A stretch of 64,000 bases of DNA from Talinum fruticosum. Lineage: Eukaryota > Streptophyta > Magnoliopsida > Caryophyllales > Talinaceae. Position 1 is the stretch's first letter. Each line of letters opens with the position of its first letter. Made by a program: the position numbers and the translations under genes. This document shows positions 1-64,000 of the stretch, piece after piece. The notes below the pieces were generated by a model. The model was not told the DNA's origin. It worked only from the letters and a program-made list of their open reading frames with translations, and searched no databases. The DNA lies in assembly GCA_021018815.1 (NCBI GenBank), contig JAITYX010000088.1, positions 2,021,501 to 2,085,500 on the forward strand. The letters are read 5' to 3'.

Positions 1-731
1 GGACTTCCAAAGGAGTCAAGAGCCGTTGCCCAACATTCACGGCTCAACGGATATTTTCTTAGTGACTCGGAAAATCCATTGCAACGGTCACAAAGGACTT
101 CCGGTCGGAAGATAGTCACAATGGCTAATCTGCTTGGTTATCTATAAATAGAAGCCATCTCTCAAGACTTGAAGATTGCTTGAACCAATTGTCAATACAC
201 ATACTTGAGCAAAAGTCTTTGTATTCATACTCAATCTTCTACTTACAACTCCAACTCTATATTTAATATTCTCCGAGTTGTAAGGTCTTGAAATCTGTTA
301 CAAACACTCATTCGTACTTTCGAGAAAGGTCCCTTGACTGAGCTGTAAGGGTTAACTCAGCTCGAGTTGTCCCTAAGCTGTAAAGGTTATCTTAGTTAGG
401 AAGTACTAGATCGGATAAGGTAACTTCTAAGTCTAGGAAAATCTTGTAAGGAGTTGTCTAAGGGAGCAACTCTGGTTGAGTCATTCTACTCGTATTTTGT
501 GGATTCAAAATAGTGGATTTGACTTCGTGCTTGGATTAGCACGGTCCGTGAGTTTCTACCCCAGGAGGGTTTCCACGTAATTTTTGTGTTGATACTTTTA
601 CGAGTCCAATTTAGACTCGAGAATGCATTTTTGTCTCTATTATGTGCAAAAGAGTTTGTTTTTGCAAAAATCTTCCATCACCCTATTCACCCCCTCTAGG
701 GTGGCTTAACTTCTCCAAGAGCAAACCTTCA
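1..731 (+). repeat. Ty1/copia LTR, 3' part (sense)
   Basis: Same LTR family as the paired LTRs at 41582-43099 and 50796-52314. It has the TATA block at 143-150, the block around GGGTTTCCACGTAA near 565, the CACCCTATTCACCCCCTCT block near 681, and the terminal GAGCAAACCTTCA ending at 731. The 5' part lies outside the window. What follows is not a primer-binding site but antisense LTR sequence of the same family, so this is a solo LTR or the 3' LTR of an element that begins to the left. Confidence 0.8.
143..150 (+). promoter_or_regulatory. LTR TATA box
   Basis: TATAAATA followed by GAAGCC. The same block occurs in the other copia LTRs at 33965, 42452 and 51668 (sense) and at 5433 and 58630 (antisense), which supports it as the LTR core promoter. 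Confidence 0.6.
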
Positions 732-1253
732 TAAAATACTTTCGTCCAAGATTAGGCATAGATAATAATTTAATTAAGACAATTAAGGGCATAATTATCT
801 TAAGTCTAGAAGAGTGGAATTTTACGAGTCTAATATTCATTCTACTCAAATTCCATCGAGTCGGTTCTAAGAAAGATCAAGTTATAAGAGTGAAAACATC
901 GAGTATACGAACTTGATATGGGCAAATAATTCTCAAATAAAAATCCTAACTTAAAATAGGAATTAATACTGTAATTCACTTTGAAATGTACAGATCGGAA
1001 CTCATATAAGAAGTGTTAGAGAGATTATTTGAACATGCGATAAATCTGAGTGATGTCCGAGTGGCTCAAAAACTTCAAAGCGAGTGGATAAACATGAACG
1101 TATTTTCCGAGTTAGTCGGAATCGAATGAAAACTTATGCAGGAGTCTCTATAATAGTCGAATGACTTGTAATCAAAACGTAGGAGGGATGAGGTTTGTAC
1201 ACGAGTCTTTATGTGATACTCGGAATGATATAGTCTTAGAGTCCGATTCTTCA
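732..1253 (-). repeat. Ty1/copia LTR fragment, antisense
   Basis: Begins with TAAAATACTTTCGTCCAAG, the antisense of an internal LTR segment also seen at 5815 and 59010. It ends with a degenerate GTCCGATTCTTCA at 1253, the antisense of the TGAAGACTCGG LTR start. It abuts the 3' end of a sense LTR, so the sense copy probably inserted into this one. Confidence 0.7.
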
Positions 1254-1862
1254 CATGTTTTACCCCCTTTAGGGTACATGAACAGGTTAAACCTTCTTTA
1301 AGGCGTGCAAATTTGAAGACTTGATTTTCGGTTAACTCCTTACATGTTTTACCCCCTTTAGTGTACATGAATGGGTTAAACTTTCTTTACATCATGCCAA
1401 TTTGAAGACTTGATTTTTGGTTAACCCATTACATGTTTTACACTCTTTTAGGATACATGAACTGGTTAAACCTTCTTTACGTCATGCGAATTTGAAGACT
1501 TGATTTTTAGTTAACCCCTTACATGTTTTACCCTTCTTAAGGTGCATGAACAGGTCAAACCTCTTTTACGTCACGACAAATTTGAAGACTTGATTTTTGG
1601 TTAACCCCTTATATGTTTTATCTTTTTTAGGGTATATGAACGGATTAAACCTCTTTTACGTCACAACAAATTTGAAGACTTGATTTTCGGTTAATCCCTT
1701 CCATGTTTTACCCTTTTTAAGGTACATGAACTGGTTAAACCTCATTTATATCACGTAAATTTAAAAATTATTTTTGGTTAATCCCTTACATGTTTTTCCC
1801 CATTTAAGGTATATGAACAGAGTTAAACCTCCTTTTGTGCCACCCAAATTTGAAGATTTGAC
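1254..1862. repeat. Tandem array, 89-90-bp unit, about 7 copies
   Basis: Units start with CATGTTTTA or close variants at 1254, 1343, 1432, 1522, 1612, 1702 and 1789 (spacings 89, 89, 90, 90, 90, 87). Each contains a short ATGAA...GGTTAAACC segment and TTTGAAGACTTGATTTT followed by GGTTAA. The array is AT-rich and non-coding. It lies just beyond the antisense gypsy pol remnant, where that element's 3' UTR would be. Confidence 0.85.
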
Positions 1863-2510
1863 TTGAGAATTTGTGAGTATAATGATTTGAGAATCTTTAA
1901 TAATTAACTTAGAAGTCTCTAGTTTTTTTTTTTGGTTGACTTGGGAGTCCGTGAGTTCATGACTTGGGAGTCTTTTATGATTGACTTGGAAATCGCTATA
2001 TTTTTTTTGATGACTTAAGAGTCCGCAAGTTCAATGACTTGGGAGTTTTTAATGATTGACTTGGAAGTCTCTAGAAATTTTTATTTTTTTATGATGACTT
2101 GAGAGTCTGCAAATTCAATGACTTGTTAGTTTTTAATGATTGACTTGGATGTCTTTAGAAATGCACTTTGTTTGACTTAAAAGTTTTGAGTTTACGTAAC
2201 TGGAAAGTCTTGAATTTAGTGACTTGTTAGTGACTTGAGAGTCTCTAATTTGAGTGACTTAAGAGTCTTGCGTTTTGATCCCATAGCATGTTTGAAAAGT
2301 TTAAACTTTGATTGACTTGAAATTCTTCTACATGACTTCAATTTGGCGACTTGACAGTCTTCTCGGTGACTTGAGAGTTTTGAATTTATGTGACTTAAGA
2401 GTTTTGAGTTTACATAACTTGAAAGTCTTGAACTTATATGACATGAGAGTCTTGAATTTGTGTGATTTGAGAGTCTAGAATTTATGTGACTTGATGAAAA
2501 AGTTACTTCA
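1863..2510. repeat. Degenerate short-period repeat (GACTTGAGAGTCT-like)
   Basis: Variants of TGACTTGAGAGTCT alternate with AT-rich spacers at irregular intervals of roughly 30-80 bp. An antisense reading frame across it (2216-2596) is low-complexity (SRLSSH-like repeats) and is not a gene. It adjoins the 89-bp array and probably belongs to the same hypervariable 3' region of the antisense gypsy element. Confidence 0.7.
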
Positions 2511-2989
2511 ATTGCTCGAGCTTTACTAAACAGGAGATAATGTATCCTTTCCGAAAAGGAATTTGCTGCATTAGATATCAACCCTAGAGTTATCAAAGAG
2601 GAGATAACTCATTAGTACGGCCATAAGACGTGTTCGAGAGCTTTTAGGCACTTTGGAGGCTTTACTTGATGTTTTTCCCTTCCACTTGTTTTTTGATTGC
2701 AACTTATTCTTTGGTCTTTTTCCTTTGAACTTTGTCATCATTTTTTTGTGCGGATGTGGTCAAGTTTATTCTTAAGTTGGCTACGTACCTTAAGGGAATA
2801 TAGTACCCTAAAGGATCAAGCCGGACGTAGTTCAAACTGAAAGGAATGAATTAGTTTATTAAACTTTTGTCCTTCACGGTTTATGCTCTTGCAGACCATG
2901 AGTAGTACATTTAATTTTAACTTGAAGAATGAGCAATTTAGGCTCTTGCTTAGGAGCTTACAAGAAACAATGTTCAAGGATAATAAAGT
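2511..2989. other. Unassigned sequence between repeat block and gypsy pol remnant
   Basis: No open frame with recognisable similarity. By position it is the region downstream of the antisense gypsy integrase tail. Confidence 0.4.
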
Positions 2990-3229
2990 TTAAAATTTCC
3001 ATTTATGGGATAAACTCTTACTCTTTCGAGTGTTAACTATCTTGTAGGCACCATTTGTGTAGACTTCTCGCACCACATAGAGATCATCGCACTTTGAAGT
3101 GATCTTGCTTCCAGTCTTGTGAGACACGATGATCGTCCTTCTTACTGTAAGCACCTGATCTTCTACTTCAAACGAGCACAATTTTGAACTATTTTGTTGA
3201 ATGCCCGTGATAGGCAAGCTTGATAACAT
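2990..3229 (-). pseudogene. Ty3/gypsy pol C-terminal (integrase tail) remnant
   Basis: The 79-codon antisense frame carries the typical gypsy integrase C-terminal signature: DQVLTVRR, then HKTGSKITSKCDDLYVV, then TNGAYKIV. Family members normally read GDLVL..RR and W..PY/FVV in this module. The catalytic core, RT and protease are missing between this and the gag remnant further right, so the element is internally deleted. It lies in the same orientation as the gag at 4051-7664. Confidence 0.75.
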
Positions 3230-4041
3230 TCTAACTTCTATTACTCCTAAAGTGCTTTTTCATCCAAGCTTCCACCTTAGCTAGACTAATCTTGTGATTT
3301 TCATCTTCAAGAGTTTGAGGAGTTTCTTTAAGCTCTATCTTTGAGTCCGAATCTTCACTTTTCTAGAACTGTAATTGGATGAAGATACTCCTCCTTGCTC
3401 TACATCTCTTTTAGGACTAGAGTCACCCTGTTGACCGATAATGATCACAATGTGTCTTTTTACTCTCGGTGAGCCATTTGTCTTTATATCTAGTGTTGAG
3501 ACGCACTTCATATGAGAAGGGATAAAACTTTGTACTTCATTTGTATCACCAAGACGATGGAACACGTTTCTTTATGTTGAAGAGCTGATGGCTTAGAAAC
3601 ATCTTCCTCTTTCTTAATTCTATTGAAGACCGAGGGTCTTGATTGCCCACTTCCTTTTATTCTATAGAATACCGATGATTTGGGATTTTGGCCTCCCCTA
3701 TTCTTGTGAACACGGAAGGGCGTATTTCCAAGTTAGACGACCGCAACCTATTGAACATCGAGGGCCTTGCAGTAGGGCTGGATATCTTTATCATTATTGT
3801 CCACCACCTCTTATTCATCTTCAAGCTCTAAGCACGAAGTCATGTTCATCGTGACTTTCTCAAAGAAATTTGTTGGGAAGAACTCCTCTAAGGTGATTGG
3901 AACAAGTGGCTCTTGTTCAAGTAAGTCAACATGTTGGATTTCCTGTTTCTTGCTTACCTTTGACTTTTTCTTATTCTTCGTATGCCTAGGATTCTTTCTT
4001 CGCTTTGTTTTTTTCGCGATGGATAGGTAGTGACTGAACAT
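3230..4041 (-). pseudogene. Ty3/gypsy gag-pol linker remnants
   Basis: Two short antisense frames (3335-3565 with FHRLGDTNEVQSF and SPRVKRH; 3811-4041 with VPITLEEFFPTNFF) resemble the low-complexity region between gag and protease of gypsy polyproteins. Frames are broken and no protease or RT motif survives. The call rests on context and short motifs. Confidence 0.5.
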
Positions 4042-4050
4042 GACTTTGTC

Positions 4051-4860
4051 TCATCGGCCTCGACGAGTGACAAGGATCCATCCTTCTTGATCTTCATCTG
4101 GAATATCTACAGTAGAATTGACTTCCATGTGCGGTGCTTGTACTGTTAATGGTAAAATCATTGGTTCCGGACTTCCGAATTGAAGTGTAAATAACTTTAT
4201 TTTAGAAGACGGAACCAAATTAGACGTTTCCTCTCGATAAGACTGCAATGGTCGTGAAAGTGGAAGGTTCTCTAGTTGGATGGAGGTACAATTGGTCTCG
4301 ACTATGACGTCCACATCCACTATGATACTCCCATCTTTGATTAACGGCATAATACACTCCTTGAGTGTGATACACTTCTCAAGAGGGTGACTAATAACCC
4401 TATGGTATTGACAGTATTTTGGATCATAAGTCTTTCCCGCTTCTTTTAGCCGCTTTGCTTCAGGAAGTTTAATCACCTTGTTCTCTAATAAGTGATCCAA
4501 CATTCCCGACAAGTCTAAGTCCGGGCATGGGTACTTCTTATCCTGAAGCTCCTTTAGTGTAGGACGTTTCTTTGCAACATCCTTAGAGTATGTGGTCTTC
4601 TTTTGCTTTGGCTTGGGCTTGCTAGAAATTCGCATCGGCTCTTCGGTGGAAATATACATCAACTTTGTTTTTGAAGACTTAGTGTTCTTCTTGTACTCGC
4701 CTTGATCCTTCCTTGATTCATATGAGGAGGAAGACTTACTACGACGACTTGTTATTGTCATTTCAATGTCATGGGCTTTGGTAGCCAATTCTTGGAAAGT
4801 CCTTGGCTTGCTCACGTGCGAACGTAAACCAAATCCTATTCCATGCCTCGAGTTAAGCAC
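4051..4860 (-). pseudogene. Ty3/gypsy gag, C-terminal part
   Basis: A 269-codon antisense frame reads KPRTFQELATKAHDIE near its start, then a Lys/Ser-rich linker, then PTLKELQDKKYPCPD and DPKYCQYHRVISHPLEKC. This is the Cys/His motif block typical of this plant gypsy gag family, and an acidic tail follows. The upstream half of gag lies at 6390-7664, and a copia LTR separates the halves. Rejoined across that LTR, the flanking text runs from the LSEVSAVKMC-like stretch into the RHGIGF-like stretch, as expected for one gag. Confidence 0.8.
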
Positions 4861-4862
4861 TA

Positions 4863-6384
4863 GATATGACTCTAAGAAGAATGCGAGTCAAGAATAAACT
4901 CGGAAAATCACTCACTCAGAGTTAAGTGGAAGATGAAGATACGGATTGGACAGAACTTTAAATCTGTCTTAGACTATATTGGACTCGAAAAGTATCAACA
5001 AGAAGTTACGTGGAAACCCTCTTGGGGCGAGAAAACCACGGACCGTGCTAATCCAAGCATGAAGTCAAATCCACTATTTTGAATCCACAAAATACAATAG
5101 AATGACTCAACCAGAGTTACTCCCTTAGACAACTCCTTACAAGTTTTTCCTAGACTTAGAATTTCCCTTATCCGATCTAGTACTTTCTAACTGAGATAAC
5201 CTTTACAACAAGGGACAAGTGAGCTGAGTTAACCCTTACAGCTCAGTCAAGGGACCTTACTCGGAAAGTAAGAATAAGTGTTTGTAACAAATTATAAGAC
5301 CTTACAACTTAGAGAATATTAAATACGAGTTGGAGTTATAAGTAGAAGTTTGAGTATGAATACAAAGACTTTTGCTTAAGTACGTGTGTTGACAGTTGAT
5401 TCAGCAATCTTCTAGTCTTGAGAGTTGGCTTCTATTTATAGATGACCAAGCGGATTAGCCGTTGTGACCATCTTCTGACTGGAAGTCCTTTTGTGACCGT
5501 TGTAATGGATTTTCCGAGTCACTCGGAAAATATCCATTGAAGTGTGAATGTTGGGCAACGGCTCTTGACTCCTTTGGAAGCCCAATTCACTCGGTGGTGT
5601 CTTGAAAAATAAGGTGGAAACCACCTTTAAGCTTAGCGTTGCGATTTCCGATTTTGGAAACAGACAACCCTAACACGGTGTATGGGCCTTGGTCGAAGTG
5701 GAAAAATCCTTGTCTGCTGGTGATTTGACGTTTTGAAGCCGATTACTTTTGTAATTCAAAAATAGGATTGCCTCGTTTGAATAACCTACAAAAGTAAATC
5801 AATTTGGTTCTCAAAGTATAAAATACTTTGGTCCAAGATTAGACGAGATATGATAAATTAATTAAGATAATTAAGTGCATAATTATCCGAGTCGGAAAAG
5901 GAATGAAATTTTCCGAGTCTAATATCCATGAGACTCAAAATCCATCTAAGTCGGTCTTAAAGAAAATCAAGTCAAATAAAGAATGACAAAGTAGACGAGG
6001 CTTGATTTAAACAAAGTAAAATTCAAACAAAATATGCTTGACTTAGAAGAATGAATTATCAAGATAATTCTTGGAACACGAAGTCGAGATATGAGTTTAT
6101 GCAAAATAGAACAAGTGTTTGACCATGCGATATATCCGAGTGTTGTCCGAGTGACTCGAACAGTGTGTAGAAAGGCATATAAGAATATGCTTTACGAGTC
6201 GATCGAAGCGGATGAAAAACGAATGCAATAGATTACGTAACACTCGGAAAAGATGCTATATCACTCGGAAAAGTTTCTAAGGCACATAGAATGACTTGAA
6301 ATCAAAACCTTATGAGAGCTAAAGCCATATACCTGATTCTTTGATAGAACTCAGAATAATATACATGTAAAGTCCGAGTCTTCA
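4863..6384 (-). mobile_element. Ty1/copia LTR (antisense), inserted in gypsy gag
   Basis: Antisense LTR with ACGTGGAAACCCTCTTGG near 5008, antisense TATA at 5433-5440, and the terminal GTCCGAGTCTTCA ending at 6384. The expected other end (antisense TGAAGGTTTGCTC) is not recognisable, so about 100 bp there are degraded or lost. The flank at 6385-6389 reads CACAT; the other side reads CACTA at 4858-4862, a possible imperfect target duplication. No internal domain is attached, so it behaves as a solo LTR. Confidence 0.75.
5433..5440 (-). promoter_or_regulatory. LTR TATA box (antisense)
   Basis: TATTTATA on the + strand, in the CTTCTATTTATAGATGACC context shared with 58630-58637. It is the reverse complement of the TATAAATAGAAG block of the sense LTRs. 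Confidence 0.55.
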
Positions 6385-6389
6385 CACAT

Positions 6390-7664
6390 CTTCACGGCAG
6401 ATACTTCGGACAATCAATCCTTGCCTTCGAGGCTAAGGGCTCTCTAGTGATTGACGTAATCGAGAACCGGTTCCTCTTTACGTTGCCTTGCATTAGTCGG
6501 CTTTGTCATACTAACAACGCGGTTGGTGCTATAGAACCTGTTAAGGAATTCTTGTTCCATCTCGCTCCTAGTTGTTTATGGATTCTAGCTCCAAGTTTAT
6601 GTACCGAGTCAAAAGCAATTCCCTTCGAGTTCAAATGAACTACTTCGCCAATCTATCCCCTTCCGTGCCAACATTGTTGCGGGTTTCGATGAAGTGCGCA
6701 ATGTGTTGCTTAGGATTGCCTTGACCATCGAACTGTTGGAACTTTGGTGGTTGATAACCCTGCGGCATTCTTAAGGCATTGATCCTCTTAGCATAGAGCT
6801 TCGCGTACAAGTGAGACTTACGAGATCCCTCTCCCAATTAATTCTTAACCGCCTTTGCAATTAAGTTCTATATTTGTTCAACGAGCATTGAAGTCAATGG
6901 AGTATCCTTCTGTTCATCGTCACATTATTCGTTGTGGTTAGACTCCTTATTGGACCCTTCATTGTCGAGCCTTTGTTAGAGGCTTCAGATGACCTTTTCT
7001 CCAACTTCTTTTTCAAGCTACCGATTTGCTCACTTTGAAGCTTGATCCGTGCGTCCTTTTCTACGCTCTTTTTAGCAAGTCTCGTTAGTGTTTCCTCCAT
7101 CTCATTGAGTTGGTCTTCAATGTTAATAGCTCCTGTCACCATTACTGGTATGATGACGAGTGTTAGAGGATCCAACCTTAGATTGAGAGAACAACGAGTC
7201 TCCGAGAAACGGAGGTACGGAATCTCCATCGGTATAACCATCATCTTCCCCACCGGAAAAGTATGAAGATAGGGTTGGTGTGAGGTTGGAGTTCGTCCGC
7301 CCCACGAGGAATCGTTTGTTTCAAGTTGAAGACAGGAACAACTCTCTCCTTCGAGACTAGCATGCGACACGGTTTGATTGACTCCATTAAGCGGGTTGGA
7401 GTCAAGGTTTCGAGTGGACGTAGTTGCAATGGTGCGGCTAGGCTTGGTTCCTTCACGAGCAACAGCGACAACAACTCTTGCCATACCTGTGGTCATCATT
7501 CTACTAAATGTATTACTATTTACTCGCATCACTAGCAACATGTGGCGAGGTTCTAATTGGCCGAATTTAATTTCTTTTGATTTTAATTTTAAACGCCTTC
7601 CGAAGCCGTTTTTGACACATGGCAATTTGCAATAGGCCAAATAAAAAATAATTTGATTTTCCAC
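6390..7664 (-). pseudogene. Ty3/gypsy gag, N-terminal part
   Basis: Antisense frames in order: an Arg/Ser-rich leader, then NIEDQLNEMEETLTRL and an EKDARIKLQSEQI coiled-coil-like stretch (within 6894-7664), then MPQGYQPPKFQQFDGQGNPK and QHIAHFIET (6640-6837). The latter is the classic start of the retrotransposon gag domain. The continuing FEWY/WEQL-like segment near 6440-6640 is visible only with frameshifts. The antisense copia LTR at 4863-6384 interrupts it. Expected to encode the particle structural protein; not intact as read. Confidence 0.8.
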
Positions 7665-8340
7665 GTGGCGGCATGTAATTGGCTACAAATTTTTACCTCC
7701 TACACCCCTAAAAATCAATTAGAAAAATCTAACTAGAGAAGAAGGGAAATGGGGAGAAAGCGGCCACACAAGAGAGAGAAAGAGAGAGAGAGAGAGAGGT
7801 GGGCGATGACACCCACAAAAAGAGAGACCAGGAGAATAAGAGTGGGAGAGGGGCGACGACGACAGCCACACCACCCCGCCACCGGCCCACCCACACGAAG
7901 AGAGACCGGGCGAATAAGAGAGATAGGGGAGCGGCGACGACATCTACGCCGATCGACCACCGGCCCCGGAGGAAGGAGAGAGAGAGAGAGGGTAGGCGAG
8001 ACACAAGAAGACTCGAAATAGAGAGAGAAGGGGAGCGAGTTAAATAAAAATAGAGTTGAGAGACGAGAGAGAGAGAGATACGGTCAAGAGGAAAGGTTAA
8101 CAAAAAAATTAGCAATTTAAATTAATTATAAAATTTAATTAAGGACTAAAAATTAATTTAATCCTTATAATTAAGGGAAAGAGAAGAGAGAGACGAGAGG
8201 TTAACAAAAAAAATAACAATTTAAATTAACTACAAAATTTAATTAAGGACTAAAAATTAATTTAATCCTTATAATTAAGGGAAAGAGAGTCAATTTAACT
8301 CTACGTCTATACTATAAATGATAGATTAGTTTAGAAAAAA
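7665..8340. other. GA-rich leader-like region with microsatellite and 104-bp duplication
   Basis: 7770-8090 is purine-rich with GA microsatellites (7778-7798 and around 7976-7992). 8095-8198 is repeated at 8199-8290 (both begin GGTTAAC and end in AATTAAGGGAAAGAGA) with few differences, a period of 104 bp. Long frames on both strands here are low-complexity and not genes. By position it could be the 5' leader or LTR of the antisense gypsy element, but no LTR boundary was found. Confidence 0.55.
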
Positions 8341-8503
8341 ATAATTTGTTTTTAGTTAAAGAAAAGGGCCCGAAAAAGTAAGTACTCCAAGTATTGTTGT
8401 TAGATGACGGCACCGAGCGAGTGAGCACCTATTTCAGTGGGCCGATGACAAATTGTGTTGCTGTGGTGCTAAGTTCGCCGGGAGCATTAGCACCTTCGCG
8501 CCC
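8341..8503. other. Upstream region of the maturase gene
   Basis: Unique-looking sequence between the repeat zone and the maturase start. No clear TATA box was identified. An in-frame upstream ATG at 8453 would add 17 residues (a Cys-rich start), but the ATG at 8504 gives a better mitochondrial presequence. Confidence 0.3.
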
Positions 8504-10509
8504 ATGAACACTTCTTTAAGGACTTCCATCAAACACCTTCGGTGCAAATTTACGCGCCGGCATGCTTCTCATCCCGTCACTCTTTCTCCTCTCTCACACC
8601 CCCACAAAACACCGAGCGACTCTCACGACCGCAACAGCACGGCCCATATGCTTTAATGAAAGAAGACCCAATTCAAATATGCTCGGACATCTATGTTAAG
8701 TCCTTCTCCACTCCAAAATCCAAGCAATTCGCCAATCTGACCGGGTTTCTCTCCAAATTCGACATTTGGGTCTTAGCCTACCAACGTTACGTCGCTCATT
8801 TCACGGGCTCTTTCCCCTCTCGCAACGCCATTGGCTCTCAGGTACTCCATGACCTTCTCTCTCTTCGCAACGTCGTTGTTAAGGGCCAGTTCTGTTGGAA
8901 CATGAAGACCGAGGTCTTAATTCGCAGCTTAATTGAGAAACCAATGTCCAACAGGAAGCTACAAAAGTTTTTGGAATCCAGTGAGCCGCCTTTCCAAGAC
9001 CGTGTAGTCCAAGAGGTATTGTTGCTGATTCTTGAGCCTATTTTTGAGTCTCGGTTCTCATCAAAATCCCATGCTTTTCGGCCTGGCCGAAGTGCTCATA
9101 CTGTTATTAGGACCATTAGGAGTAATTTTGCAAGGTATGTTTGGTTCTTGAGGGGTGATTTGAGTGAGATTTTTGATAATGTGGATAGGAATTTGGTGAT
9201 GGGTTGTTTGGGGAAAGTGGTGAAGGATAAGAGGGTGTTGGGTATTATCTATTCTGCGCTTAGAGAACCTATGAAATGTGTTCTGGAATCTGGTCATGAT
9301 CTGGATTCCAGGGGAGCAAAGAGGAAGAAGAGAAAGGGAGGGGAGAAAAGTAAGAGAAGGAAGGTTCTGAATCCGAATGAACCAAAACCAGACCCTTACT
9401 GGCTAAGAACATTCTTCGATTATGCTCCGGAGGAAGCTGCAAAGCTGCCGAATTATGGGTATTGTGGGATTCTCAGCCCCTTATTAGCTAATATATGTCT
9501 TAGTGAATTGGACTGTATGATGGAAGATAAGGTGGTAGAGTTATGTAGAATGCTCAACCCCATGTGGAACAATTTGATTAATGATGGTTGTCTCAACCCT
9601 TCTTGGCCTGAGTTTGTTCTGTCCCGTGGGAAGGAGAAAGCAAAAAGATGGATTACATAAGATATGGCGGTCATTTATTAATAGGCATTCGAGGATCTAG
9701 AGAGAACTTGGTAGAGATTAAGGAGGAGTTAACTGTATTCTGTAAGATAAAACTTGGAATAATATTGGATAAATCGAAGTTGCAGATTGAACATGTAAGC
9801 AGGGAATTCAGTTTCTGGATCATGTTATTTGTCATCGAGTCATATATCCAACACCGCATTATACCCGGACTGGTGGTAAAGTTATCAGTAGAAAACATGT
9901 AGGAACTTTGCTTTCTGTTACAGCTAGCTTGCCACAATGCATTCGTCAATTCAGGCACCTTGAATTGCTAAAAGGTGATAAGGATCCCGAGCCTTTGCCA
10001 TGCACACCAATGCTTTATTCAAGCCAAGCTCATACAAATTCTCAAATGAATAAGTTCCTTGAAACGATGGCTGATTGGTATCAATTTGCTGACAATCGTA
10101 AAAAGCTGTCGGGTTTTGTGCTTATGTGATCCGTAGCTCTCTGGCAAAGTTATATGCTGCCAGGTATAAGCTTAAATCTCGTGCCGAGGTATATAATATA
10201 GCTTCCCATGATCTTAGTAATCGTTTGAGAGAGCGAGCAAATAATATGCCCTCTGAATATTCAGATAACTTGAGGCTGGGTCTTGCTGATGTCATCGAGG
10301 GTGTTCGGTTTTCTTGCATGTCTTCAATCCCAAGTTGTGACTACAGTCCATTTCCTCGTAATTGGGTTCCTGAGCATGAAAAAGTTTTGCTCGAATATAT
10401 TAAATTGCAGGACCCCAAATTCTTTTCTGAACTGCTTACATCCATCAAAACACAAGGTCTAAGTTTACCTCCTCCTCTTGAATTACACAGACACATGGGT
10501 GGGTGTTAG
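8504..10509 (+). CDS. Nuclear-encoded group II intron maturase (nMAT class, nMAT4-like), four apparent 1-nt frameshifts
   Basis: Predicted organellar splicing factor for group II introns. The start at 8504 gives an Arg/Lys/Ser/Thr-rich, acid-poor N-terminus typical of mitochondrial import. The RT-derived domain follows: FQDRVVQEVLLLILEP and SHAFRPGRSAHTV near 8992-9110, RGDLSEIFDNVD near 9155, a Lys-rich insert near 9310-9370, and GILSPLLANICLSELD at 9468-9515. The usual RT active-site YADD reads YGGH (IRYGGHLLIGIRG, from 9656), so polymerase activity is presumably lost, as is common in plant nMATs. The X (maturase) domain follows, with SVTASLPQCIRQF, QAHTNSQMNKFL, RSSLAKLYAARYKL and SPFPRNW. 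No HNH endonuclease domain is seen. Frame changes fall near 8599-8603, 9642-9646, 9812-9814 and 10104-10113; each is explained by one missing base. Adding four bases makes the span exactly 670 codons. Intronless. nMAT4 over nMAT3 is tentative. Confidence 0.85.
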
Positions 10510-12180
10510 TAAGGGCAGAATTGTAATTGATCATTTTTAAGTGAGTCATGTGCCTGGCATGTGCAAGCAGCAAAGTAACACTCATTAATCTTTGGAGTGT
10601 TTTAGGTCTTTGGAAAATTGACCCAATACCATTAGTCAATTTCCCTTTATTTTTAATGCATTTTTATCTCTCTTTGCATCAGATTTTGTTGTGTAGAAGT
10701 AGTAATAATGAATTGCATTGAATATGCTCTATTCTACTTCTGCCCTTCTTTAGCTTTGGTGTTGGTGTTGCCAATCACATCATACACTATACATTATATC
10801 CTGACTTGTTGCACATCTCTCAAACTTTTACGTGAGCAACGGTAGATTGAGGTCCCAATGGCGTGATAATAATGTGACAGAAAACCCTTGCTTTGTTTGA
10901 TCAAAAAGAAAACCCTTGCTTTGAGCATGTAGTTTAGGGTGCAATTCCATCGGATTCTTGTTTAAACTATACTTTTAAATAGCGTAACATACCAATGGTT
11001 ATAATTTACAAGTTTAATAATGTGTTTTTTTAATAGAAGTTTGGTATTGTTAACGTACCAATAAATTCAATCAATATCCTCTCGTATCGAGCCTATATTG
11101 TCCAACACCACGCCAAATAAGAATTATTTTTCATATTTTTATTTTTTATTAAAAATTTTGGATGGTATGAATCAAAAATTTTTGGCTATAATCATTGGCG
11201 GATTCAGCGTGGGGTCGAGTGGGGTCAACTGACCCCTCTCAAAATAATATAAAATGTTTATACAACAAATGATAATAAGGAAAATTGGATAGATAAGTTG
11301 GTAAGGGGATTATTATGTAGACTTGAGGTTGGGGTTCAAAATTTGTTATCAACAACTTTTCCTTTTTCCCGAAAAATCAACTTTTCAGCTCCTTTTATTT
11401 GTTCAGCTTCCTTTCCCCTTTGTTATTTTCTTCGCTTTTCTTTAATTTGTGTGTTATTAGGTTTAAGTTCTTTAATTTTATTGTTAATTTATGTGATTTA
11501 TTGAATTTTCAATGTCACTTCATTCATTCTCGTTATGTAATATTAATTTTAAAAACAAATGTTAATTTTTGTATTGTGTACACTATTATTTAGTTTATTT
11601 TGACCCCCTTCATATAATTCCGGGTCCCCACTGGCTATAATGGTACATTAATTTGGTATGTCACGTTCCGCCAATGGAAAATTGATATGATGACTGGAAT
11701 TTAAAACTGTGGCTTCAACCTAACCTCAAAACCCAACGTAACTATATATGGGAGGACGATTATATAGCCAAAGATGAATCAATCTCAATTCCCTATATTA
11801 GCTAAAATTTTTAGAGTATGATTTGGTCAAGTTAGCATATTGATGTAAGTGGAATTCTTAACAATGTTAGTAATTAGTCCGTGTATGAGTGCCCGCATGA
11901 CTCAAAAACTTTTTGCACTTAATTAGTGAATCCGTAGACTATTAGATTGCGTCAGGAGCTTCTAGCTGAATTAACACGAGCTTTATCTTTCATTTGGAAG
12001 ACTCAATATAAATTCTTGATGGTCACAATGCATTAGTTAATAAATGGGGAGTGTTTGTACTGATGAAGCAACCAACTTTGGTAGGGCGTGTTCTGCATCC
12101 GCCCTCTCCCGACATACATAGTTCTTTGGGCCTTCTAAATAGAAGTTTGTGGTCGTTGTTTGAGAATATTAAGAAAAAAA
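10510..12180. other. Intergenic, downstream of maturase
   Basis: AT-rich sequence without a supported gene. The first few hundred bases are probably the maturase 3' UTR. 10840-11200 and 11640-12180 hold nothing recognisable. Short frames at 11298-11593 are hydrophobic, low-complexity and unsupported. Confidence 0.4.
11203..11625. mobile_element. Possible small DNA transposon / MITE
   Basis: The left side reads GGCGGATTCAGCGTGGGGTC, then GGGTCAACTGACCCC; the right side reads TTTTGACCCCCTTCAT, then CCGGGTCCCCACTGG. The two ends are roughly inverted (GGGGTCAA / TTGACCCCC), and such ends are common around short plant repeats. No clear terminal repeat or target duplication could be fixed by eye. 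Confidence 0.3.
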
Positions 12181-12666
12181 GAAATAATAAAAAAGAATAG
12201 ACTATGAGATTGTTAAAGCCACTTGATTTAGCAAGGCTTACTGAGGTCCTTGAGCAGTGCTAGGAGCTTGACTACGGGCCAAGGTTACGACAACCGGACC
12301 GGACCGACCAGCTCTACCAGTTGAGAAACTTATTTGAAGGAATTGGGCTCAACTTTACCCAAGGAGAGTCTTAGGTTTAATGATACCAGACTTAGCCTGT
12401 GTTTGCATGGAAGGAACATTGCGAATAATAGGGCTGCACATGGGGATTTGGCTGAAGACACATAATATGGGCATGAAATAGGCGGCCCAACAGAAGCATG
12501 GCGCAAAGAGAAGTTAGGTGTGGGGACAACCCTAGACACGACTTCCACATGGGTGGGAGTAGGTGCGTTGGTATTGGGACGCTTAGAAGAAAGAGGATAG
12601 TGAGTTCGCTTAGGTAGAGGATGCGGGAGAGATTGCTAACAAGTATTTGACTGTTATTGGGAAAGT
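12181..12666. other. Unassigned sequence upstream of a copia LTR-like segment
   Basis: Antisense frames at 12330-12814 have no recognisable domain and run into the LTR-like segment; treated as chance. Confidence 0.3.
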
Positions 12667-12857
12667 TGTTAGAAAGTAGTGTTTGATTGTTATTAGAGGT
12701 TCTAGTTTGAGGCAAACTCAAAGTGAGATCAATAGTTTGAATACGAGTAGTCCACTCTATGTATAAATATGCTTGTAATGACACCCACAAGAGGTGACAC
12801 ATGAAATAAATCAAAATAGAACAGAAAGTTGTTTTCTCAAATTATACGAGTTGATCA
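12667..12857 (+). repeat. Ty1/copia LTR-like end (second family)
   Basis: A TATA-like TATAAATATGC near 12760, and an end in ...GATCA at 12857 directly followed by TGGTATCGAG (12858-12867), which resembles the initiator-tRNA-Met primer-binding site. The copia gag starts about 120 bp downstream. The left boundary is uncertain. Confidence 0.45.
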
Positions 12858-12977
12858 TGGTATCGAGTTATAAGATTATTATCACAAGTCATCATGTCAA
12901 AGAAATTTGTGATCGACAATACATCACCTTACTATCTACATCCATCCGATGGATCATGAATATCAATCACGACAGTA

Positions 12978-13735
12978 GTGTTTGATGGAGACAATTACGA
13001 TATTTGGGAAAAAGCTATAACAATAGCACTAAGATCAAAAAACAAACTTGGGTTTGTTAATGGTAAAATCACATTACCAAATAAAGTCGAAGAAACTGAA
13101 AAAGGTGTGTGGGATATGGTAAACTCTACCATATGCTCATGGCTTTTGAACATAGCCGATCCCAAGATTTGGCCATCAATTGCTTATGCAAACATAGCTA
13201 AAGTAATGTGGGAGGACCTCAAAAAGAGATACGGTACATCGGACATACCAAAGAAGCACGATTTGAAAGCAACGATTGCAAATTGTAAACAAGAAAAAGG
13301 AACAGATCGTTGAATACTATTCAAAACTCATGGGATTATGGAGTGAATTAGATAATGTGAATACTCAACGACATTGTACCTGTGGAAAGTGCACATGTAA
13401 CCTCGGGAGGATGCTTTCAAAGGATGCAGAAGAGGAGAAAGCTCATCAATTTTTGATGGGTTTGTGTGACGAAAAGTATTCAACTATCCGAGGTCACGCA
13501 CCGACCATGGAGCCCCTCCCATCTCTCGAAAAAATCTTCAACATCGTTCGGTAGGAAGAGCATCACAAGAAATTTTTGATAGAGCGTGAATTGAAGTAAG
13601 AAGCCGCCGCCTTTGCCGTGAACACAAAACCGGCGAGCACCCAAACTGGAAGAACAGGAGAGAGAAGCACATGTACTCATCTGCGGAAAAATTGGACATG
13701 AAGAGTCCAATTCGTCGAGACCCTGTTAAAGTCGG
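12978..13735 (+). pseudogene. Ty1/copia gag (UBN2-type) remnant
   Basis: DGDNYDIWEKAITIALRSKN, then FVNGKI, W..VNS.ICSWLLN and W.DLKKRYG (to 13313). The text continues in a second frame with VEYYSKLMGLWSELD, CTCGKCTC and HQFLMGLCDEKYSTIRG (13276-13554). This order is characteristic of copia gag polyproteins of the UBN2/DUF4219 type. There is one frameshift near 13310 and a stop at 13552. A weak HCxKxGHE-like zinc-knuckle remnant lies near 13670-13710. No protease or pol follows. Confidence 0.85.
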
Positions 13736-14044
13736 ATGAGTCTAATGAGGGACTACTCCTAGAGACTATTTGAGAACTTTGCTTGAAGATGACAAGAGAG
13801 TATGAGGAAGAGAGAAGGTCTTTATACCCTAAACCCTAACCATATTTTTTACAATGTATATTTTCTCCCTTTTGATCCTTAAACCTTAAACCACAAATTT
13901 GTCTATTTCCTCAAACCCTAAACCATAAATATTTTTATTTTCTCCCTTAGGATACAAATGTGTTTTTATTTACCATCCTTAGCTATCATTCTATTTCCTT
14001 ATAATTAAATCCTAAACTACCTAAACCCATTTCTCAAAATCTCA
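13736..14044. other. AT-rich spacer with CCCTAAA-like motifs
   Basis: Contains CCCTAAACCCTAA at 13829-13841 and another CCCTAAACC near 13914. Two adjacent units are too few to call an interstitial telomere. No gene. Confidence 0.4.
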
Positions 14045-14457
14045 AACATTTCACAAATTTTCAACTTAATAAGCTAAACAAATGTTACCCACATTCTCAA
14101 TATTCAACATTTCAACAAAGATTCAACATTTCAATAATCTCAAACATTACCCATATTCTCGACATTTACATAATTACCCTAAATACATTCAACACTTAAC
14201 TATATAAATCTTGTAAATAACTTAAAGTGAAAAATAAGAAATGATCATTCATACCGTAAGAACGAAGAAAACAACGACGAGAGTGAGCGAGAAGATTCAC
14301 GGCAAAACACACACAGCCACCAACGCAAATACTTTGTAAGAGAAGACAACTACAAGAAAGAGGAGAGACGAGGATTATTTACAACAATGCCACCGGTCCA
14401 TTTTTCACGATCGTTTGTCCTTTTAACCGTCGTTAAAAGTGGTTTACGTAGTAGTGG
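14045..14457. mobile_element. CACTA-like non-autonomous element, one end preserved
   Basis: Ends in CCGTCGTTAAAAGTGG then GTAGTAGTG at 14457 (reverse complement CACTACTAC, a CACTA-type terminus). The interior (CATTCTCAATATTCAACATT, AAATACATTCAACA, CTTAAAGTGAAAAATAAGA) is shared with the element at 35263-36067. The opposite terminus is not found, so this copy is truncated. Confidence 0.6.
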
Positions 14458-14698
14458 ACGTTCCCAGCTCTATGGTTCTTCTTGTGTTTTTCTCTTTTGT
14501 CCGTGGTGAACTCCGTCTTCGGTTTTGGCACTGTTGCACTCGCCAATTGGCTTCATTGGAATATAGTTGGAGCCCTTGAACTAATTAGGTGGCCTTGTGA
14601 AAGATCTTCCTTCATCTAATTCTCTATTTTGATGAGCCATGATCTTTAGACCTTCGAAGTGTTAATTCCTTGAAAGAAGGTTAGGCTCTAATTGCGAT
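14458..14698 (-). pseudogene. Ty1/copia gag start, antisense fragment
   Basis: Matches the antisense gag N-terminal region of copy B at 31610-31889 (shared GATGAGCCATGATCTT and GGCCTTGTG..AGA.CTTCCTTCAT). It includes a degenerate primer-binding site just before the LTR boundary. Truncated by the CACTA-like element. Confidence 0.6.
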
Positions 14699-15775
14699 TG
14701 AAAGTTCAAAAGGAGAAGTAAATCACCCTAGAGAGGGGGTGAATACGGCGATTGAAAGATTTTTGGGGAAATTGACTTTTTGTGAACCGAGCACCGAGAA
14801 AATAAATAAGAGTTTAGAACTCAGCTTAGTAAAATTTGAGATGAATCTAAAGTGACTCGGATAGAAGATAAAAATATTGACATAGAGATTTTTACGAGGA
14901 AACCGTTACTGGGAAGAAAACTTTGGACGAGTGCTAATCCAAGTATAAAATCAAATCCACTAATGGAATCTTCAATTGTAATGAATACGACTACTAAGAT
15001 TTGTTCCCTTCACTAAATCTATGACAGTTTTCCCTAACTTAGAAATTCCCTTATCTAACCTAGTATTTCCGATTTGAAGTTCCCTTATAAACTTGGGAGA
15101 ATTTAGCTGAAGTTACGTTACCAACACAATCACGGGAAGAAAGTGTTTGAGAAGGTAAGAGATGATTACAAGATTTTCTCACTAAGCATTACAACTCGGA
15201 ATATTAAGAGTACAGAGTAGGAGTTGTAAGCCGGATGTGTATAATAAATTCAACTCTTGTTCGTCGGTGAGAACTTTGTGCTAAAGCTTATTTAAATAGT
15301 ATGCCTTGTGAGGAAGCTATTGAGTCTTTAGCTAGAACAACTGAGTTAGCTAATCATTGCAACGAATAGTCCAAGAGCTCAATTTCTAAATCATCTTGAA
15401 AAAGTTGTTCTGCGTAAGTCCCGACTCCTAAAAGCTATTATACCCCAAGCAAACTGAAATTTTAGTAGAAAAAATCATTAGACTTAAAAATAAAATATTA
15501 CCCGAAACGGTAAAAAATAAGGTCGTCGATCGGTTCCGAGCGAGATCCAAATATTTCGACTTTTACTGTCGGCGAGCTTTAACGATCGTGAACCTTTGTT
15601 TTTGCTTTTCTTTGAGATAATTTGACTTTATAAAACTTGCATAAATAATAAAGAATGGTTCTCAAGGTATATAAGAATACTTTGGTCCATAATTAGATTA
15701 GGATTAGTCTAAATGAAGCGTTCGGAGACCAATAATCCTTAATCTATTAATTTAAAAATTTTCAAATCTAATAAC
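14699..15775 (-). repeat. Ty1/copia LTR, antisense, truncated
   Basis: Starts TGAAAGTTCAAAAGGAG and has ATCACCCTAGAGAGGGGGTG near 14723, as in other antisense copies. The interior includes ACTTTGGTCCATAATTAGA near 15690, as in copy B's LTR (32765). The expected 5' terminus (antisense of TGAAGACTC) is missing; at about 15775 it runs directly into sense gag of copy A. Confidence 0.65.
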
Positions 15776-15817
15776 ATCAAATGAAGAAGTAGTTAGAAAG
15801 CTGATGAGATGTCTTCC
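15776..15817 (+). pseudogene. Copia copy A, gag fragment left of solo LTR
   Basis: Reads SNEEVVRKLMRCLP-like gag in sense. It continues seamlessly across the solo LTR into KKKWGPKVTTFEE-like text at 17082. CTTCC at 15813-15817 is the left target duplication. Confidence 0.65.
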
Positions 15818-17076
15818 TGATGGAAAGTGGACCACCTTTGTCTTTGAGCTGAAAGCTAATCATTTTGAAGGGTCAAGCATACCAGGAATCAACCAAAATT
15901 ACTTGAATTTGTTTTGATCATTTTTATCCCGGAGGATGCAAAGCCATGATGTTGATCTTCATGACTATATGTTCATAAATAAAAGCTTGTCCAAAGAGCC
16001 AAGAAGGTTAGGAAATCAGAATCAAAGCTAGCCAAAGCTAGCCATCACAAATCCTCCATGTTAGCGCAAGGTGAAATCGGTCAAGTTAAACCGTGGAGCA
16101 TTGCCATTTTAATGCTTTTAAGTACATAAATAAAATGGTGCTTAAATATGGTCGGTCCATATTTACATGTGAAAAGACCTTGGCCGGGAATAGAGCAACA
16201 AGGAAAGGATGACAAGGAGGCCTAGAAGCATTAAGGATTGAAAAGCTTGGGAAAGGGAAAACAAGCCACAACCACATGTTCCCAATTTTGAAATACTTGG
16301 CTAGAATTCACTATAGCTTAACTTGGAGGAGGGGAAAGAATCTTGTTAGTTTTATTATCTTTTTACTTTATTTTCAGCTTTGTTTTCAGCTTTGTAAATG
16401 CCATTATGAGGCATTATAAATTCAGCTAGCTTAGCTATCTAAAAAGAAGACTTGATGAATATATGAACTTTGAGCTTTGCTCTTTTGAGATGGATTTCTC
16501 AACCCCTTGAATTCTCATTGCTGTATCCGAGCCTTGGCAAGCTTGGTGGTGTCCTTTGAGTCTTTGCAATCCCCGATGGTGTTTCTGTATCCGGCCAGAT
16601 TGCAAAGTGCCCCTTGATTCAGCTTGGTGGTGTTTACGTATCCAAGCCAGAATCCAGGTTCTATCCAGCGACTTGCATCAACCATATCTCCCACTCCTCG
16701 AATCATCTCTTTCCCAAATTTCACACACTTCATCTTACATGAGTTGAGACCATCTCCACCAAATCTCAACTTAAACCAAGAAGAACTCCATCCCCAGCAC
16801 CAAAAACAAACAAAGAACCTCATTCTGGACAGCCGCCCAGCGAGGCCTTCTGTTTGCCTTTGGTTCAAGGTCATCCCGACCTTGGATGCTGCTCAAATTT
16901 TACCACAACCTTCCCTGACCAGTTAACTACCTCTCCACCAAATTTCGTCCAAAACCAAGAACATTTGCCCCTCCTTTCACGTTTTTCCCCAGAACCGCGT
17001 CTGCAGGTCCTGTTCTGGCCAGGCTGCTTCTTCACGGTTTTCCCTTCTCTTTGCTTCCGCCTCCCACTACACATCA
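15818..17076 (+). mobile_element. Solo LTR (1.26 kb) inserted in copia copy A gag
   Basis: Starts TGATGG at 15818 and ends ACATCA at 17076, flanked by a perfect 5-bp duplication CTTCC (15813-15817, 17077-17081). Removing it restores a continuous gag frame. A TATA-like TTATAAATTC lies near 16413. Around 16523-16650 there are three imperfect repeats pairing GGTGGTGT-like and GTATCC segments. Open frames inside are not conserved proteins. The family is not the main copia family; it is probably gypsy or an unrelated LTR. Confidence 0.8.
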
Positions 17077-17518
17077 CTTCCCAAGAAGAAATGGGGTCCA
17101 AAGGTGACAACATTTGAAGAAGCTCAGCACCTTAGAAAACTAAAGCTTTATGAGCTTATTAGGAAACTTTTGACTCATAAGTTACATCTCCAAGAGGGGA
17201 GATTGAGGTCGGCACGAGAAGGAATGTTGCCTTAATAGTTTCCGAAGAAGCTGGACGAAGTCCAAGTGGCTCGGAATCAGAAGAAGACCTAATGGTACTT
17301 CTTGCAAGAGGCTTAAAAATGATAATAAAGCACAAGAAGTGGCAAAAGAAGCGAAGAAGTGAAGTTCTCGAAAGGACAGGATAGGTGAAGCCTCTTTCTC
17401 GTCCTAAATCTTTTCAACTAAAAACTCTCGGTGCTTCGAATGTGGTAGCAAGGAACACATCATCAAGGATTGGCTAAAAAGGAAACGAAATTACAAGAAG
17501 AAGAAGCCATGGTGGCCA
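17077..17518 (+). pseudogene. Copia copy A gag, middle part
   Basis: Reads W-GPKVTTFEEAQHLRKLKLYELI, KLLTHKLHLQE, and then the zinc knuckle CFECGSKEHIIKDW near 17433-17475, where the last Cys of CX2CX4HX4C is replaced by Trp. Multiple frameshifts. Interrupted at 17518 by the gag-only gypsy element and continues at 25354. Confidence 0.7.
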
Positions 17519-19889
17519 TGTTAGCTTGTCGTACAACTACAAATTAAACCACTACTTAGGCTTATAATAAACAATATAGCATAGGCAAGTAGGATCAAAT
17601 CCACGAGGAAAGATAATGTAAAAATTAAACTTTCAATCCAATTACACTTACTAATCTAATTATTTTTATTTCTTCATCTTGTAAAACAAAACCTTTAAAC
17701 AAATCAAATTAAACTACTAAAATTCTAAAAAGTCCTATAAGAAAGACTTCTGAAATTCATTTTTTATAATTTAATTTTGACATAATTATCTTAATTAATT
17801 CTGAAAAATTCAAAACAGAAAATCAAATACAGATTCAAAATAGACAATCCAAACAGAAAATAACTTAGAATTTAATAACTAAAAATAACAGAATATTATC
17901 TAACAATATAAATAAATAATATAGACAGAATATAAAAACTATAATAACCCAAAAATATTTTTGTATATTTTTTGAATAATTAAAACAGAAGACTAAAACA
18001 GAAAATAAACAAATTCTAAAACAGAAAATTAAATAAGTAAACTTCTGCACTAAATTAATAACGAAAATAAATACTAAAATTACCTAGAATATTAACACTA
18101 ATTTTCTAGACCTAACCAGACCCTAAAAATATAAAAATAAAATTTAAAACCTAATTTACAAATTTATTTAATTAAAAATCTGCAGTAATTAAATTCAAGA
18201 ATTAAATATGAAAAAATATGAAATTAATTCCAAAAATTCTAAAATTCAATCAGATCAATCTAGGAATCTATCTAAACCCTAAAAGAAGATAAAACATAAA
18301 AAATAATAAAAGAAACTATTTATAAACTAATTTCTAACAAACTGACTCAAAAATAATGAAAACCGACAGAAAAATAATCTAAAAATTAAAATATGTAAAG
18401 ACTCAAAATTAAATTAAAATAAAATTCCTAAAACAAACCTAAAAGACTGTTATTTAAGGGGGAATAACGAAATTAATAATTAAATATTATAACTTTGTAG
18501 ATAAAATTTGATAAACTAAAGAAAACTACTAAAAAGCAAATAAATAATATCAAAGATATCAATTTTATAAAAAACACTTAGTATAATCTAAATCCACCAT
18601 GTAAATTATTATTTATCATTAACACACAAATTGATCTGCCCATGAGCTAAACTGTAGAAGACAACCACTAGCGGATCTTCCCGTTTTTCCTTAGTTATTA
18701 GTTTACTTAGACCTAACCCTAAAAAACCTACTAATATTGATAACCCTAGCACAAGCACTAGAATTTAATCAAATTAGAACATTAAGTATTAGAAAAACAT
18801 CATCTAGCACCTAATAACCAATCTACTAGCAAATCGATTGAAAAAGGATCTATGATAATTTCCTAATTAAAAGAGACAGGTATGAGCCATCCATGATTAA
18901 CTAGGGTGATACTTACGTCTAAAAGACCAAGCGATTATATACTTAAACCCTTTAAACTATCATATGAATTTATATAAAACTAATTAGCATGCACTCTAAT
19001 TAATTAGACATAAAAACATAAACGTTAAGAACAAATTATCATAGAATCATGGATAAAATCAATAAGACAATAAAGATCGAAACTTTGTTCAAAATAAATA
19101 ATTTAACGTGGTTTCAAATAAATTATACTAAGTATGAAAAAACTACTCAAACATAATATAATTTAGGATACGTAAAAATAACATACTTAATATTAAACTA
19201 ATAATAAAAATAAAGTCTTAAAATAAAAATTACAATAATAATACTACTACCATAATATTTCTTCTCGGCACGATGATGATCAAGACGATGGTAATAAGGA
19301 GGTTTGGTGATGAAGATAAGTGGTGATGATGATTATGATAATGTTGCCGTGAGGATGAGAGATGAAGATGTGAGATTAGGATGATAATAATAAGAGGTGA
19401 TGATGTGAAGAGTAGAGAAAGGGTGGTATAGGTGGAGAGGTGAGAGGTGGTGATGGGGATTGTTGTTATGAGAAGCCACACTCGGGTAGCCGTGAGGATG
19501 ATGAGTATAAGTAGGTTGGTGTGGGGTGAGTGTCCTTGCATGGTAATTCCTCTTTTCTTCTAAGTCTCTTTCTTCTCATGCAACTCTAAGGAGTAGTCCT
19601 AGTCGGTTTAGAAGTATAATTATCTTCACTCTCCTCTTCAAATTAGGACTTAATAAAATAAAATACCATAAAATAAATATTTTATGACATATTATTTTTA
19701 TGGACCAACTTCATATCTTTTCTAACACGCTTGTCGGTAGCTATAAAAATCCACTTTTAACGTCTTTCATCTCCTGCGCACTTTATTCAATAATTACCTA
19801 AAAATAAACAAAATAGAACTATTTAGATAAAGTAAACTATATAATATAAACTAAATAACTAGTAAATATACGTACAAAATACGATGTTC
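17519..19889 (-). repeat. 3' LTR of gag-only gypsy element
   Basis: Very AT-rich, about 2.37 kb, aligning with 22985-25353 throughout (for example TTAGCTTGTCGTAC at 17521 and 22987, GATGATGATCAAGA near 19271 and 24743). No real genes. The right boundary, about 19889, is inferred from where the two copies diverge (after AAAATACGA). Confidence 0.85.
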
Positions 19890-21236
19890 TTATAAAGATA
19901 TACATAAAACATAAAATACATACTAAGGTAGCCTTGCTTGCAAAACAGTTTGATGAAAATTGTCTTTCTCAAGCAAGTGAAAAACTAAACATTTCATTGT
20001 CATCGGAGAGTTTATTCATCAACTTCACAATATCTCTTTCATTTAAGCAATAGTAAAAAATTATCCATCTTTTTCACACATGTACATTCCGGTCAAGAGG
20101 TGTAAAATGTTTTATGATGCAAAAATTAAGGTGCAATATGGTTATAAAGAAAGCTGAATCAGCAGGTTACTTACTAAAAATTGATAATAAACTTGTCTTG
20201 CAAACTTTTCTTCCAACTTAATTTTTTTCTTTTTTTTTACTGCATTCAAGCACATATTTGAGGCCCATATAGGGTCTTAGAAATATAACACTCCTTGTCT
20301 CCCACTCACCCCAATAGAGGTGTTGGAGTTAATACTCTATTTTTTTCTTTTTCTTTTTCTTTTCGTTAGTATGGTTCGAGCCATTGATCGGCTCAAAGCG
20401 GCATGACTCTCCCAGCATGGGTTACTCCATACATAAAGGCTCAGGTTGAGAGCTAAACATAAAGGGAAATGGTGCCGAGCCACCAACTCCGACCCATGTT
20501 GGTATACTAACATTTTTTTTGGCATGTTTCGAGTTGTAAACGGCCCTCAACGGGGTTGACTCTTCCAGACACGAGTCTTTTCCATACACAAGCCGCTTAA
20601 AGGGAACAAATGTCGTACCACTTGAACCAACCTGTGTTGGTAAATCAACATATTCTAAACTTTAGTAGGCAAGACAAGAAAAATTAAATTTTCAATGAGT
20701 CATTTTGCTAAGTTCGAGTAGTCTAGATGAACGGTTTAAGTCAATTTATTGCCTCTATCACGATCATATAACATGATCAAACCGACTTAAAAATTATGAT
20801 TGTCACTAATTGAACAAATATATGAGGATCAACTCAAACAACTTTGAATGACAATTAACATGTTCAAATTTCTCACTTACGAAGGGAAAGAAAAACTATA
20901 AACAGAAAAATTTAAGCAAGTTAACCTAGCAAATATTCATGTTCATGCATTTCTTTGCAAGAAAGAATTTTTTTCTCAAATAAGATAAAAATAAATGCAT
21001 AAAATTAAAATGTAGGATGCACTCCTGCAGACTTAATTCATGCATTGTCCCTAATGCATTCAAAATAAAAATAAAATAAAAATAATAGAGATAACATAAA
21101 CATCCCTGAAAAATGTTAGGTTGCCTCCCAACCAACGCCTTTGTTTACTTGTCTTTGGCTCGACACCTCTGCAGGTCAAGGATCATCTAATTGCATTTCC
21201 CACACTAAACAGATCTGGTCTCCTACATACTTGCAA
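19890..21236 (-). other. Non-coding interior of gag-only gypsy element
   Basis: No pol homology. A pyrimidine tract (TTTTTTTCTTTTTCTTTTTC) lies near 20339-20362. Near 21118-21133 the antisense sequence reads GTTGGGAGGCAACC, a motif that commonly follows pol in gypsy relatives. This suggests that the gag end was joined to the 3' UTR by loss of pol. Confidence 0.5.
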
Positions 21237-22773
21237 TTAGTGGAAAATTTCTTTTGGAAAAGGGCGGATGTATTCTCGCCCCACACTTACCCTTTTGTTC
21301 CTTTTCAATTTTAATTTGTTCATGAATAGATCTTTAAGGAACTTAGCATAACGAGGTTCCCGTTTCATGGTATCTAGAAGAGGATTGTTGATTTCTGCCT
21401 TCTTAGATATTTGTATGAAATCTTCAATTGCCTCATCTATCTTAGGAGTTGTGCTTATCAGTATACTTGGAAAAGGTGGGATAGAATTGTAAAGATCTTT
21501 CTTATTTTCTCCTATTTCCTTAGCATTAGAGGCGCCATCTTTGTTTTGGTCAAGTTCTTGACCTCTAATTCTGGCTCTACCTCTATGTTTTTCCAAGGTT
21601 CCTCTAACATTTTCCCACTATTAAGTGTTATGACACTCACATTTTCCTTTGGATCTTGGAAAGGTTAAGATTGCATTTAGGCTTGCTGGTTACTAATTAT
21701 GGTATCATTGGCGATCTGTCTCTCTTGAACTCGCTTAATGGTCATCTCTAAGTTTTGGAACCTAAGGTCGAGTCTCCTTTTTCTGGTCATCCATCTTTTT
21801 AATGATTTGCTCTAAAAGATAATTAGTTTTATCTTGAGCAATGGATTGATCAAATTCTAGGGGTTTTCTTCAAATCCATACCTAAGGTTAGAGTAATCAC
21901 TCCATTCTTCATAAGTGTTCGAGAATGGGTTATTGTTCATTTGACCTTGGTTGGAAAACATATCATTCACATGCCCTCTTTGTTGTGTAGGGCATGAATT
22001 AGCAACATGACCCTCTAAATGACAAATACTACAAACTACTGCTTGTTCTCTCGTGGACCAGTTTGTTCAACATAACGATAATTTGGTATAATTGGGTCTC
22101 TATTGATGGACCTAAATTGAACTCATTAACATTCCTAAATTGGGTATCTCCAATTCCAAATTGTTGAGTATTTTGGGCCATAATATTAAACAATTCTCTA
22201 GCCCGAGCTAGAGTCTTATTAAACAAGGCCCCCCACTAGCAACATCTACCATATTTTTATCTATTGGCAATAAACCTTCATAATAATATTGAATCAATAA
22301 ATGCTCAGAAATTTGATGTTGGGGACAACTAGCACATAATTTATTAAAACGCTCCCAATATTCGAAAAAGTCTCCTCAGTCATCTGTTTAATGACACAAA
22401 TTTCCTCTCTAATTGACCCTATCCTAGATGCAGGAAAAAATTTCTCTAAAAATGCTTTATGAACTTGGGTCCATGTAGTGAATGTTGCAGGGGTAGGTAA
22501 TAAAACCAATCTTTAGCCTTATGCTCGAAGTGAAAACGGAAAGGCTCTCAACTTAATTTGGTCTTAGGTGATTCCCTCAAGTTGCATAGTGGAACATGTA
22601 ATAATAAACTCATTGATATGACGATATGGGTTCTCACCAAGCAGTACATGAAATTTAGGTAACATATTTAAAAATTTAGAGTTCGGTTTTAGTGTTCGGT
22701 CCAATGCAGGATATAAGATAGGTAGAAGTTATGTATCCAAGTTAGGTGTAGCAAGTTCATGTAAAGTATTCAT
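21237..22773 (-). pseudogene. Gag of the gag-only gypsy element
   Basis: Starts at an antisense ATG at 22773 (MNTLHELATP). Order: LKPNSKFLNMLPKFHVLLGE, then AFPFSL..KAKDWFYYLP, TFTTWTQVHKAFLEKFFPASR, REEICVIKQMTEETF, then ..LCASCPQHQISEHLLIQYYY and GGALFNKT. This is the retrotransposon gag domain of the Athila/Tat-like type. The C-terminal part (21237-21596) with PLLDTMKREPRYAKFLKDL resembles the gag-protease junction. Several stops and frameshifts are visible between 22230 and 22770. Confidence 0.8.
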
Positions 22774-22963
22774 CTTAATAATTTCGAACTTACGAAACAG
22801 AATTAGAAACACTTACTTGGCTTTCAACTTCGTCAAATGTATACTCCTTGTTAAAATAAAAAACACTAAAAAAAACTACGAAAACAAACTATTAAAGTCA
22901 CCAAGAAGTAATAAAATTAGTAAATCTAAATGAGATAAAAGCTAAAGACTATTATTTTCTTTC

Positions 22964-22984
22964 CCAAGCAATCGCACCAAAATT
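22964..22984 (-). other. Primer-binding site of gag-only gypsy element
   Basis: Directly inside the 5' LTR; the antisense reads TTTTGGTGCGATTGCTTGG. This is a slightly mutated form of the TGGCGCCGTTGCCGGGG primer-binding site of many plant gypsy elements. Confidence 0.6.
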
Positions 22985-25353
22985 TGTTAGCTTGTCGTAC
23001 AGTTACAAATTAAACCACTACTTAGGCTTATAATAAACAACATAGCATAGGCAAGTAGGGATCGAATCCACGAGGAAAGATAACGTAAAAATCAAACTTT
23101 CAATCCAATTAAACTTACTAATCTAATTATTTTTATTTCTTCATCTTGTAAAACAAAACCTTTAAACAAATCAAATTAAACTACTAAAATTCTAAAAATT
23201 CCTATAAGAAAGACTTCAGAAATTCATTTTTTTATAATTTAATTTTGACATAATTATGTTAAGTAATTCTGAAAAATTGAAAACAGAAAATCAAATAAAG
23301 ATTCAAAATAGACAATCCAAACAGAAAATAACTTAGAATTTAATAACTAAAAATAACAGAACATTATCTAACAATATAAATAAATAATCTAGACAGAATA
23401 TAAAAACTATAATAACCCAAAAATATTTTTGTATATTTTTTTGAATAATTAAAACAGAAGACTAAAGCAGAAAATAAACAAATTCTAAAACGGAAAATTA
23501 AATAAGTAAACTTCGCACTAAATTAATAACGACAATAAATACCAAAATTACCTAGAATATTAACACTAATTTTCTAGACCTAACCAGACCCTAAAAATAT
23601 AAAAATAAAATTTAAAACCTAATTTACAAATTTATTTAATTAAAAATTTGCAGTAATTAAATTCAAGAATTAAATCTGAAAAATTATGAAATTAATTCCA
23701 AAATATCTAAAATTTAATCAAATCAAACTAGGACTCTATCTAAACCCTAAAAGAAGATAAAACATGAAAAATAATAAAAGAAACTATTTATAAACTAATT
23801 TCTAACAAACTGACTCAAAAATAATAAAACCGACAGAAAAATAATCTAAAAATTAAAATATATAAAGACTCAAAATTAAATGAAAATAAAATTCCTAAAA
23901 CTAACCTAAAAGATTGTTATTTAAGGGGTGAATAACAACATTAATAATAAAATATTGTAACTTTGTAGATAAAAATTGATAAACTAAAGAAAACTACTAA
24001 AAAGCAAATAAATAATATCAAAGATATCAATTTTATAAAAAACACTTAGTATAATCTATATCCACCATGTAAATTATTATTTATCATCAACACACAAATT
24101 GATCTACCCATGAGCTAAACTGTAGAAGACAACCACTAGTGGATTTTCCCCGTTTTTCCTTAGTTATTAGTTTACTTAGACCTATCCCTAATATAAACCC
24201 TACTAATATTAATAACCCTAGCACAAGCACTAGAATTTAATCAAATTAGAGCATTAAGTATTAGAAAAACATCATCTAGCACCTAATAACCAATCTACTA
24301 ACAAATTGATTTAAAAAAGATCTATGATAATTTCCTAATTAAAAGATACAGGTATGAGTCATCCATGATAAACTAGGGTGATACTTACGTCTAAAAGACT
24401 AAGTGATTACGTACTAAATCCTTTAAACTATCATATGAATTTATATAAAACTAATTAGCATGCACTCTAATTAATTAGACATAAAAACATAAACGTTAAG
24501 AACAAATTATCATAGAATCATGGATAAAATCAATAAGACAATAAAGATCGAAACTTTATTTCAAAATAAATAATTTAACATGGTTTCAAATAGATTATAC
24601 TAAGTATGAAAAAACTACTCAAACATAATATAATTTAGGACACGTAAAATTAACATATCTAATATTAAACTAATAATAAAAATAAAGTCTTAAAATAAAA
24701 ATTACAATAATAATACTACTACCATAATATTTATTCTCGGCATGATGATGATCAAGATGATGGTAATAAGGAGGGTTGGTGATGAAGATAAGTGGTGATG
24801 ATTATTATGATAATGTTGGCGTGAGGATGAGAGATGAAGATGTGAGATTGGGATGATAATAATAAGAGGTGATGATGTGAAGAGTAGAGAAAGGGTGGCG
24901 TAGGTGGAGAGGTGAGAGGTAGTGATGGGGGTTATTGTGATGAGAAGCTACCCTCGGGCAGCCGTGAGGATGATGAGTATAAGTAGGTTGGTGTGGGGTG
25001 AGAGTCCTTGCATGGCGATTCCTCTTCTCTTCTAAGTCTCTTTCTTCTCATGCAACTCTAAGGACAAGTCCTAGTGGGTTTAGGAGTATAATTATATTCA
25101 CTCTCCTCTTCAAATTAAGACTTAATAAAAGAAAATACCATAAAATAAATATTTTATGACATATTATTTTTATGGATCGACTTAATAACGCGCTTGTCGG
25201 TAGCTAAAAATCCACTATTAATGTCTTTCATCTCTTGCCCACTTTATTCGATAATTACCTAAAAATAAACAAAATAGAATAATTTAGATAAAATAAACTA
25301 TATAATATAAACTAAATAACTAGTAAAAATACCTGCAAAATACGACGTAACGA
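22985..25353 (-). repeat. 5' LTR of gag-only gypsy element
   Basis: About 2.37 kb, paired with 17519-19889. It is bounded by the GGCCA duplication on the right and by the primer-binding site on the left. The terminal CGA at 25351-25353 replaces the expected CA. Confidence 0.85.
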
Positions 25354-26862
25354 GGCCACATGAAGCGAAGACAAGTCAAAAGATGAGGAAGAAATTGAGG
25401 ATGAATCCAAGTGTCCGATGGCAATGACTGACTTAGACAAAGAAACCGAGATAGAACAAGATTCATATGATTATAAGGAAAGTGATCCTCAAGAGGTAAT
25501 AACTTACTTTTTAAAATTTCTCTAAGAAAGATCTTGTAAAGTATATTTTTACTTTAGAGGAAAAAGTCTAATTCTGATTCAACCCTCTTTCAAGAAAAAT
25601 CTGTTTAAAAGCCGAGAACATAGTTTTAAAAAATGATTTAGAAAAATATGAGAGTCAATGTTAAGGTACTTGAGACCAACTCAAAAGACAATAAGACTGA
25701 ACCGAGAGAACCTAAAACTCGAGAATGAGCTTTTGAAGAAAAGCTAGAAGAGTCTTGGAAGAGTCTTAGAAGAAAAAGCCGGAAAAACCTTGATCTTCTT
25801 CTGAGTTCTTAGTGTGTTTCATTTATAAAATAAGGTTTGGGATTTAACTCTAAATAGGAGGATAGCTCTTACAAGAGTCTTTTCAAAAGGGTTCTAGAAA
25901 AATCACTTTTAGAAAAGGTGAGCACAATAAAACTTAGTTAATGAGAAAGAGAACTATGCCTACAAAGTTTTATCAAAAGAAGTCTCCCTGGACCTTTTAC
26001 AAAAGAAAAGGTTTCAACAAACCCGAGACTTAGTTTTCAAAGAGGAAGAGTCGAAATAAGATTCGTCCTAAGATTATTTAAGTTTGGGTTCCTAATAGAG
26101 TCCTTCTTAAAAACCGACCTCGGTAAGGATAGTTACTTGGGTTTGTTAGAGGAAGTGAGAAGGGTTAATTTGTTACGGATCCGAATTAAAGAAAAGGGAG
26201 GTTGCTTGGTACCTAGATAGTGGTTGTTCAAGACACATGACTAAGGACTTAAGCCTCTTTACTTAGTTGAAGAAAAAGATAGGTGGATGAGCCACTTTTG
26301 GAGACAACAACAACGGGAAAATCATTAGGTTTAGAATAGTTGAATACAGAGACAACTCAGTCAATCCAGCTTATCTTATTGATGGACTCAAATACAACCT
26401 TATGAGCATATCTCAACTATGGGATAAAGGTCAAGAGGTAACTTCACTCGGACCAACTGTTTCATCTTAGATGCTACAACTCATGAAACCAAAATTTGTA
26501 GTGTGAGGTTAGGTAACACTTACACTATTTCTTTGTGCAATTCTTCTCAAGATCTATCATGTCTTAAAGCAGTTGTGAATGATAACTCATGAACATGGCA
26601 TCGTACATTAGGCATATTAGCATGCATACTATCCAGAAATTGTCTTCACATGGGTTAGTACAAGGATTCCTTAAGTGTGCATTTAACAAAGATAAAAATT
26701 GGTGATGCTTGTGTAAAACGAAAGAAAGTTAGGTCATCATTTAAACCACTTAAAACTGTTTTCACATCCAAGGTCATTGAATTGATTCATATGGATTTAT
26801 GTGCTGAAATTCCTGTGAGGAGCTTAGGAGATAAATTTTATGTTCTCGTTATTGTTATGTAG
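25354..26862 (+). pseudogene. Copia copy A: gag C-terminus, protease and start of integrase
   Basis: Continues copy A after the gypsy insertion: the acidic gag tail (DESKCPMAMTDLD near 25408, PQEVITYFLKF near 25488), then protease WYLDSGCSRHMTKD near 26212, FGDNNNGKI, AYLIDGLKYNLMSISQLWDKGQEV near 26372-26440, then the integrase zinc-finger end KVRSSFKPLK and ELIHMDLC (26677-26862). Frames are heavily broken. It stops at 26862, where an inverted duplication of integrase text and then antisense copy B begin. Confidence 0.75.
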
Positions 26863-27330
26863 GGAAATTCCTATTAAAAAATGATTCATATGGATTTATA
26901 TGGGGAAAGTAGATATAAGTTCTAGAGCTCTCTAGTGGCCAGAATTGTAATGATAGTTTGTGATGAGTGAGTAGTCCCAACAACTAGTTTTTCAATCAAA
27001 ATCATGCGCGATTAAGTAAAACGGTTTGTGAAAATATAATCCAAGATTCTATATTAATTAGAGATTACCACAGAAGATTTGAATGTCCATTTTAATCAAA
27101 ATGATTCTGACTCGATTAGTCGTCCGAGAGCTCGAGATAAGACTTAAATAACAATTAGCTGAGACTTAGTTTCACAAACTATCAATTGAACTACCGAGTC
27201 TATCGATTTCTCACCTTATACACATATTTATGCATATAAACACATAATTAATCAATCAAGTAATCACATAATCAGACATTTGTTATACTAAGCATATTCC
27301 TCATAAAGTGAACTAATCTTTACCTATAGG
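26863..27330 (-). other. Copia copy A/B junction and post-pol spacer
   Basis: 26863-26925 repeats a short rearranged piece of integrase (GGAAATTCCTATTAAAA, then ATTCATATGGATTTATATGG), also present antisense near 29578-29615. From about 26930 the antisense reads as the non-coding sequence downstream of copia pol in copy B. No gene. Confidence 0.4.
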
Positions 27331-28113
27331 GTTAGTGAAAATATCATCTAATTGAAGTTTTGTAGGAATAAATTCCAAGACAATATCACCTTTCTTGGCA
27401 CGATCTCTCGGAAACGATACCGACCTCAATGTGTTTTGTCTTTGGGCACCTGAACTAGATTCTTTATTATGCTTATTACATTTTGATTATCACATTTGAT
27501 AGGAATGGATGAGAAGCTCAGTCTAAGATCCTTTAAGTGTTGCTTGATCTACAACAACCGAGCACAACTAGCTCCAGCAGCTGTGTACTCGGCTTCAACG
27601 AGTTGATAAAGTGATTGAGTTCTACTTCTTGGAGGGCCATGAGATCAAAGAGTTTCTAAGAAATTGGCATGCTTATGATATACTCCTCCTATCAGTTTGT
27701 ATCTAGCATAATTAGCATCCGAAAGCCACCGAGAGTCGGACAAAAGACTTTGGACTACCGGAGACTAAATGACTAAGTGCTTGCAAGATATCTATGTTAT
27801 CTAAGTCCAGTTTTGTACTACTGGCCATTGGTGTATCTGCTGGCTTTGCATCATGAAGCTTGTACTTCTTTACTAACTTTTACACATACTTGGCTTGATG
27901 AACATAGATTCTATACTTTTGTTGTTTAATTTACAATACAAGGAAGAATTTTAATTCTCCATCATATTCGGTTGGAATTCCTATCTTATCAACTCGGAAA
28001 ACTCTTGGCGAGAGGGTTTCATTAGTAGCACCAAAAATAATATCATTAACATAAATTTGAACGATAATGAAAACCTTGCCCTTGGTTTTTGTAAATAAGG
28101 TTTTGTCAATCAA
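27331..28113 (-). pseudogene. Copia copy B RNase H and RT end
   Basis: Antisense of a copia RT/RNase H end: the YVNDIIFGATNE-like catalytic block (YVDD with N for the first D) near 28030-28065, later DIVLEFIPTKLQLDDIFTNP near 27340-27400 (family ADIFTKPL). Many frameshifts. Confidence 0.7.
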
Positions 28114-28620
28114 ACCTCTTTAAAAAATATTTTTAATCAAGAAACTGTTTGACCTTTCATACCAAGCTCGAAGAGCTTATTTTAACCATAAAGAGCTTTT
28201 TGTAATTTGACAGCATGGTTTGGAAAATAAGGATTTTCAAACCTAGGGGCTTGCTTAACATAAACTTTCTCTTAAATAAAACCATTTCGAAAGCACATTT
28301 GACATCCATTTGATAAAGTTTGATGTTCATGCTTAATGCAAATGGAAGTATGATTCTAATGGTTTCAATTTTAGCAACCGGTGCAAAAGTTGACCCACAA
28401 TTAATGCCTTCTTGATTGTATCCTTGAGCAATTAGTCTGACCTTATTTCTAACTACCAAACGCTCCTCATCTATTTTGTTTTTGAAAATCCATTTGGTTC
28501 ATATAATTAGATGGTTAGTTGGTAGGTCGATCAAGGTCCAAACTTGGTTTTTTTTTATTTTTTATTTTTTCAAAATGAGCGGGTTCAAGTAAGGTTTCTA
28601 CCACATTTTTAGGTTCTATC
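28114..28620 (-). pseudogene. Copia copy B reverse transcriptase core
   Basis: Antisense: VVRNKVRLIAQGYNQE, TFAPVAKIETIRIILPFAL, LYQMDVKCAFE (28157-28459). The upstream FKNKI..E text is near 28470-28500. These are canonical copia RT motifs. An A/T tract near 28547-28569 interrupts the N-terminal side. Confidence 0.75.
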
Positions 28621-28929
28621 ATGGATATAAATGTAGCAAATAGAAAAAAATTGCAAAGAGACGAGCAAGTTTGTACACTTGAGTTGATATTTGTGATAAT
28701 GTTCTCAAGAGGGTGACTAGAATTATACTTGAAGGCTCTTCCCGACCTTTGATTTACTCGATTAGGATCCTTAATACTTAGCTCCTCAGCTGGTGTAGTC
28801 TTAATACCTTCTTGGGTTTGAGGTCTTAGAGTCGAGTCTTGACTGAGCTGCTCGGTCTATTGAATTGGGTCGATTGAGGACTCTATTCTTTTCTTTTTAG
28901 TGTTTTTTAGTTCAACTTCAATCAAGTCA

Positions 28930-29990
28930 TCATCATCCCTGTTAAGCTTGAGATCCGAGAATGTTCACTCACTTATCCAGCCATAGTTGGCTTCATAAAA
29001 ACAATTTGGGTACTTTCTTCCATTTTATTAGTCCTTTTTAAAAAATACGAGTAAGCTTTACTACGTGTTGAATAAACGAGGAAAACACCTTCGTCGGATC
29101 TAGTATCAAACTTAGTTAGATGAGTCTTACCATTATTGTTAACAAAACATTTGCATCCCAAAGGCTTGAAGTAACAAATGTTGGGTTTCTTGTCTTTGTA
29201 TAGCTTATATAGTATTTTCTCGAGAATTGGGTGATGAGAAACCAGTTTAAAGTGTTGTTGGTGGTGTTGATCGCCTCATCCTAGAAGTAATATGGTAGAT
29301 CATTCTTCGATCATCGTTGTTCTACTAATCTTCTTAACGTTTATGTTCTTTATCTCTACAACTCCATTTTGTTGAGGTGTTCTTGGTGTTGAGAAGTTAT
29401 GAAAGATCCTAGATTTGTCATAAAAATATGCAAACATAGAGTAGTCGAATTCTCTTCATTGGCCGCTTCGACCCTTAAGATCTAAGTCCTTGATTCAAGC
29501 TCGTATCTGTTTGTAAACTCTGGAAAACTCCTTGAATTCTTCCTTTTTGTTCTTAAGAAAACACACCAGGTAAATCTCTTAATAGGAATTTTCCCATATA
29601 AATCCATATGAATTAGTTCAAGCACTTTTGATGGGGAAACAATTTTAAGTGGTTTAAATGATGACCTAACTTGTTTCCCTTTTATACAAGCATCATAAAT
29701 TTTATCTTTGTTCAATGAACACGTAGGGAGTGTGATGATAATTTCTTAATAGTATGCTTGCTAATATGACCTAATCTACGATGCCATGTCCATGAATCAT
29801 CATTTACTATAACTTTAATACAAGATAGATTCTGAGAGAAATTGCTTAAAAAGAGATAGCATAAGTGTTACTTGACCTCGGATCGGAATGTTTGGTTTTA
29901 TGAGTTGCATATGAGATGAAATAGTTGATCTAAGTTACCTTTTGACCTTTGTCACATACTTGAGATATACTCGGAAGGTTGTACTTGACT
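28930..29990 (-). pseudogene. Copia copy B integrase
   Basis: Antisense pieces: the CIKGKQVRSSFKPLK and ELIHMDLYGKIPIK block (29482-29715, first catalytic Asp), HRRLGHIS-like text upstream near 29760-29790, and GCKCFVNNNGKTHLTKFDTRSDEGVFLVYS (28973-29161, post-core region). Frames broken, and the catalytic core is partly unreadable. Confidence 0.65.
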
Positions 29991-30094
29991 CATTCGAGTG
30001 AGGTATACCGGATCGACTAAGTTTTCTCCATAACTAACTCTACCAATCCCAACAATTTTACCTTTGCTCGTTGTCTCCAAAAGTGTCTTATCTA

Positions 30095-30180
30095 CCTTTA
30101 TTCTTTTTCAACTCAATGAAGAGGCTTGAGTCCCCTATCATGTGTCTTGAACACTCATTGTCTAGGAACTAGTGGTCTTT
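30095..30180 (-). pseudogene. Copia copy B protease motif
   Basis: Antisense reads LDNECSRHMIGDSSLF, where the protease normally has LDSGCSRHMTGD. The DSG active site is therefore changed to DNE as read. Confidence 0.55.
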
Positions 30181-30199
30181 CTTTTCTCTATGACATTTT

Positions 30200-31889
30200 T
30201 GCAAAAGAAAAGCAAACTAACCCTTCTTCTCATTTCCTCTAACAAATCAGAATCTGTCCTTACCGAGGTTAGTTTTGGAGGAAGGGCACTCTTAGAACCT
30301 AAATTTGATTAATATTCGATATAGTCTCATTTTTGAAAAGTCTTTTATAGGAGTTATCCTTATCTTTAGAGTTAAAACCCAAACCTTCTTTTCTAAAAGA
30401 TACACATTGAGAAATCGAAGTAGATCAAGGTTTTTTGACCTTAAGAGGGTTTTAATACCAAGTTCCGAGACTCTTCTAGCTTTTTCTTCAAAAGCTCATT
30501 CTTAGATTTTAGGCTCTCGGACGCGAGTCTCATTATCTTGTGAGCTGGTCTCGAGTACATTTATGTTAAGTCTCAATTTTTCTAAATTGTTTTTCATAAC
30601 AGATGTTCTCGGTTTCTAAAGACTTAACTTTTTCTTGAAAAAGCAAAGAATCGAATTTGACTTTTCCTCTAAAGTCAAAATGTATTTAGCAAGATCGTTC
30701 TTAGAGAACTTAATAAAGTATATAGTTACCTCTTGAGGATCAGTTTTCTTAGAATTAAACGAGTCTTGTTATGACTTAGTTTCGTAGTCCGAGTCATTCA
30801 TTGCCATCATACACTTGGATTCATCCTTAATGCCATCCTCATCCTCCGATTCATCTTCCCTCCATGTAGCCACCATGGCTTTCTTTTCTTATAGTCTTTC
30901 TTCCTCTTTGAGCAATCCTTGACAATGTGTTCCTTACTATTACACTCAAAACACCTAGTGTTTTTAATGGAAGAAGAATTTGGAGAGAAAGATGTTTTAC
31001 CTTTTTAGTCTTTTCTAAAGACCTCATTTCTTGGCTTCTTTTACCACTTCTTATGGTTCATCATCTTTCGAAGCCTAGTGAGGAGTACCATTGGGGCCTC
31101 TTCCGAATCTAAGCTACTTGGACTAGGTCTAGCTTCTTTTGAGGCTTTCAAGGAAGCATTCGTTCTCATGCTGACCTTTGTTTCCTCCTCTTGGAGATGT
31201 AGCTTATGGGTCAAAAGTTTCCCAATGAGCTCATAAAGCTTTAATTTTCTAAGGACCTGATCTTTTTTATAGCTGTCACCTTTGGATCCTATTTCTTCTT
31301 GGGAAGACATTTTAGAAGTTTCGACAACCTCTTCATTTGACATCTTCTTGTCGAGGATTTTAAGTTGTTTACTCTATCAGTAAACCTTATATACATCTCA
31401 GTAATACTTTCATGAACCTTCATTTTGAATAGCTCGCACTTGTAAAGGTACTGGCTAATTTTAGTCTACCTAACCTTACTTATTCTTTCATAGGTGGTCA
31501 TTGGAGTGTCCCACACTTCTTTGGGTGAGTCTTAGGCTAAGACCCTGTTAAACTCGAGATGAGTCTCACATGTTCATTAAGATGTTAATAGCTTTATATC
31601 TTGTGCATTTCTTTTTCATCCGTGGTGAACACTCGTCTTTAGTTTTTGCACTCGTTTCATTGCCAATTTGCTTTAGTAGTTCCCATAAATGATGATGTCC
31701 TAGACTTCATCATCATGGTCTTATATGAAGCATTACATCAATTTCTTCCAATGGGCGAAGTTGGAGGCCTTAAACTTTAGTGGCCTTGTGCAAGACCTTC
31801 CTTCATCGAATTCTCCATTTTGATGAGCCATGATCTTCGGACCTTTAGCGTGTCGGTTCTTTGGGAGAAGGCTAGGCACCGATACCAAT
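30200..31889 (-). pseudogene. Copia copy B gag
   Basis: Antisense gag with ISNEEVVETSKM and SSQEEIGSKGDSY, RKLKLYELIGKLLTHKLHLQEEE (31041-31343), CFECNSKEHIVKDC-like knuckle text near 30905-30950, and the acidic C-terminal text near 30720-30860. Primer-binding-site antisense CCGATACCAAT lies just left of the LTR at 31890. Confidence 0.7.
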
Positions 31890-33040
31890 TGAAAGTTCAA
31901 TAGGAGAAATAAATCACCTTGTAGGAGGGGGAGGGGAGGGGAGGGAGGGGGCTGAATAGGGTGTCTAAGGATTTATGCGAAAATTGAAGTTTAGATAAAC
32001 TCGGTGCTCGAAATAAAACCTAATTCTAGGTTGACTCATTACAGGAAGTGAAAAAAATAGACAATAAATATTACGAGGAAACCCCTGCTCGGATAGAAAA
32101 GCTTGGACATTGCTAATCGAAGCACCAAGTCAAATCCACTAATTGAATCTTCAATTATAATGAATATGACTACCCACATTTGTTCCCTTCAACTAATCTA
32201 TTATAATTTTTCTAGGCCCAGAAATTCTCTCATCCGACCTAGTACTTCTAAGTTGAAGTTCCGTTATCAACTTGGGAAAACCGAGTTGAAGTTAAATTAT
32301 CAACTTAATCAAGGGAAGGGAGAAGTGTTTGAAGAATTAAGAGTGATTACAAGATTTTTGTCACTAAGAATTACAACTCAAAGAATTAAGAGTAAATAGA
32401 AGGAGTAATAAATAGATGTATATGATAAGTTCAACTCTTGTGTTTTCATTATTAAGAATCTTTTGTTATGGTTTCTATAAATAGCATCCTTTAGAACAAA
32501 GTCGTTGAGTCTTCGACTAGAAGAACCGAGATAGCTAGTCTGTTGCCATGGATAGTCTAAGGACTCGGCTTTTAAATCATCTTGATATTGCTTGTTGAGC
32601 CTATGTCCTAACTTCCAAAAGTTGTTTTACCAACTCTAGTAAACTGAAATTTCAAGTAATAAAACTCGTTCGACCCGAAATAAAATATCACCTAAAATGG
32701 CAACAAATAGACTTATGAGCCAAATCTAAGTTGTTCCTGGTTTTCGACTTTTGTGTCTGCAGTTTGGTCCATAATTAGATTAGGATAGTCTAAATAAAGC
32801 ACTTAAAGACCAATTATCCTTAATCTATTAATCGGAAAATTTTTTAGTCTAAAAGTCAATATATTCAAGTTCCGGATATGTTCAAACTCATAAATAATAA
32901 ATTCAACCTTAATGGGTACATGAGTTGTTTAGATATTTTTCAATTATGGCAAGTTAAACAATTACAACATAATGAATCGACATAAGTTGAATTAAGACAA
33001 ATAATTTTAGTTTATTTTATGAAGATTGTCGTATTCAAAA
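31890..33040 (-). repeat. Copia copy B 5' LTR (antisense), truncated
   Basis: Begins TGAAAGTTCAATAGGAG next to the primer-binding site. It has an unusual G-rich expansion at 31924-31951, then ACGAGGAAACCCCTGC near 32070 and antisense TATA text (TTTCTATAAATAGCATCC) near 32470. The normal terminus is missing, and the sense LTR of copy C starts at 33048. Confidence 0.7.
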
Positions 33041-33047
33041 TGACATG

Positions 33048-34524
33048 TGAAGACTCGGGTATGAACTAATCTCTCTTTACGATTTTAAATTCAAGTTATT
33101 CCTCCAAAACTTAGACATTCATATCTAATCTCAAACACATCTTCTATGAGCTTCTAACTAGATACCTTTCTTAGTATTAGAAATCATTTACTCGCTTATG
33201 TTTGACCCACTCAAAAGCCTCGTATTGAGAATTGAATGTGTACTCGGTTTTGGGTGTTTGACCCACTAAGACTAGCTTATTTTCATAAACAATTTCATAC
33301 ACTTAACTTATCTTTTGAACCGACTTGTTTCATATTTCAAAATAAAATTACTTGTGTTAATTCTATAATAGCCATATTTAAATTAATTAAATTGGTGAAC
33401 ACTGAAATATGTCAATATACCTCTTGAACTCAACTATATCATATGTATTATTTGAGGTTAGACATAAATAGAATTGGAATATATTGAATATCGGACTTAA
33501 AAAATTCCATTTTATTATATTAAGGATTTTCGATCGTTAGTTGTTTTATTTAACTTGAATCCTTTTGTAATCTTGGACCAAAGTATTTTTGTACTTTGAG
33601 TACCATTTATATTTTGTTTTTGCAGCTTTATTAAAGCTGATTAATCTCTGTTCAAAAGCAAAAACAACCAGCTTCTTACCGATTTTAGCCAGGACACGTA
33701 AAAGCACTAATCTGAGCGGACTTAGACACTCGTGTTAGGGCTGTTTGTTTCCATTTTCGGTGAACTTCAGTATTTGAGTCTAATGACTTTTTCTACCCTT
33801 GTTTTCAGATACAATAAGTGGGTAAGATTGGTTTTTGAGGCTAGAACCTATGTGCAACGGATACAACCACAATGGTTCTATTTCGAGGACTCGGACTATG
33901 CGTTGTAACGGCTAGCCGATCCGAAGCTCAAGCCCAAGGCATAATGACTCTCTACTCTACTGCCTATAAATAGAAGCCTTGTTACAAGACTTATAAGATT
34001 GCTAGAAAAAAATTCTTAACTCATATTCTCATACTTTTAGCATTCAACTCTTGTACTTAGGACTTCGATTTCGAGTTAAAAAGAAAAGTCTTGTAATAAC
34101 TTTACTCTCTTATACACTTTTCTACTTCTTCCCTTGACCGAGTTGTAAGAGTTCACTCAGTTTAGTTGTCCCTAACTATAAGGGTTATCTCAGTTAGGAA
34201 GTAATGGGACGAGATAAGATAATTTATGTGCCTAAGAAAAACTTGTATTTGAATTGTCTAAGGGAATAATTTTGAGAGTTAGTCCTTTGTATTTTGTGGA
34301 TTCAAAATAGGGATTTGACTTACTTGTTTGGATTAACAGCGACCGTCGTTTTCTGACCCAAGAAGGTTTCCATGTAAAACTATCCTTGTATCTCTTTACG
34401 AGTCCGGACTCGGTCTATTTTTCCGAGTTCGACCTTTCACAAAATTTTTTCAATTTCCACATTATTTCCTTATTACCCTATTCAACCCTCTAGGGTGAAT
34501 TAGACTCTTTATTTTAAACCTTGA
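33048..34524 (+). repeat. Copia copy C 5' LTR
   Basis: Starts TGAAGACTCGGG, TATA at 33965-33972, CCCTATTCAACCCTCTAGGGTGA near 34474, ends AAACCTTGA (family CCTTCA). A primer-binding-site-like TTGGTATCGG begins at 34526. No matching 3' LTR exists, because the element is cut near 38445. Confidence 0.8.
33965..33972 (+). promoter_or_regulatory. LTR TATA box (copy C)
   Basis: TATAAATA followed by GAAGCC, as in the other family members. Confidence 0.55.
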
Positions 34525-34525
34525 A

Positions 34526-34538
34526 TTGGTATCGGAAC
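34526..34538 (+). other. Primer-binding site, copy C
   Basis: TTGGTATCGGAAC. It resembles the complement of the initiator tRNA-Met 3' end (TGGTATCAGAGC) with CGG in place of CAG. Confidence 0.55.
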
Positions 34539-34585
34539 CTAGCCTTTCACAAAAGGATCTATCCAACCAAAGGTCTTAAGATCAG

Positions 34586-35262
34586 ATGGCTTTAAACTAT
34601 GGAGAGTTCGATTGAAGGAAGGTCGTTCACTAGGCTACTCAAGTTCAAAGGGTCCAACAACTCACCGAAAAAAGCTTATGGAGTGCTTCATTCAAGATTA
34701 CGATGAAGAGGTATGGGAAGTAATCTCCAGTGGAAACTATGTTCTCATAAAGCAAGCTAGTAATTAGATAGTGGCCAAAGTGAAGTCATAATTTACTACG
34801 GAAGAAAGCGAAAGGAATAAAAAGAACTTCAAACCTATAAACATCTTGATGAGTGCCATAGATGCCTCAAAATACAATAGAGTATCACCCTATGATATTG
34901 CTAAAGAGGTGTGGGACACTCTTGTCACCACCTATGAAGGCGCGAGTTAAGTGAGACAAGTGAAGATAAGTCGGTACCTTTATAAGTATGAAATGTTCAA
35001 GATGGAGGAAGATGGTCCCAGTTTGGGCTCCTCGGACCGATCCCATGTCACTTCCGGGCAGAGGCTTTAAACGTGTGATGAAATGTAAGAAGTGGGAGAA
35101 GAAGCCCAAACATGACATCTTCAAAAAGGAGAAGAAAGGTAAATTCTCATTCCCTTCAAATTCTTCTTTAAATAAGAACTCCAGTTGTTTTGAATATGGA
35201 AGCAAGGATTTCCTAAAGAGAACGAAAGATCGAATGAAAAAGAAGGCAAGTGATGACAATAC
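34586..35262 (+). pseudogene. Copia copy C gag, N-terminal part
   Basis: Starts at ATG 34586. It carries the ECFIQDYDEEVWEVI-like block near 34685-34720, the PYDIAKEVWDTLVTTYEGAS block near 34888-34948, the SGRGFKRVMKCKKW block near 35055-35095, and SSCFEYGSKDFLKRT near 35180-35225. In that zinc knuckle the second Cys reads Tyr and the His reads Phe. Interrupted by a MITE at 35263. Confidence 0.7.
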
Positions 35263-36067
35263 TACTACAGGAACCACTATTAATTATGGTTAAAAACGAC
35301 ATTTAATGATGGTTAACAAGCACCGTGTATTTGGGCGTCGTTGTATGTAGCATTGTTAACTACGGTTCAACAACCCACATTCTCAATATTCAACATTTCA
35401 ACAATCTCAAACATTACCCACATTCTCAATATTCACATATTAACGCAAATACATTCAACATTTTACTATATATAAAACATTTTCTAAATATCTTAAAGCG
35501 AAAAATAAGAGAGGATAGAGATTCATACGTAAGGATTGACAACAGCAAAAGTGGGGAGAGGCTTGACAATGAGATCTACACGGCGAGAGACGAGAGGAAA
35601 CTTAAAAGAGATGAGAGGAAACTATAAAGAAATGAAAGATTAAGAGAGAGGAGAACTAGACGGCGAGAGTGAGGAGAGGCTTACTAATACAAGTCCACCG
35701 GTGGTGAGGAACGATTTCTAGATCGATGAGCGAGGTTCGTGGAGAACCGAAACGTAGAAAGCGATAAGATCGAGAGTTGTAAGTGGGGCGTGGAAACACT
35801 AGATTGCATTTTTATGTTGATTTGAAAGATATATGACGACGGTTCTATTACAAAACCGTCGTCATATGTCACATTTAACAACGGTTCTATTACAAAACCG
35901 TCGTCGGATGTCACATCTAACGACGGTTCAATTAGAAGAACTATAGTTAAATGTTTCAACATATGGTCTTGTTATTTACAAAAATGCCGCCAGATCCAGT
36001 TTTCATGACGGTTTGTCCTTTTAACCGTCGTTAAAGACCCATTGTTAAACGTGGTATCCGTAGTAGT
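35263..36067. mobile_element. CACTA-like MITE inside copia copy C gag
   Basis: Left end ACTACTACAGGAACCAC, right end (reverse complement) ACTACTACGGATACCAC; subterminal segments on both sides carry TTAACGA/ATGGTTAA variants. The interior matches 14045-14457. Near 35835-35935 it holds two tandem hairpin units built on ACGACGGTT...AACCGTCGT. No transposase frame. CAA flanks both ends (possible 3-bp duplication), but the outermost base is ambiguous. Confidence 0.65.
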
Positions 36068-38010
36068 CAACTTGGAGTGATGAAGAGTCGGATGACGATG
36101 ATGACACTCAAGATGAATCAAACTGTCTCATGGCCTTAATGGACTCGTAAGCTGAAACATTTGACATTGAGAAAACTAATCCTCGGGAGATAATCAACTA
36201 TTTCCTCAAATTCTAAGCAAGATTTAGCTAGATATATTTTTACCTTAGAGGAAAAGTCCAATTCCGATTCCTCTTTATTCAAAGAAAAACCAGAGTCTTT
36301 AAAATCTGAGAACAAGGTTTTGAAAACTAATTTGGAAAAACTAAGGCTGAGCATTAGGGTACCTAAGACTAGTTCTCAAGATAATGAGACCGAGTCGAGT
36401 GACTAAAACCGAGAATGAGCAACCAAAGATAAAAGTCACATACTCGAAGATTTTGGTTTAAAACTCGATCAAGGTCGAAAAACCTTGGCCTACTTCTTGG
36501 TTGTCGGCGTGGTTCTTTTAAAAAGAGTGACTTGGTTGCAACTCGAAACAATTGTTTTTTAAAAATGGTTCTCGAAAAATTTATTTTAGAAAAGCCGAGC
36601 ATGGTCCTATTCATTCAAAGAAGGAAATGACTCGAGCACCAAACTGTTAACCAAATGAAGTTTCCTTAGTTTGTTAATAAAAAAAGTCCTTCACAACAAG
36701 GAGACTTAATTTCCTAAGAAGAAGGGGCAGAATCAAACCAAGCCCAAAATAATTCAAATTTGGGTTCCCAAAAGTGCTCTTCCTCAAAAGCCGACCTCGT
36801 AAGGACAGTTGCTTGGGTTTGTAAAAGGAAGTGAAAAGGGTTAGTGCGTTTGTGTTTTGCAGGCACCTCGGACAAAAAAGAAAGATCATTGATATCTCGA
36901 TAGTAGTCATTCTAGACATATGTCTTGAGATTCAAGACTCTTTTCTGAGTTAGAAAAGATGAAAGGAGGAAAGGTCCCCTTTGGAGACAACAACAAGGGA
37001 AAGATTGTAGGTATTGGAAGAGTTGGTCACAGGTGACAACATAGTAAGCCCATTCCACCTAGTCAAAGGGCTCAAATACAATCTTCCGAGTATCTCCCTG
37101 CCGTATGACAAAGGACAAGAGGTAGGGTTCACTCACACCAATTACTCCATAAATGATGCTACTTCAAATAAGATAAAGCTATATGGTGTGAGGTCATGTA
37201 ACACTTGTATCATTTCTCTTACTTATTCTACTAAGAACTTCTCATGTTTAAAAGCCTTTGTCAACAATGAATCGTGGACATAGCATCGTAGGTTAGGCCT
37301 TATTAGCATGCTTACTATTAAGAAATTAGCTTCATAAGGGTTAGTCTGAGGAGTATGTAAGTGCAATTTTAAGAAAGATAAAATTTGTGATGCATTTACA
37401 AAAGGAAAACAAGTCAGATCTTCATTTAAGCCATTCAAATTGTTTCCACCTCAAAAATGCTTGAATTAATTCATATGAATTTATGTGGTGAAATCCCGTT
37501 AAAAGCTTAGAAGGTAAATCATGTGTCCTTGTTATTGTTGACGATTTTTCAAGATTTACCTGGGTTTGTTTTCGGACAAACAAGAATGAAGCCTCGAAGA
37601 GTTCACCAAGGTCTGCAGGAAAATTCAAGTTGAGTCCGAGACTCGGATTAGAAAGATAAGAATTGACCATGGAAGGGAGTTTAACTACTTAAAATTTATT
37701 GATTTATGTGACAAGAATGGTATCTCCCACAACTTCTCTATGCCCGAATGCCTTAACAAAACGGAGTGGTGGAAAGAAAGAACATAACTCCGGAAGACAT
37801 TGAAAAGATAATAATGATTGAAAACCGTCTTCCTTACTATTTTTAGGTTGAGGTAGTGAACATAACAAATTGCACACTCAACGAGATGCGTCATTTGACC
37901 ATACTCGAAGAAAACACCCCGTGAGCTATACAAGGGAAAGAAGCCTAACATCTCATACTTCAAGCCTTTCAAGTGTAAGTTCTTTATGCATAACAATGGT
38001 AAGGATCATT
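36068..38010 (+). pseudogene. Copia copy C: gag C-terminus, protease, integrase
   Basis: Gag tail WSDEESDDDDDTQDESNCLMAL near 36070-36140 and an acidic block. Protease SHSRHMS near 36905 (DSG degraded); GLKYNLPSISLPYDKGQEVGFT at 37065-37130; the integrase zinc finger HRRLGLISMLTIKKLAS near 37280-37335; IHMNLCGEIPLKSL near 37470; and the IRIDHGREFNYL-like second Asp block near 37655. The CKFFMHNNGKDHLTKFDARSNEGIF region is near 37970-38045. Numerous frameshifts. Confidence 0.7.
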
Positions 38011-38445
38011 TGACTAAGTTTGATGCTAGGTCAAACGAAGGTATATTTCTTGGTTACTCCTTACATAGTAAAACTTACTCGCATTTGCAACAAAAAGACT
38101 AATAAAGTGGAAGAAAGTATCCAAATTATTTTTGATGAAGTTGACAATGGCAGGTTAAGCGAATCTACTTTCTCGGATTTCAAGTTGAACAGAGATGTTG
38201 ATGACATAGTTGAAACCGAGCAATCGGAATTATTTTAGCATTTGCATCTAGCATGAACATTAAGTTATATCAAATGGATGTGAAATGTGCATTTTTAAAT
38301 GGTTATATTTAAGAGGAAGTTTATGTGGAGCAACCCTCTGGATTTGAAAACTCTCATTTTACAAATCATGTTTTTAAATTACAAAAGGTTTTATACGGTT
38401 TAAAACAAGATCCAAGAGCTTGGTATTTATATGTTTTCCTCCTTT
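38011..38445 (+). pseudogene. Copia copy C: integrase tail and RT fragment, truncated
   Basis: 38020-38238 carries EGIFLGYSLHSK-like text and NKVEESIQIIFDEVDN. RT text follows: LYQMDVKCAFLNGYI near 38265-38310, [33 protein letters not shown] near 38365-38430. A large RT N-terminal part is missing between them, and the element ends abruptly near 38445. Confidence 0.75.
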
Positions 38446-41417
38446 TGATAAAAGGAATTTGTAGGAACCACAACCTGGGTGGACCCCGACCGAGCTTCCC
38501 TATGAGCCCCTTTTTTTGGCGTTTTCTTGGCATTTTGGAAAATGGGGTTTGAAAAGGGTTTTGAAAGATGAATTTTAGAATATAGGGACTGATCTCTTAT
38601 TAAGAGTTATGAATTTTATTAAGTCAAATTAATAGATTAAATCGGATTGAATTGATTGGCGTTTTATTAATCATTTTATTTTATAAATAATTTTCAGAAT
38701 TCCCGAGATATTATCTCCTAATTAAAGAAATAAAAGAAATTAGAAATTAGGTTCCGTCCCGAAGCTTTAGGGACAGATCGGTGTGAAAACACCGGTCCGG
38801 ACCCAAGCCTCAACCGCCGACCACCCGATCCGCACACGACGGTTGCCGGCGCCGGCCAAGGGCCCAGGCTAAAACAGTTAGCCTTAGCCTATGGCCTAGC
38901 GAGATAGATCCAAATTCTTTTTTTTTTTTTTTTTTACCATACAACCGAGAAAATAACCGAGGTGCACTTTTAATCAGAATAATGCAAAAAAAGGGAGTCG
39001 CCAATCAACTTTTAGGAAGAAAACTAATAAAAACAAAAGCTTGCTCTTCCAATCTTAGTATAGGAAAACTAAGAATAAAAGAGGCTAAAATTGACTCCAT
39101 CGGTCTTTGAGCCGAGAATCGGATCCGGGGAAGGGTAGGAAATGTAGAGAAAACTCTTTCATTCCGCTCGTCCGAAGACATCCATTACTAGTTTGAGTAG
39201 TATAGTAAAATAATGTGCTAAACACAAACATAAAACATGCTAAACGATAATAAAGAGCAACCAAATGGAATTAAAGGAAAGTAATAAAGAAAGCGATAAA
39301 GATAGAAAAGCGAAAAACTTAAAAATTACATTTGGCGGGGAGGAATTGAAAAAGCGATTATGTCTCTTTTATCCACAATACGGAAAGTGATAAATAAAAC
39401 ATAAATTAAATAACTCGTTTAAAGGCTGAACGATTGTCCTCGGGTTGTCCCACCTTGCTGATCCGAATCTCTTGATGCGACAACGACAAATCAAAGAAAG
39501 GGCTTGTTTTTGTGGATTATGTAAAAGGTGAATGTGTAAGTAGTAGGAAGGATCGGTTGAATAGGCGCCTAGAGATCGGAATAACCGAATATTCTTTAGC
39601 TTTTCAATGGTGGTAAGTAGAGAAAAGATGAATATTTGATATTAATTTCGGCAGAGTAACGTTTAGGTAGGAGTGCTCCGGTTAGCTTTCCGTAGCATTA
39701 CGCGTAGGAGAAAGCCATATGGGAATGAGAGACAAGGCTCTCTCTATATAGGGAGAGACCTAGGTCACAAATGACCTAGGGTTTACACTCGGCCAACCGT
39801 CCAAGCAGCTGCAAACAAACCGGGTCAAAATCTCATAAGATTACAAGGATAGAACCGGATAAAGTCGTCCAAGCAGCCACATGCATGGGGTTTCATGCCC
39901 TAGCGTGTTTCCAAGGGATTCTCTAATCCAAAGTGCGGGGTTTCATTGCAGGTACCAACCACGACGTAGTTTTGAGGGGAAAATTTTGTAGTCTCGTGTG
40001 GATTGTTTTATGGAGCTTAAAAGCAGCACTTTGATGCTCGTGATCATGAAATGCAACATTTTAATGTCGTCTTCGGGCCTTCAGCTCCTTGCTTTGCCAC
40101 TAACAACAAGTGACTCATGATAAGGCATAAACTATAATTTGTACAAAGATTAAGCATAAGTATAGACTATAGTCCGGTAAACTACGACAACGACACTTAA
40201 CCCTTGATACCCCAACTAAGTTGTCGCTGCGAGCCTCTAAGTCCTTAACGGACCTTTGCTTCAAATCTTCAACATCTTTACATAAAACAAAATAAGAAAT
40301 CATTTTCGAAATGTGAGCCAAAGCTCGTAATGCCCTAGACCTACTTTCCACTGCGCTAATCATCGGCTAGCGGTTTATTTAGACTAAAATCGGTGATTAC
40401 GGGTTTGGGGCGTTACATCCAATTCTTGGATCGTCCAAAAGAAAGGGGATTTTTGGATCGACCCAAGGCAAAAGGCTATTTATTTAGCGCTAGGGGTTCT
40501 TTGTGGTTTATCGGCTCTTATCGCACCAATCAAACACGGTTCGAAATCCAAATCCTCAAACAGGACTCGGATTTCATCATCGCGCTAACAAAATAAAATA
40601 AAGAATTAAACAGATAAGAGATGACACTTTTTAGGTGTCTATAGTTAGGCCCCGCTTTGACCGAGTCTAAAAAGACGAATGGTCAAAGTAGACATTAAAG
40701 GGTACTTGCCGCGATTTTTTATGTTAGTTATTGTGTAATACTTGGAATTGGTTGTAATCGAACCTGGACTCCAAAATGGGGTCGGGGATTGTGACGTATG
40801 CGTTCTAAAGTCCGGTAAGAGGGTCCTAAGTTTTGCTTGATCAAAGCCTCGAAGCTTGGTATATTTTGATGTTGAAACTTCAATTGTTCTTTGATCCGAA
40901 GCCCGACTAAATGATCTGCTGTACTAACATACTTGTTCGTGTATAATCAAACTGACGAAAGTTTGGTAAGAGTGTTTTACCCGAATAATTTAGCCGCAAA
41001 TTGATCGAAAAATTTGATCCGAAAAGTTGATTGGTGGGTCCGAAAACTCCCACCTACATACACGAGAGACCAAGGAGTCACATGTTACGGTTGCTTGAGA
41101 CTCCACAAGCTAGGTGGACAGAGCTAGGGCTACAAAGTTGTCACCGATGGGGCACCACGGCACCTTCCGGCCGGCGTCGGCCAGCCTTTGGCGAGCCTGG
41201 CCGCAGCGTGCTTCGTTGGATTCCCTTGGTCTCCCACTACTTGCTTGACTCTTGTCTCATATGGTTGGCCGACTTGACCGAGTTTGCCTACAAAAGGCGT
41301 GCTTGGTGTGTTCATTTTGCACACTTAATCCTCTTCTTGCTCTTGCATTCTTCTTATGTTCTCTTGATTTGCTTCTTCTTGAAAACTCGTTGGTTCTCAA
41401 AGTCTATTCTTCCAAAA
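38446..41417. repeat. Unclassified repeat-like non-coding DNA
   Basis: AT-rich sequence without supported genes. Features seen: a poly-T tract at 38919-38935; AAAAAAAGGGAGTCGCCAA near 38986, a motif common in plant gypsy elements; and GACACTTTTTAGGTGTCTA near 40623 followed by GGCCCCGCTTTGACC, resembling LTR/leader text of a different gypsy family. Element boundaries could not be set. Short open frames (38810-39004, 40115-40363, 40393-40596, 41031-41510) have no recognisable domains. Confidence 0.4.
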
Positions 41418-41576
41418 TGTCTAGGAGAAAGGCGCATCCTGCGAGGGAGGTCTAGAGTCGACAAACTTGTGCAAGACAACTTCCCGGAACGAGGAATGGC
41501 GTCTTCGTAACGAGTGGAACTCAAGTGACCTCTTAGTGGAGGCCGAGAGCCATGTTTCTTCACTTGCTATCAATCC
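41418..41576 (+). pseudogene. Plant-mobile-domain gene, N-terminal fragment (interrupted)
   Basis: ATG at 41418 gives MSRRKAHPAREV; a second frame from 41467 reads RNEEWRLRNEWNSSDLLVEA and SSLAINPS up to the copia D insertion. The downstream part resumes at 52320 and contains a plant mobile domain. The join at the TTCGG duplication is certain at DNA level, but the reading frame is only plausible. Expression as a gene is unlikely with 10.7 kb inserted, unless the insert is spliced out. Confidence 0.45.
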
Positions 41577-41581
41577 TTCGG
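41577..41581. repeat. Target-site duplication, left (copia D)
   Basis: TTCGG immediately before the LTR start TGAAGACTC; identical to 52315-52319. Confidence 0.9.
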
Positions 41582-42362
41582 TGAAGACTCGATACATCGC
41601 TCTATATATTTCGAGTCATGCAAAAAGAATCGGGTATAACGATGTCATTCATATAGTGTTTTGATTCCAAGGCATTCTCTGTGTCTTAGAAACTTACTTG
41701 AGTGAAATAGTATCTTTTCTATGCGATTCGGCCTTCACTTATCTCTTTAATCGCTTTTCGATTAGCGACTCGGAAAACTTGTTCTTTATTCCGAGTCCAC
41801 TCTCTCTCAGAATCGACTTATGATTATTTACTCTATTGATTGCAAAGTCAGCATTCATAGTTCTTTTCGTGCTTAGTCTACATCAAGTGTTTCCCACTCG
41901 ATATTTGTTGATAGAACTTGATTCATTGCTTAAGACTAAGTCTTATGGAATTCCGAGTATCATGGATATTAGACTCGAAAGTTCCATTTCTTTTCGACTC
42001 GGATAATCTGTTTGTTAATTATCATGATTATTTTTATTATCCGTGTCTAACCTTGGACCAAAGTATTTTATACTTTGAGAACCGAAAGGTGTTTTACTTT
42101 TGTAGGTTATTCAATCGAGGATATCTTTTCAAATTACAAAAGTAGCCGGCTTGAACATCAAATCACCAGCGAGATATAGCTTTTCACCATCCCTCGCTCT
42201 AGTCCCGGAAGATTGTGTCGGAAGCCATGCGCTTCCATATCCGGAAAATTAGAAGGTCAAGCTTAACGATGGTTTTCACCACACTTTTCAAGACACAACC
42301 GATGGTTTTGGGACTTCCAAGAGAGTTAAACCGTTGTCCAACGACCATATTTTCAACGGATA

Positions 42363-42381
42363 CTTTCGAGTGACTCGAAAG
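42363..42381. promoter_or_regulatory. LTR palindrome upstream of TATA
   Basis: Perfect inverted repeat with 9-bp arms around a single G. The homologous site in the antisense LTR at 5509-5531 is also palindromic with 11-bp arms, so the symmetry is kept although the sequence differs. Confidence 0.5.
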
Positions 42382-42451
42382 CCCTTATCAACGGTCACGA
42401 GAGGACTCTCGGTCAGCGAGATGAAGATAACGGCTACTCTGCCTGGTTATC

Positions 42452-42459
42452 TATAAATA
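42452..42459 (+). promoter_or_regulatory. Copia D 5' LTR TATA box
   Basis: TATAAATA in the GGTTATCTATAAATAGAAG block shared by both LTRs and the other copies. Confidence 0.6.
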
Positions 42460-43100
42460 GAAGCCACTTCACAAGACTTGAAGAAAGCGAAACATACCGT
42501 CAATACTCCAACTTGAACAAAGTTATTGTATTTACTTTCAATCTTCAACTTACAACTCCCACTCTGTAATTCATTACTTTCCGAGTTGTAAGGTCTTGTA
42601 CTCGATTACAAACACTTCTTACATTCTTTGTAAGGTCCCTTGACTAAGCTGTAAGGGTTAACTCAGCTTAGTTGTCCCTAGCTGTAAGGGTTATCTCGAC
42701 TAGGAAGTACTAGATCGAGATAAGGGAACTTCGAGTCTAGGAAAACTTGTATAGAGTTGTCCAAGGGAGCAACTCGGGTTCCGTCAAGTTCACGGTATTT
42801 TGTGGACTCAAAATAGTGGATTTGACTTCGTGTCTGGATTGACACGGGCCGTGGTTTTCTGCCCCAGGAGGGTTTCCACGTAAATTCTCCGTGTTCTAGT
42901 TACGAGTTCATTCTAGACTCGAGACAGACCTGCTGAACGTGTTTACTTTGATTCATTACATTACGAGTCCAATTTTTTTTGACTCGAAAGCTGTCTTTGA
43001 TTCTACTCTGTCAAAAGGGTGTGTGCTTTCACAAAGAATTTTTCATCACCCTATTCACCCCCTCTAGGGTGACTCGAGACTCTCCCGAGCAAACCTTCAA

Positions 43101-43113
43101 TTGGTATCGAGCC
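43101..43113 (+). other. Primer-binding site, copia D
   Basis: TTGGTATCGAGCC one base after the LTR end. The initiator tRNA-Met complement would read TGGTATCAGAGCC, so the difference is a lost A at a CAG. Confidence 0.75.
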
Positions 43114-43158
43114 TAGCCTTTCGAAAGGATCTAACGAGTCCAAAAGTTTAAAGATTAG

Positions 43159-44900
43159 ATGGCTCGGAACACCGGAGAGTTCGACGAAGGTAGATCTTCC
43201 AACAGGGCACCAAAATTCAAAGGTTCAAATTTCGGTCACTTGGAAGAAGCCGATGGAATGTTTCCTTATGGATCACGACGAAGAAGTATGGGAAATCATA
43301 CAACAAGGGAACTACATCCCAACGAAGACAGATGAATTCAGAATTCTTCCAAAGACAAAGGCTGAGTTCACGTCGCGAGGCGAGAAGTTCGAAAGAACTT
43401 CAAAGCCATGAACATCCTCATGTGCGCCATAAGCTCGGAAGAATATAATCGAGTCTCTGCCTGTGACTCTGCTAAAGAAGTGTGGGACACTCTGGTCAAC
43501 ACCTACGAAGGTACAAGTCGGGTGAGACAAGCGAAGATCGGCTAGTATCTTCACAAATATGAGCTTTTTAAAATGGAGCCGAAGAGAACATTACTCGGAT
43601 GTTCATACGCTTCACCGAGATCACCAACAATCTCAAATCTTTGGGAAAGAAAATCTCCCATGAAGAAATGTGCCGGAAAATTCTCGAAGCCTACCCAGAA
43701 ACGATGGGGTCCGAAGGTAGCTGCCATAGAAGAGGCTCGGAACCTCTCAATCTTGAAGCCGGACGAGCTCATAGGAAAGCTTCGACCCATGAGATACATC
43801 CGGAAGAAGAAGATGCTTGAGGGTACTTCCAAAAAGAACATCGCTCTTAAAGCCTCGGAATCCAAAGAAGCAAGTCCAAGCTCCTCGACTCGAGAAGATG
43901 ATCCCATGGCACTCATTGCAAGAGGCTTCAAGAGAATGATGAAGCACAAAAGATGGGATAAAAGGCCAAAAGAAGAATTCTACAAAAAGGACAAGAGAGA
44001 CGAGAAAAGGTAAGTTTTCTTCACCCACAAAGTTATCCTTGTCTAAAAATTCTGGATGTTTTGAATGTGGCAGCAAAGACCACATAGTCAAGGACTGTCC
44101 AAAACGAAGAAGGGACAGGGAAGAAGAAAAAGGCCATGATGGCAACGTGGAGTGATGAGGATTCATCCGAAGAGGACGAAGACTCGGATGACTCAAAGTG
44201 TCCGATGGCGATCATCGACTCGAAGCGAAAAGGAGTCGGATTCGGACACGGACTCGAACAATGAGGAAACTAATCCTCAAGAGGTAATAAACTATTTCCT
44301 CAAATTCTCCAAAGTTGATTTAGCTAAATACATCTTTACTTTGGAAGAAAAGTCCAATTCGATTCTTCTCATTTCAAGGAACAACTTGAGTCAATCACTT
44401 CGAGAGTACCTTTTTAAAAAATGAATTGGAAAAGCTGAGATCGACACTCGAGAGAACTCAAGACAAGTGCTCATACTAATGAGGCCGAGTCCGAGTTACT
44501 CGAAAAAGAAAATGAGCAAGCGAAACGAAGCTCATTGAGTCTCAAAATCTGGTTTTGAAGTTTTCTCAAGGACAGAAGAACCTTGATATGCTCTTAGGAT
44601 CACAATGTGTCTCATTTCGAAAAGAAGGTCTTGGTTTCAACAAAGAGGAAGAATCTAATTCTTACTCGGAATTGTTCAAAAGGATTCCGAAGCTGTTAAG
44701 TTCAAGAAGGTTGAGCATGGTCCCATTCATAAAAATGAAAGGAGGACTAAACCCGGACCTATCTACAAAAAGAAACCATTTTCTCCTGTTTCAAAAGGAA
44801 AGGTTTTTAAAAGGAAAGAGACACGGACTCGGTTCTACGAAAGAAGAAGACTCGGAATCGGACTAAACCCAAAGTCATTCAAATCCGGGTTCGAAGCACC
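43159..44900 (+). pseudogene. Copia D gag (frameshifted as read)
   Basis: ATG at 43159 (MARNTGEFDEGRSSN). Order: EVWEIIQQGNYIP near 43288-43320; SAKEVWDTLVNTYEG near 43470-43512; FIRFTEITNNLKSLGKKI near 43602; GPKVAAIEEARNLSILKPDELIGKL near 43710-43785; RGFKRMMKHKRWDKRP near 43922; zinc knuckle CFECGSKDHIVKDC at 44058-44099 (perfect CX2CX4HX4C); acidic ESDSDTDSNNEETNPQEVINYFLKFSK tail; and a long coiled-coil-like segment to about 44900. Forms the virus-like particle. At least six frame changes, several at CG dinucleotides. Confidence 0.85.
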
Positions 44901-44929
44901 TTCTTCCTCGGAAAAGGACCACGGTAAGA

Positions 44930-45400
44930 AATGTTACTTGGGTTCGTTAGAGGAAGTGAGAAGGGTTAGATTTTCTCTGTTTTGCGGAGTCACTCGAAAA
45001 AGATCAAAGGACACCGGTACTGGACAGCGGATGTTCTCGACATATGTCGGGTGACCAAGGACTCTTTTCGAGTCGGAGTCATATAAAGGAGGAAAGGTGA
45101 CCTTTGGTGATGACAGCAAGGGCAAGATAGTGGGCATTGGGAAGATTGGTAATGGAAACAATCCGGTGAGCCCAGTCTACCCGGTCAAAGGACTAAAATA
45201 CAACCTACTTAGCATCTCCCGACTTTGTGACAAAGGTCAAGAGGTAAGATTCACTCAATCCAAGTGCTACATCACGGATGAGACCACCAAAGAGGTAAAG
45301 CTCTCGGGTAAGAGATCGGGTAATACCTACATCATCCCTCTTTCGACCCAAGTCGGAACTTATCATGTTTAAAAGCATATCTTCAAGATGATTCTTAGAT
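44930..45400 (+). pseudogene. Copia D protease region
   Basis: LDSGCSRHMSGDQGLF, with active-site DSG at 45023-45031, then TFGDDSKGKIVGIGKIG and VKGLKYNLLSISRLCDKGQEVRFT (45097-45372). This is the standard copia aspartic protease and the start of the GAG-pre-integrase domain. One frame change lies between the active site and 45097. Confidence 0.85.
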
Positions 45401-46480
45401 TTGGCATCGTAGATTAGGTCATATTAGCATGCATACTATCAAAAAGCTTGCATCTCTTGGTCCGGTTAGAGGATTACCTAAGCGTGCTTTTGAGAAGGAT
45501 AAAGTATGTGGAGCATGCACCAAAGGGAAACAAGTCGGATCCTCATTCAAATCTCTCGAAGACAGTTTCCACATCCAACGTGCTTGAATTACTACACATG
45601 GACTTATGTGGTGAAATCCTCGTAAAGAGTCTCGGAGGTAAATCTTACATACTTGTTATTATTGATGATTTTTCAAGATTTACCGGGTGTGTTTTTCGAA
45701 GCATAAGAATGAGGCCTTCAAGGAGTTCAGCAAGCTCCGTAGAAAGATTCAAGTTGAGTCTCGGACTCAGATTCAAAAGATTCGAACCGACCATGGAAGG
45801 GAGTTCGACTACTCGGAATTCTCGAGTTTTGTGACAAGAATGGAATTTCTCACAACTTCTCAGCACCCGAACTCCTCAACGGAATGGAGTAGTTGAGAGA
45901 AAGAACAGAACCCTTGAAGAAATAGCAAGGACGATGATGATTGAACACAACTTGCCTTACTATTATCGGGCGGAGGCGATAAACACAGCCAACTACACTC
46001 TCAATCGACGCCTCATCGGACCCATTACGAAGAAAACACCTTATGAGCTCTACAAAGGAAGGAAGCCAAATATTTCCTATTTCGAGATCTTTCGGATGTA
46101 AGTGCTTTGTCCACAACAACGGTAAGGATCATCGACCAAGTTTGATGCTCGGTCGAGACGAAGGAATTTTTCTAGGTTACTCTACTCATAGCAAAGCTTA
46201 TCGTATATTCAACAAGAGAACTAACAAAGTGGAAGAAAGTATCCACGTAGTGTTTGATGAGCTTGAACAGGGAAAACCAAGTGAATCTTCTTACTCGGAA
46301 CCGAAGCTCGGAAAGGATGATGACGAAGATGAGTCTATAAAGACTCGAAGGAGACCACTCGAACGAGGAAGCTCGAGAATGAGACAACTCCGGAGGTCGC
46401 TCCGAAGCGAGCAAGTCAATGAAGAGGATCACACGGAACAAGCTTCGAAGAACAATCAATTCAACCATCAAACCTGGTGA
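45401..46480 (+). pseudogene. Copia D integrase
   Basis: HHCC zinc finger HRRLGHISMHTIKKLAS...CGACTKGKQ (45403-45530), then the catalytic core: ELLHMDLCGE (first Asp, near 45602), RTDHGREFDYSEF (second Asp, near 45790), and ERKNRTLEE (Glu, near 45897). The C-terminal GCKCFVHNNGKDH, DEGIFLGYSTHSKAYRIFNKRTNKVEESIHVVFDE block follows (46100-46260). Frame changes near 45555, 45690, 45890 and 46095. Confidence 0.85.
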
Positions 46481-47450
46481 ATCAAAGAACTGGTAAAGCA
46501 TTCAAATTTACTTCCAGGCATCCCCAAGAAAACATTATTTCGATATCAACGAGTGGAGTAAGAACTCGCTCTTCTCTTCATAATCTATGTGCATTCACTG
46601 CATTCATTTCTCTGATCGAACCCAAAAATGCACTAGAGGCCCTTAATGAACCCGAATGGGTAGAGGCCATGCAAGAAGAGCTAAATCAATTCGAGAGAAA
46701 CCAAGTCCGGACTCGACCAACCGACCCTCCGACCACCCGAGTTATAGGAACCAAATGGGTTTTCAAAAACAAAGCTGGATGAGGGTGGAATAGTTGTCGA
46801 AACAAGGCTAGACTTGTAGCTCGGGGTTACAATCAAGAAGAAGGAATTGATTGTGGGGAAACCTTTGCACCGAGTAGCAGAATTGAAGCCATTAGAATAC
46901 TTGTTGGCATTTGCATCCTGCATGCATATTAAATTATATCAAATGGATGTTAAGTGTGCCTTTCTCAACGGTCTTATTGAAGAAGAGGTCTATGTCGAGC
47001 GACCTCCTGGTTTTGAAAACTCGGAATTTCCAAATCATGTTTTCAAACTTCAAAAGGCTCTCTATGGTCTTAAACAAGCCCCTAGAGCTTGGTATGAAAG
47101 AGCGAGCGACTTCTCGGTTCAAAATGATTTCAAAAGAGGTCGGATCGACAAGACTCTATTCATAAAGACCAAAGGGAAAGATTTTCTCATTGTTCAAATA
47201 TATGTTGATGATATTATTTTCGGTGCTACTAATGAATTTACGTGCGAGAATTTTACGAGTTGATGAGCCAAGAGTTCCAAATGAGCATGATGGGAGAACT
47301 CAATTTCTTCCTTGGGCTGCAAATCAAACAAAACAAAGATGGAATCTTTGTCCATCAATCAAAGTACACCAAGGAACTGCTGAAGAAATACAAACTTCAA
47401 GATGCAAAGCACGCATCTACTCCTATGAGCGAGCGAGTATAAAACTTGAC
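46481..47450 (+). pseudogene. Copia D reverse transcriptase
   Basis: ALNEPEWVEAMQEELNQFERNQV near 46630-46700, VIGTKWVFKNK, KARLVARGYNQEEGIDCGETFAP near 46805-46870, LLAFASCMHIKLYQMDVKCAFLNG (first catalytic Asp near 46945), [23 protein letters not shown] near 47034-47101, and the catalytic YVDD at 47201-47212, followed by FYELMSQEFQMSMMGELNFFLGLQI (47250-47325). Full set of copia RT motifs with four or more frame changes. Confidence 0.9.
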
Positions 47451-48147
47451 TCGGATGAGACGAGTAAAGCGAGTAGATCGAAACTCTATCGAAGTATGAT
47501 TGGATCTCTGCTATATCTTACTTCGAGCGGACCGGACATAATGTTCGGTGTTTGCTTATGTGCACGATTTCAAGCTAATCCAAAAGAATCACATCTCATC
47601 TGCGGTGAAGAGAATATTCGAGATATCTTGCAGGCACTCGGAATCTAGGAGTCGTGGTACTCCGAGAGACTCGAAGCGAGTCCGACTGGGTACTCGGACG
47701 CGGACTACGCGAGGATACAAAGTAGATCGAAAGAGCACATCCGGAGCTTGCCGGTTTCAGGTCAATCCTAATATCCTGGCACTCAAAGAAGCAAAACTTC
47801 AGTAGCTCTATCAACTGCGGAAGTTGAATATATTGCCGTTGGAGCTTGTTGCGCTCGGATTCTCTGGATAAAACAACACTTGAAGGATCTCGGATTATCT
47901 CTCAACTCGGTCCCAATCAAGTGTGACAATCAAAGCGCAATCCAGTATCACTAAGAATCCTGTCCAGCACTCAAAAACAAAGCATATTGAAGTCGAGTAT
48001 CATTTCTTACGCGATCACTCGGAAAAGGGTGATATTTTACTTGAATTCATTCCGACTAATCTTCAATTAGCTGATATCTTTACTAAGCCACTTGGTGAAG
48101 ATCAATTACATTTTATTCGGAATGAGCTTGGCATGTTAAATGCTTAG
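47451..48147 (+). pseudogene. Copia D RNase H, end of pol
   Basis: YRSMIGSLLYLTSSGPDIMFGVCLCARFQANPKESH (47490-47600), VGYSDADYAG-like text near 47690-47715, KVDRKSTSGAC near 47719, TAEVEYIAVGACCARILWIKQ near 47815-47873, then KTKHIEVEYHFLRDHSEKGDILLEFIPTNLQLADIFTKPLGEDQLHFIRNELGML, with the stop at 48145-48147. Several frame changes, including CGAG where CAG is expected at 47619 and 47710. Confidence 0.88.
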
Positions 48148-48780
48148 TTTCGTGTTATGATTCTTGCATTTTTACGTGCTATGTGCTTTAGTTGTCAATA
48201 ACCATTGGTTCGATTGATCATGTGATCTTGGGCTGATAGTTATTTACGTGTTTCGAGTCACTCGGAAACTTTTCGAAGTCAAACTCGATCGTAGAGAAAA
48301 ATTTGGACATCAAATTTTACGAAGCTATCTCTAGAAACAGTGGAGAGTTTCGGATTATATTTTCAAACTCTTTTCTCTCTCTTTCTCGAGCGCTGCGATC
48401 GGATCTTAACCGCAGATTTCAAACCGTTGTTATCTCAACCGTTGAAGCGTAAGCTGTCACACCGGGCATTAATGATCGATGGACGGGTAAGACGGAACGG
48501 AGTCACTTAACGGATAGTGAACGGGCGCGCGTATTCTCTATAAATAACGTCTATTCATCTTTCTCTCGGTATTCTCAAACTCCTTCCCTCTCAAACGAAA
48601 ACCCTCTCGCGGAAAGTTGGCTACGTGAACAGTGTTTCCTTGATCGTCTGCAAGTGTTGAAGAAGCTCTCTCTCTCTCTCGTAAGTTTTCGATTGCTCTC
48701 TTCTCATTTTCGTTTTTCTTCTCTTCTACACCTCCTTCTCTTTCCTCTTCTCTCGAAAAGTTTCATCTTTTCATCTCTCA
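48148..48780 (+). other. Copia D post-pol spacer
   Basis: Non-coding spacer between pol and the extra ORF. It contains a TATA-like CTATAAATAACG near 48538 and a CT-rich stretch (48668-48680 and after). An internal promoter for the extra ORF is possible but not shown. Confidence 0.5.
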
Positions 48781-50384
48781 AAATGCCTAAAAGAGGAAAC
48801 CACCCCGACTTTCAGGTTTCTTCATCCTCAAAGAAACCTCGCTCCAACAAGCCGGAAAGCTCAACCCCCTCTAAACCCATTGTCACCCGAGCATCTTACG
48901 CTTGGACGACAAGTTCTTCCCAACAACCAAATTCTCCTGGTTGTCCCATATTCAAACCACCGGAGTCTACCATTTCTTGTGTTTCAGCGAGTTCATCTAT
49001 CCCGAACTCGTTTACGAGTTCTATACTCACCTCTCTCACTCTGAAAATGTTCTAACCTCAAGGGTTCGAACATTACCGTTCAGTATCAACACCTCTCTCC
49101 TTCACAGACTGTTCAAAGTTTCTTCTCTCTTCTTGAACAGCAACCCTATCCCCTTCACTCGAAGTCGTCGACGACTTCTTTGAAAAGTACGCCAAAGAAT
49201 TCCCCGGGTCCGGAAAGAACTTTTACGTGACTCGGTTGAAGTCGAAGCCGAGGCTTAGTGTTTCCTGCTGATGAGAACCTTCTTCTCACAGACATTCTAG
49301 CAAGGAGAACCCCAACTCCAAGCACCTCAAAGCTCTCTTGATATCCCGGAGGGATACGAAGTCGACCTCTTCCCCTCCATCATTGAGCAAATGGCCGCTG
49401 TGCCAGCTCGACTCCAAACCAAGAAGAACACCTCCCTTCCTTTCGGTGCTCTTCTCACCCTTGTCTTCAAACAATTTCAAGTTCCTCTTCCCTCCGACCC
49501 TAACGCGGTGTACGAGGCGGCCATTGTGGTCGGTAAAAGGAACTCCAGGGTACGGATACCGGAAACTAACCCCGGTGTGCGGGTTCACAACTCGGAGCTG
49601 AGGCCTCCTTCTCCACCTCGGACTTAGAAATCAACCCCTCTCCCTTTTCCCTCTTCACCTGGTGGTGCCTCCACCTCCGAGTGCTTCCAAATCTCTCTCC
49701 GCCCTCTTGTCTCCTGTCTTCTTGGACAAGATCACCTCGGTGTCTTCGATTTCGGAGACATGCTCGGAGGTTTCAAGTCTGTCCTTCGAGGTCGACCATC
49801 AACCAAAAGACCAGTCGAGTCCCAGATCCAGAGAGCGGCGACTCTCGTTCTTGAGATGAGAGAGCTGGTTAAGGAGCGAAGGAGCTGGCTGAGCTCCTCG
49901 AGAGAGACGGTCCAAGGCGGCTCGGGACCCGGAAGACTCGGACCCATCCGAGACGTCTTCAAGCCCGAGCCCGACCTCCTCGGAGAGCGAGGAAGCCGAG
50001 GAAGCGAGAGGAAGAAGCAGCGAGATGCGGCGGAGGACGCCGAGGAACCTGCAGTGAGGCGGCTCCTTCGGGCCAAGGGAAGAAGAGGCCGTGGCAGCTG
50101 TCGAGGACAACCTGCTCCCCAAGTTCAAGTTGCTTGTACTCGGCTCGAGACAGCGATCCGAGTGGGTCGAAGATTTCGCTCCTCCAGCGAGTCGGCCAGA
50201 GCAGACCCCTCCAGGCCCCGAGGTCCCAAGGGAAGAACCCCTCGATCCACTTTCTCAGGGTCGACCACTCGGAGCTGAGCCCCTGCGAGTGTTCCGGTTC
50301 TCCCTTCGCCGCGCTCAAGCACATCGTCAAGGTCTTATCGGCGCGGCGCACCTCCGCCTCCACTCGAAATCCCCTCCCTCCTAG
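48781..50384 (+). pseudogene. Copia D extra 3' ORF (env-like position, SIRE type)
   Basis: Coding-like sequence starting at ATG 48783 (MPKRGNHPDFQVSSSSKKPRS). It goes on through KFSWLSHIQTTGVYHF..FSEFIYPELVYEFYTHLSHSE (second frame, 48902-49060), a SAKEFPGSGKNFYV-like stretch near 49185-49230, IPEGYEVDLFPSIIEQMAAVPARLQTKKN-like text near 49340-49430, and YEAAIVVGKRNSRVRIPETNPGVRV (49512-49590). The C-terminal half is charged and helical (49760-50384) with RSWLSS, GSERKKQRDAAEDAEEP and REEPLDPLSQ. No transmembrane segment, signal peptide or fusion peptide is evident, so 'env-like' is only positional. At least four frame changes. Confidence 0.65.
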
Positions 50385-50783
50385 TTGGAGCCATGCACTG
50401 AGTCACGATTCCTCGGTGCCTCCAGAATTTCGCTTTTCAAAATTTTATTTTGTCCAGGACAATTTACGTGTATTATTTGTACTTTTCTCCCTTCTTTTTG
50501 TTTCTTGTTTTTGTTGAAAGGCAAGGGGAGAAATGTAGTCGAAGCTCGGTTGTCTTGTCTAGGGGAGTTCTTTCCGCCCTTGTAATATAATTTTTTACTG
50601 AATGCATTTCATTATTAATTTCGAGTTCTTTCTTTTACGAGTAAATAAGTTCAAGCATACTTTATTTTGCTCGATATATTGTATATTGCTCTGGTCAATA
50701 TGTTTTACTTTTATTCGAACTACTCAGAATCAACCTATTTCCCTCTAACAAAGTTTACGTTTAAGTATGGAATGCCTTTCATC

Positions 50784-50795
50784 AAAAGGGGAGAT
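50784..50795 (+). other. Polypurine tract, copia D
   Basis: AAAAGGGGAGAT immediately before the 3' LTR start TGAAGACTCGG. Confidence 0.8.
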
Positions 50796-52314
50796 TGAAG
50801 ACTCGGACATCTGCTCTATATATTTACGAGTCATGCAAAAAGAATCGGGTATAACGATGTCATTCATATAGTGTTTTGATTCCAAGGCATTCTCTGTGTC
50901 TTAGAAACTTACTTGAGTGAAATAGTATCTTTTCTATGCGATTCGGCCTTCACTTATCTCTTTAATCGCTTTTCGGTTAGCGACTCGGAAAACTTGTTCT
51001 TTATTACGAGTCCACTCTCTCTCAGAATCGACTTATGATTATTTACTCTATTGATTGCAAAGTCGGCATTCATAGTTCTTTTCGTGCTTAGTCTACATCA
51101 AGTGTTTCCCACTCGATATTTGTTGATAGAACTTGATTCATTGCTTAAGACTAAGTCTTATGGAATTCCGAGTATCATGGATATTAGACTCGGAAAGTTC
51201 CATTTCTTTTCGACTCGGATAATCTGTTTGTTAATTATCATGATTATTTTTATTATCTCGTGTCTAACCTTGGACCAAAGTATTTTATACTTTGAGAACC
51301 GAAGGTGTTTTACTTTTGTAGGTTATTCAATCGAGGATATCTTTTCAAATTACAAAAGTAGCCGGCTTCGAACATCAAATCACCAGCAGATATAGCTTTT
51401 CACCATCCCTGCTCTAGTCCCGGAAGATTGTGTCGGAAGTCATGCGCTTCCATATCCGGAAAATTAGAAGGTCAAGCTTAACGATGGTTTTCACCACACT
51501 TTTCAAGACACAACCGATGGTTTTGGGACTTCCAAGAGAGTTAAACCGTTGTCCAACGACCATATTTTCAACGGATACTTTCGAGTGACTCGGAAAGCCC
51601 TTATCAACGGTCACGAGAGGACTCTCGGTCAGCGAGATGAAGATAACGGCTACTCTGCACGGTTATCTATAAATAGAAGCCACTTCACAAGACTTGAAGA
51701 AAGCGAAACATACTGTCAATACTCCAACTTGAACAAAGTTATTGTATTTACTTTCAATCTTCAACTTACAACTCCCACTCTGTAATTCATTACTTTCGAG
51801 TTGTAAGGTCTTGTACTCGATTACAAACACTTCTTACATTCTTTGTAAGGTCCCTTAACTAAGTCGTAAGGGTTAACTCAACTTAGTTGTCCCTAGGCTG
51901 TAAGGGTTATCTCAGCTAGGAAGTACTAGATCGAGATAAGGGAACTTCGAGTCTAGGAAAACTTGTATAGAGTTGTCCAAGGGAGCAACTCGGGTTACTG
52001 TCAAGTTCACGGTATTTTGTGGACTCAAAATAGTGGATTTGACTTCGTGTCTGGATTGACACGGGCCGTGGTTTTCTGCCCCGGGAGGGTTTCCACGTAA
52101 ATTCTCCGTGTTCTAGTTCCGAGTTCATTCTAGACTCGAGACAGACCTGCTGAACGTGTTTACTACGATTCATTACATTACGAGTCCAATTTTTTGACTC
52201 GTAAAGCTGTCTTTGATTCTACTCGTCAAAAGGGTGTGTGCTTTCACAAAGAATTTTTCATCACCCTATTCACCCCCTCTAGGGTGACTCGGACTCTCCC
52301 CGAGCAAACCTTCA
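50796..52314 (+). repeat. Copia D 3' LTR
   Basis: 1519 bp; aligns end to end with 41582-43099. Differences are few and mostly 1-nt changes next to CG (for example CAGATA at 51387 against CGAGATA at 42170). TATA at 51668-51675. Confidence 0.93.
51668..51675 (+). promoter_or_regulatory. Copia D 3' LTR TATA box
   Basis: TATAAATA in the same block as in the 5' LTR. Confidence 0.55.
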
Positions 52315-52319
52315 TTCGG
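52315..52319. repeat. Target-site duplication, right (copia D)
   Basis: TTCGG directly after the LTR end ACCTTCA; identical to 41577-41581. Confidence 0.9.
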
Positions 52320-54585
52320 TAATCTAATTGGTTTACATTTCTTCCTTTGCTCATTGAGAGTAGCTTTTCAACTAAAAATCTGGTTGGATTTTTGTCTTGC
52401 GAAAGGCTCAATTCGGAGTAGTGGAGCTATCCCCAAATTCATGAAGACATGTAGGAGGATGAACCTTCCTCTTCGGAATGTCATGCATAGTACCGGGTTT
52501 GGTCCTCTCTACCTTGCCTTGAACCACCTTACTCGACAAAAGGGAGAGGGATCCTATCAGGACCATTAATGAGCGTTTTTGGGATACCACCAACACTTTT
52601 CACCTTCCCTTTGGGGAAATGACTATAACGCCTTTTGATTTTGTCATTTTATCCGATTTGGGCTATTCAGGAGAACCTCTAGCCTATGACCGGAACTTGT
52701 ATAAAAATTGTGACTATCTTCGTCACCTTTTTGGCCCCGTGGCTGATAGGTTTCCTAAGCACAATTTCTTCAAGCATACCATTCTTTTTAGGCCTTTGAG
52801 GATGTTAGGTTTTGGCCTCAACACTCTCCTCAACAACGAGTCCGTATTATGTTTGCTCTTCTCTTGAGTACGATTCTTTTCTCCGATCAAGCTGTTAAGG
52901 TTCATGTTCACTATTTGGTGAACTTAGTGGACCTCCATAAAATAAAGGAGCTCAACTAGGGTGCTCCTGCATATACTTGCCTCATTAGGCGCCTCCATGC
53001 CGAGTGTGCGACACACAAGACCGGAGTTAGATTCAACCAGCTATTTACTATTATATGGTGCTGTGGAAGATTGTTGAGGTATGCTCAAATTCTCCTTTTC
53101 TCCAAAGTATTTTTTATCTTATGTGGATAAAAAACTTACTCAATCGTGATCATGCAGCCATGGTTATACGAATTTTCCCACATCTTTCTCCCGGTTCAAC
53201 AAATCTTTTGCATTTCTAGCCTTTGTATCATGGGCTAAGGTCTATTTTCAATGTCATAATATCCATGGGATAGACTTCTTGAGATTAGCTTTTAACCGTG
53301 TAACCTCGGTATGCCTCTTTAATCTCAAAATTTGCCTCAAAATATGCTTTAGAGAACTTTTATCACACTGCTTAGCTTGCTGCCCTTGCCCACAACCTAT
53401 GGGACTGCCTGTGGGCTTACCTGCGGTGGACTCCAACCCCGATTATGCACTGTTTTTTCATCCATTTTCTTGCTACCTTTCATTCTTGTTAGCTTCTTTC
53501 TTGACAAACATTGAATATAGGCTATCTTTAATCCTTGGGCCCAACTCCAACTCCCTCCAAGTGTCATCCTTGCACGGGAATTAAGCGAAATGAGGATCTT
53601 GTTTGAAGGTACCTTTGGGTTTTGTTGGTATCTTAGGGAGAGGGTCACTCCTCAAATCCGGGTCAACACATGGGCTCCGCTTGTTCCGGTTGATCCTCCC
53701 TAGACCATTTCTACCTTCACTCCCTTCCTCCTAATGAGCAAGCAACTGCTGTTGTGGGGTATCCTTATACCTTATTCTAAAATTTTCATACATCCTACGC
53801 TTACTATGCGGTACGAATTATGACTCAACTACTGAGTTCTCACCTTTTATCTTATCATAATTAATTTTCTTGCGTGGGAATTAACTTCATCTTTTGGTAG
53901 CTCACACTGGCCGACATCTATATTCTAAGCCTTGATGTGGATGTTACTCTTCTTGGGGACCACCTCGTTACGTAAGAATTCCCGAAATCTTGGAGGAAGA
54001 ATGTGTTGGGCATCCTTTCCTTAGAAATTGGCGAGGGGTAAGAGTTTTGAGCTTTTCACTTTTAGTTGTATGCTAAAAGTATGTTTGACTAACACCATAG
54101 AATTGATTTTTATAGTAAGACGGAGAACAATCCCAAACTATGTCCATCAATCTTCAATCTGCTCTCCAGGGAATCCAAAACTCCCTTAATGGGCAATCTT
54201 TCCTATACTTCCGGGTCAGTTCCTATTAGTGGAGTGCTAATTTTATTAAGCTTTTAGTGAGTGCTAATTTCCCTTTCATTCTTGTAGTGTTGTCGATCTA
54301 GAGCACCTCTATTGGGGAGTCTTCCTGGCGGACTCGGGGCACGTGACACATCAATCCAACCAACAAACTCTTTCTAATAGTACTACTAGACAAGGTTCTT
54401 CTAGACGTTCTTTATGGCGCACGCATCATCGGAGTGCTTCCGAGGCAGGACCTAGCACTTCCGGGCCTAGTGCTTCCGATGCGGGGCCTAGCTTTTCGGA
54501 GGAGAGCTTAGATATCTTGCCCCTGCAGGCTTTCGATCGTCAAGGAAATCCTCTTTACTTCCCTCGATCTTCGTACGGTGGCTAA
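52320..54585 (+). pseudogene. Plant mobile domain (PMD, aminotransferase-like) coding sequence, interrupted by copia D
   Basis: Domain text: RMNLPLRNVMHSTGFGPLYLALN near 52450-52520, then a DPIRTINERFWDTTNTFHLPFGEMTITPFDFVIL run (52552-52650, one extra base near 52550), then LGYSGEPLAYDRNLYKN. 'ERFWDTTNTFHLPFGEMTITPFDF' is diagnostic of plant PMD proteins (MAIN/MAIL1 and transposon-associated relatives). A plausible 79-bp GT-AG intron lies at 53079-53157, then WLYEYFPHLSPGS-like text. The C-terminus at 54343-54585 has a Ser/Gly/Pro repeat (EAGPSTSGPSASDAGPS). Frames shift several times. Either a captured gene or a transposon passenger. Confidence 0.65.
53079..53157 (+). other. Predicted intron in PMD sequence
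   Basis: GTATGC at the left, an AT-rich body, ATCATGCAG at the right. Removal joins coding text ending KIVE to PWLYE. Not proven. Confidence 0.4.
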
Positions 54586-55144
54586 CCCATGAAGCTTCGC
54601 AATCTTGGCACCACGGAAGTAGTTACTATCAAGGGGATGAAGGTGGTTGATTCTTCACATCCGTCTTGGAGGACTTCGGCAACTATATTTTTGCTAACGA
54701 TTCTAATGGCGATGATTAGAGGATTCCTTGCCGTTTCCGCCGTTGATGATTAGGGAGTCCATTGTTAATATTTTCTTTGTAATGAGGACTCTTATGCAAA
54801 GGGATGAATGCAAGATGACTTAATTCTAAGAAATGCGTTCTTTTATTTAATATGATGCATAAAAGCTAGGGAAAATTACAAAGACGAATCGAAAAAAATA
54901 CACTAGCCCCCATTCCCCTAAAAGAAAATATCAAAACGTGCTGCATGCAACAGAGGTAGAAAATAATAAGGTGCAAGGAGTTCTCGGGCCGAAGAAAACC
55001 GCGAAACGGGCCAACCAAGGTGAAATCCGGGCGCTAGTGAAGTAGGCAATTGTGGAGGTACAATAGGACTCTAAAAGCTCCGAAAGCTCCTATAAATAGG
55101 ATCCACTCTAGTGCTTAAAAAAGTGCCTAAAGCAAAAAAACCTT
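54586..55144. other. Spacer after PMD sequence
   Basis: Probably the 3' UTR and intergenic DNA. A possible AATATGATGC polyadenylation context lies near 54850. CTATAAATAGGATCC at 55091-55105 is a TATA-like element about 100 bp upstream of the next coding-like segment. Confidence 0.35.
55091..55098 (+). promoter_or_regulatory. TATA-like element
   Basis: TATAAATA in CTCCTATAAATAGGATCC, upstream of the reading frames at 55145-56790. It could be a gene promoter or part of an unrecognised LTR. Confidence 0.35.
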
Positions 55145-56790
55145 GTGCGAATCAAACTAAGAGCATTTTGTGTCTTCTATTTCCTTCCAAAAGATATGAA
55201 CTTTATGAGTGAGCTAACCCGATGGATGCATGGGATGAGCAACACGGACTTATCCGAGTTATCAAATTATGGGTTGAATGTCCTATTCAGCATTCGTCTA
55301 AGTGAAGGTCTACTAGAATTTCTTAAGGGCTGTTGTGGCCTTTTGGGACCTTCACCATCATGTCTTCGAGTTTACGTGAAAAGGAACGATGCCCCTGCCT
55401 AAAGAATTAGATGCCATACTAGGCACTTATAGGCGTACAAAACGAGTTTTGCCCAAATTATCGGAAAACCTCCACAAGACTTACAAATACCTGCTAAAAC
55501 CGAGCAATATGAATCTAGGGTGGATTCTTAGTGGGAACCAGGTTAATGTGACCAACCTAATGAAACATTATCGAAACATGTATGTCTATTCCGAGGTAAT
55601 CATTATCCCGAGGCGGCGGGCCATCATCACCTGTCCGATAGGTGGATTCCTATTGGTAGGAGGTCACGAGGACATGGCACCGAGTGATGCTACTCGAGTT
55701 TAAATGAACAATTAGAGAATTATTGTTATGTAACTCCCTAATAGTTGTTGAGACAATCATAGGCTTAGACCGGGTCGAAGCAAATTCGGAGGAAGACTTC
55801 TCCGGGAGCCCCCTGTTGTTGCGGTAAGCACATAACAACGAGACGAGACCAAACAATGTGGATTGGTCGGTGGTGTTGGCCACATGGCGGTTGTCCGCGC
55901 TGCCGAGGCTGAAACTCCTCCGGTTCATGCCGAAAGTCTCTAAATTTCGCGCCTTTTCGTTTTTCGCGTTTGTTTTTTATTTTATTTTATTATTTTGCTG
56001 CTGTTGGCCTAAAAATATTGGACTTTGACTATGCATGACACTTATTTTGATTTTGCATCTGTGATGTGTAGATCTAGTTAATGGAGCACCTTAAGCTAAT
56101 TTGGGCTCCTTCGAAAGCCGATGCATACTCGGCGGTTCGGTTCCGCCAGCAAAAATAAGAAGATGTGGCAACCGATCACCCGACTTCTTTGTGGGAGGAG
56201 TACCTCAAGAATCATAGTAAAGATATAGCAGTTTACATAGAGGACTTGAAGGTGTCCTGATTTAGGACTCATACCTTGCAACACCCTTTTATACGCCTAC
56301 TAGGCCTAGAAAGCGGTACCTACTACTTCTCGGACCGTGTGTTGCAGAAGATGGGAAGAGAGAAAATGATTCCCTTGTTAAACCGCATCCGACCTGCTAC
56401 CTTTGAATTGTTCAAAGGGTTTGGTAACTCTACCCGGACAAAATCGTGGCCCGAATATTGGACGAACTCGGCAAAGTTGTTGATACCTCCAAGGAAACCC
56501 GAGTACTTATGTTTTTTCCTATTATCTAGGGTGGATAATAGAAGTAGATCCCCAACGGCATAAGGTATTGATAACCAGAGAGATGGATCCTGAAGAAGCT
56601 GTCCCTACTACTACCATTTTCCAAATTCGTGAAATAAACCCTCGAGTGGCGGAACGCGTTAACCGAAGAGAAACTAAAGCCGAGAGTCGAAGAGAGGAGA
56701 GCCGGCAAAATTAAGGAGCTGAAGGAACACACCCAAGATGATGAAGTTGAGTCTAGTGACCCTAAAGGAAAGAAAGTAAAGATAGACTAG
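55145..56790 (+). pseudogene. Unrecognised coding-like region (three frames)
   Basis: I do not recognise the protein. Segments with coding character: 55145-55402 (MNFMSELTRWMHGMSNTDLSE, LSEGLLEFLKGCCGLLG); 55389-55703 (LDAILGTYRRTKRVLPKLSENLHKTYKYL..., HYRNMYVYSEVIIIPRRRAIITCPIGGF); 56080-56260 (MEHLKLIWAPSKADAYSAVRFRQQ and LWEEYLKNHSKDIAVYIEDLKV); 56276-56563 (GLESGTYYFSDRVLQKMGREKMIPLLNRIRPATFELFKGF); and a charged C-terminus ending near 56788 with KELKEHTQDDEVES and KGKKVK. A TATA-like element precedes it. It may be the N-terminal region of an unfamiliar gypsy polyprotein or a decayed host gene. Confidence 0.35.
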
Positions 56791-57099
56791 GGCTTAGAAA
56801 TTTTAGATAGAACTTACGATACAATAAAAGAGAAGGAGGTATCATATTTTAGGTTTTGCCTCTTTATAACAAATTATTATTATTTTACAAATAGTGTGCT
56901 TGCAATGATTTCTTTTTATTAGCTATGTACTAAGGTAAGTAGTAGGCTTACTATTATTAAATAAAAGTAAGTATTATGCTATACTTTTACGTTTTATCGC
57001 TAACCTAGAGGTAAAAAAATAATTGGACTGCCCTTAGAATAAAGAAACCATCTAATTGGACGGTTAGTAGATCATAGAGTACTAAGGAAGAAAAAGAAA
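56791..57099. other. AT-rich spacer
   Basis: Nothing recognisable. It separates the sense coding-like region from the antisense gypsy pol. Confidence 0.3.
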
Positions 57100-58055
57100 G
57101 AATTCAGCCCGGCCAACCCACCGTTGTCTAAGCGGTGGCCGGCGCCCGCCATAGCTCTGGCCTGGTTGGACCGGGTTTGGCCCACGGCGGAGGGTCGTGC
57201 TAGACTTAATGCTTTGTCAATTGATCCAAATTCGTGTACTAAAAATTTCTTATCCATCCAAATTAGTTAATTTCACCGCCCGTCAGGTAAGATCTAACTA
57301 AGTATAAACGGGCCTTGCCAATTGGGTTTAAATTTCCCTCATGGGTCATGAATAGGCACTTTACTTCCTTAAGGACTAAATCTCCGATTTATAGATTTCA
57401 AGGCTTAACTTTCTTATTAAACGCCCGGATACATGTGCTTGGTATATTTGGACATTTGCGGGCGTTGAGGCTTTTATCATCCAATAGTACTAACTCTTCA
57501 TAGCATGCTCTAGCCCATTCTACTTTTCGAAACTGTCTTTCTACAATTATCCTTAATAAGGGAATGACAATTTTTATTGGAAAGACTGCTTCCATGCCAT
57601 AAAACTAGGGAGTAAGGTGTTGCTCCCGTAGAGGCTCTAATAGATGTAATCCCACAACCCAAAAGGCAGCTTGTCGGGCCAATCCTTATAAGTAGCTCGC
57701 CATCTTCTCCACTATTTTATGAATATTTTTATTGGCGGCTTCCATCTGCTCCGTTGGTCCGAGGACAATAGGGGAAGATTTATGGTGTTGGATCTTGAAC
57801 TTGTCCAACGGATCTGCTACCTCCTTCTCAAAATGACTACCATGGTCACTAATTAGCTCGAGAGGCACCCCATAACGACATATGATATTACGGGTAATAA
57901 ACTTGGCTACTTCTTTTGACGTCAAAGTTATATAGGAGGCCACCTCTACCCATTTTGTGAAGTACTCGATTGCTATTAACACCAATTCATGACCACCGGT
58001 TCCTTTAGGGGTCACGTTGCCAATAATGTTTATTCCCCAAATCGAGAATGGCCGG
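57100..58055 (-). pseudogene. Ty3/gypsy integrase core and C-terminus
   Basis: Antisense: PFSIWGINIIGNVTPKGTGGHELVLIAIEYFTKWVE, SKEVAKFITRNIICRYGVPLELISDHGSHF, EAANKNIHKIVEKM (58050-57686). These are the rve core blocks with the D-D-E positions. Then MEAVFPIKIVIPLLRI (57595-57540), AFNKKVKP, and a C-terminal GDLVLKEV..., HEGNLNPIGKARLY..., LTGGE stretch to about 57240. The N-terminal half lies beyond the copia solo LTR at 59543-60151. Confidence 0.85.
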
Positions 58056-59542
58056 TTAAGGTTTGCTCTTGGAGAGTCTTAGTCAGCCTAGAGGGGGTGA
58101 ATAAGGTGATGAGGAAATTTTAACAAACTTGGAAGATTTAAGCTTGTAAAGAGTACTCAAGACAATTTGAGTCTAGATTGGACTCGTAAAAGTGTAAACT
58201 CATACATACGTGGAAACCCTCTTGGGGCGAGAAAACCACGGACAGTGCTAGTCCAAGCACCAAGTCAAATCCACTATTTTGAATCCAAAAATATAGTAGA
58301 CCGACTCAACCAGAATTGCTCCCTTAAACAATTCCTTACAGAGTTTTCCTAAACTCGGAAATTCTCTTATCCGATCTAATACTTCCTAACCGAGGTAACC
58401 TTTACAGGTAGGGACAACCGAGCTTAGTTAACCCTTACAGCTCAGTCAAGGGACCTTACTCGGAAAGTAAGAAGAGTATGTCACTGATTACAAGACTTTA
58501 CAACTCGAAAGTATGAATTACAAGTCGGGAGTTGTAAATAGAAGATTGACTATGAATACAATGACTTTTGCTTAAGTATTGTGTTTTAACAATAATTCCA
58601 GCAATTTTCAAGTCTTGAGAGGTGTCTTCTATTTATAGATGACCAAGCAGATTACCCATTATGACTAATTTTTGAACAGAAGTCCTTTGTGACCGTTGTA
58701 ACGATTTTTCCGAGTCGCTCCGAAAAGATTCATTGAGATGTGAACGTTGTGCAATGGCTCTTGACTGCTAAGGGTGCTCCAATCAACTAGTGTTGTTTGA
58801 AAAGTGGGGTGGAAACCATCGTTGAGCTTAGCATTGAAATTTTCCAGTTTTGGAAACAGACAACCCTAACATAGCGTCCAAACCTTGTTTAGAAGTAGAA
58901 AAGCATTGTCTACTAGTGATTGACGACTTGAAGCCGATTACTTTTGTAATTCAAAAATAAGATGACCTCATTTGGATAACCTAGAAAATTAAATAATTTT
59001 GGTTCTCAAAGTATAAGATACTTTGGTCCAAGATAGGCACGAGATAATAATTTAATTAAGATAACTAAGTGCATAATTATCTCCGGCCTGTAAGAGTGGA
59101 ATTTTCTAAGTCTAATATTCATTATACTCAAATTCCATCGTAGTCGAGTCCTAAGAAAGATCAAGTTATAAGAGTGAAAACATCGGAGTATACGTACTTG
59201 ATCCGGACAAATAATTCTCAAACAAACATACTGACTTAGAAAGATGAATTAATGTTGTAATTCACTTTACTTGAGAATATGTAGTCGAACTCGGATAAGA
59301 AGTGTTAGAGAGATTATTTGAACATGAGATAAATCTGAGTGGTGTCTAAGTGATTCAGAAACATTAATGTGAGAAGATAGACAAGAATGTGTGTTACGAG
59401 TCGATCGGAATCAATGAAAACTTAAACAGGATTTTATATGGTACTCGGAATGACTTGTAATCAAAACTTAGGAGGGATGAGGTTTGTACCTAAGTCTTAA
59501 TGTAGTACTCGGAATGATCTAGATTTAGAGTCCGAGTCTTCA
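58056..59542 (-). mobile_element. Ty1/copia solo LTR, antisense, in gypsy integrase
   Basis: Starts TTAAGGTTTGCTC (family antisense start TGAAGGTTTGCTC) and ends GTCCGAGTCTTCA; 1487 bp. Flanks GCCGG (58051-58055) and GCCAG (59543-59547) form a target duplication differing at one base. Removing it restores the integrase text across a Trp-Pro-Phe-Ser join. Antisense TATA at 58630-58637. Confidence 0.88.
58630..58637 (-). promoter_or_regulatory. LTR TATA box (antisense)
   Basis: TATTTATA in the CTTCTATTTATAGATGACC block, as at 5433-5440. Confidence 0.5.
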
Positions 59543-60151
59543 GCCAGGGTGAAGCTAATTTTTTGAGAAATGACGAGCTGCTGGTGTTGTAAATTTGCAT
59601 ACACTCGATATTTATGACACCATCTAACAAGCCGATGACGATCGCCGCCATGGTCGACCCAGTAATATCCGAGTCTTTGAACCTTCCGAACCAACATCTT
59701 GTCATCCATATGAGGCCCACATTCGCCACCATGAATCTCATCCATGATACGCTTTGCTTCATGTTGGTTGACACAAAGTAAGCTAACTTTAGAATTGGTT
59801 TTCTTGTACAGTTGCCCTTGATTGATGAAGAATTGGGCAACCAACATCCTGATGGCTCGTTGGGCTCTAGGTGTAGAGTCCAAGGGGTATTCTTGCTTAT
59901 CCAAGTATTGATAAATGTCATGATACCAACAAGTGTGGTCGGTATTAGACACTTCTAATGTCCAGACATGTGCAAGGTGACTCAATCGCTCAATATGAAC
60001 GGGTGTTGAATGAATGTAATTAGAGATATTGATCATGGATGCTGACTTAGCTAATGCATCTGCGAATTGATTATCATCCCTAGGAAGGTAGGTGAAAAAG
60101 ATGTTCTCAAAATGTTTGGATAATTCTATCGGATATGCTTGGTAGGGTGTC
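59543..60151 (-). pseudogene. Ty3/gypsy RNase H end and integrase zinc-binding domain
   Basis: Antisense: PYQAYPIELSKHFENIFFTYLPRDDNQFADALAKSASM (RNase H C-terminus), then a spacer, then LLCVNQHEAKRIMDEIHGGECGPHMDDKMLVRKVQRLGYYW...CHKYRVYANLQH (integrase H2C2-like zinc finger; the last Cys reads Tyr). One long antisense frame covers nearly all of it (59497-60159). Interrupted at 60152 by a 3.7-kb LTR-like element, beyond which RNase H text continues at 63814. Confidence 0.88.
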
Positions 60152-62940
60152 TGTAACACCGCGAATCTTAATTGTATTTAATTACTCTAAAATTGTGTTT
60201 TATCGTCTTAATATTGTTTTAAAGTGGTGAGTCACGTGAAATTGTGGGTTGGCGTACGTACTAAAATTATATAATTTATTTCATTACGAATTAATAAATG
60301 TTTATAGGTATAGATAATTATTTGAACATTTTTAAATTCATAGAGATATACATATGTCGGAACAACACGGATTTTGAACTAGAAAGGTTAATCGATATGC
60401 TTAATGAAAAAAAGAAGTTTCGGAACGTGATGGCGGTGCGGAAATGAAACACAAGGGGAGGGCTATTACTTCGTAAATGAAAACCCAGTCTCACAACTCC
60501 ATCCTCTCTCCTCCATCACTTCCCTTCACAATCTTGCTTGCCACCACCAGCCTAGCAACCGCCGCGCAAGCCTCCACTCGGCACCTCCACCGACAACTTG
60601 CTGCCGCCACCAAGTTCTTCCCCCTTTCCCTCGTTTCGCGTCGGCAGGGCGGAACCTGCCCTTGCCGTTGCTCTTGCCGCGCGGACCCGCTGCCGGTGCC
60701 GTTCCTCGGCTGCCGTCGCTGTCATATGCCGCCGATGCCGCCGTCACCGCCTGATGCCGCTAGCTCGACACCCCCAAGCTCCACCACCGAATCTCCATCA
60801 TCAATTTTCATCTCTAACCTCTTTTGAGGTATATTTCTAACCCTCAATTTCTATGTTAATTATATCCCAAATTCATGTTATAATCGAATAATTATACAAG
60901 TAAATGTTGTAATTTAAGTTGTGATTGAGTTTTGAATTGATTGTGTTGGAATTGGAATAACTTTGGGGAGTAATTGAAGTGTGGTTATACATGAAATTAG
61001 GGTTGAGTATATGTTTATAAGGTATTGAAAATTTATTTGGGTTTATTCAAATTGTGAATATGCTTATCGAATTTTTATATGAGAATGGATTTGCTTGATT
61101 GTACGAATATTGTTTGAGTTGTAAAGGCATGTTAGGGAAGTGATTTAATCAGAATTAGATAATGCTAAGAGAGAGGAATAGATGAAAGTATATTTGAAAG
61201 TTTAATTGGATTTGAGGTGGTTTTTGTGGAATTTAACTAAGTAATTATGTGCTTTGTTAAAATTAATTAGAGGAGTATATAGGGGTGAATTGGGCAAGTC
61301 ATGCTTGAATTTGAGAGGAAGAGTAATTGAATTACTTAGATTGTTTCTATAAAATGTTGTCGTCAGTTGGATGAGATTAAAGGTTGGGGAATTAAATTGG
61401 TTACAGCACAAAGCTTGTGTACAGTAAATAATGTTGTTTACAACAATCAATTTTAGGATATATTTAAGCCAAAATGTTGAATAAGAGTTCCATGGAATGA
61501 AAGTATTTTGGGATAATGATGGGTTGAAATGATGGTGTGTTGGTATTCCAAGTTAATTAATGGAATTGTAAAGTTTTGGGATGTAATACTCCATGGCCAA
61601 ATATAATGAGAGGAAAATAGGAAATTCTCTTGATTAATTGGTCATAGAATTTATTGGAAAGTATAAAATTGCTGAGGGGATTCTTTAATAATTAACTAAG
61701 GAAGTAAACAGACATGAAGGCTTTTAAGAGTGACTAGAAAAATAGTTAACCTAAATAAAAGGAGTTCAAATGATACAAAGTATATAAGTGATATTGATAA
61801 CTTATTAAACGAATACGACTTATAAAAGCCTTACTCTAAACACAAACAGGTCACAAACGTTTTAATCGGGAAGCTTGTATAAGGAGTGAAAATGCATTAA
61901 AAGGTACGTTACTATTTGTACTTTCCAAAATATCTAAATGTTAACATGTTAATGAGTTTGACTATTTATCTACGACACACTAAATCATTAACCGATTATT
62001 GGTAGTACTCATAAAGGAAATTAATCGTAAGGATCCATCTCCCAAAATCGGGATTTCTATGATTAAATTGCTTAACCGAAGCCTTAGATAAAAATATATA
62101 TGTTGTGATAAAAAATCGAAAAGTTCATGAGCACAAGAAAATGAGAATATTGACGAGATTGTAACTTGGTTTGTATACTTGGTTTGAAACTTGGTTATTC
62201 GATGGTAAATATACTCCGGCGTGTGGCCGTTGAGTTGTATACTCCGAGCGTGTGGCTCGTTGAGTTTTATTGTGGATTTTATGCAGGTTTTTAAGGCTTT
62301 TAGCCGAATAGTTAGGCCATGTTTCAAGAGAAACTCTGCCAAAGTTTTTAGAAAATTGGAAAACCAAATCGACATCTTAAGTAAGAAGCATATTTGGTTA
62401 CATATAAGTGGATATGTAGGCATACTAGATGAAACGATTGGTACAATTAAGGTTAAGTTACATTAAGCACGGACTAGAGGTGATAGAAACAAAAGGTCAA
62501 ACTTGAGTTATATTAAAAGAATGGGGAATTAAATGCATTAATTGTTATATACAAATTCAAACTATATCATTAATAGTTATTTCGGGAAATGTATGAATAT
62601 CAAGGTCAAAAGAAAACAATATGGATAGGTACGCGAAAAGGAAAAGTTTGGTGATCGTAAATGCATATAAATATTGTTAAAAGACTAGTAATCTACAAAA
62701 GTAGATTCGTTTTGGAAATAGAAATCGAATTGAAATTGTATTGCAGAAACAATTAGCAATTGAGGTGTTCGGCTCACTGAGGTACGTTATTGCTTTTCCA
62801 TTTATACTAAAGGTAAAAGTTTTACAGATTAATAGATGGTGCTTACAATTCATTGCGCTTATAAATAAGCTTTTCACAATTTAATTGATTTGGCCATGCG
62901 AAGGACCCATTAACCGTTATGACGATTAATGAATGAATGT

Positions 62941-62978
62941 TATCGTAATCGTAATTGTAATTGTAATCGTAATCGTAA
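62941..62978. repeat. Hexanucleotide microsatellite
   Basis: About six units of GTAATC/GTAATT inside the 3.7-kb LTR-like element. Confidence 0.75.
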
Positions 62979-63008
62979 ATGGTTGATCCGGGGACGCTCG
63001 GACAACGT

Positions 63009-63024
63009 TGCTCGCTAGCGAGCA
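63009..63024. repeat. 16-bp perfect palindrome
   Basis: TGCTCGCTAGCGAGCA, with no spacer, just upstream of the 27-29-bp tandem array in the LTR-like element. Confidence 0.7.
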
Positions 63025-63026
63025 TT

Positions 63027-63205
63027 GAACCGTTAATCGTTCAATTGTTCACGAGAATCATTAATTGTTCAATTGTTCATAGAATCGTTAATTGTTTAAT
63101 TGTTCACGGAATCGTTAATTGTTCAATTGTTCACGGAATCGTTAATCGTTCAATTGTTCACGAGAATCGTTAATCGTTTAACCATTTAATCGTTCAATTG
63201 TTCAC
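63027..63205. repeat. Tandem array, 27-29-bp unit, about 6 copies
   Basis: Units contain GTTAATTGTTCAATTGTTCA, followed by a variable CGAGAATC, CGGAATC or TAGAATC junction. The array is read through by an open frame whose peptide is a simple repeat, and it is not a gene. Confidence 0.75.
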
Positions 63206-63813
63206 AGCTGATCGCCTTAGGGTTCAATGAACCTAGGAGTCGGATTCCATGATTGATTGTTTCACGAGTATGGGTACTAAGTTTGGCTAAATCGGAAGAG
63301 CAAATCGGCAATCGACAAGTTTGCAAACCGATTATGCAAGAAAAATAATTTAAGATATGCTCGATTTCGAGCACTTAAATTACAATTTTATTTTATAACA
63401 ATAACGTACTAAGCTTCTAGCTCACATATCTATTATTTTATGTTTTTAAAAAATTTTTAGGGAGTTGAGTGCATGACGGACTATTCACAAACACATCTAA
63501 AGTCTAAAGAGGAAGAAAAGATAAAGTTGGTCGGGAGAAGTGATGTACGGCTACTCGTCTTGGCCCCTTGTATGCTAGTCTTTCCCTTGGTCTCTTGGCT
63601 CATGATTCCTCTCCAGCTGATCCTCTGGATTTTGAAGATTTTATTTTCTCGTGAAGAAAATTTGGATTGGATTGTTACATAAATTGTTTGAATAATTAAT
63701 TTATTCAAATGAATTTGCCTTGTTTTCATTCCGAAAAGGTGGTAACGTCTCCCAATTTACAAGTCTTCCCCGTTAATTACTTATTTATGTGTTTACAAAT
63801 TGGGGGCGTTACA

Positions 63814-64000
63814 GGTGCCAAGGCTTCACTACATACCTTCCACCTTTGCGAAAATCGATTAATGATCAAACTATAGTCACCGAAAACCCCGATATTCTTG
63901 ACCCCGATCTATGTAGCAACTTCAAGTCTTATGATGCATGTTTCATACTCGCGGCGTTGTTGATGACTTTGAAGTCTAATTTAACCGAAATGTGAGCATG
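63814..64000 (-). pseudogene. Ty3/gypsy RNase H, upstream part
   Basis: Antisense text SLINRFSQRW..CSEALAP runs up to the 3.7-kb insertion and continues as YQAYPIEL at 60151. The rest of this gypsy element lies outside the window. Confidence 0.65.

Follow-up and report, generated by a model that had tools for sequence, protein, structure and literature searches.

The closest described counterpart of the spelling bias reported here lies at the Dcm sites of Escherichia coli, whose Dcm methylase makes 5mC in CC[A/T]GG, a CHG site, and in which the true sequence of the rRNA genes is well known. According to the available text of Wick 2019, about 70% of the consensus errors of the then-current ONT basecallers fell in Dcm motifs, which pointed to models trained without Dcm methylation (PMC6591954). 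The accessible part of the MicroPIPE paper describes 401 SNPs common to a cluster of nanopore assemblies, 187 of them A>G and 203 T>C, with 393 tied to CC(A/T)GG and the leftover differences mainly in rRNA (PMC8235852). Modification-mediated errors in Listeria were removed by amplification, as stated in the sections at hand of Chiou 2023 (PMC10687267), and plant methylation is named as a likely cause of poor basecalls in the available portions of Ferguson 2022 (PMC9749173) and of a further source (PMC7501810, section 10). A motif-level account for plant CHG sites was not found in the literature searched, which was mostly without subscription papers.

The 64-kb plant window, i.e., the whole stretch of DNA that was analysed, resembles the Dcm-site errors in the accessible text of PMC6591954 and PMC8235852 in that 5mC, presumed in the plant case, in a C-A/T-G context becomes a CG-containing word, with A-to-G and T-to-C changes as well as indels; unmethylated Dcm sites are free of such errors. 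The Dcm-site errors in these texts are bacterial and have fixed CC/GG flanks, whereas here the flanks are variable and those of plant DNA, and insertions giving CGAG/CTCG are frequent. As with modification-mediated nanopore errors generally, as far as the available text of PMC10687267 describes them, the changes are systematic, survive consensus and would be tied to an untrained modification; the Listeria cases in that text differ in being chiefly mismatches and in involving other modification types. The observations comprise the bias in spelling and its restriction to certain regions, the collapse of homopolymers and a similar menu of spellings at E. coli Dcm sites. With a probability of about 0.93 the CAG-to-CGAG changes, real as text and not as biology, come from systematic errors of a nanopore consensus where cytosines are CHG-methylated.

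Within the window, 684 CAG/CTG trinucleotides were found against 1,462 under a first-order expectation (observed/expected 0.47), and this pair is the sole outlier of the 32 trinucleotide pairs, the next lowest standing at 0.78. Over-represented words of 5 to 7 bases include CGAGT, CCGAG and TCCGAGT, the last seen 67 times against 9.7 expected. The shortage is broad but uneven and regional (Table 1), with a ratio of 0.44 in the 4-kb bin 12001-16000. By kilobase, CAG/CTG against CGAG/CTCG counts were 28 and 23 against 4 and 6 in gene kilobases 10 and 11, 20 and 18 against 3 and 6 in kilobases 17-18, and 72 against 104 in copia D kilobases 43-48. The ratio of CGAG/CTCG to CAG/CTG separates gene kilobases 10-11 and kilobases 17-18 from those of copia D. 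Among repeat pairs of 75-92% identity, CAA, TAG, TTG and CTA are frequent replacements of CAG/CTG, and CG forms in place of CAT/ATG are also frequent in these more diverged pairs. Deamination products of CAG/CTG are frequent in the gypsy LTR pair as well, and part of the shortage may be true deamination.

Table 1. Features of the window and observed/expected ratios of CAG/CTG and CGAG/CTCG by stretch (base-composition expectation; positions 8401-8490 and 10511-17518 lie outside the per-stretch ratios).
Feature	Coordinates	Strand	Basis or remark	CAG/CTG	CGAG/CTCG
Stretch	1-8400			0.38	2.15
Nuclear intron maturase 1-like gene	8491..10509	+	homologues, frame matches, composition; CAG/CTG normal, three frame breaks		
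Maturase gene, ratios	8491-10510			0.98	1.22
Gypsy, ratios	17519-25348			0.62	1.18
Left gypsy LTR, hardly affected	17519..19887	.	94.4% identical to 22985-25348		
Right gypsy LTR, end CGA before GGCCA	22985..25353	.	end by eye		
Stretch	25349-41581			0.40	2.04
Primer-binding site, third copia element, TATCG	31876..31887	-	pattern match; by eye		
Primer-binding site, second copia element, TATCG	34527..34538	+	pattern match; by eye		
Copia D, ratios				0.51	3.15
5' LTR of copia D	41582..43099	+	ends by eye; aligned to 3' LTR		
Primer-binding site, copia D, TATCG	43102..43113	+	pattern match		
Reverse transcriptase piece and following stretch, several frame breaks	46660..47653	+	RVT_2 in ORF 46820-47260; homologue frame changes		
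3' LTR of copia D	50796..52314	+	ends by eye; 97.4% identical to 5' LTR, 1,535 columns		
Stretch	52322-64000			0.43	1.37
Copia solo LTR	58051..59547	-	similar to other copia LTRs; ends by eye		

The changes can be read directly in the two LTRs of copia D, whose outer sides are both flanked by TTCGG (by eye). The four sites at which the sequence-only reading had set CAG or CTG in one LTR against a CG-containing word in the other (42170/51387, 42193/51409, 42649/51864 and 42697/51913) match the sequence as written. Over 41582-43106 and 50796-52321 the two copies differ in 32 groups, the last of which, at 43100/52315, falls immediately outside the LTR ends. CAG/CTG in one copy faces more CG in the other in 11 of the 32 groups (simulated mean 1.2, maximum 4), CG is present in both copies in 12 (simulated mean 3.4) and in one copy in 3 (3.9), CAG/CTG is otherwise lost in 1 (2.9), and 5 groups are of other kinds (25.7); the simulation comprised 100 runs of random mutation with an equal number of substitutions and indels. 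When instances from both LTR copies were counted by trinucleotide, those with differing flanks having been removed beforehand, 11 of 33 CAG/CTG instances differed between the LTRs, 10 of them with CG gain, whereas 14 other trinucleotides together differed in 19 of their 663 instances. The differences thus sit at CAG/CTG and spare other trinucleotides, with the motif specificity of a modification-mediated nanopore error. A single LTR site can carry different CG-containing forms in both copies of this element. Random decay as the source of the copia D differences was rejected, the simulation giving at most 4 CAG/CTG-to-CG groups in any of its 100 runs against the 11 seen.

Two of the three classified repeat pairs are without a clear CAG/CTG-to-CG excess, namely the gypsy LTRs, with 3 such groups among 108 against a simulated mean of 1.3, and the pair 1-617/5583-4971, with 3 among 48 against a simulated 1.5. 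The CHG methylation of the gypsy region may be lower. At insertion, the LTRs of an element are identical, its target duplications are identical and its primer-binding site matches the tRNA primer. The gypsy end, where the terminal CA and the target G had been said to read CGAG, is indeed altered, with CGAGGCCA at 25351-25358 against the left flank GGCCA (ends by eye), and the flanks of the copia solo LTR are unequal as claimed, GCCGG (58051-58055) against GCCAG (59543-59547). The primer-binding sites had been described as reading TATCG instead of TATCAG, which we take to be the expected tRNA-Met match at these copia sites; this was borne out in 3 of the 3 copia sites recognised by eye among 13 TGGTATC matches, and TGGTATCAG was absent from both strands of the window. 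The rules of retrotransposition are therefore broken at CAG in the LTR pair, the solo LTR flanks, the gypsy end and the primer-binding sites, so that the change either postdates each insertion or is absent from the DNA.

The reading frames of copia D are affected as well. The best homologue of its reverse transcriptase piece is 72% identical over 88% of the piece, and relatives of the piece were absent from the viral-contig scan. Homologues shift frame in copia D near 46900, 47246-47261, 47430 and 47600-47621, and in a frame-aware alignment of 60 homologues to 46660-47420 breaks were placed by at least 12 of the 60 at 46771, 46796, 46900, 46906, 47246 and 47255. The break at 46771 adjoins an A-run and CTG, and the other five lie at or near TCG, CTTG or CGAG spellings. 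The CGAG that conserved pol text was said to show where CAG is needed is present at 46871, 47619 and 47710. A frame change of the homologues falls near 47600-47621, at 46871 the homologue matches keep one frame and the mismatch is local, and none of the homologue matches extends across 47710.

The host gene gives the comparison from inside the window. The named protein matches of its coding stretch are land-plant nuclear intron maturases, the best, from Amaranthus hypochondriacus, being 66% identical over 95% of the first ORF. CAG/CTG is not depleted there, at 0.98 against 0.38-0.62 elsewhere, a contrast that concerns one gene of presumed methylation state in this window and supports the inference of nanopore-type modified-base errors made from the sequence alone. 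The gene has frame breaks at about 9648, 9800-9815 and 10102-10117 in 6 of the 6 homologues tested. By eye, an A-run holds one break and a G-run another; the third is at TCGGG and may be due to a CAG or to a G-run. Plant DNA is normally richer in long A/T runs than this window, which holds 859 A/T runs of length 4, 301 of 5, 51 of 6 and 22 of 7, and AAAAAA was seen 137 times against 214 expected. The ratio of 6-base to 5-base A/T runs varies from 0.05 to 0.29 by stretch, and the gene bin, with 1 A/T run of length 6 per 22 of length 5, shows a collapse as strong as elsewhere. A second fault, and one that is not regional, is the collapse of A/T runs longer than five bases, in transposons and gene bin alike. 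Judged within the window alone, the homopolymers are too short, as in a nanopore consensus. With its frame breaks and short A/T runs the gene does not look short-read polished, though its CAG/CTG content is normal. The inference of modified-base errors is strengthened by this collapse, an independent mark of the technology, and by the parallel in E. coli Dcm sites of rRNA.

At one 16S Dcm site, exact CTCG, TCG and CTTG forms occurred in 5, 6 and 6 of the 5,382 records with a match, and two insertions used as controls, one in a CTG outside Dcm motifs and the other in a GTG, were exact in 0 of 5,382. Near the GTG control a different one-base insertion, probably within a G-run, is present in some of the same records. 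Comparison of 11 of the 17 misread records with K-12 rrnB, using one operon copy each and leaving out the selecting Dcm site, found 66 of the 143 remaining Dcm instances altered, 59 with CG gain, against 39 of 1,650 non-Dcm CAG/CTG in the same 11 operons, 2 with CG gain. In a control operon from a record not picked for error, 0 of 13 Dcm sites and 3 of 150 other CAG/CTG were altered, and 11 indel groups and 14 substitution groups lay outside Dcm sites. The commonest Dcm spellings were CCGGG (14), CCCGG (12), CCTCGG (7), CGGG (6) and CCGTG (4), and CGAG forms, common in the plant window, were rare in E. coli (4 of 66; CCGAG 3, CCGAGG 1). The flanking bases differ between the E. coli Dcm sites and the plant window. 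Differences in homopolymer length occur in most of the 11 E. coli operons, in which natural operon variation is also present. The same spellings are thus found at a 5mC site whose true sequence is known, as expected of a nanopore error; judging by the pattern, these strains would be Dcm-methylated and their sequences of nanopore origin. In four E. coli records that have rRNA errors, 20-kb stretches contained no gene annotated as broken, and the rRNA operons were therefore used for the error spectrum.

We hypothesize that the sequence of the window is the consensus of nanopore reads from native plant DNA, uncorrected by methylation-free reads, the platform of this assembly probably being nanopore. 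CHG methylation is maintained by CMT3-type methyltransferases, and the CAG/CTG cytosines of the transposons would carry it. A basecaller to which 5mC is familiar chiefly in front of G would read the 5mC of CAG as 5mC plus G, which would give CGAG, CGG, CGA or CG, or, seen from the other strand, CTCG, TCG, CCG or CG for CTG. As many reads of a site would share the misreading, the consensus would retain it.

A real mutation process at methylated CHG, e.g., error-prone repair after 5mC excision that turns CAG into CGAG or CGG, would agree with changes that are limited to stretches expected to be methylated and later than the insertions. The same spellings at 5mC in E. coli consensus sequences speak against it, as no new mutation process is then needed, and so do the different CG-containing forms in the two copies of one LTR site. 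Mutations should moreover add up with age, whereas such groups number 3 of 108 in the gypsy pair, the older of the two at 94.4% identity, and 11 of 32 in the younger copia D pair, a comparison of two pairs only; we regard this process as extremely unlikely. Deamination of methylated CHG in plant transposons also removes CAG/CTG, and its products are common in the gypsy LTRs as well as in pairs of 75-92% identity. It yields TAG, CTA, TTG and CAA, and unlike the window neither an inserted base nor a new CG, which leaves ordinary C to T decay of methylated cytosines combined with alignment chance hardly conceivable.

The contrast between gene and transposons could instead be the result of polishing with short reads, successful in unique DNA and unsuccessful in repeats, and not of methylation, the errors themselves still being of nanopore origin. 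For bacteria, the accessible text of PMC8235852 reports errors that short-read polishing left in rRNA repeats, and the unique 20-kb stretches of the four E. coli records with rRNA errors contain no annotated broken gene. However, the maturase gene keeps its three frame breaks and collapsed A/T runs and yet has normal CAG/CTG, and polishing is a very unlikely cause of the contrast.

As biology, the presumed nanopore error at CHG-methylated cytosines is nothing new. There is an even chance that the misreadings form a readable epigenome trace, in which the local ratio of CGAG/CTCG to CAG/CTG reports CHG methylation in nanopore-only plant assemblies without raw signal. In an assembly of this kind, transposons would appear with spurious frame breaks, their primer-binding sites would be altered and their target duplications unequal; LTR divergence would be inflated, and insertion ages would therefore come out too old. 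The dating and annotation of plant transposons from nanopore-only assemblies could thus mislead, and so could claims of CHG-directed mutation drawn from them.

Per-kilobase counts identified a second stretch of the window, 16001-18000, in which CAG/CTG is near-normal, with 20 CAG/CTG vs 3 CGAG/CTCG in kb 17 and 18 vs 6 in kb 18, and this may be another weakly CHG-methylated stretch.

As assembled, the nuclear intron maturase 1-like gene has its reading frame broken at three places, and two of these breaks look like the result of shortened homopolymers. A 104-base tandem duplication with 93% matches (8087-8288) lies immediately upstream of this gene, and two tandem arrays are located elsewhere (Table).

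Table. Maturase gene and tandem arrays of the window
Feature	Position	Strand
Tandem array, 90-base unit, 6.8 copies	1253-1861	
Nuclear intron maturase 1-like gene	8491-10510	+
Tandem array, 27-base unit, 5.6 copies	63023-63178	

Altered rRNA sequences at Dcm sites, CC(A/T)GG, occur in single operon copies of published complete E. coli genomes (rRNA operons L010-L020).
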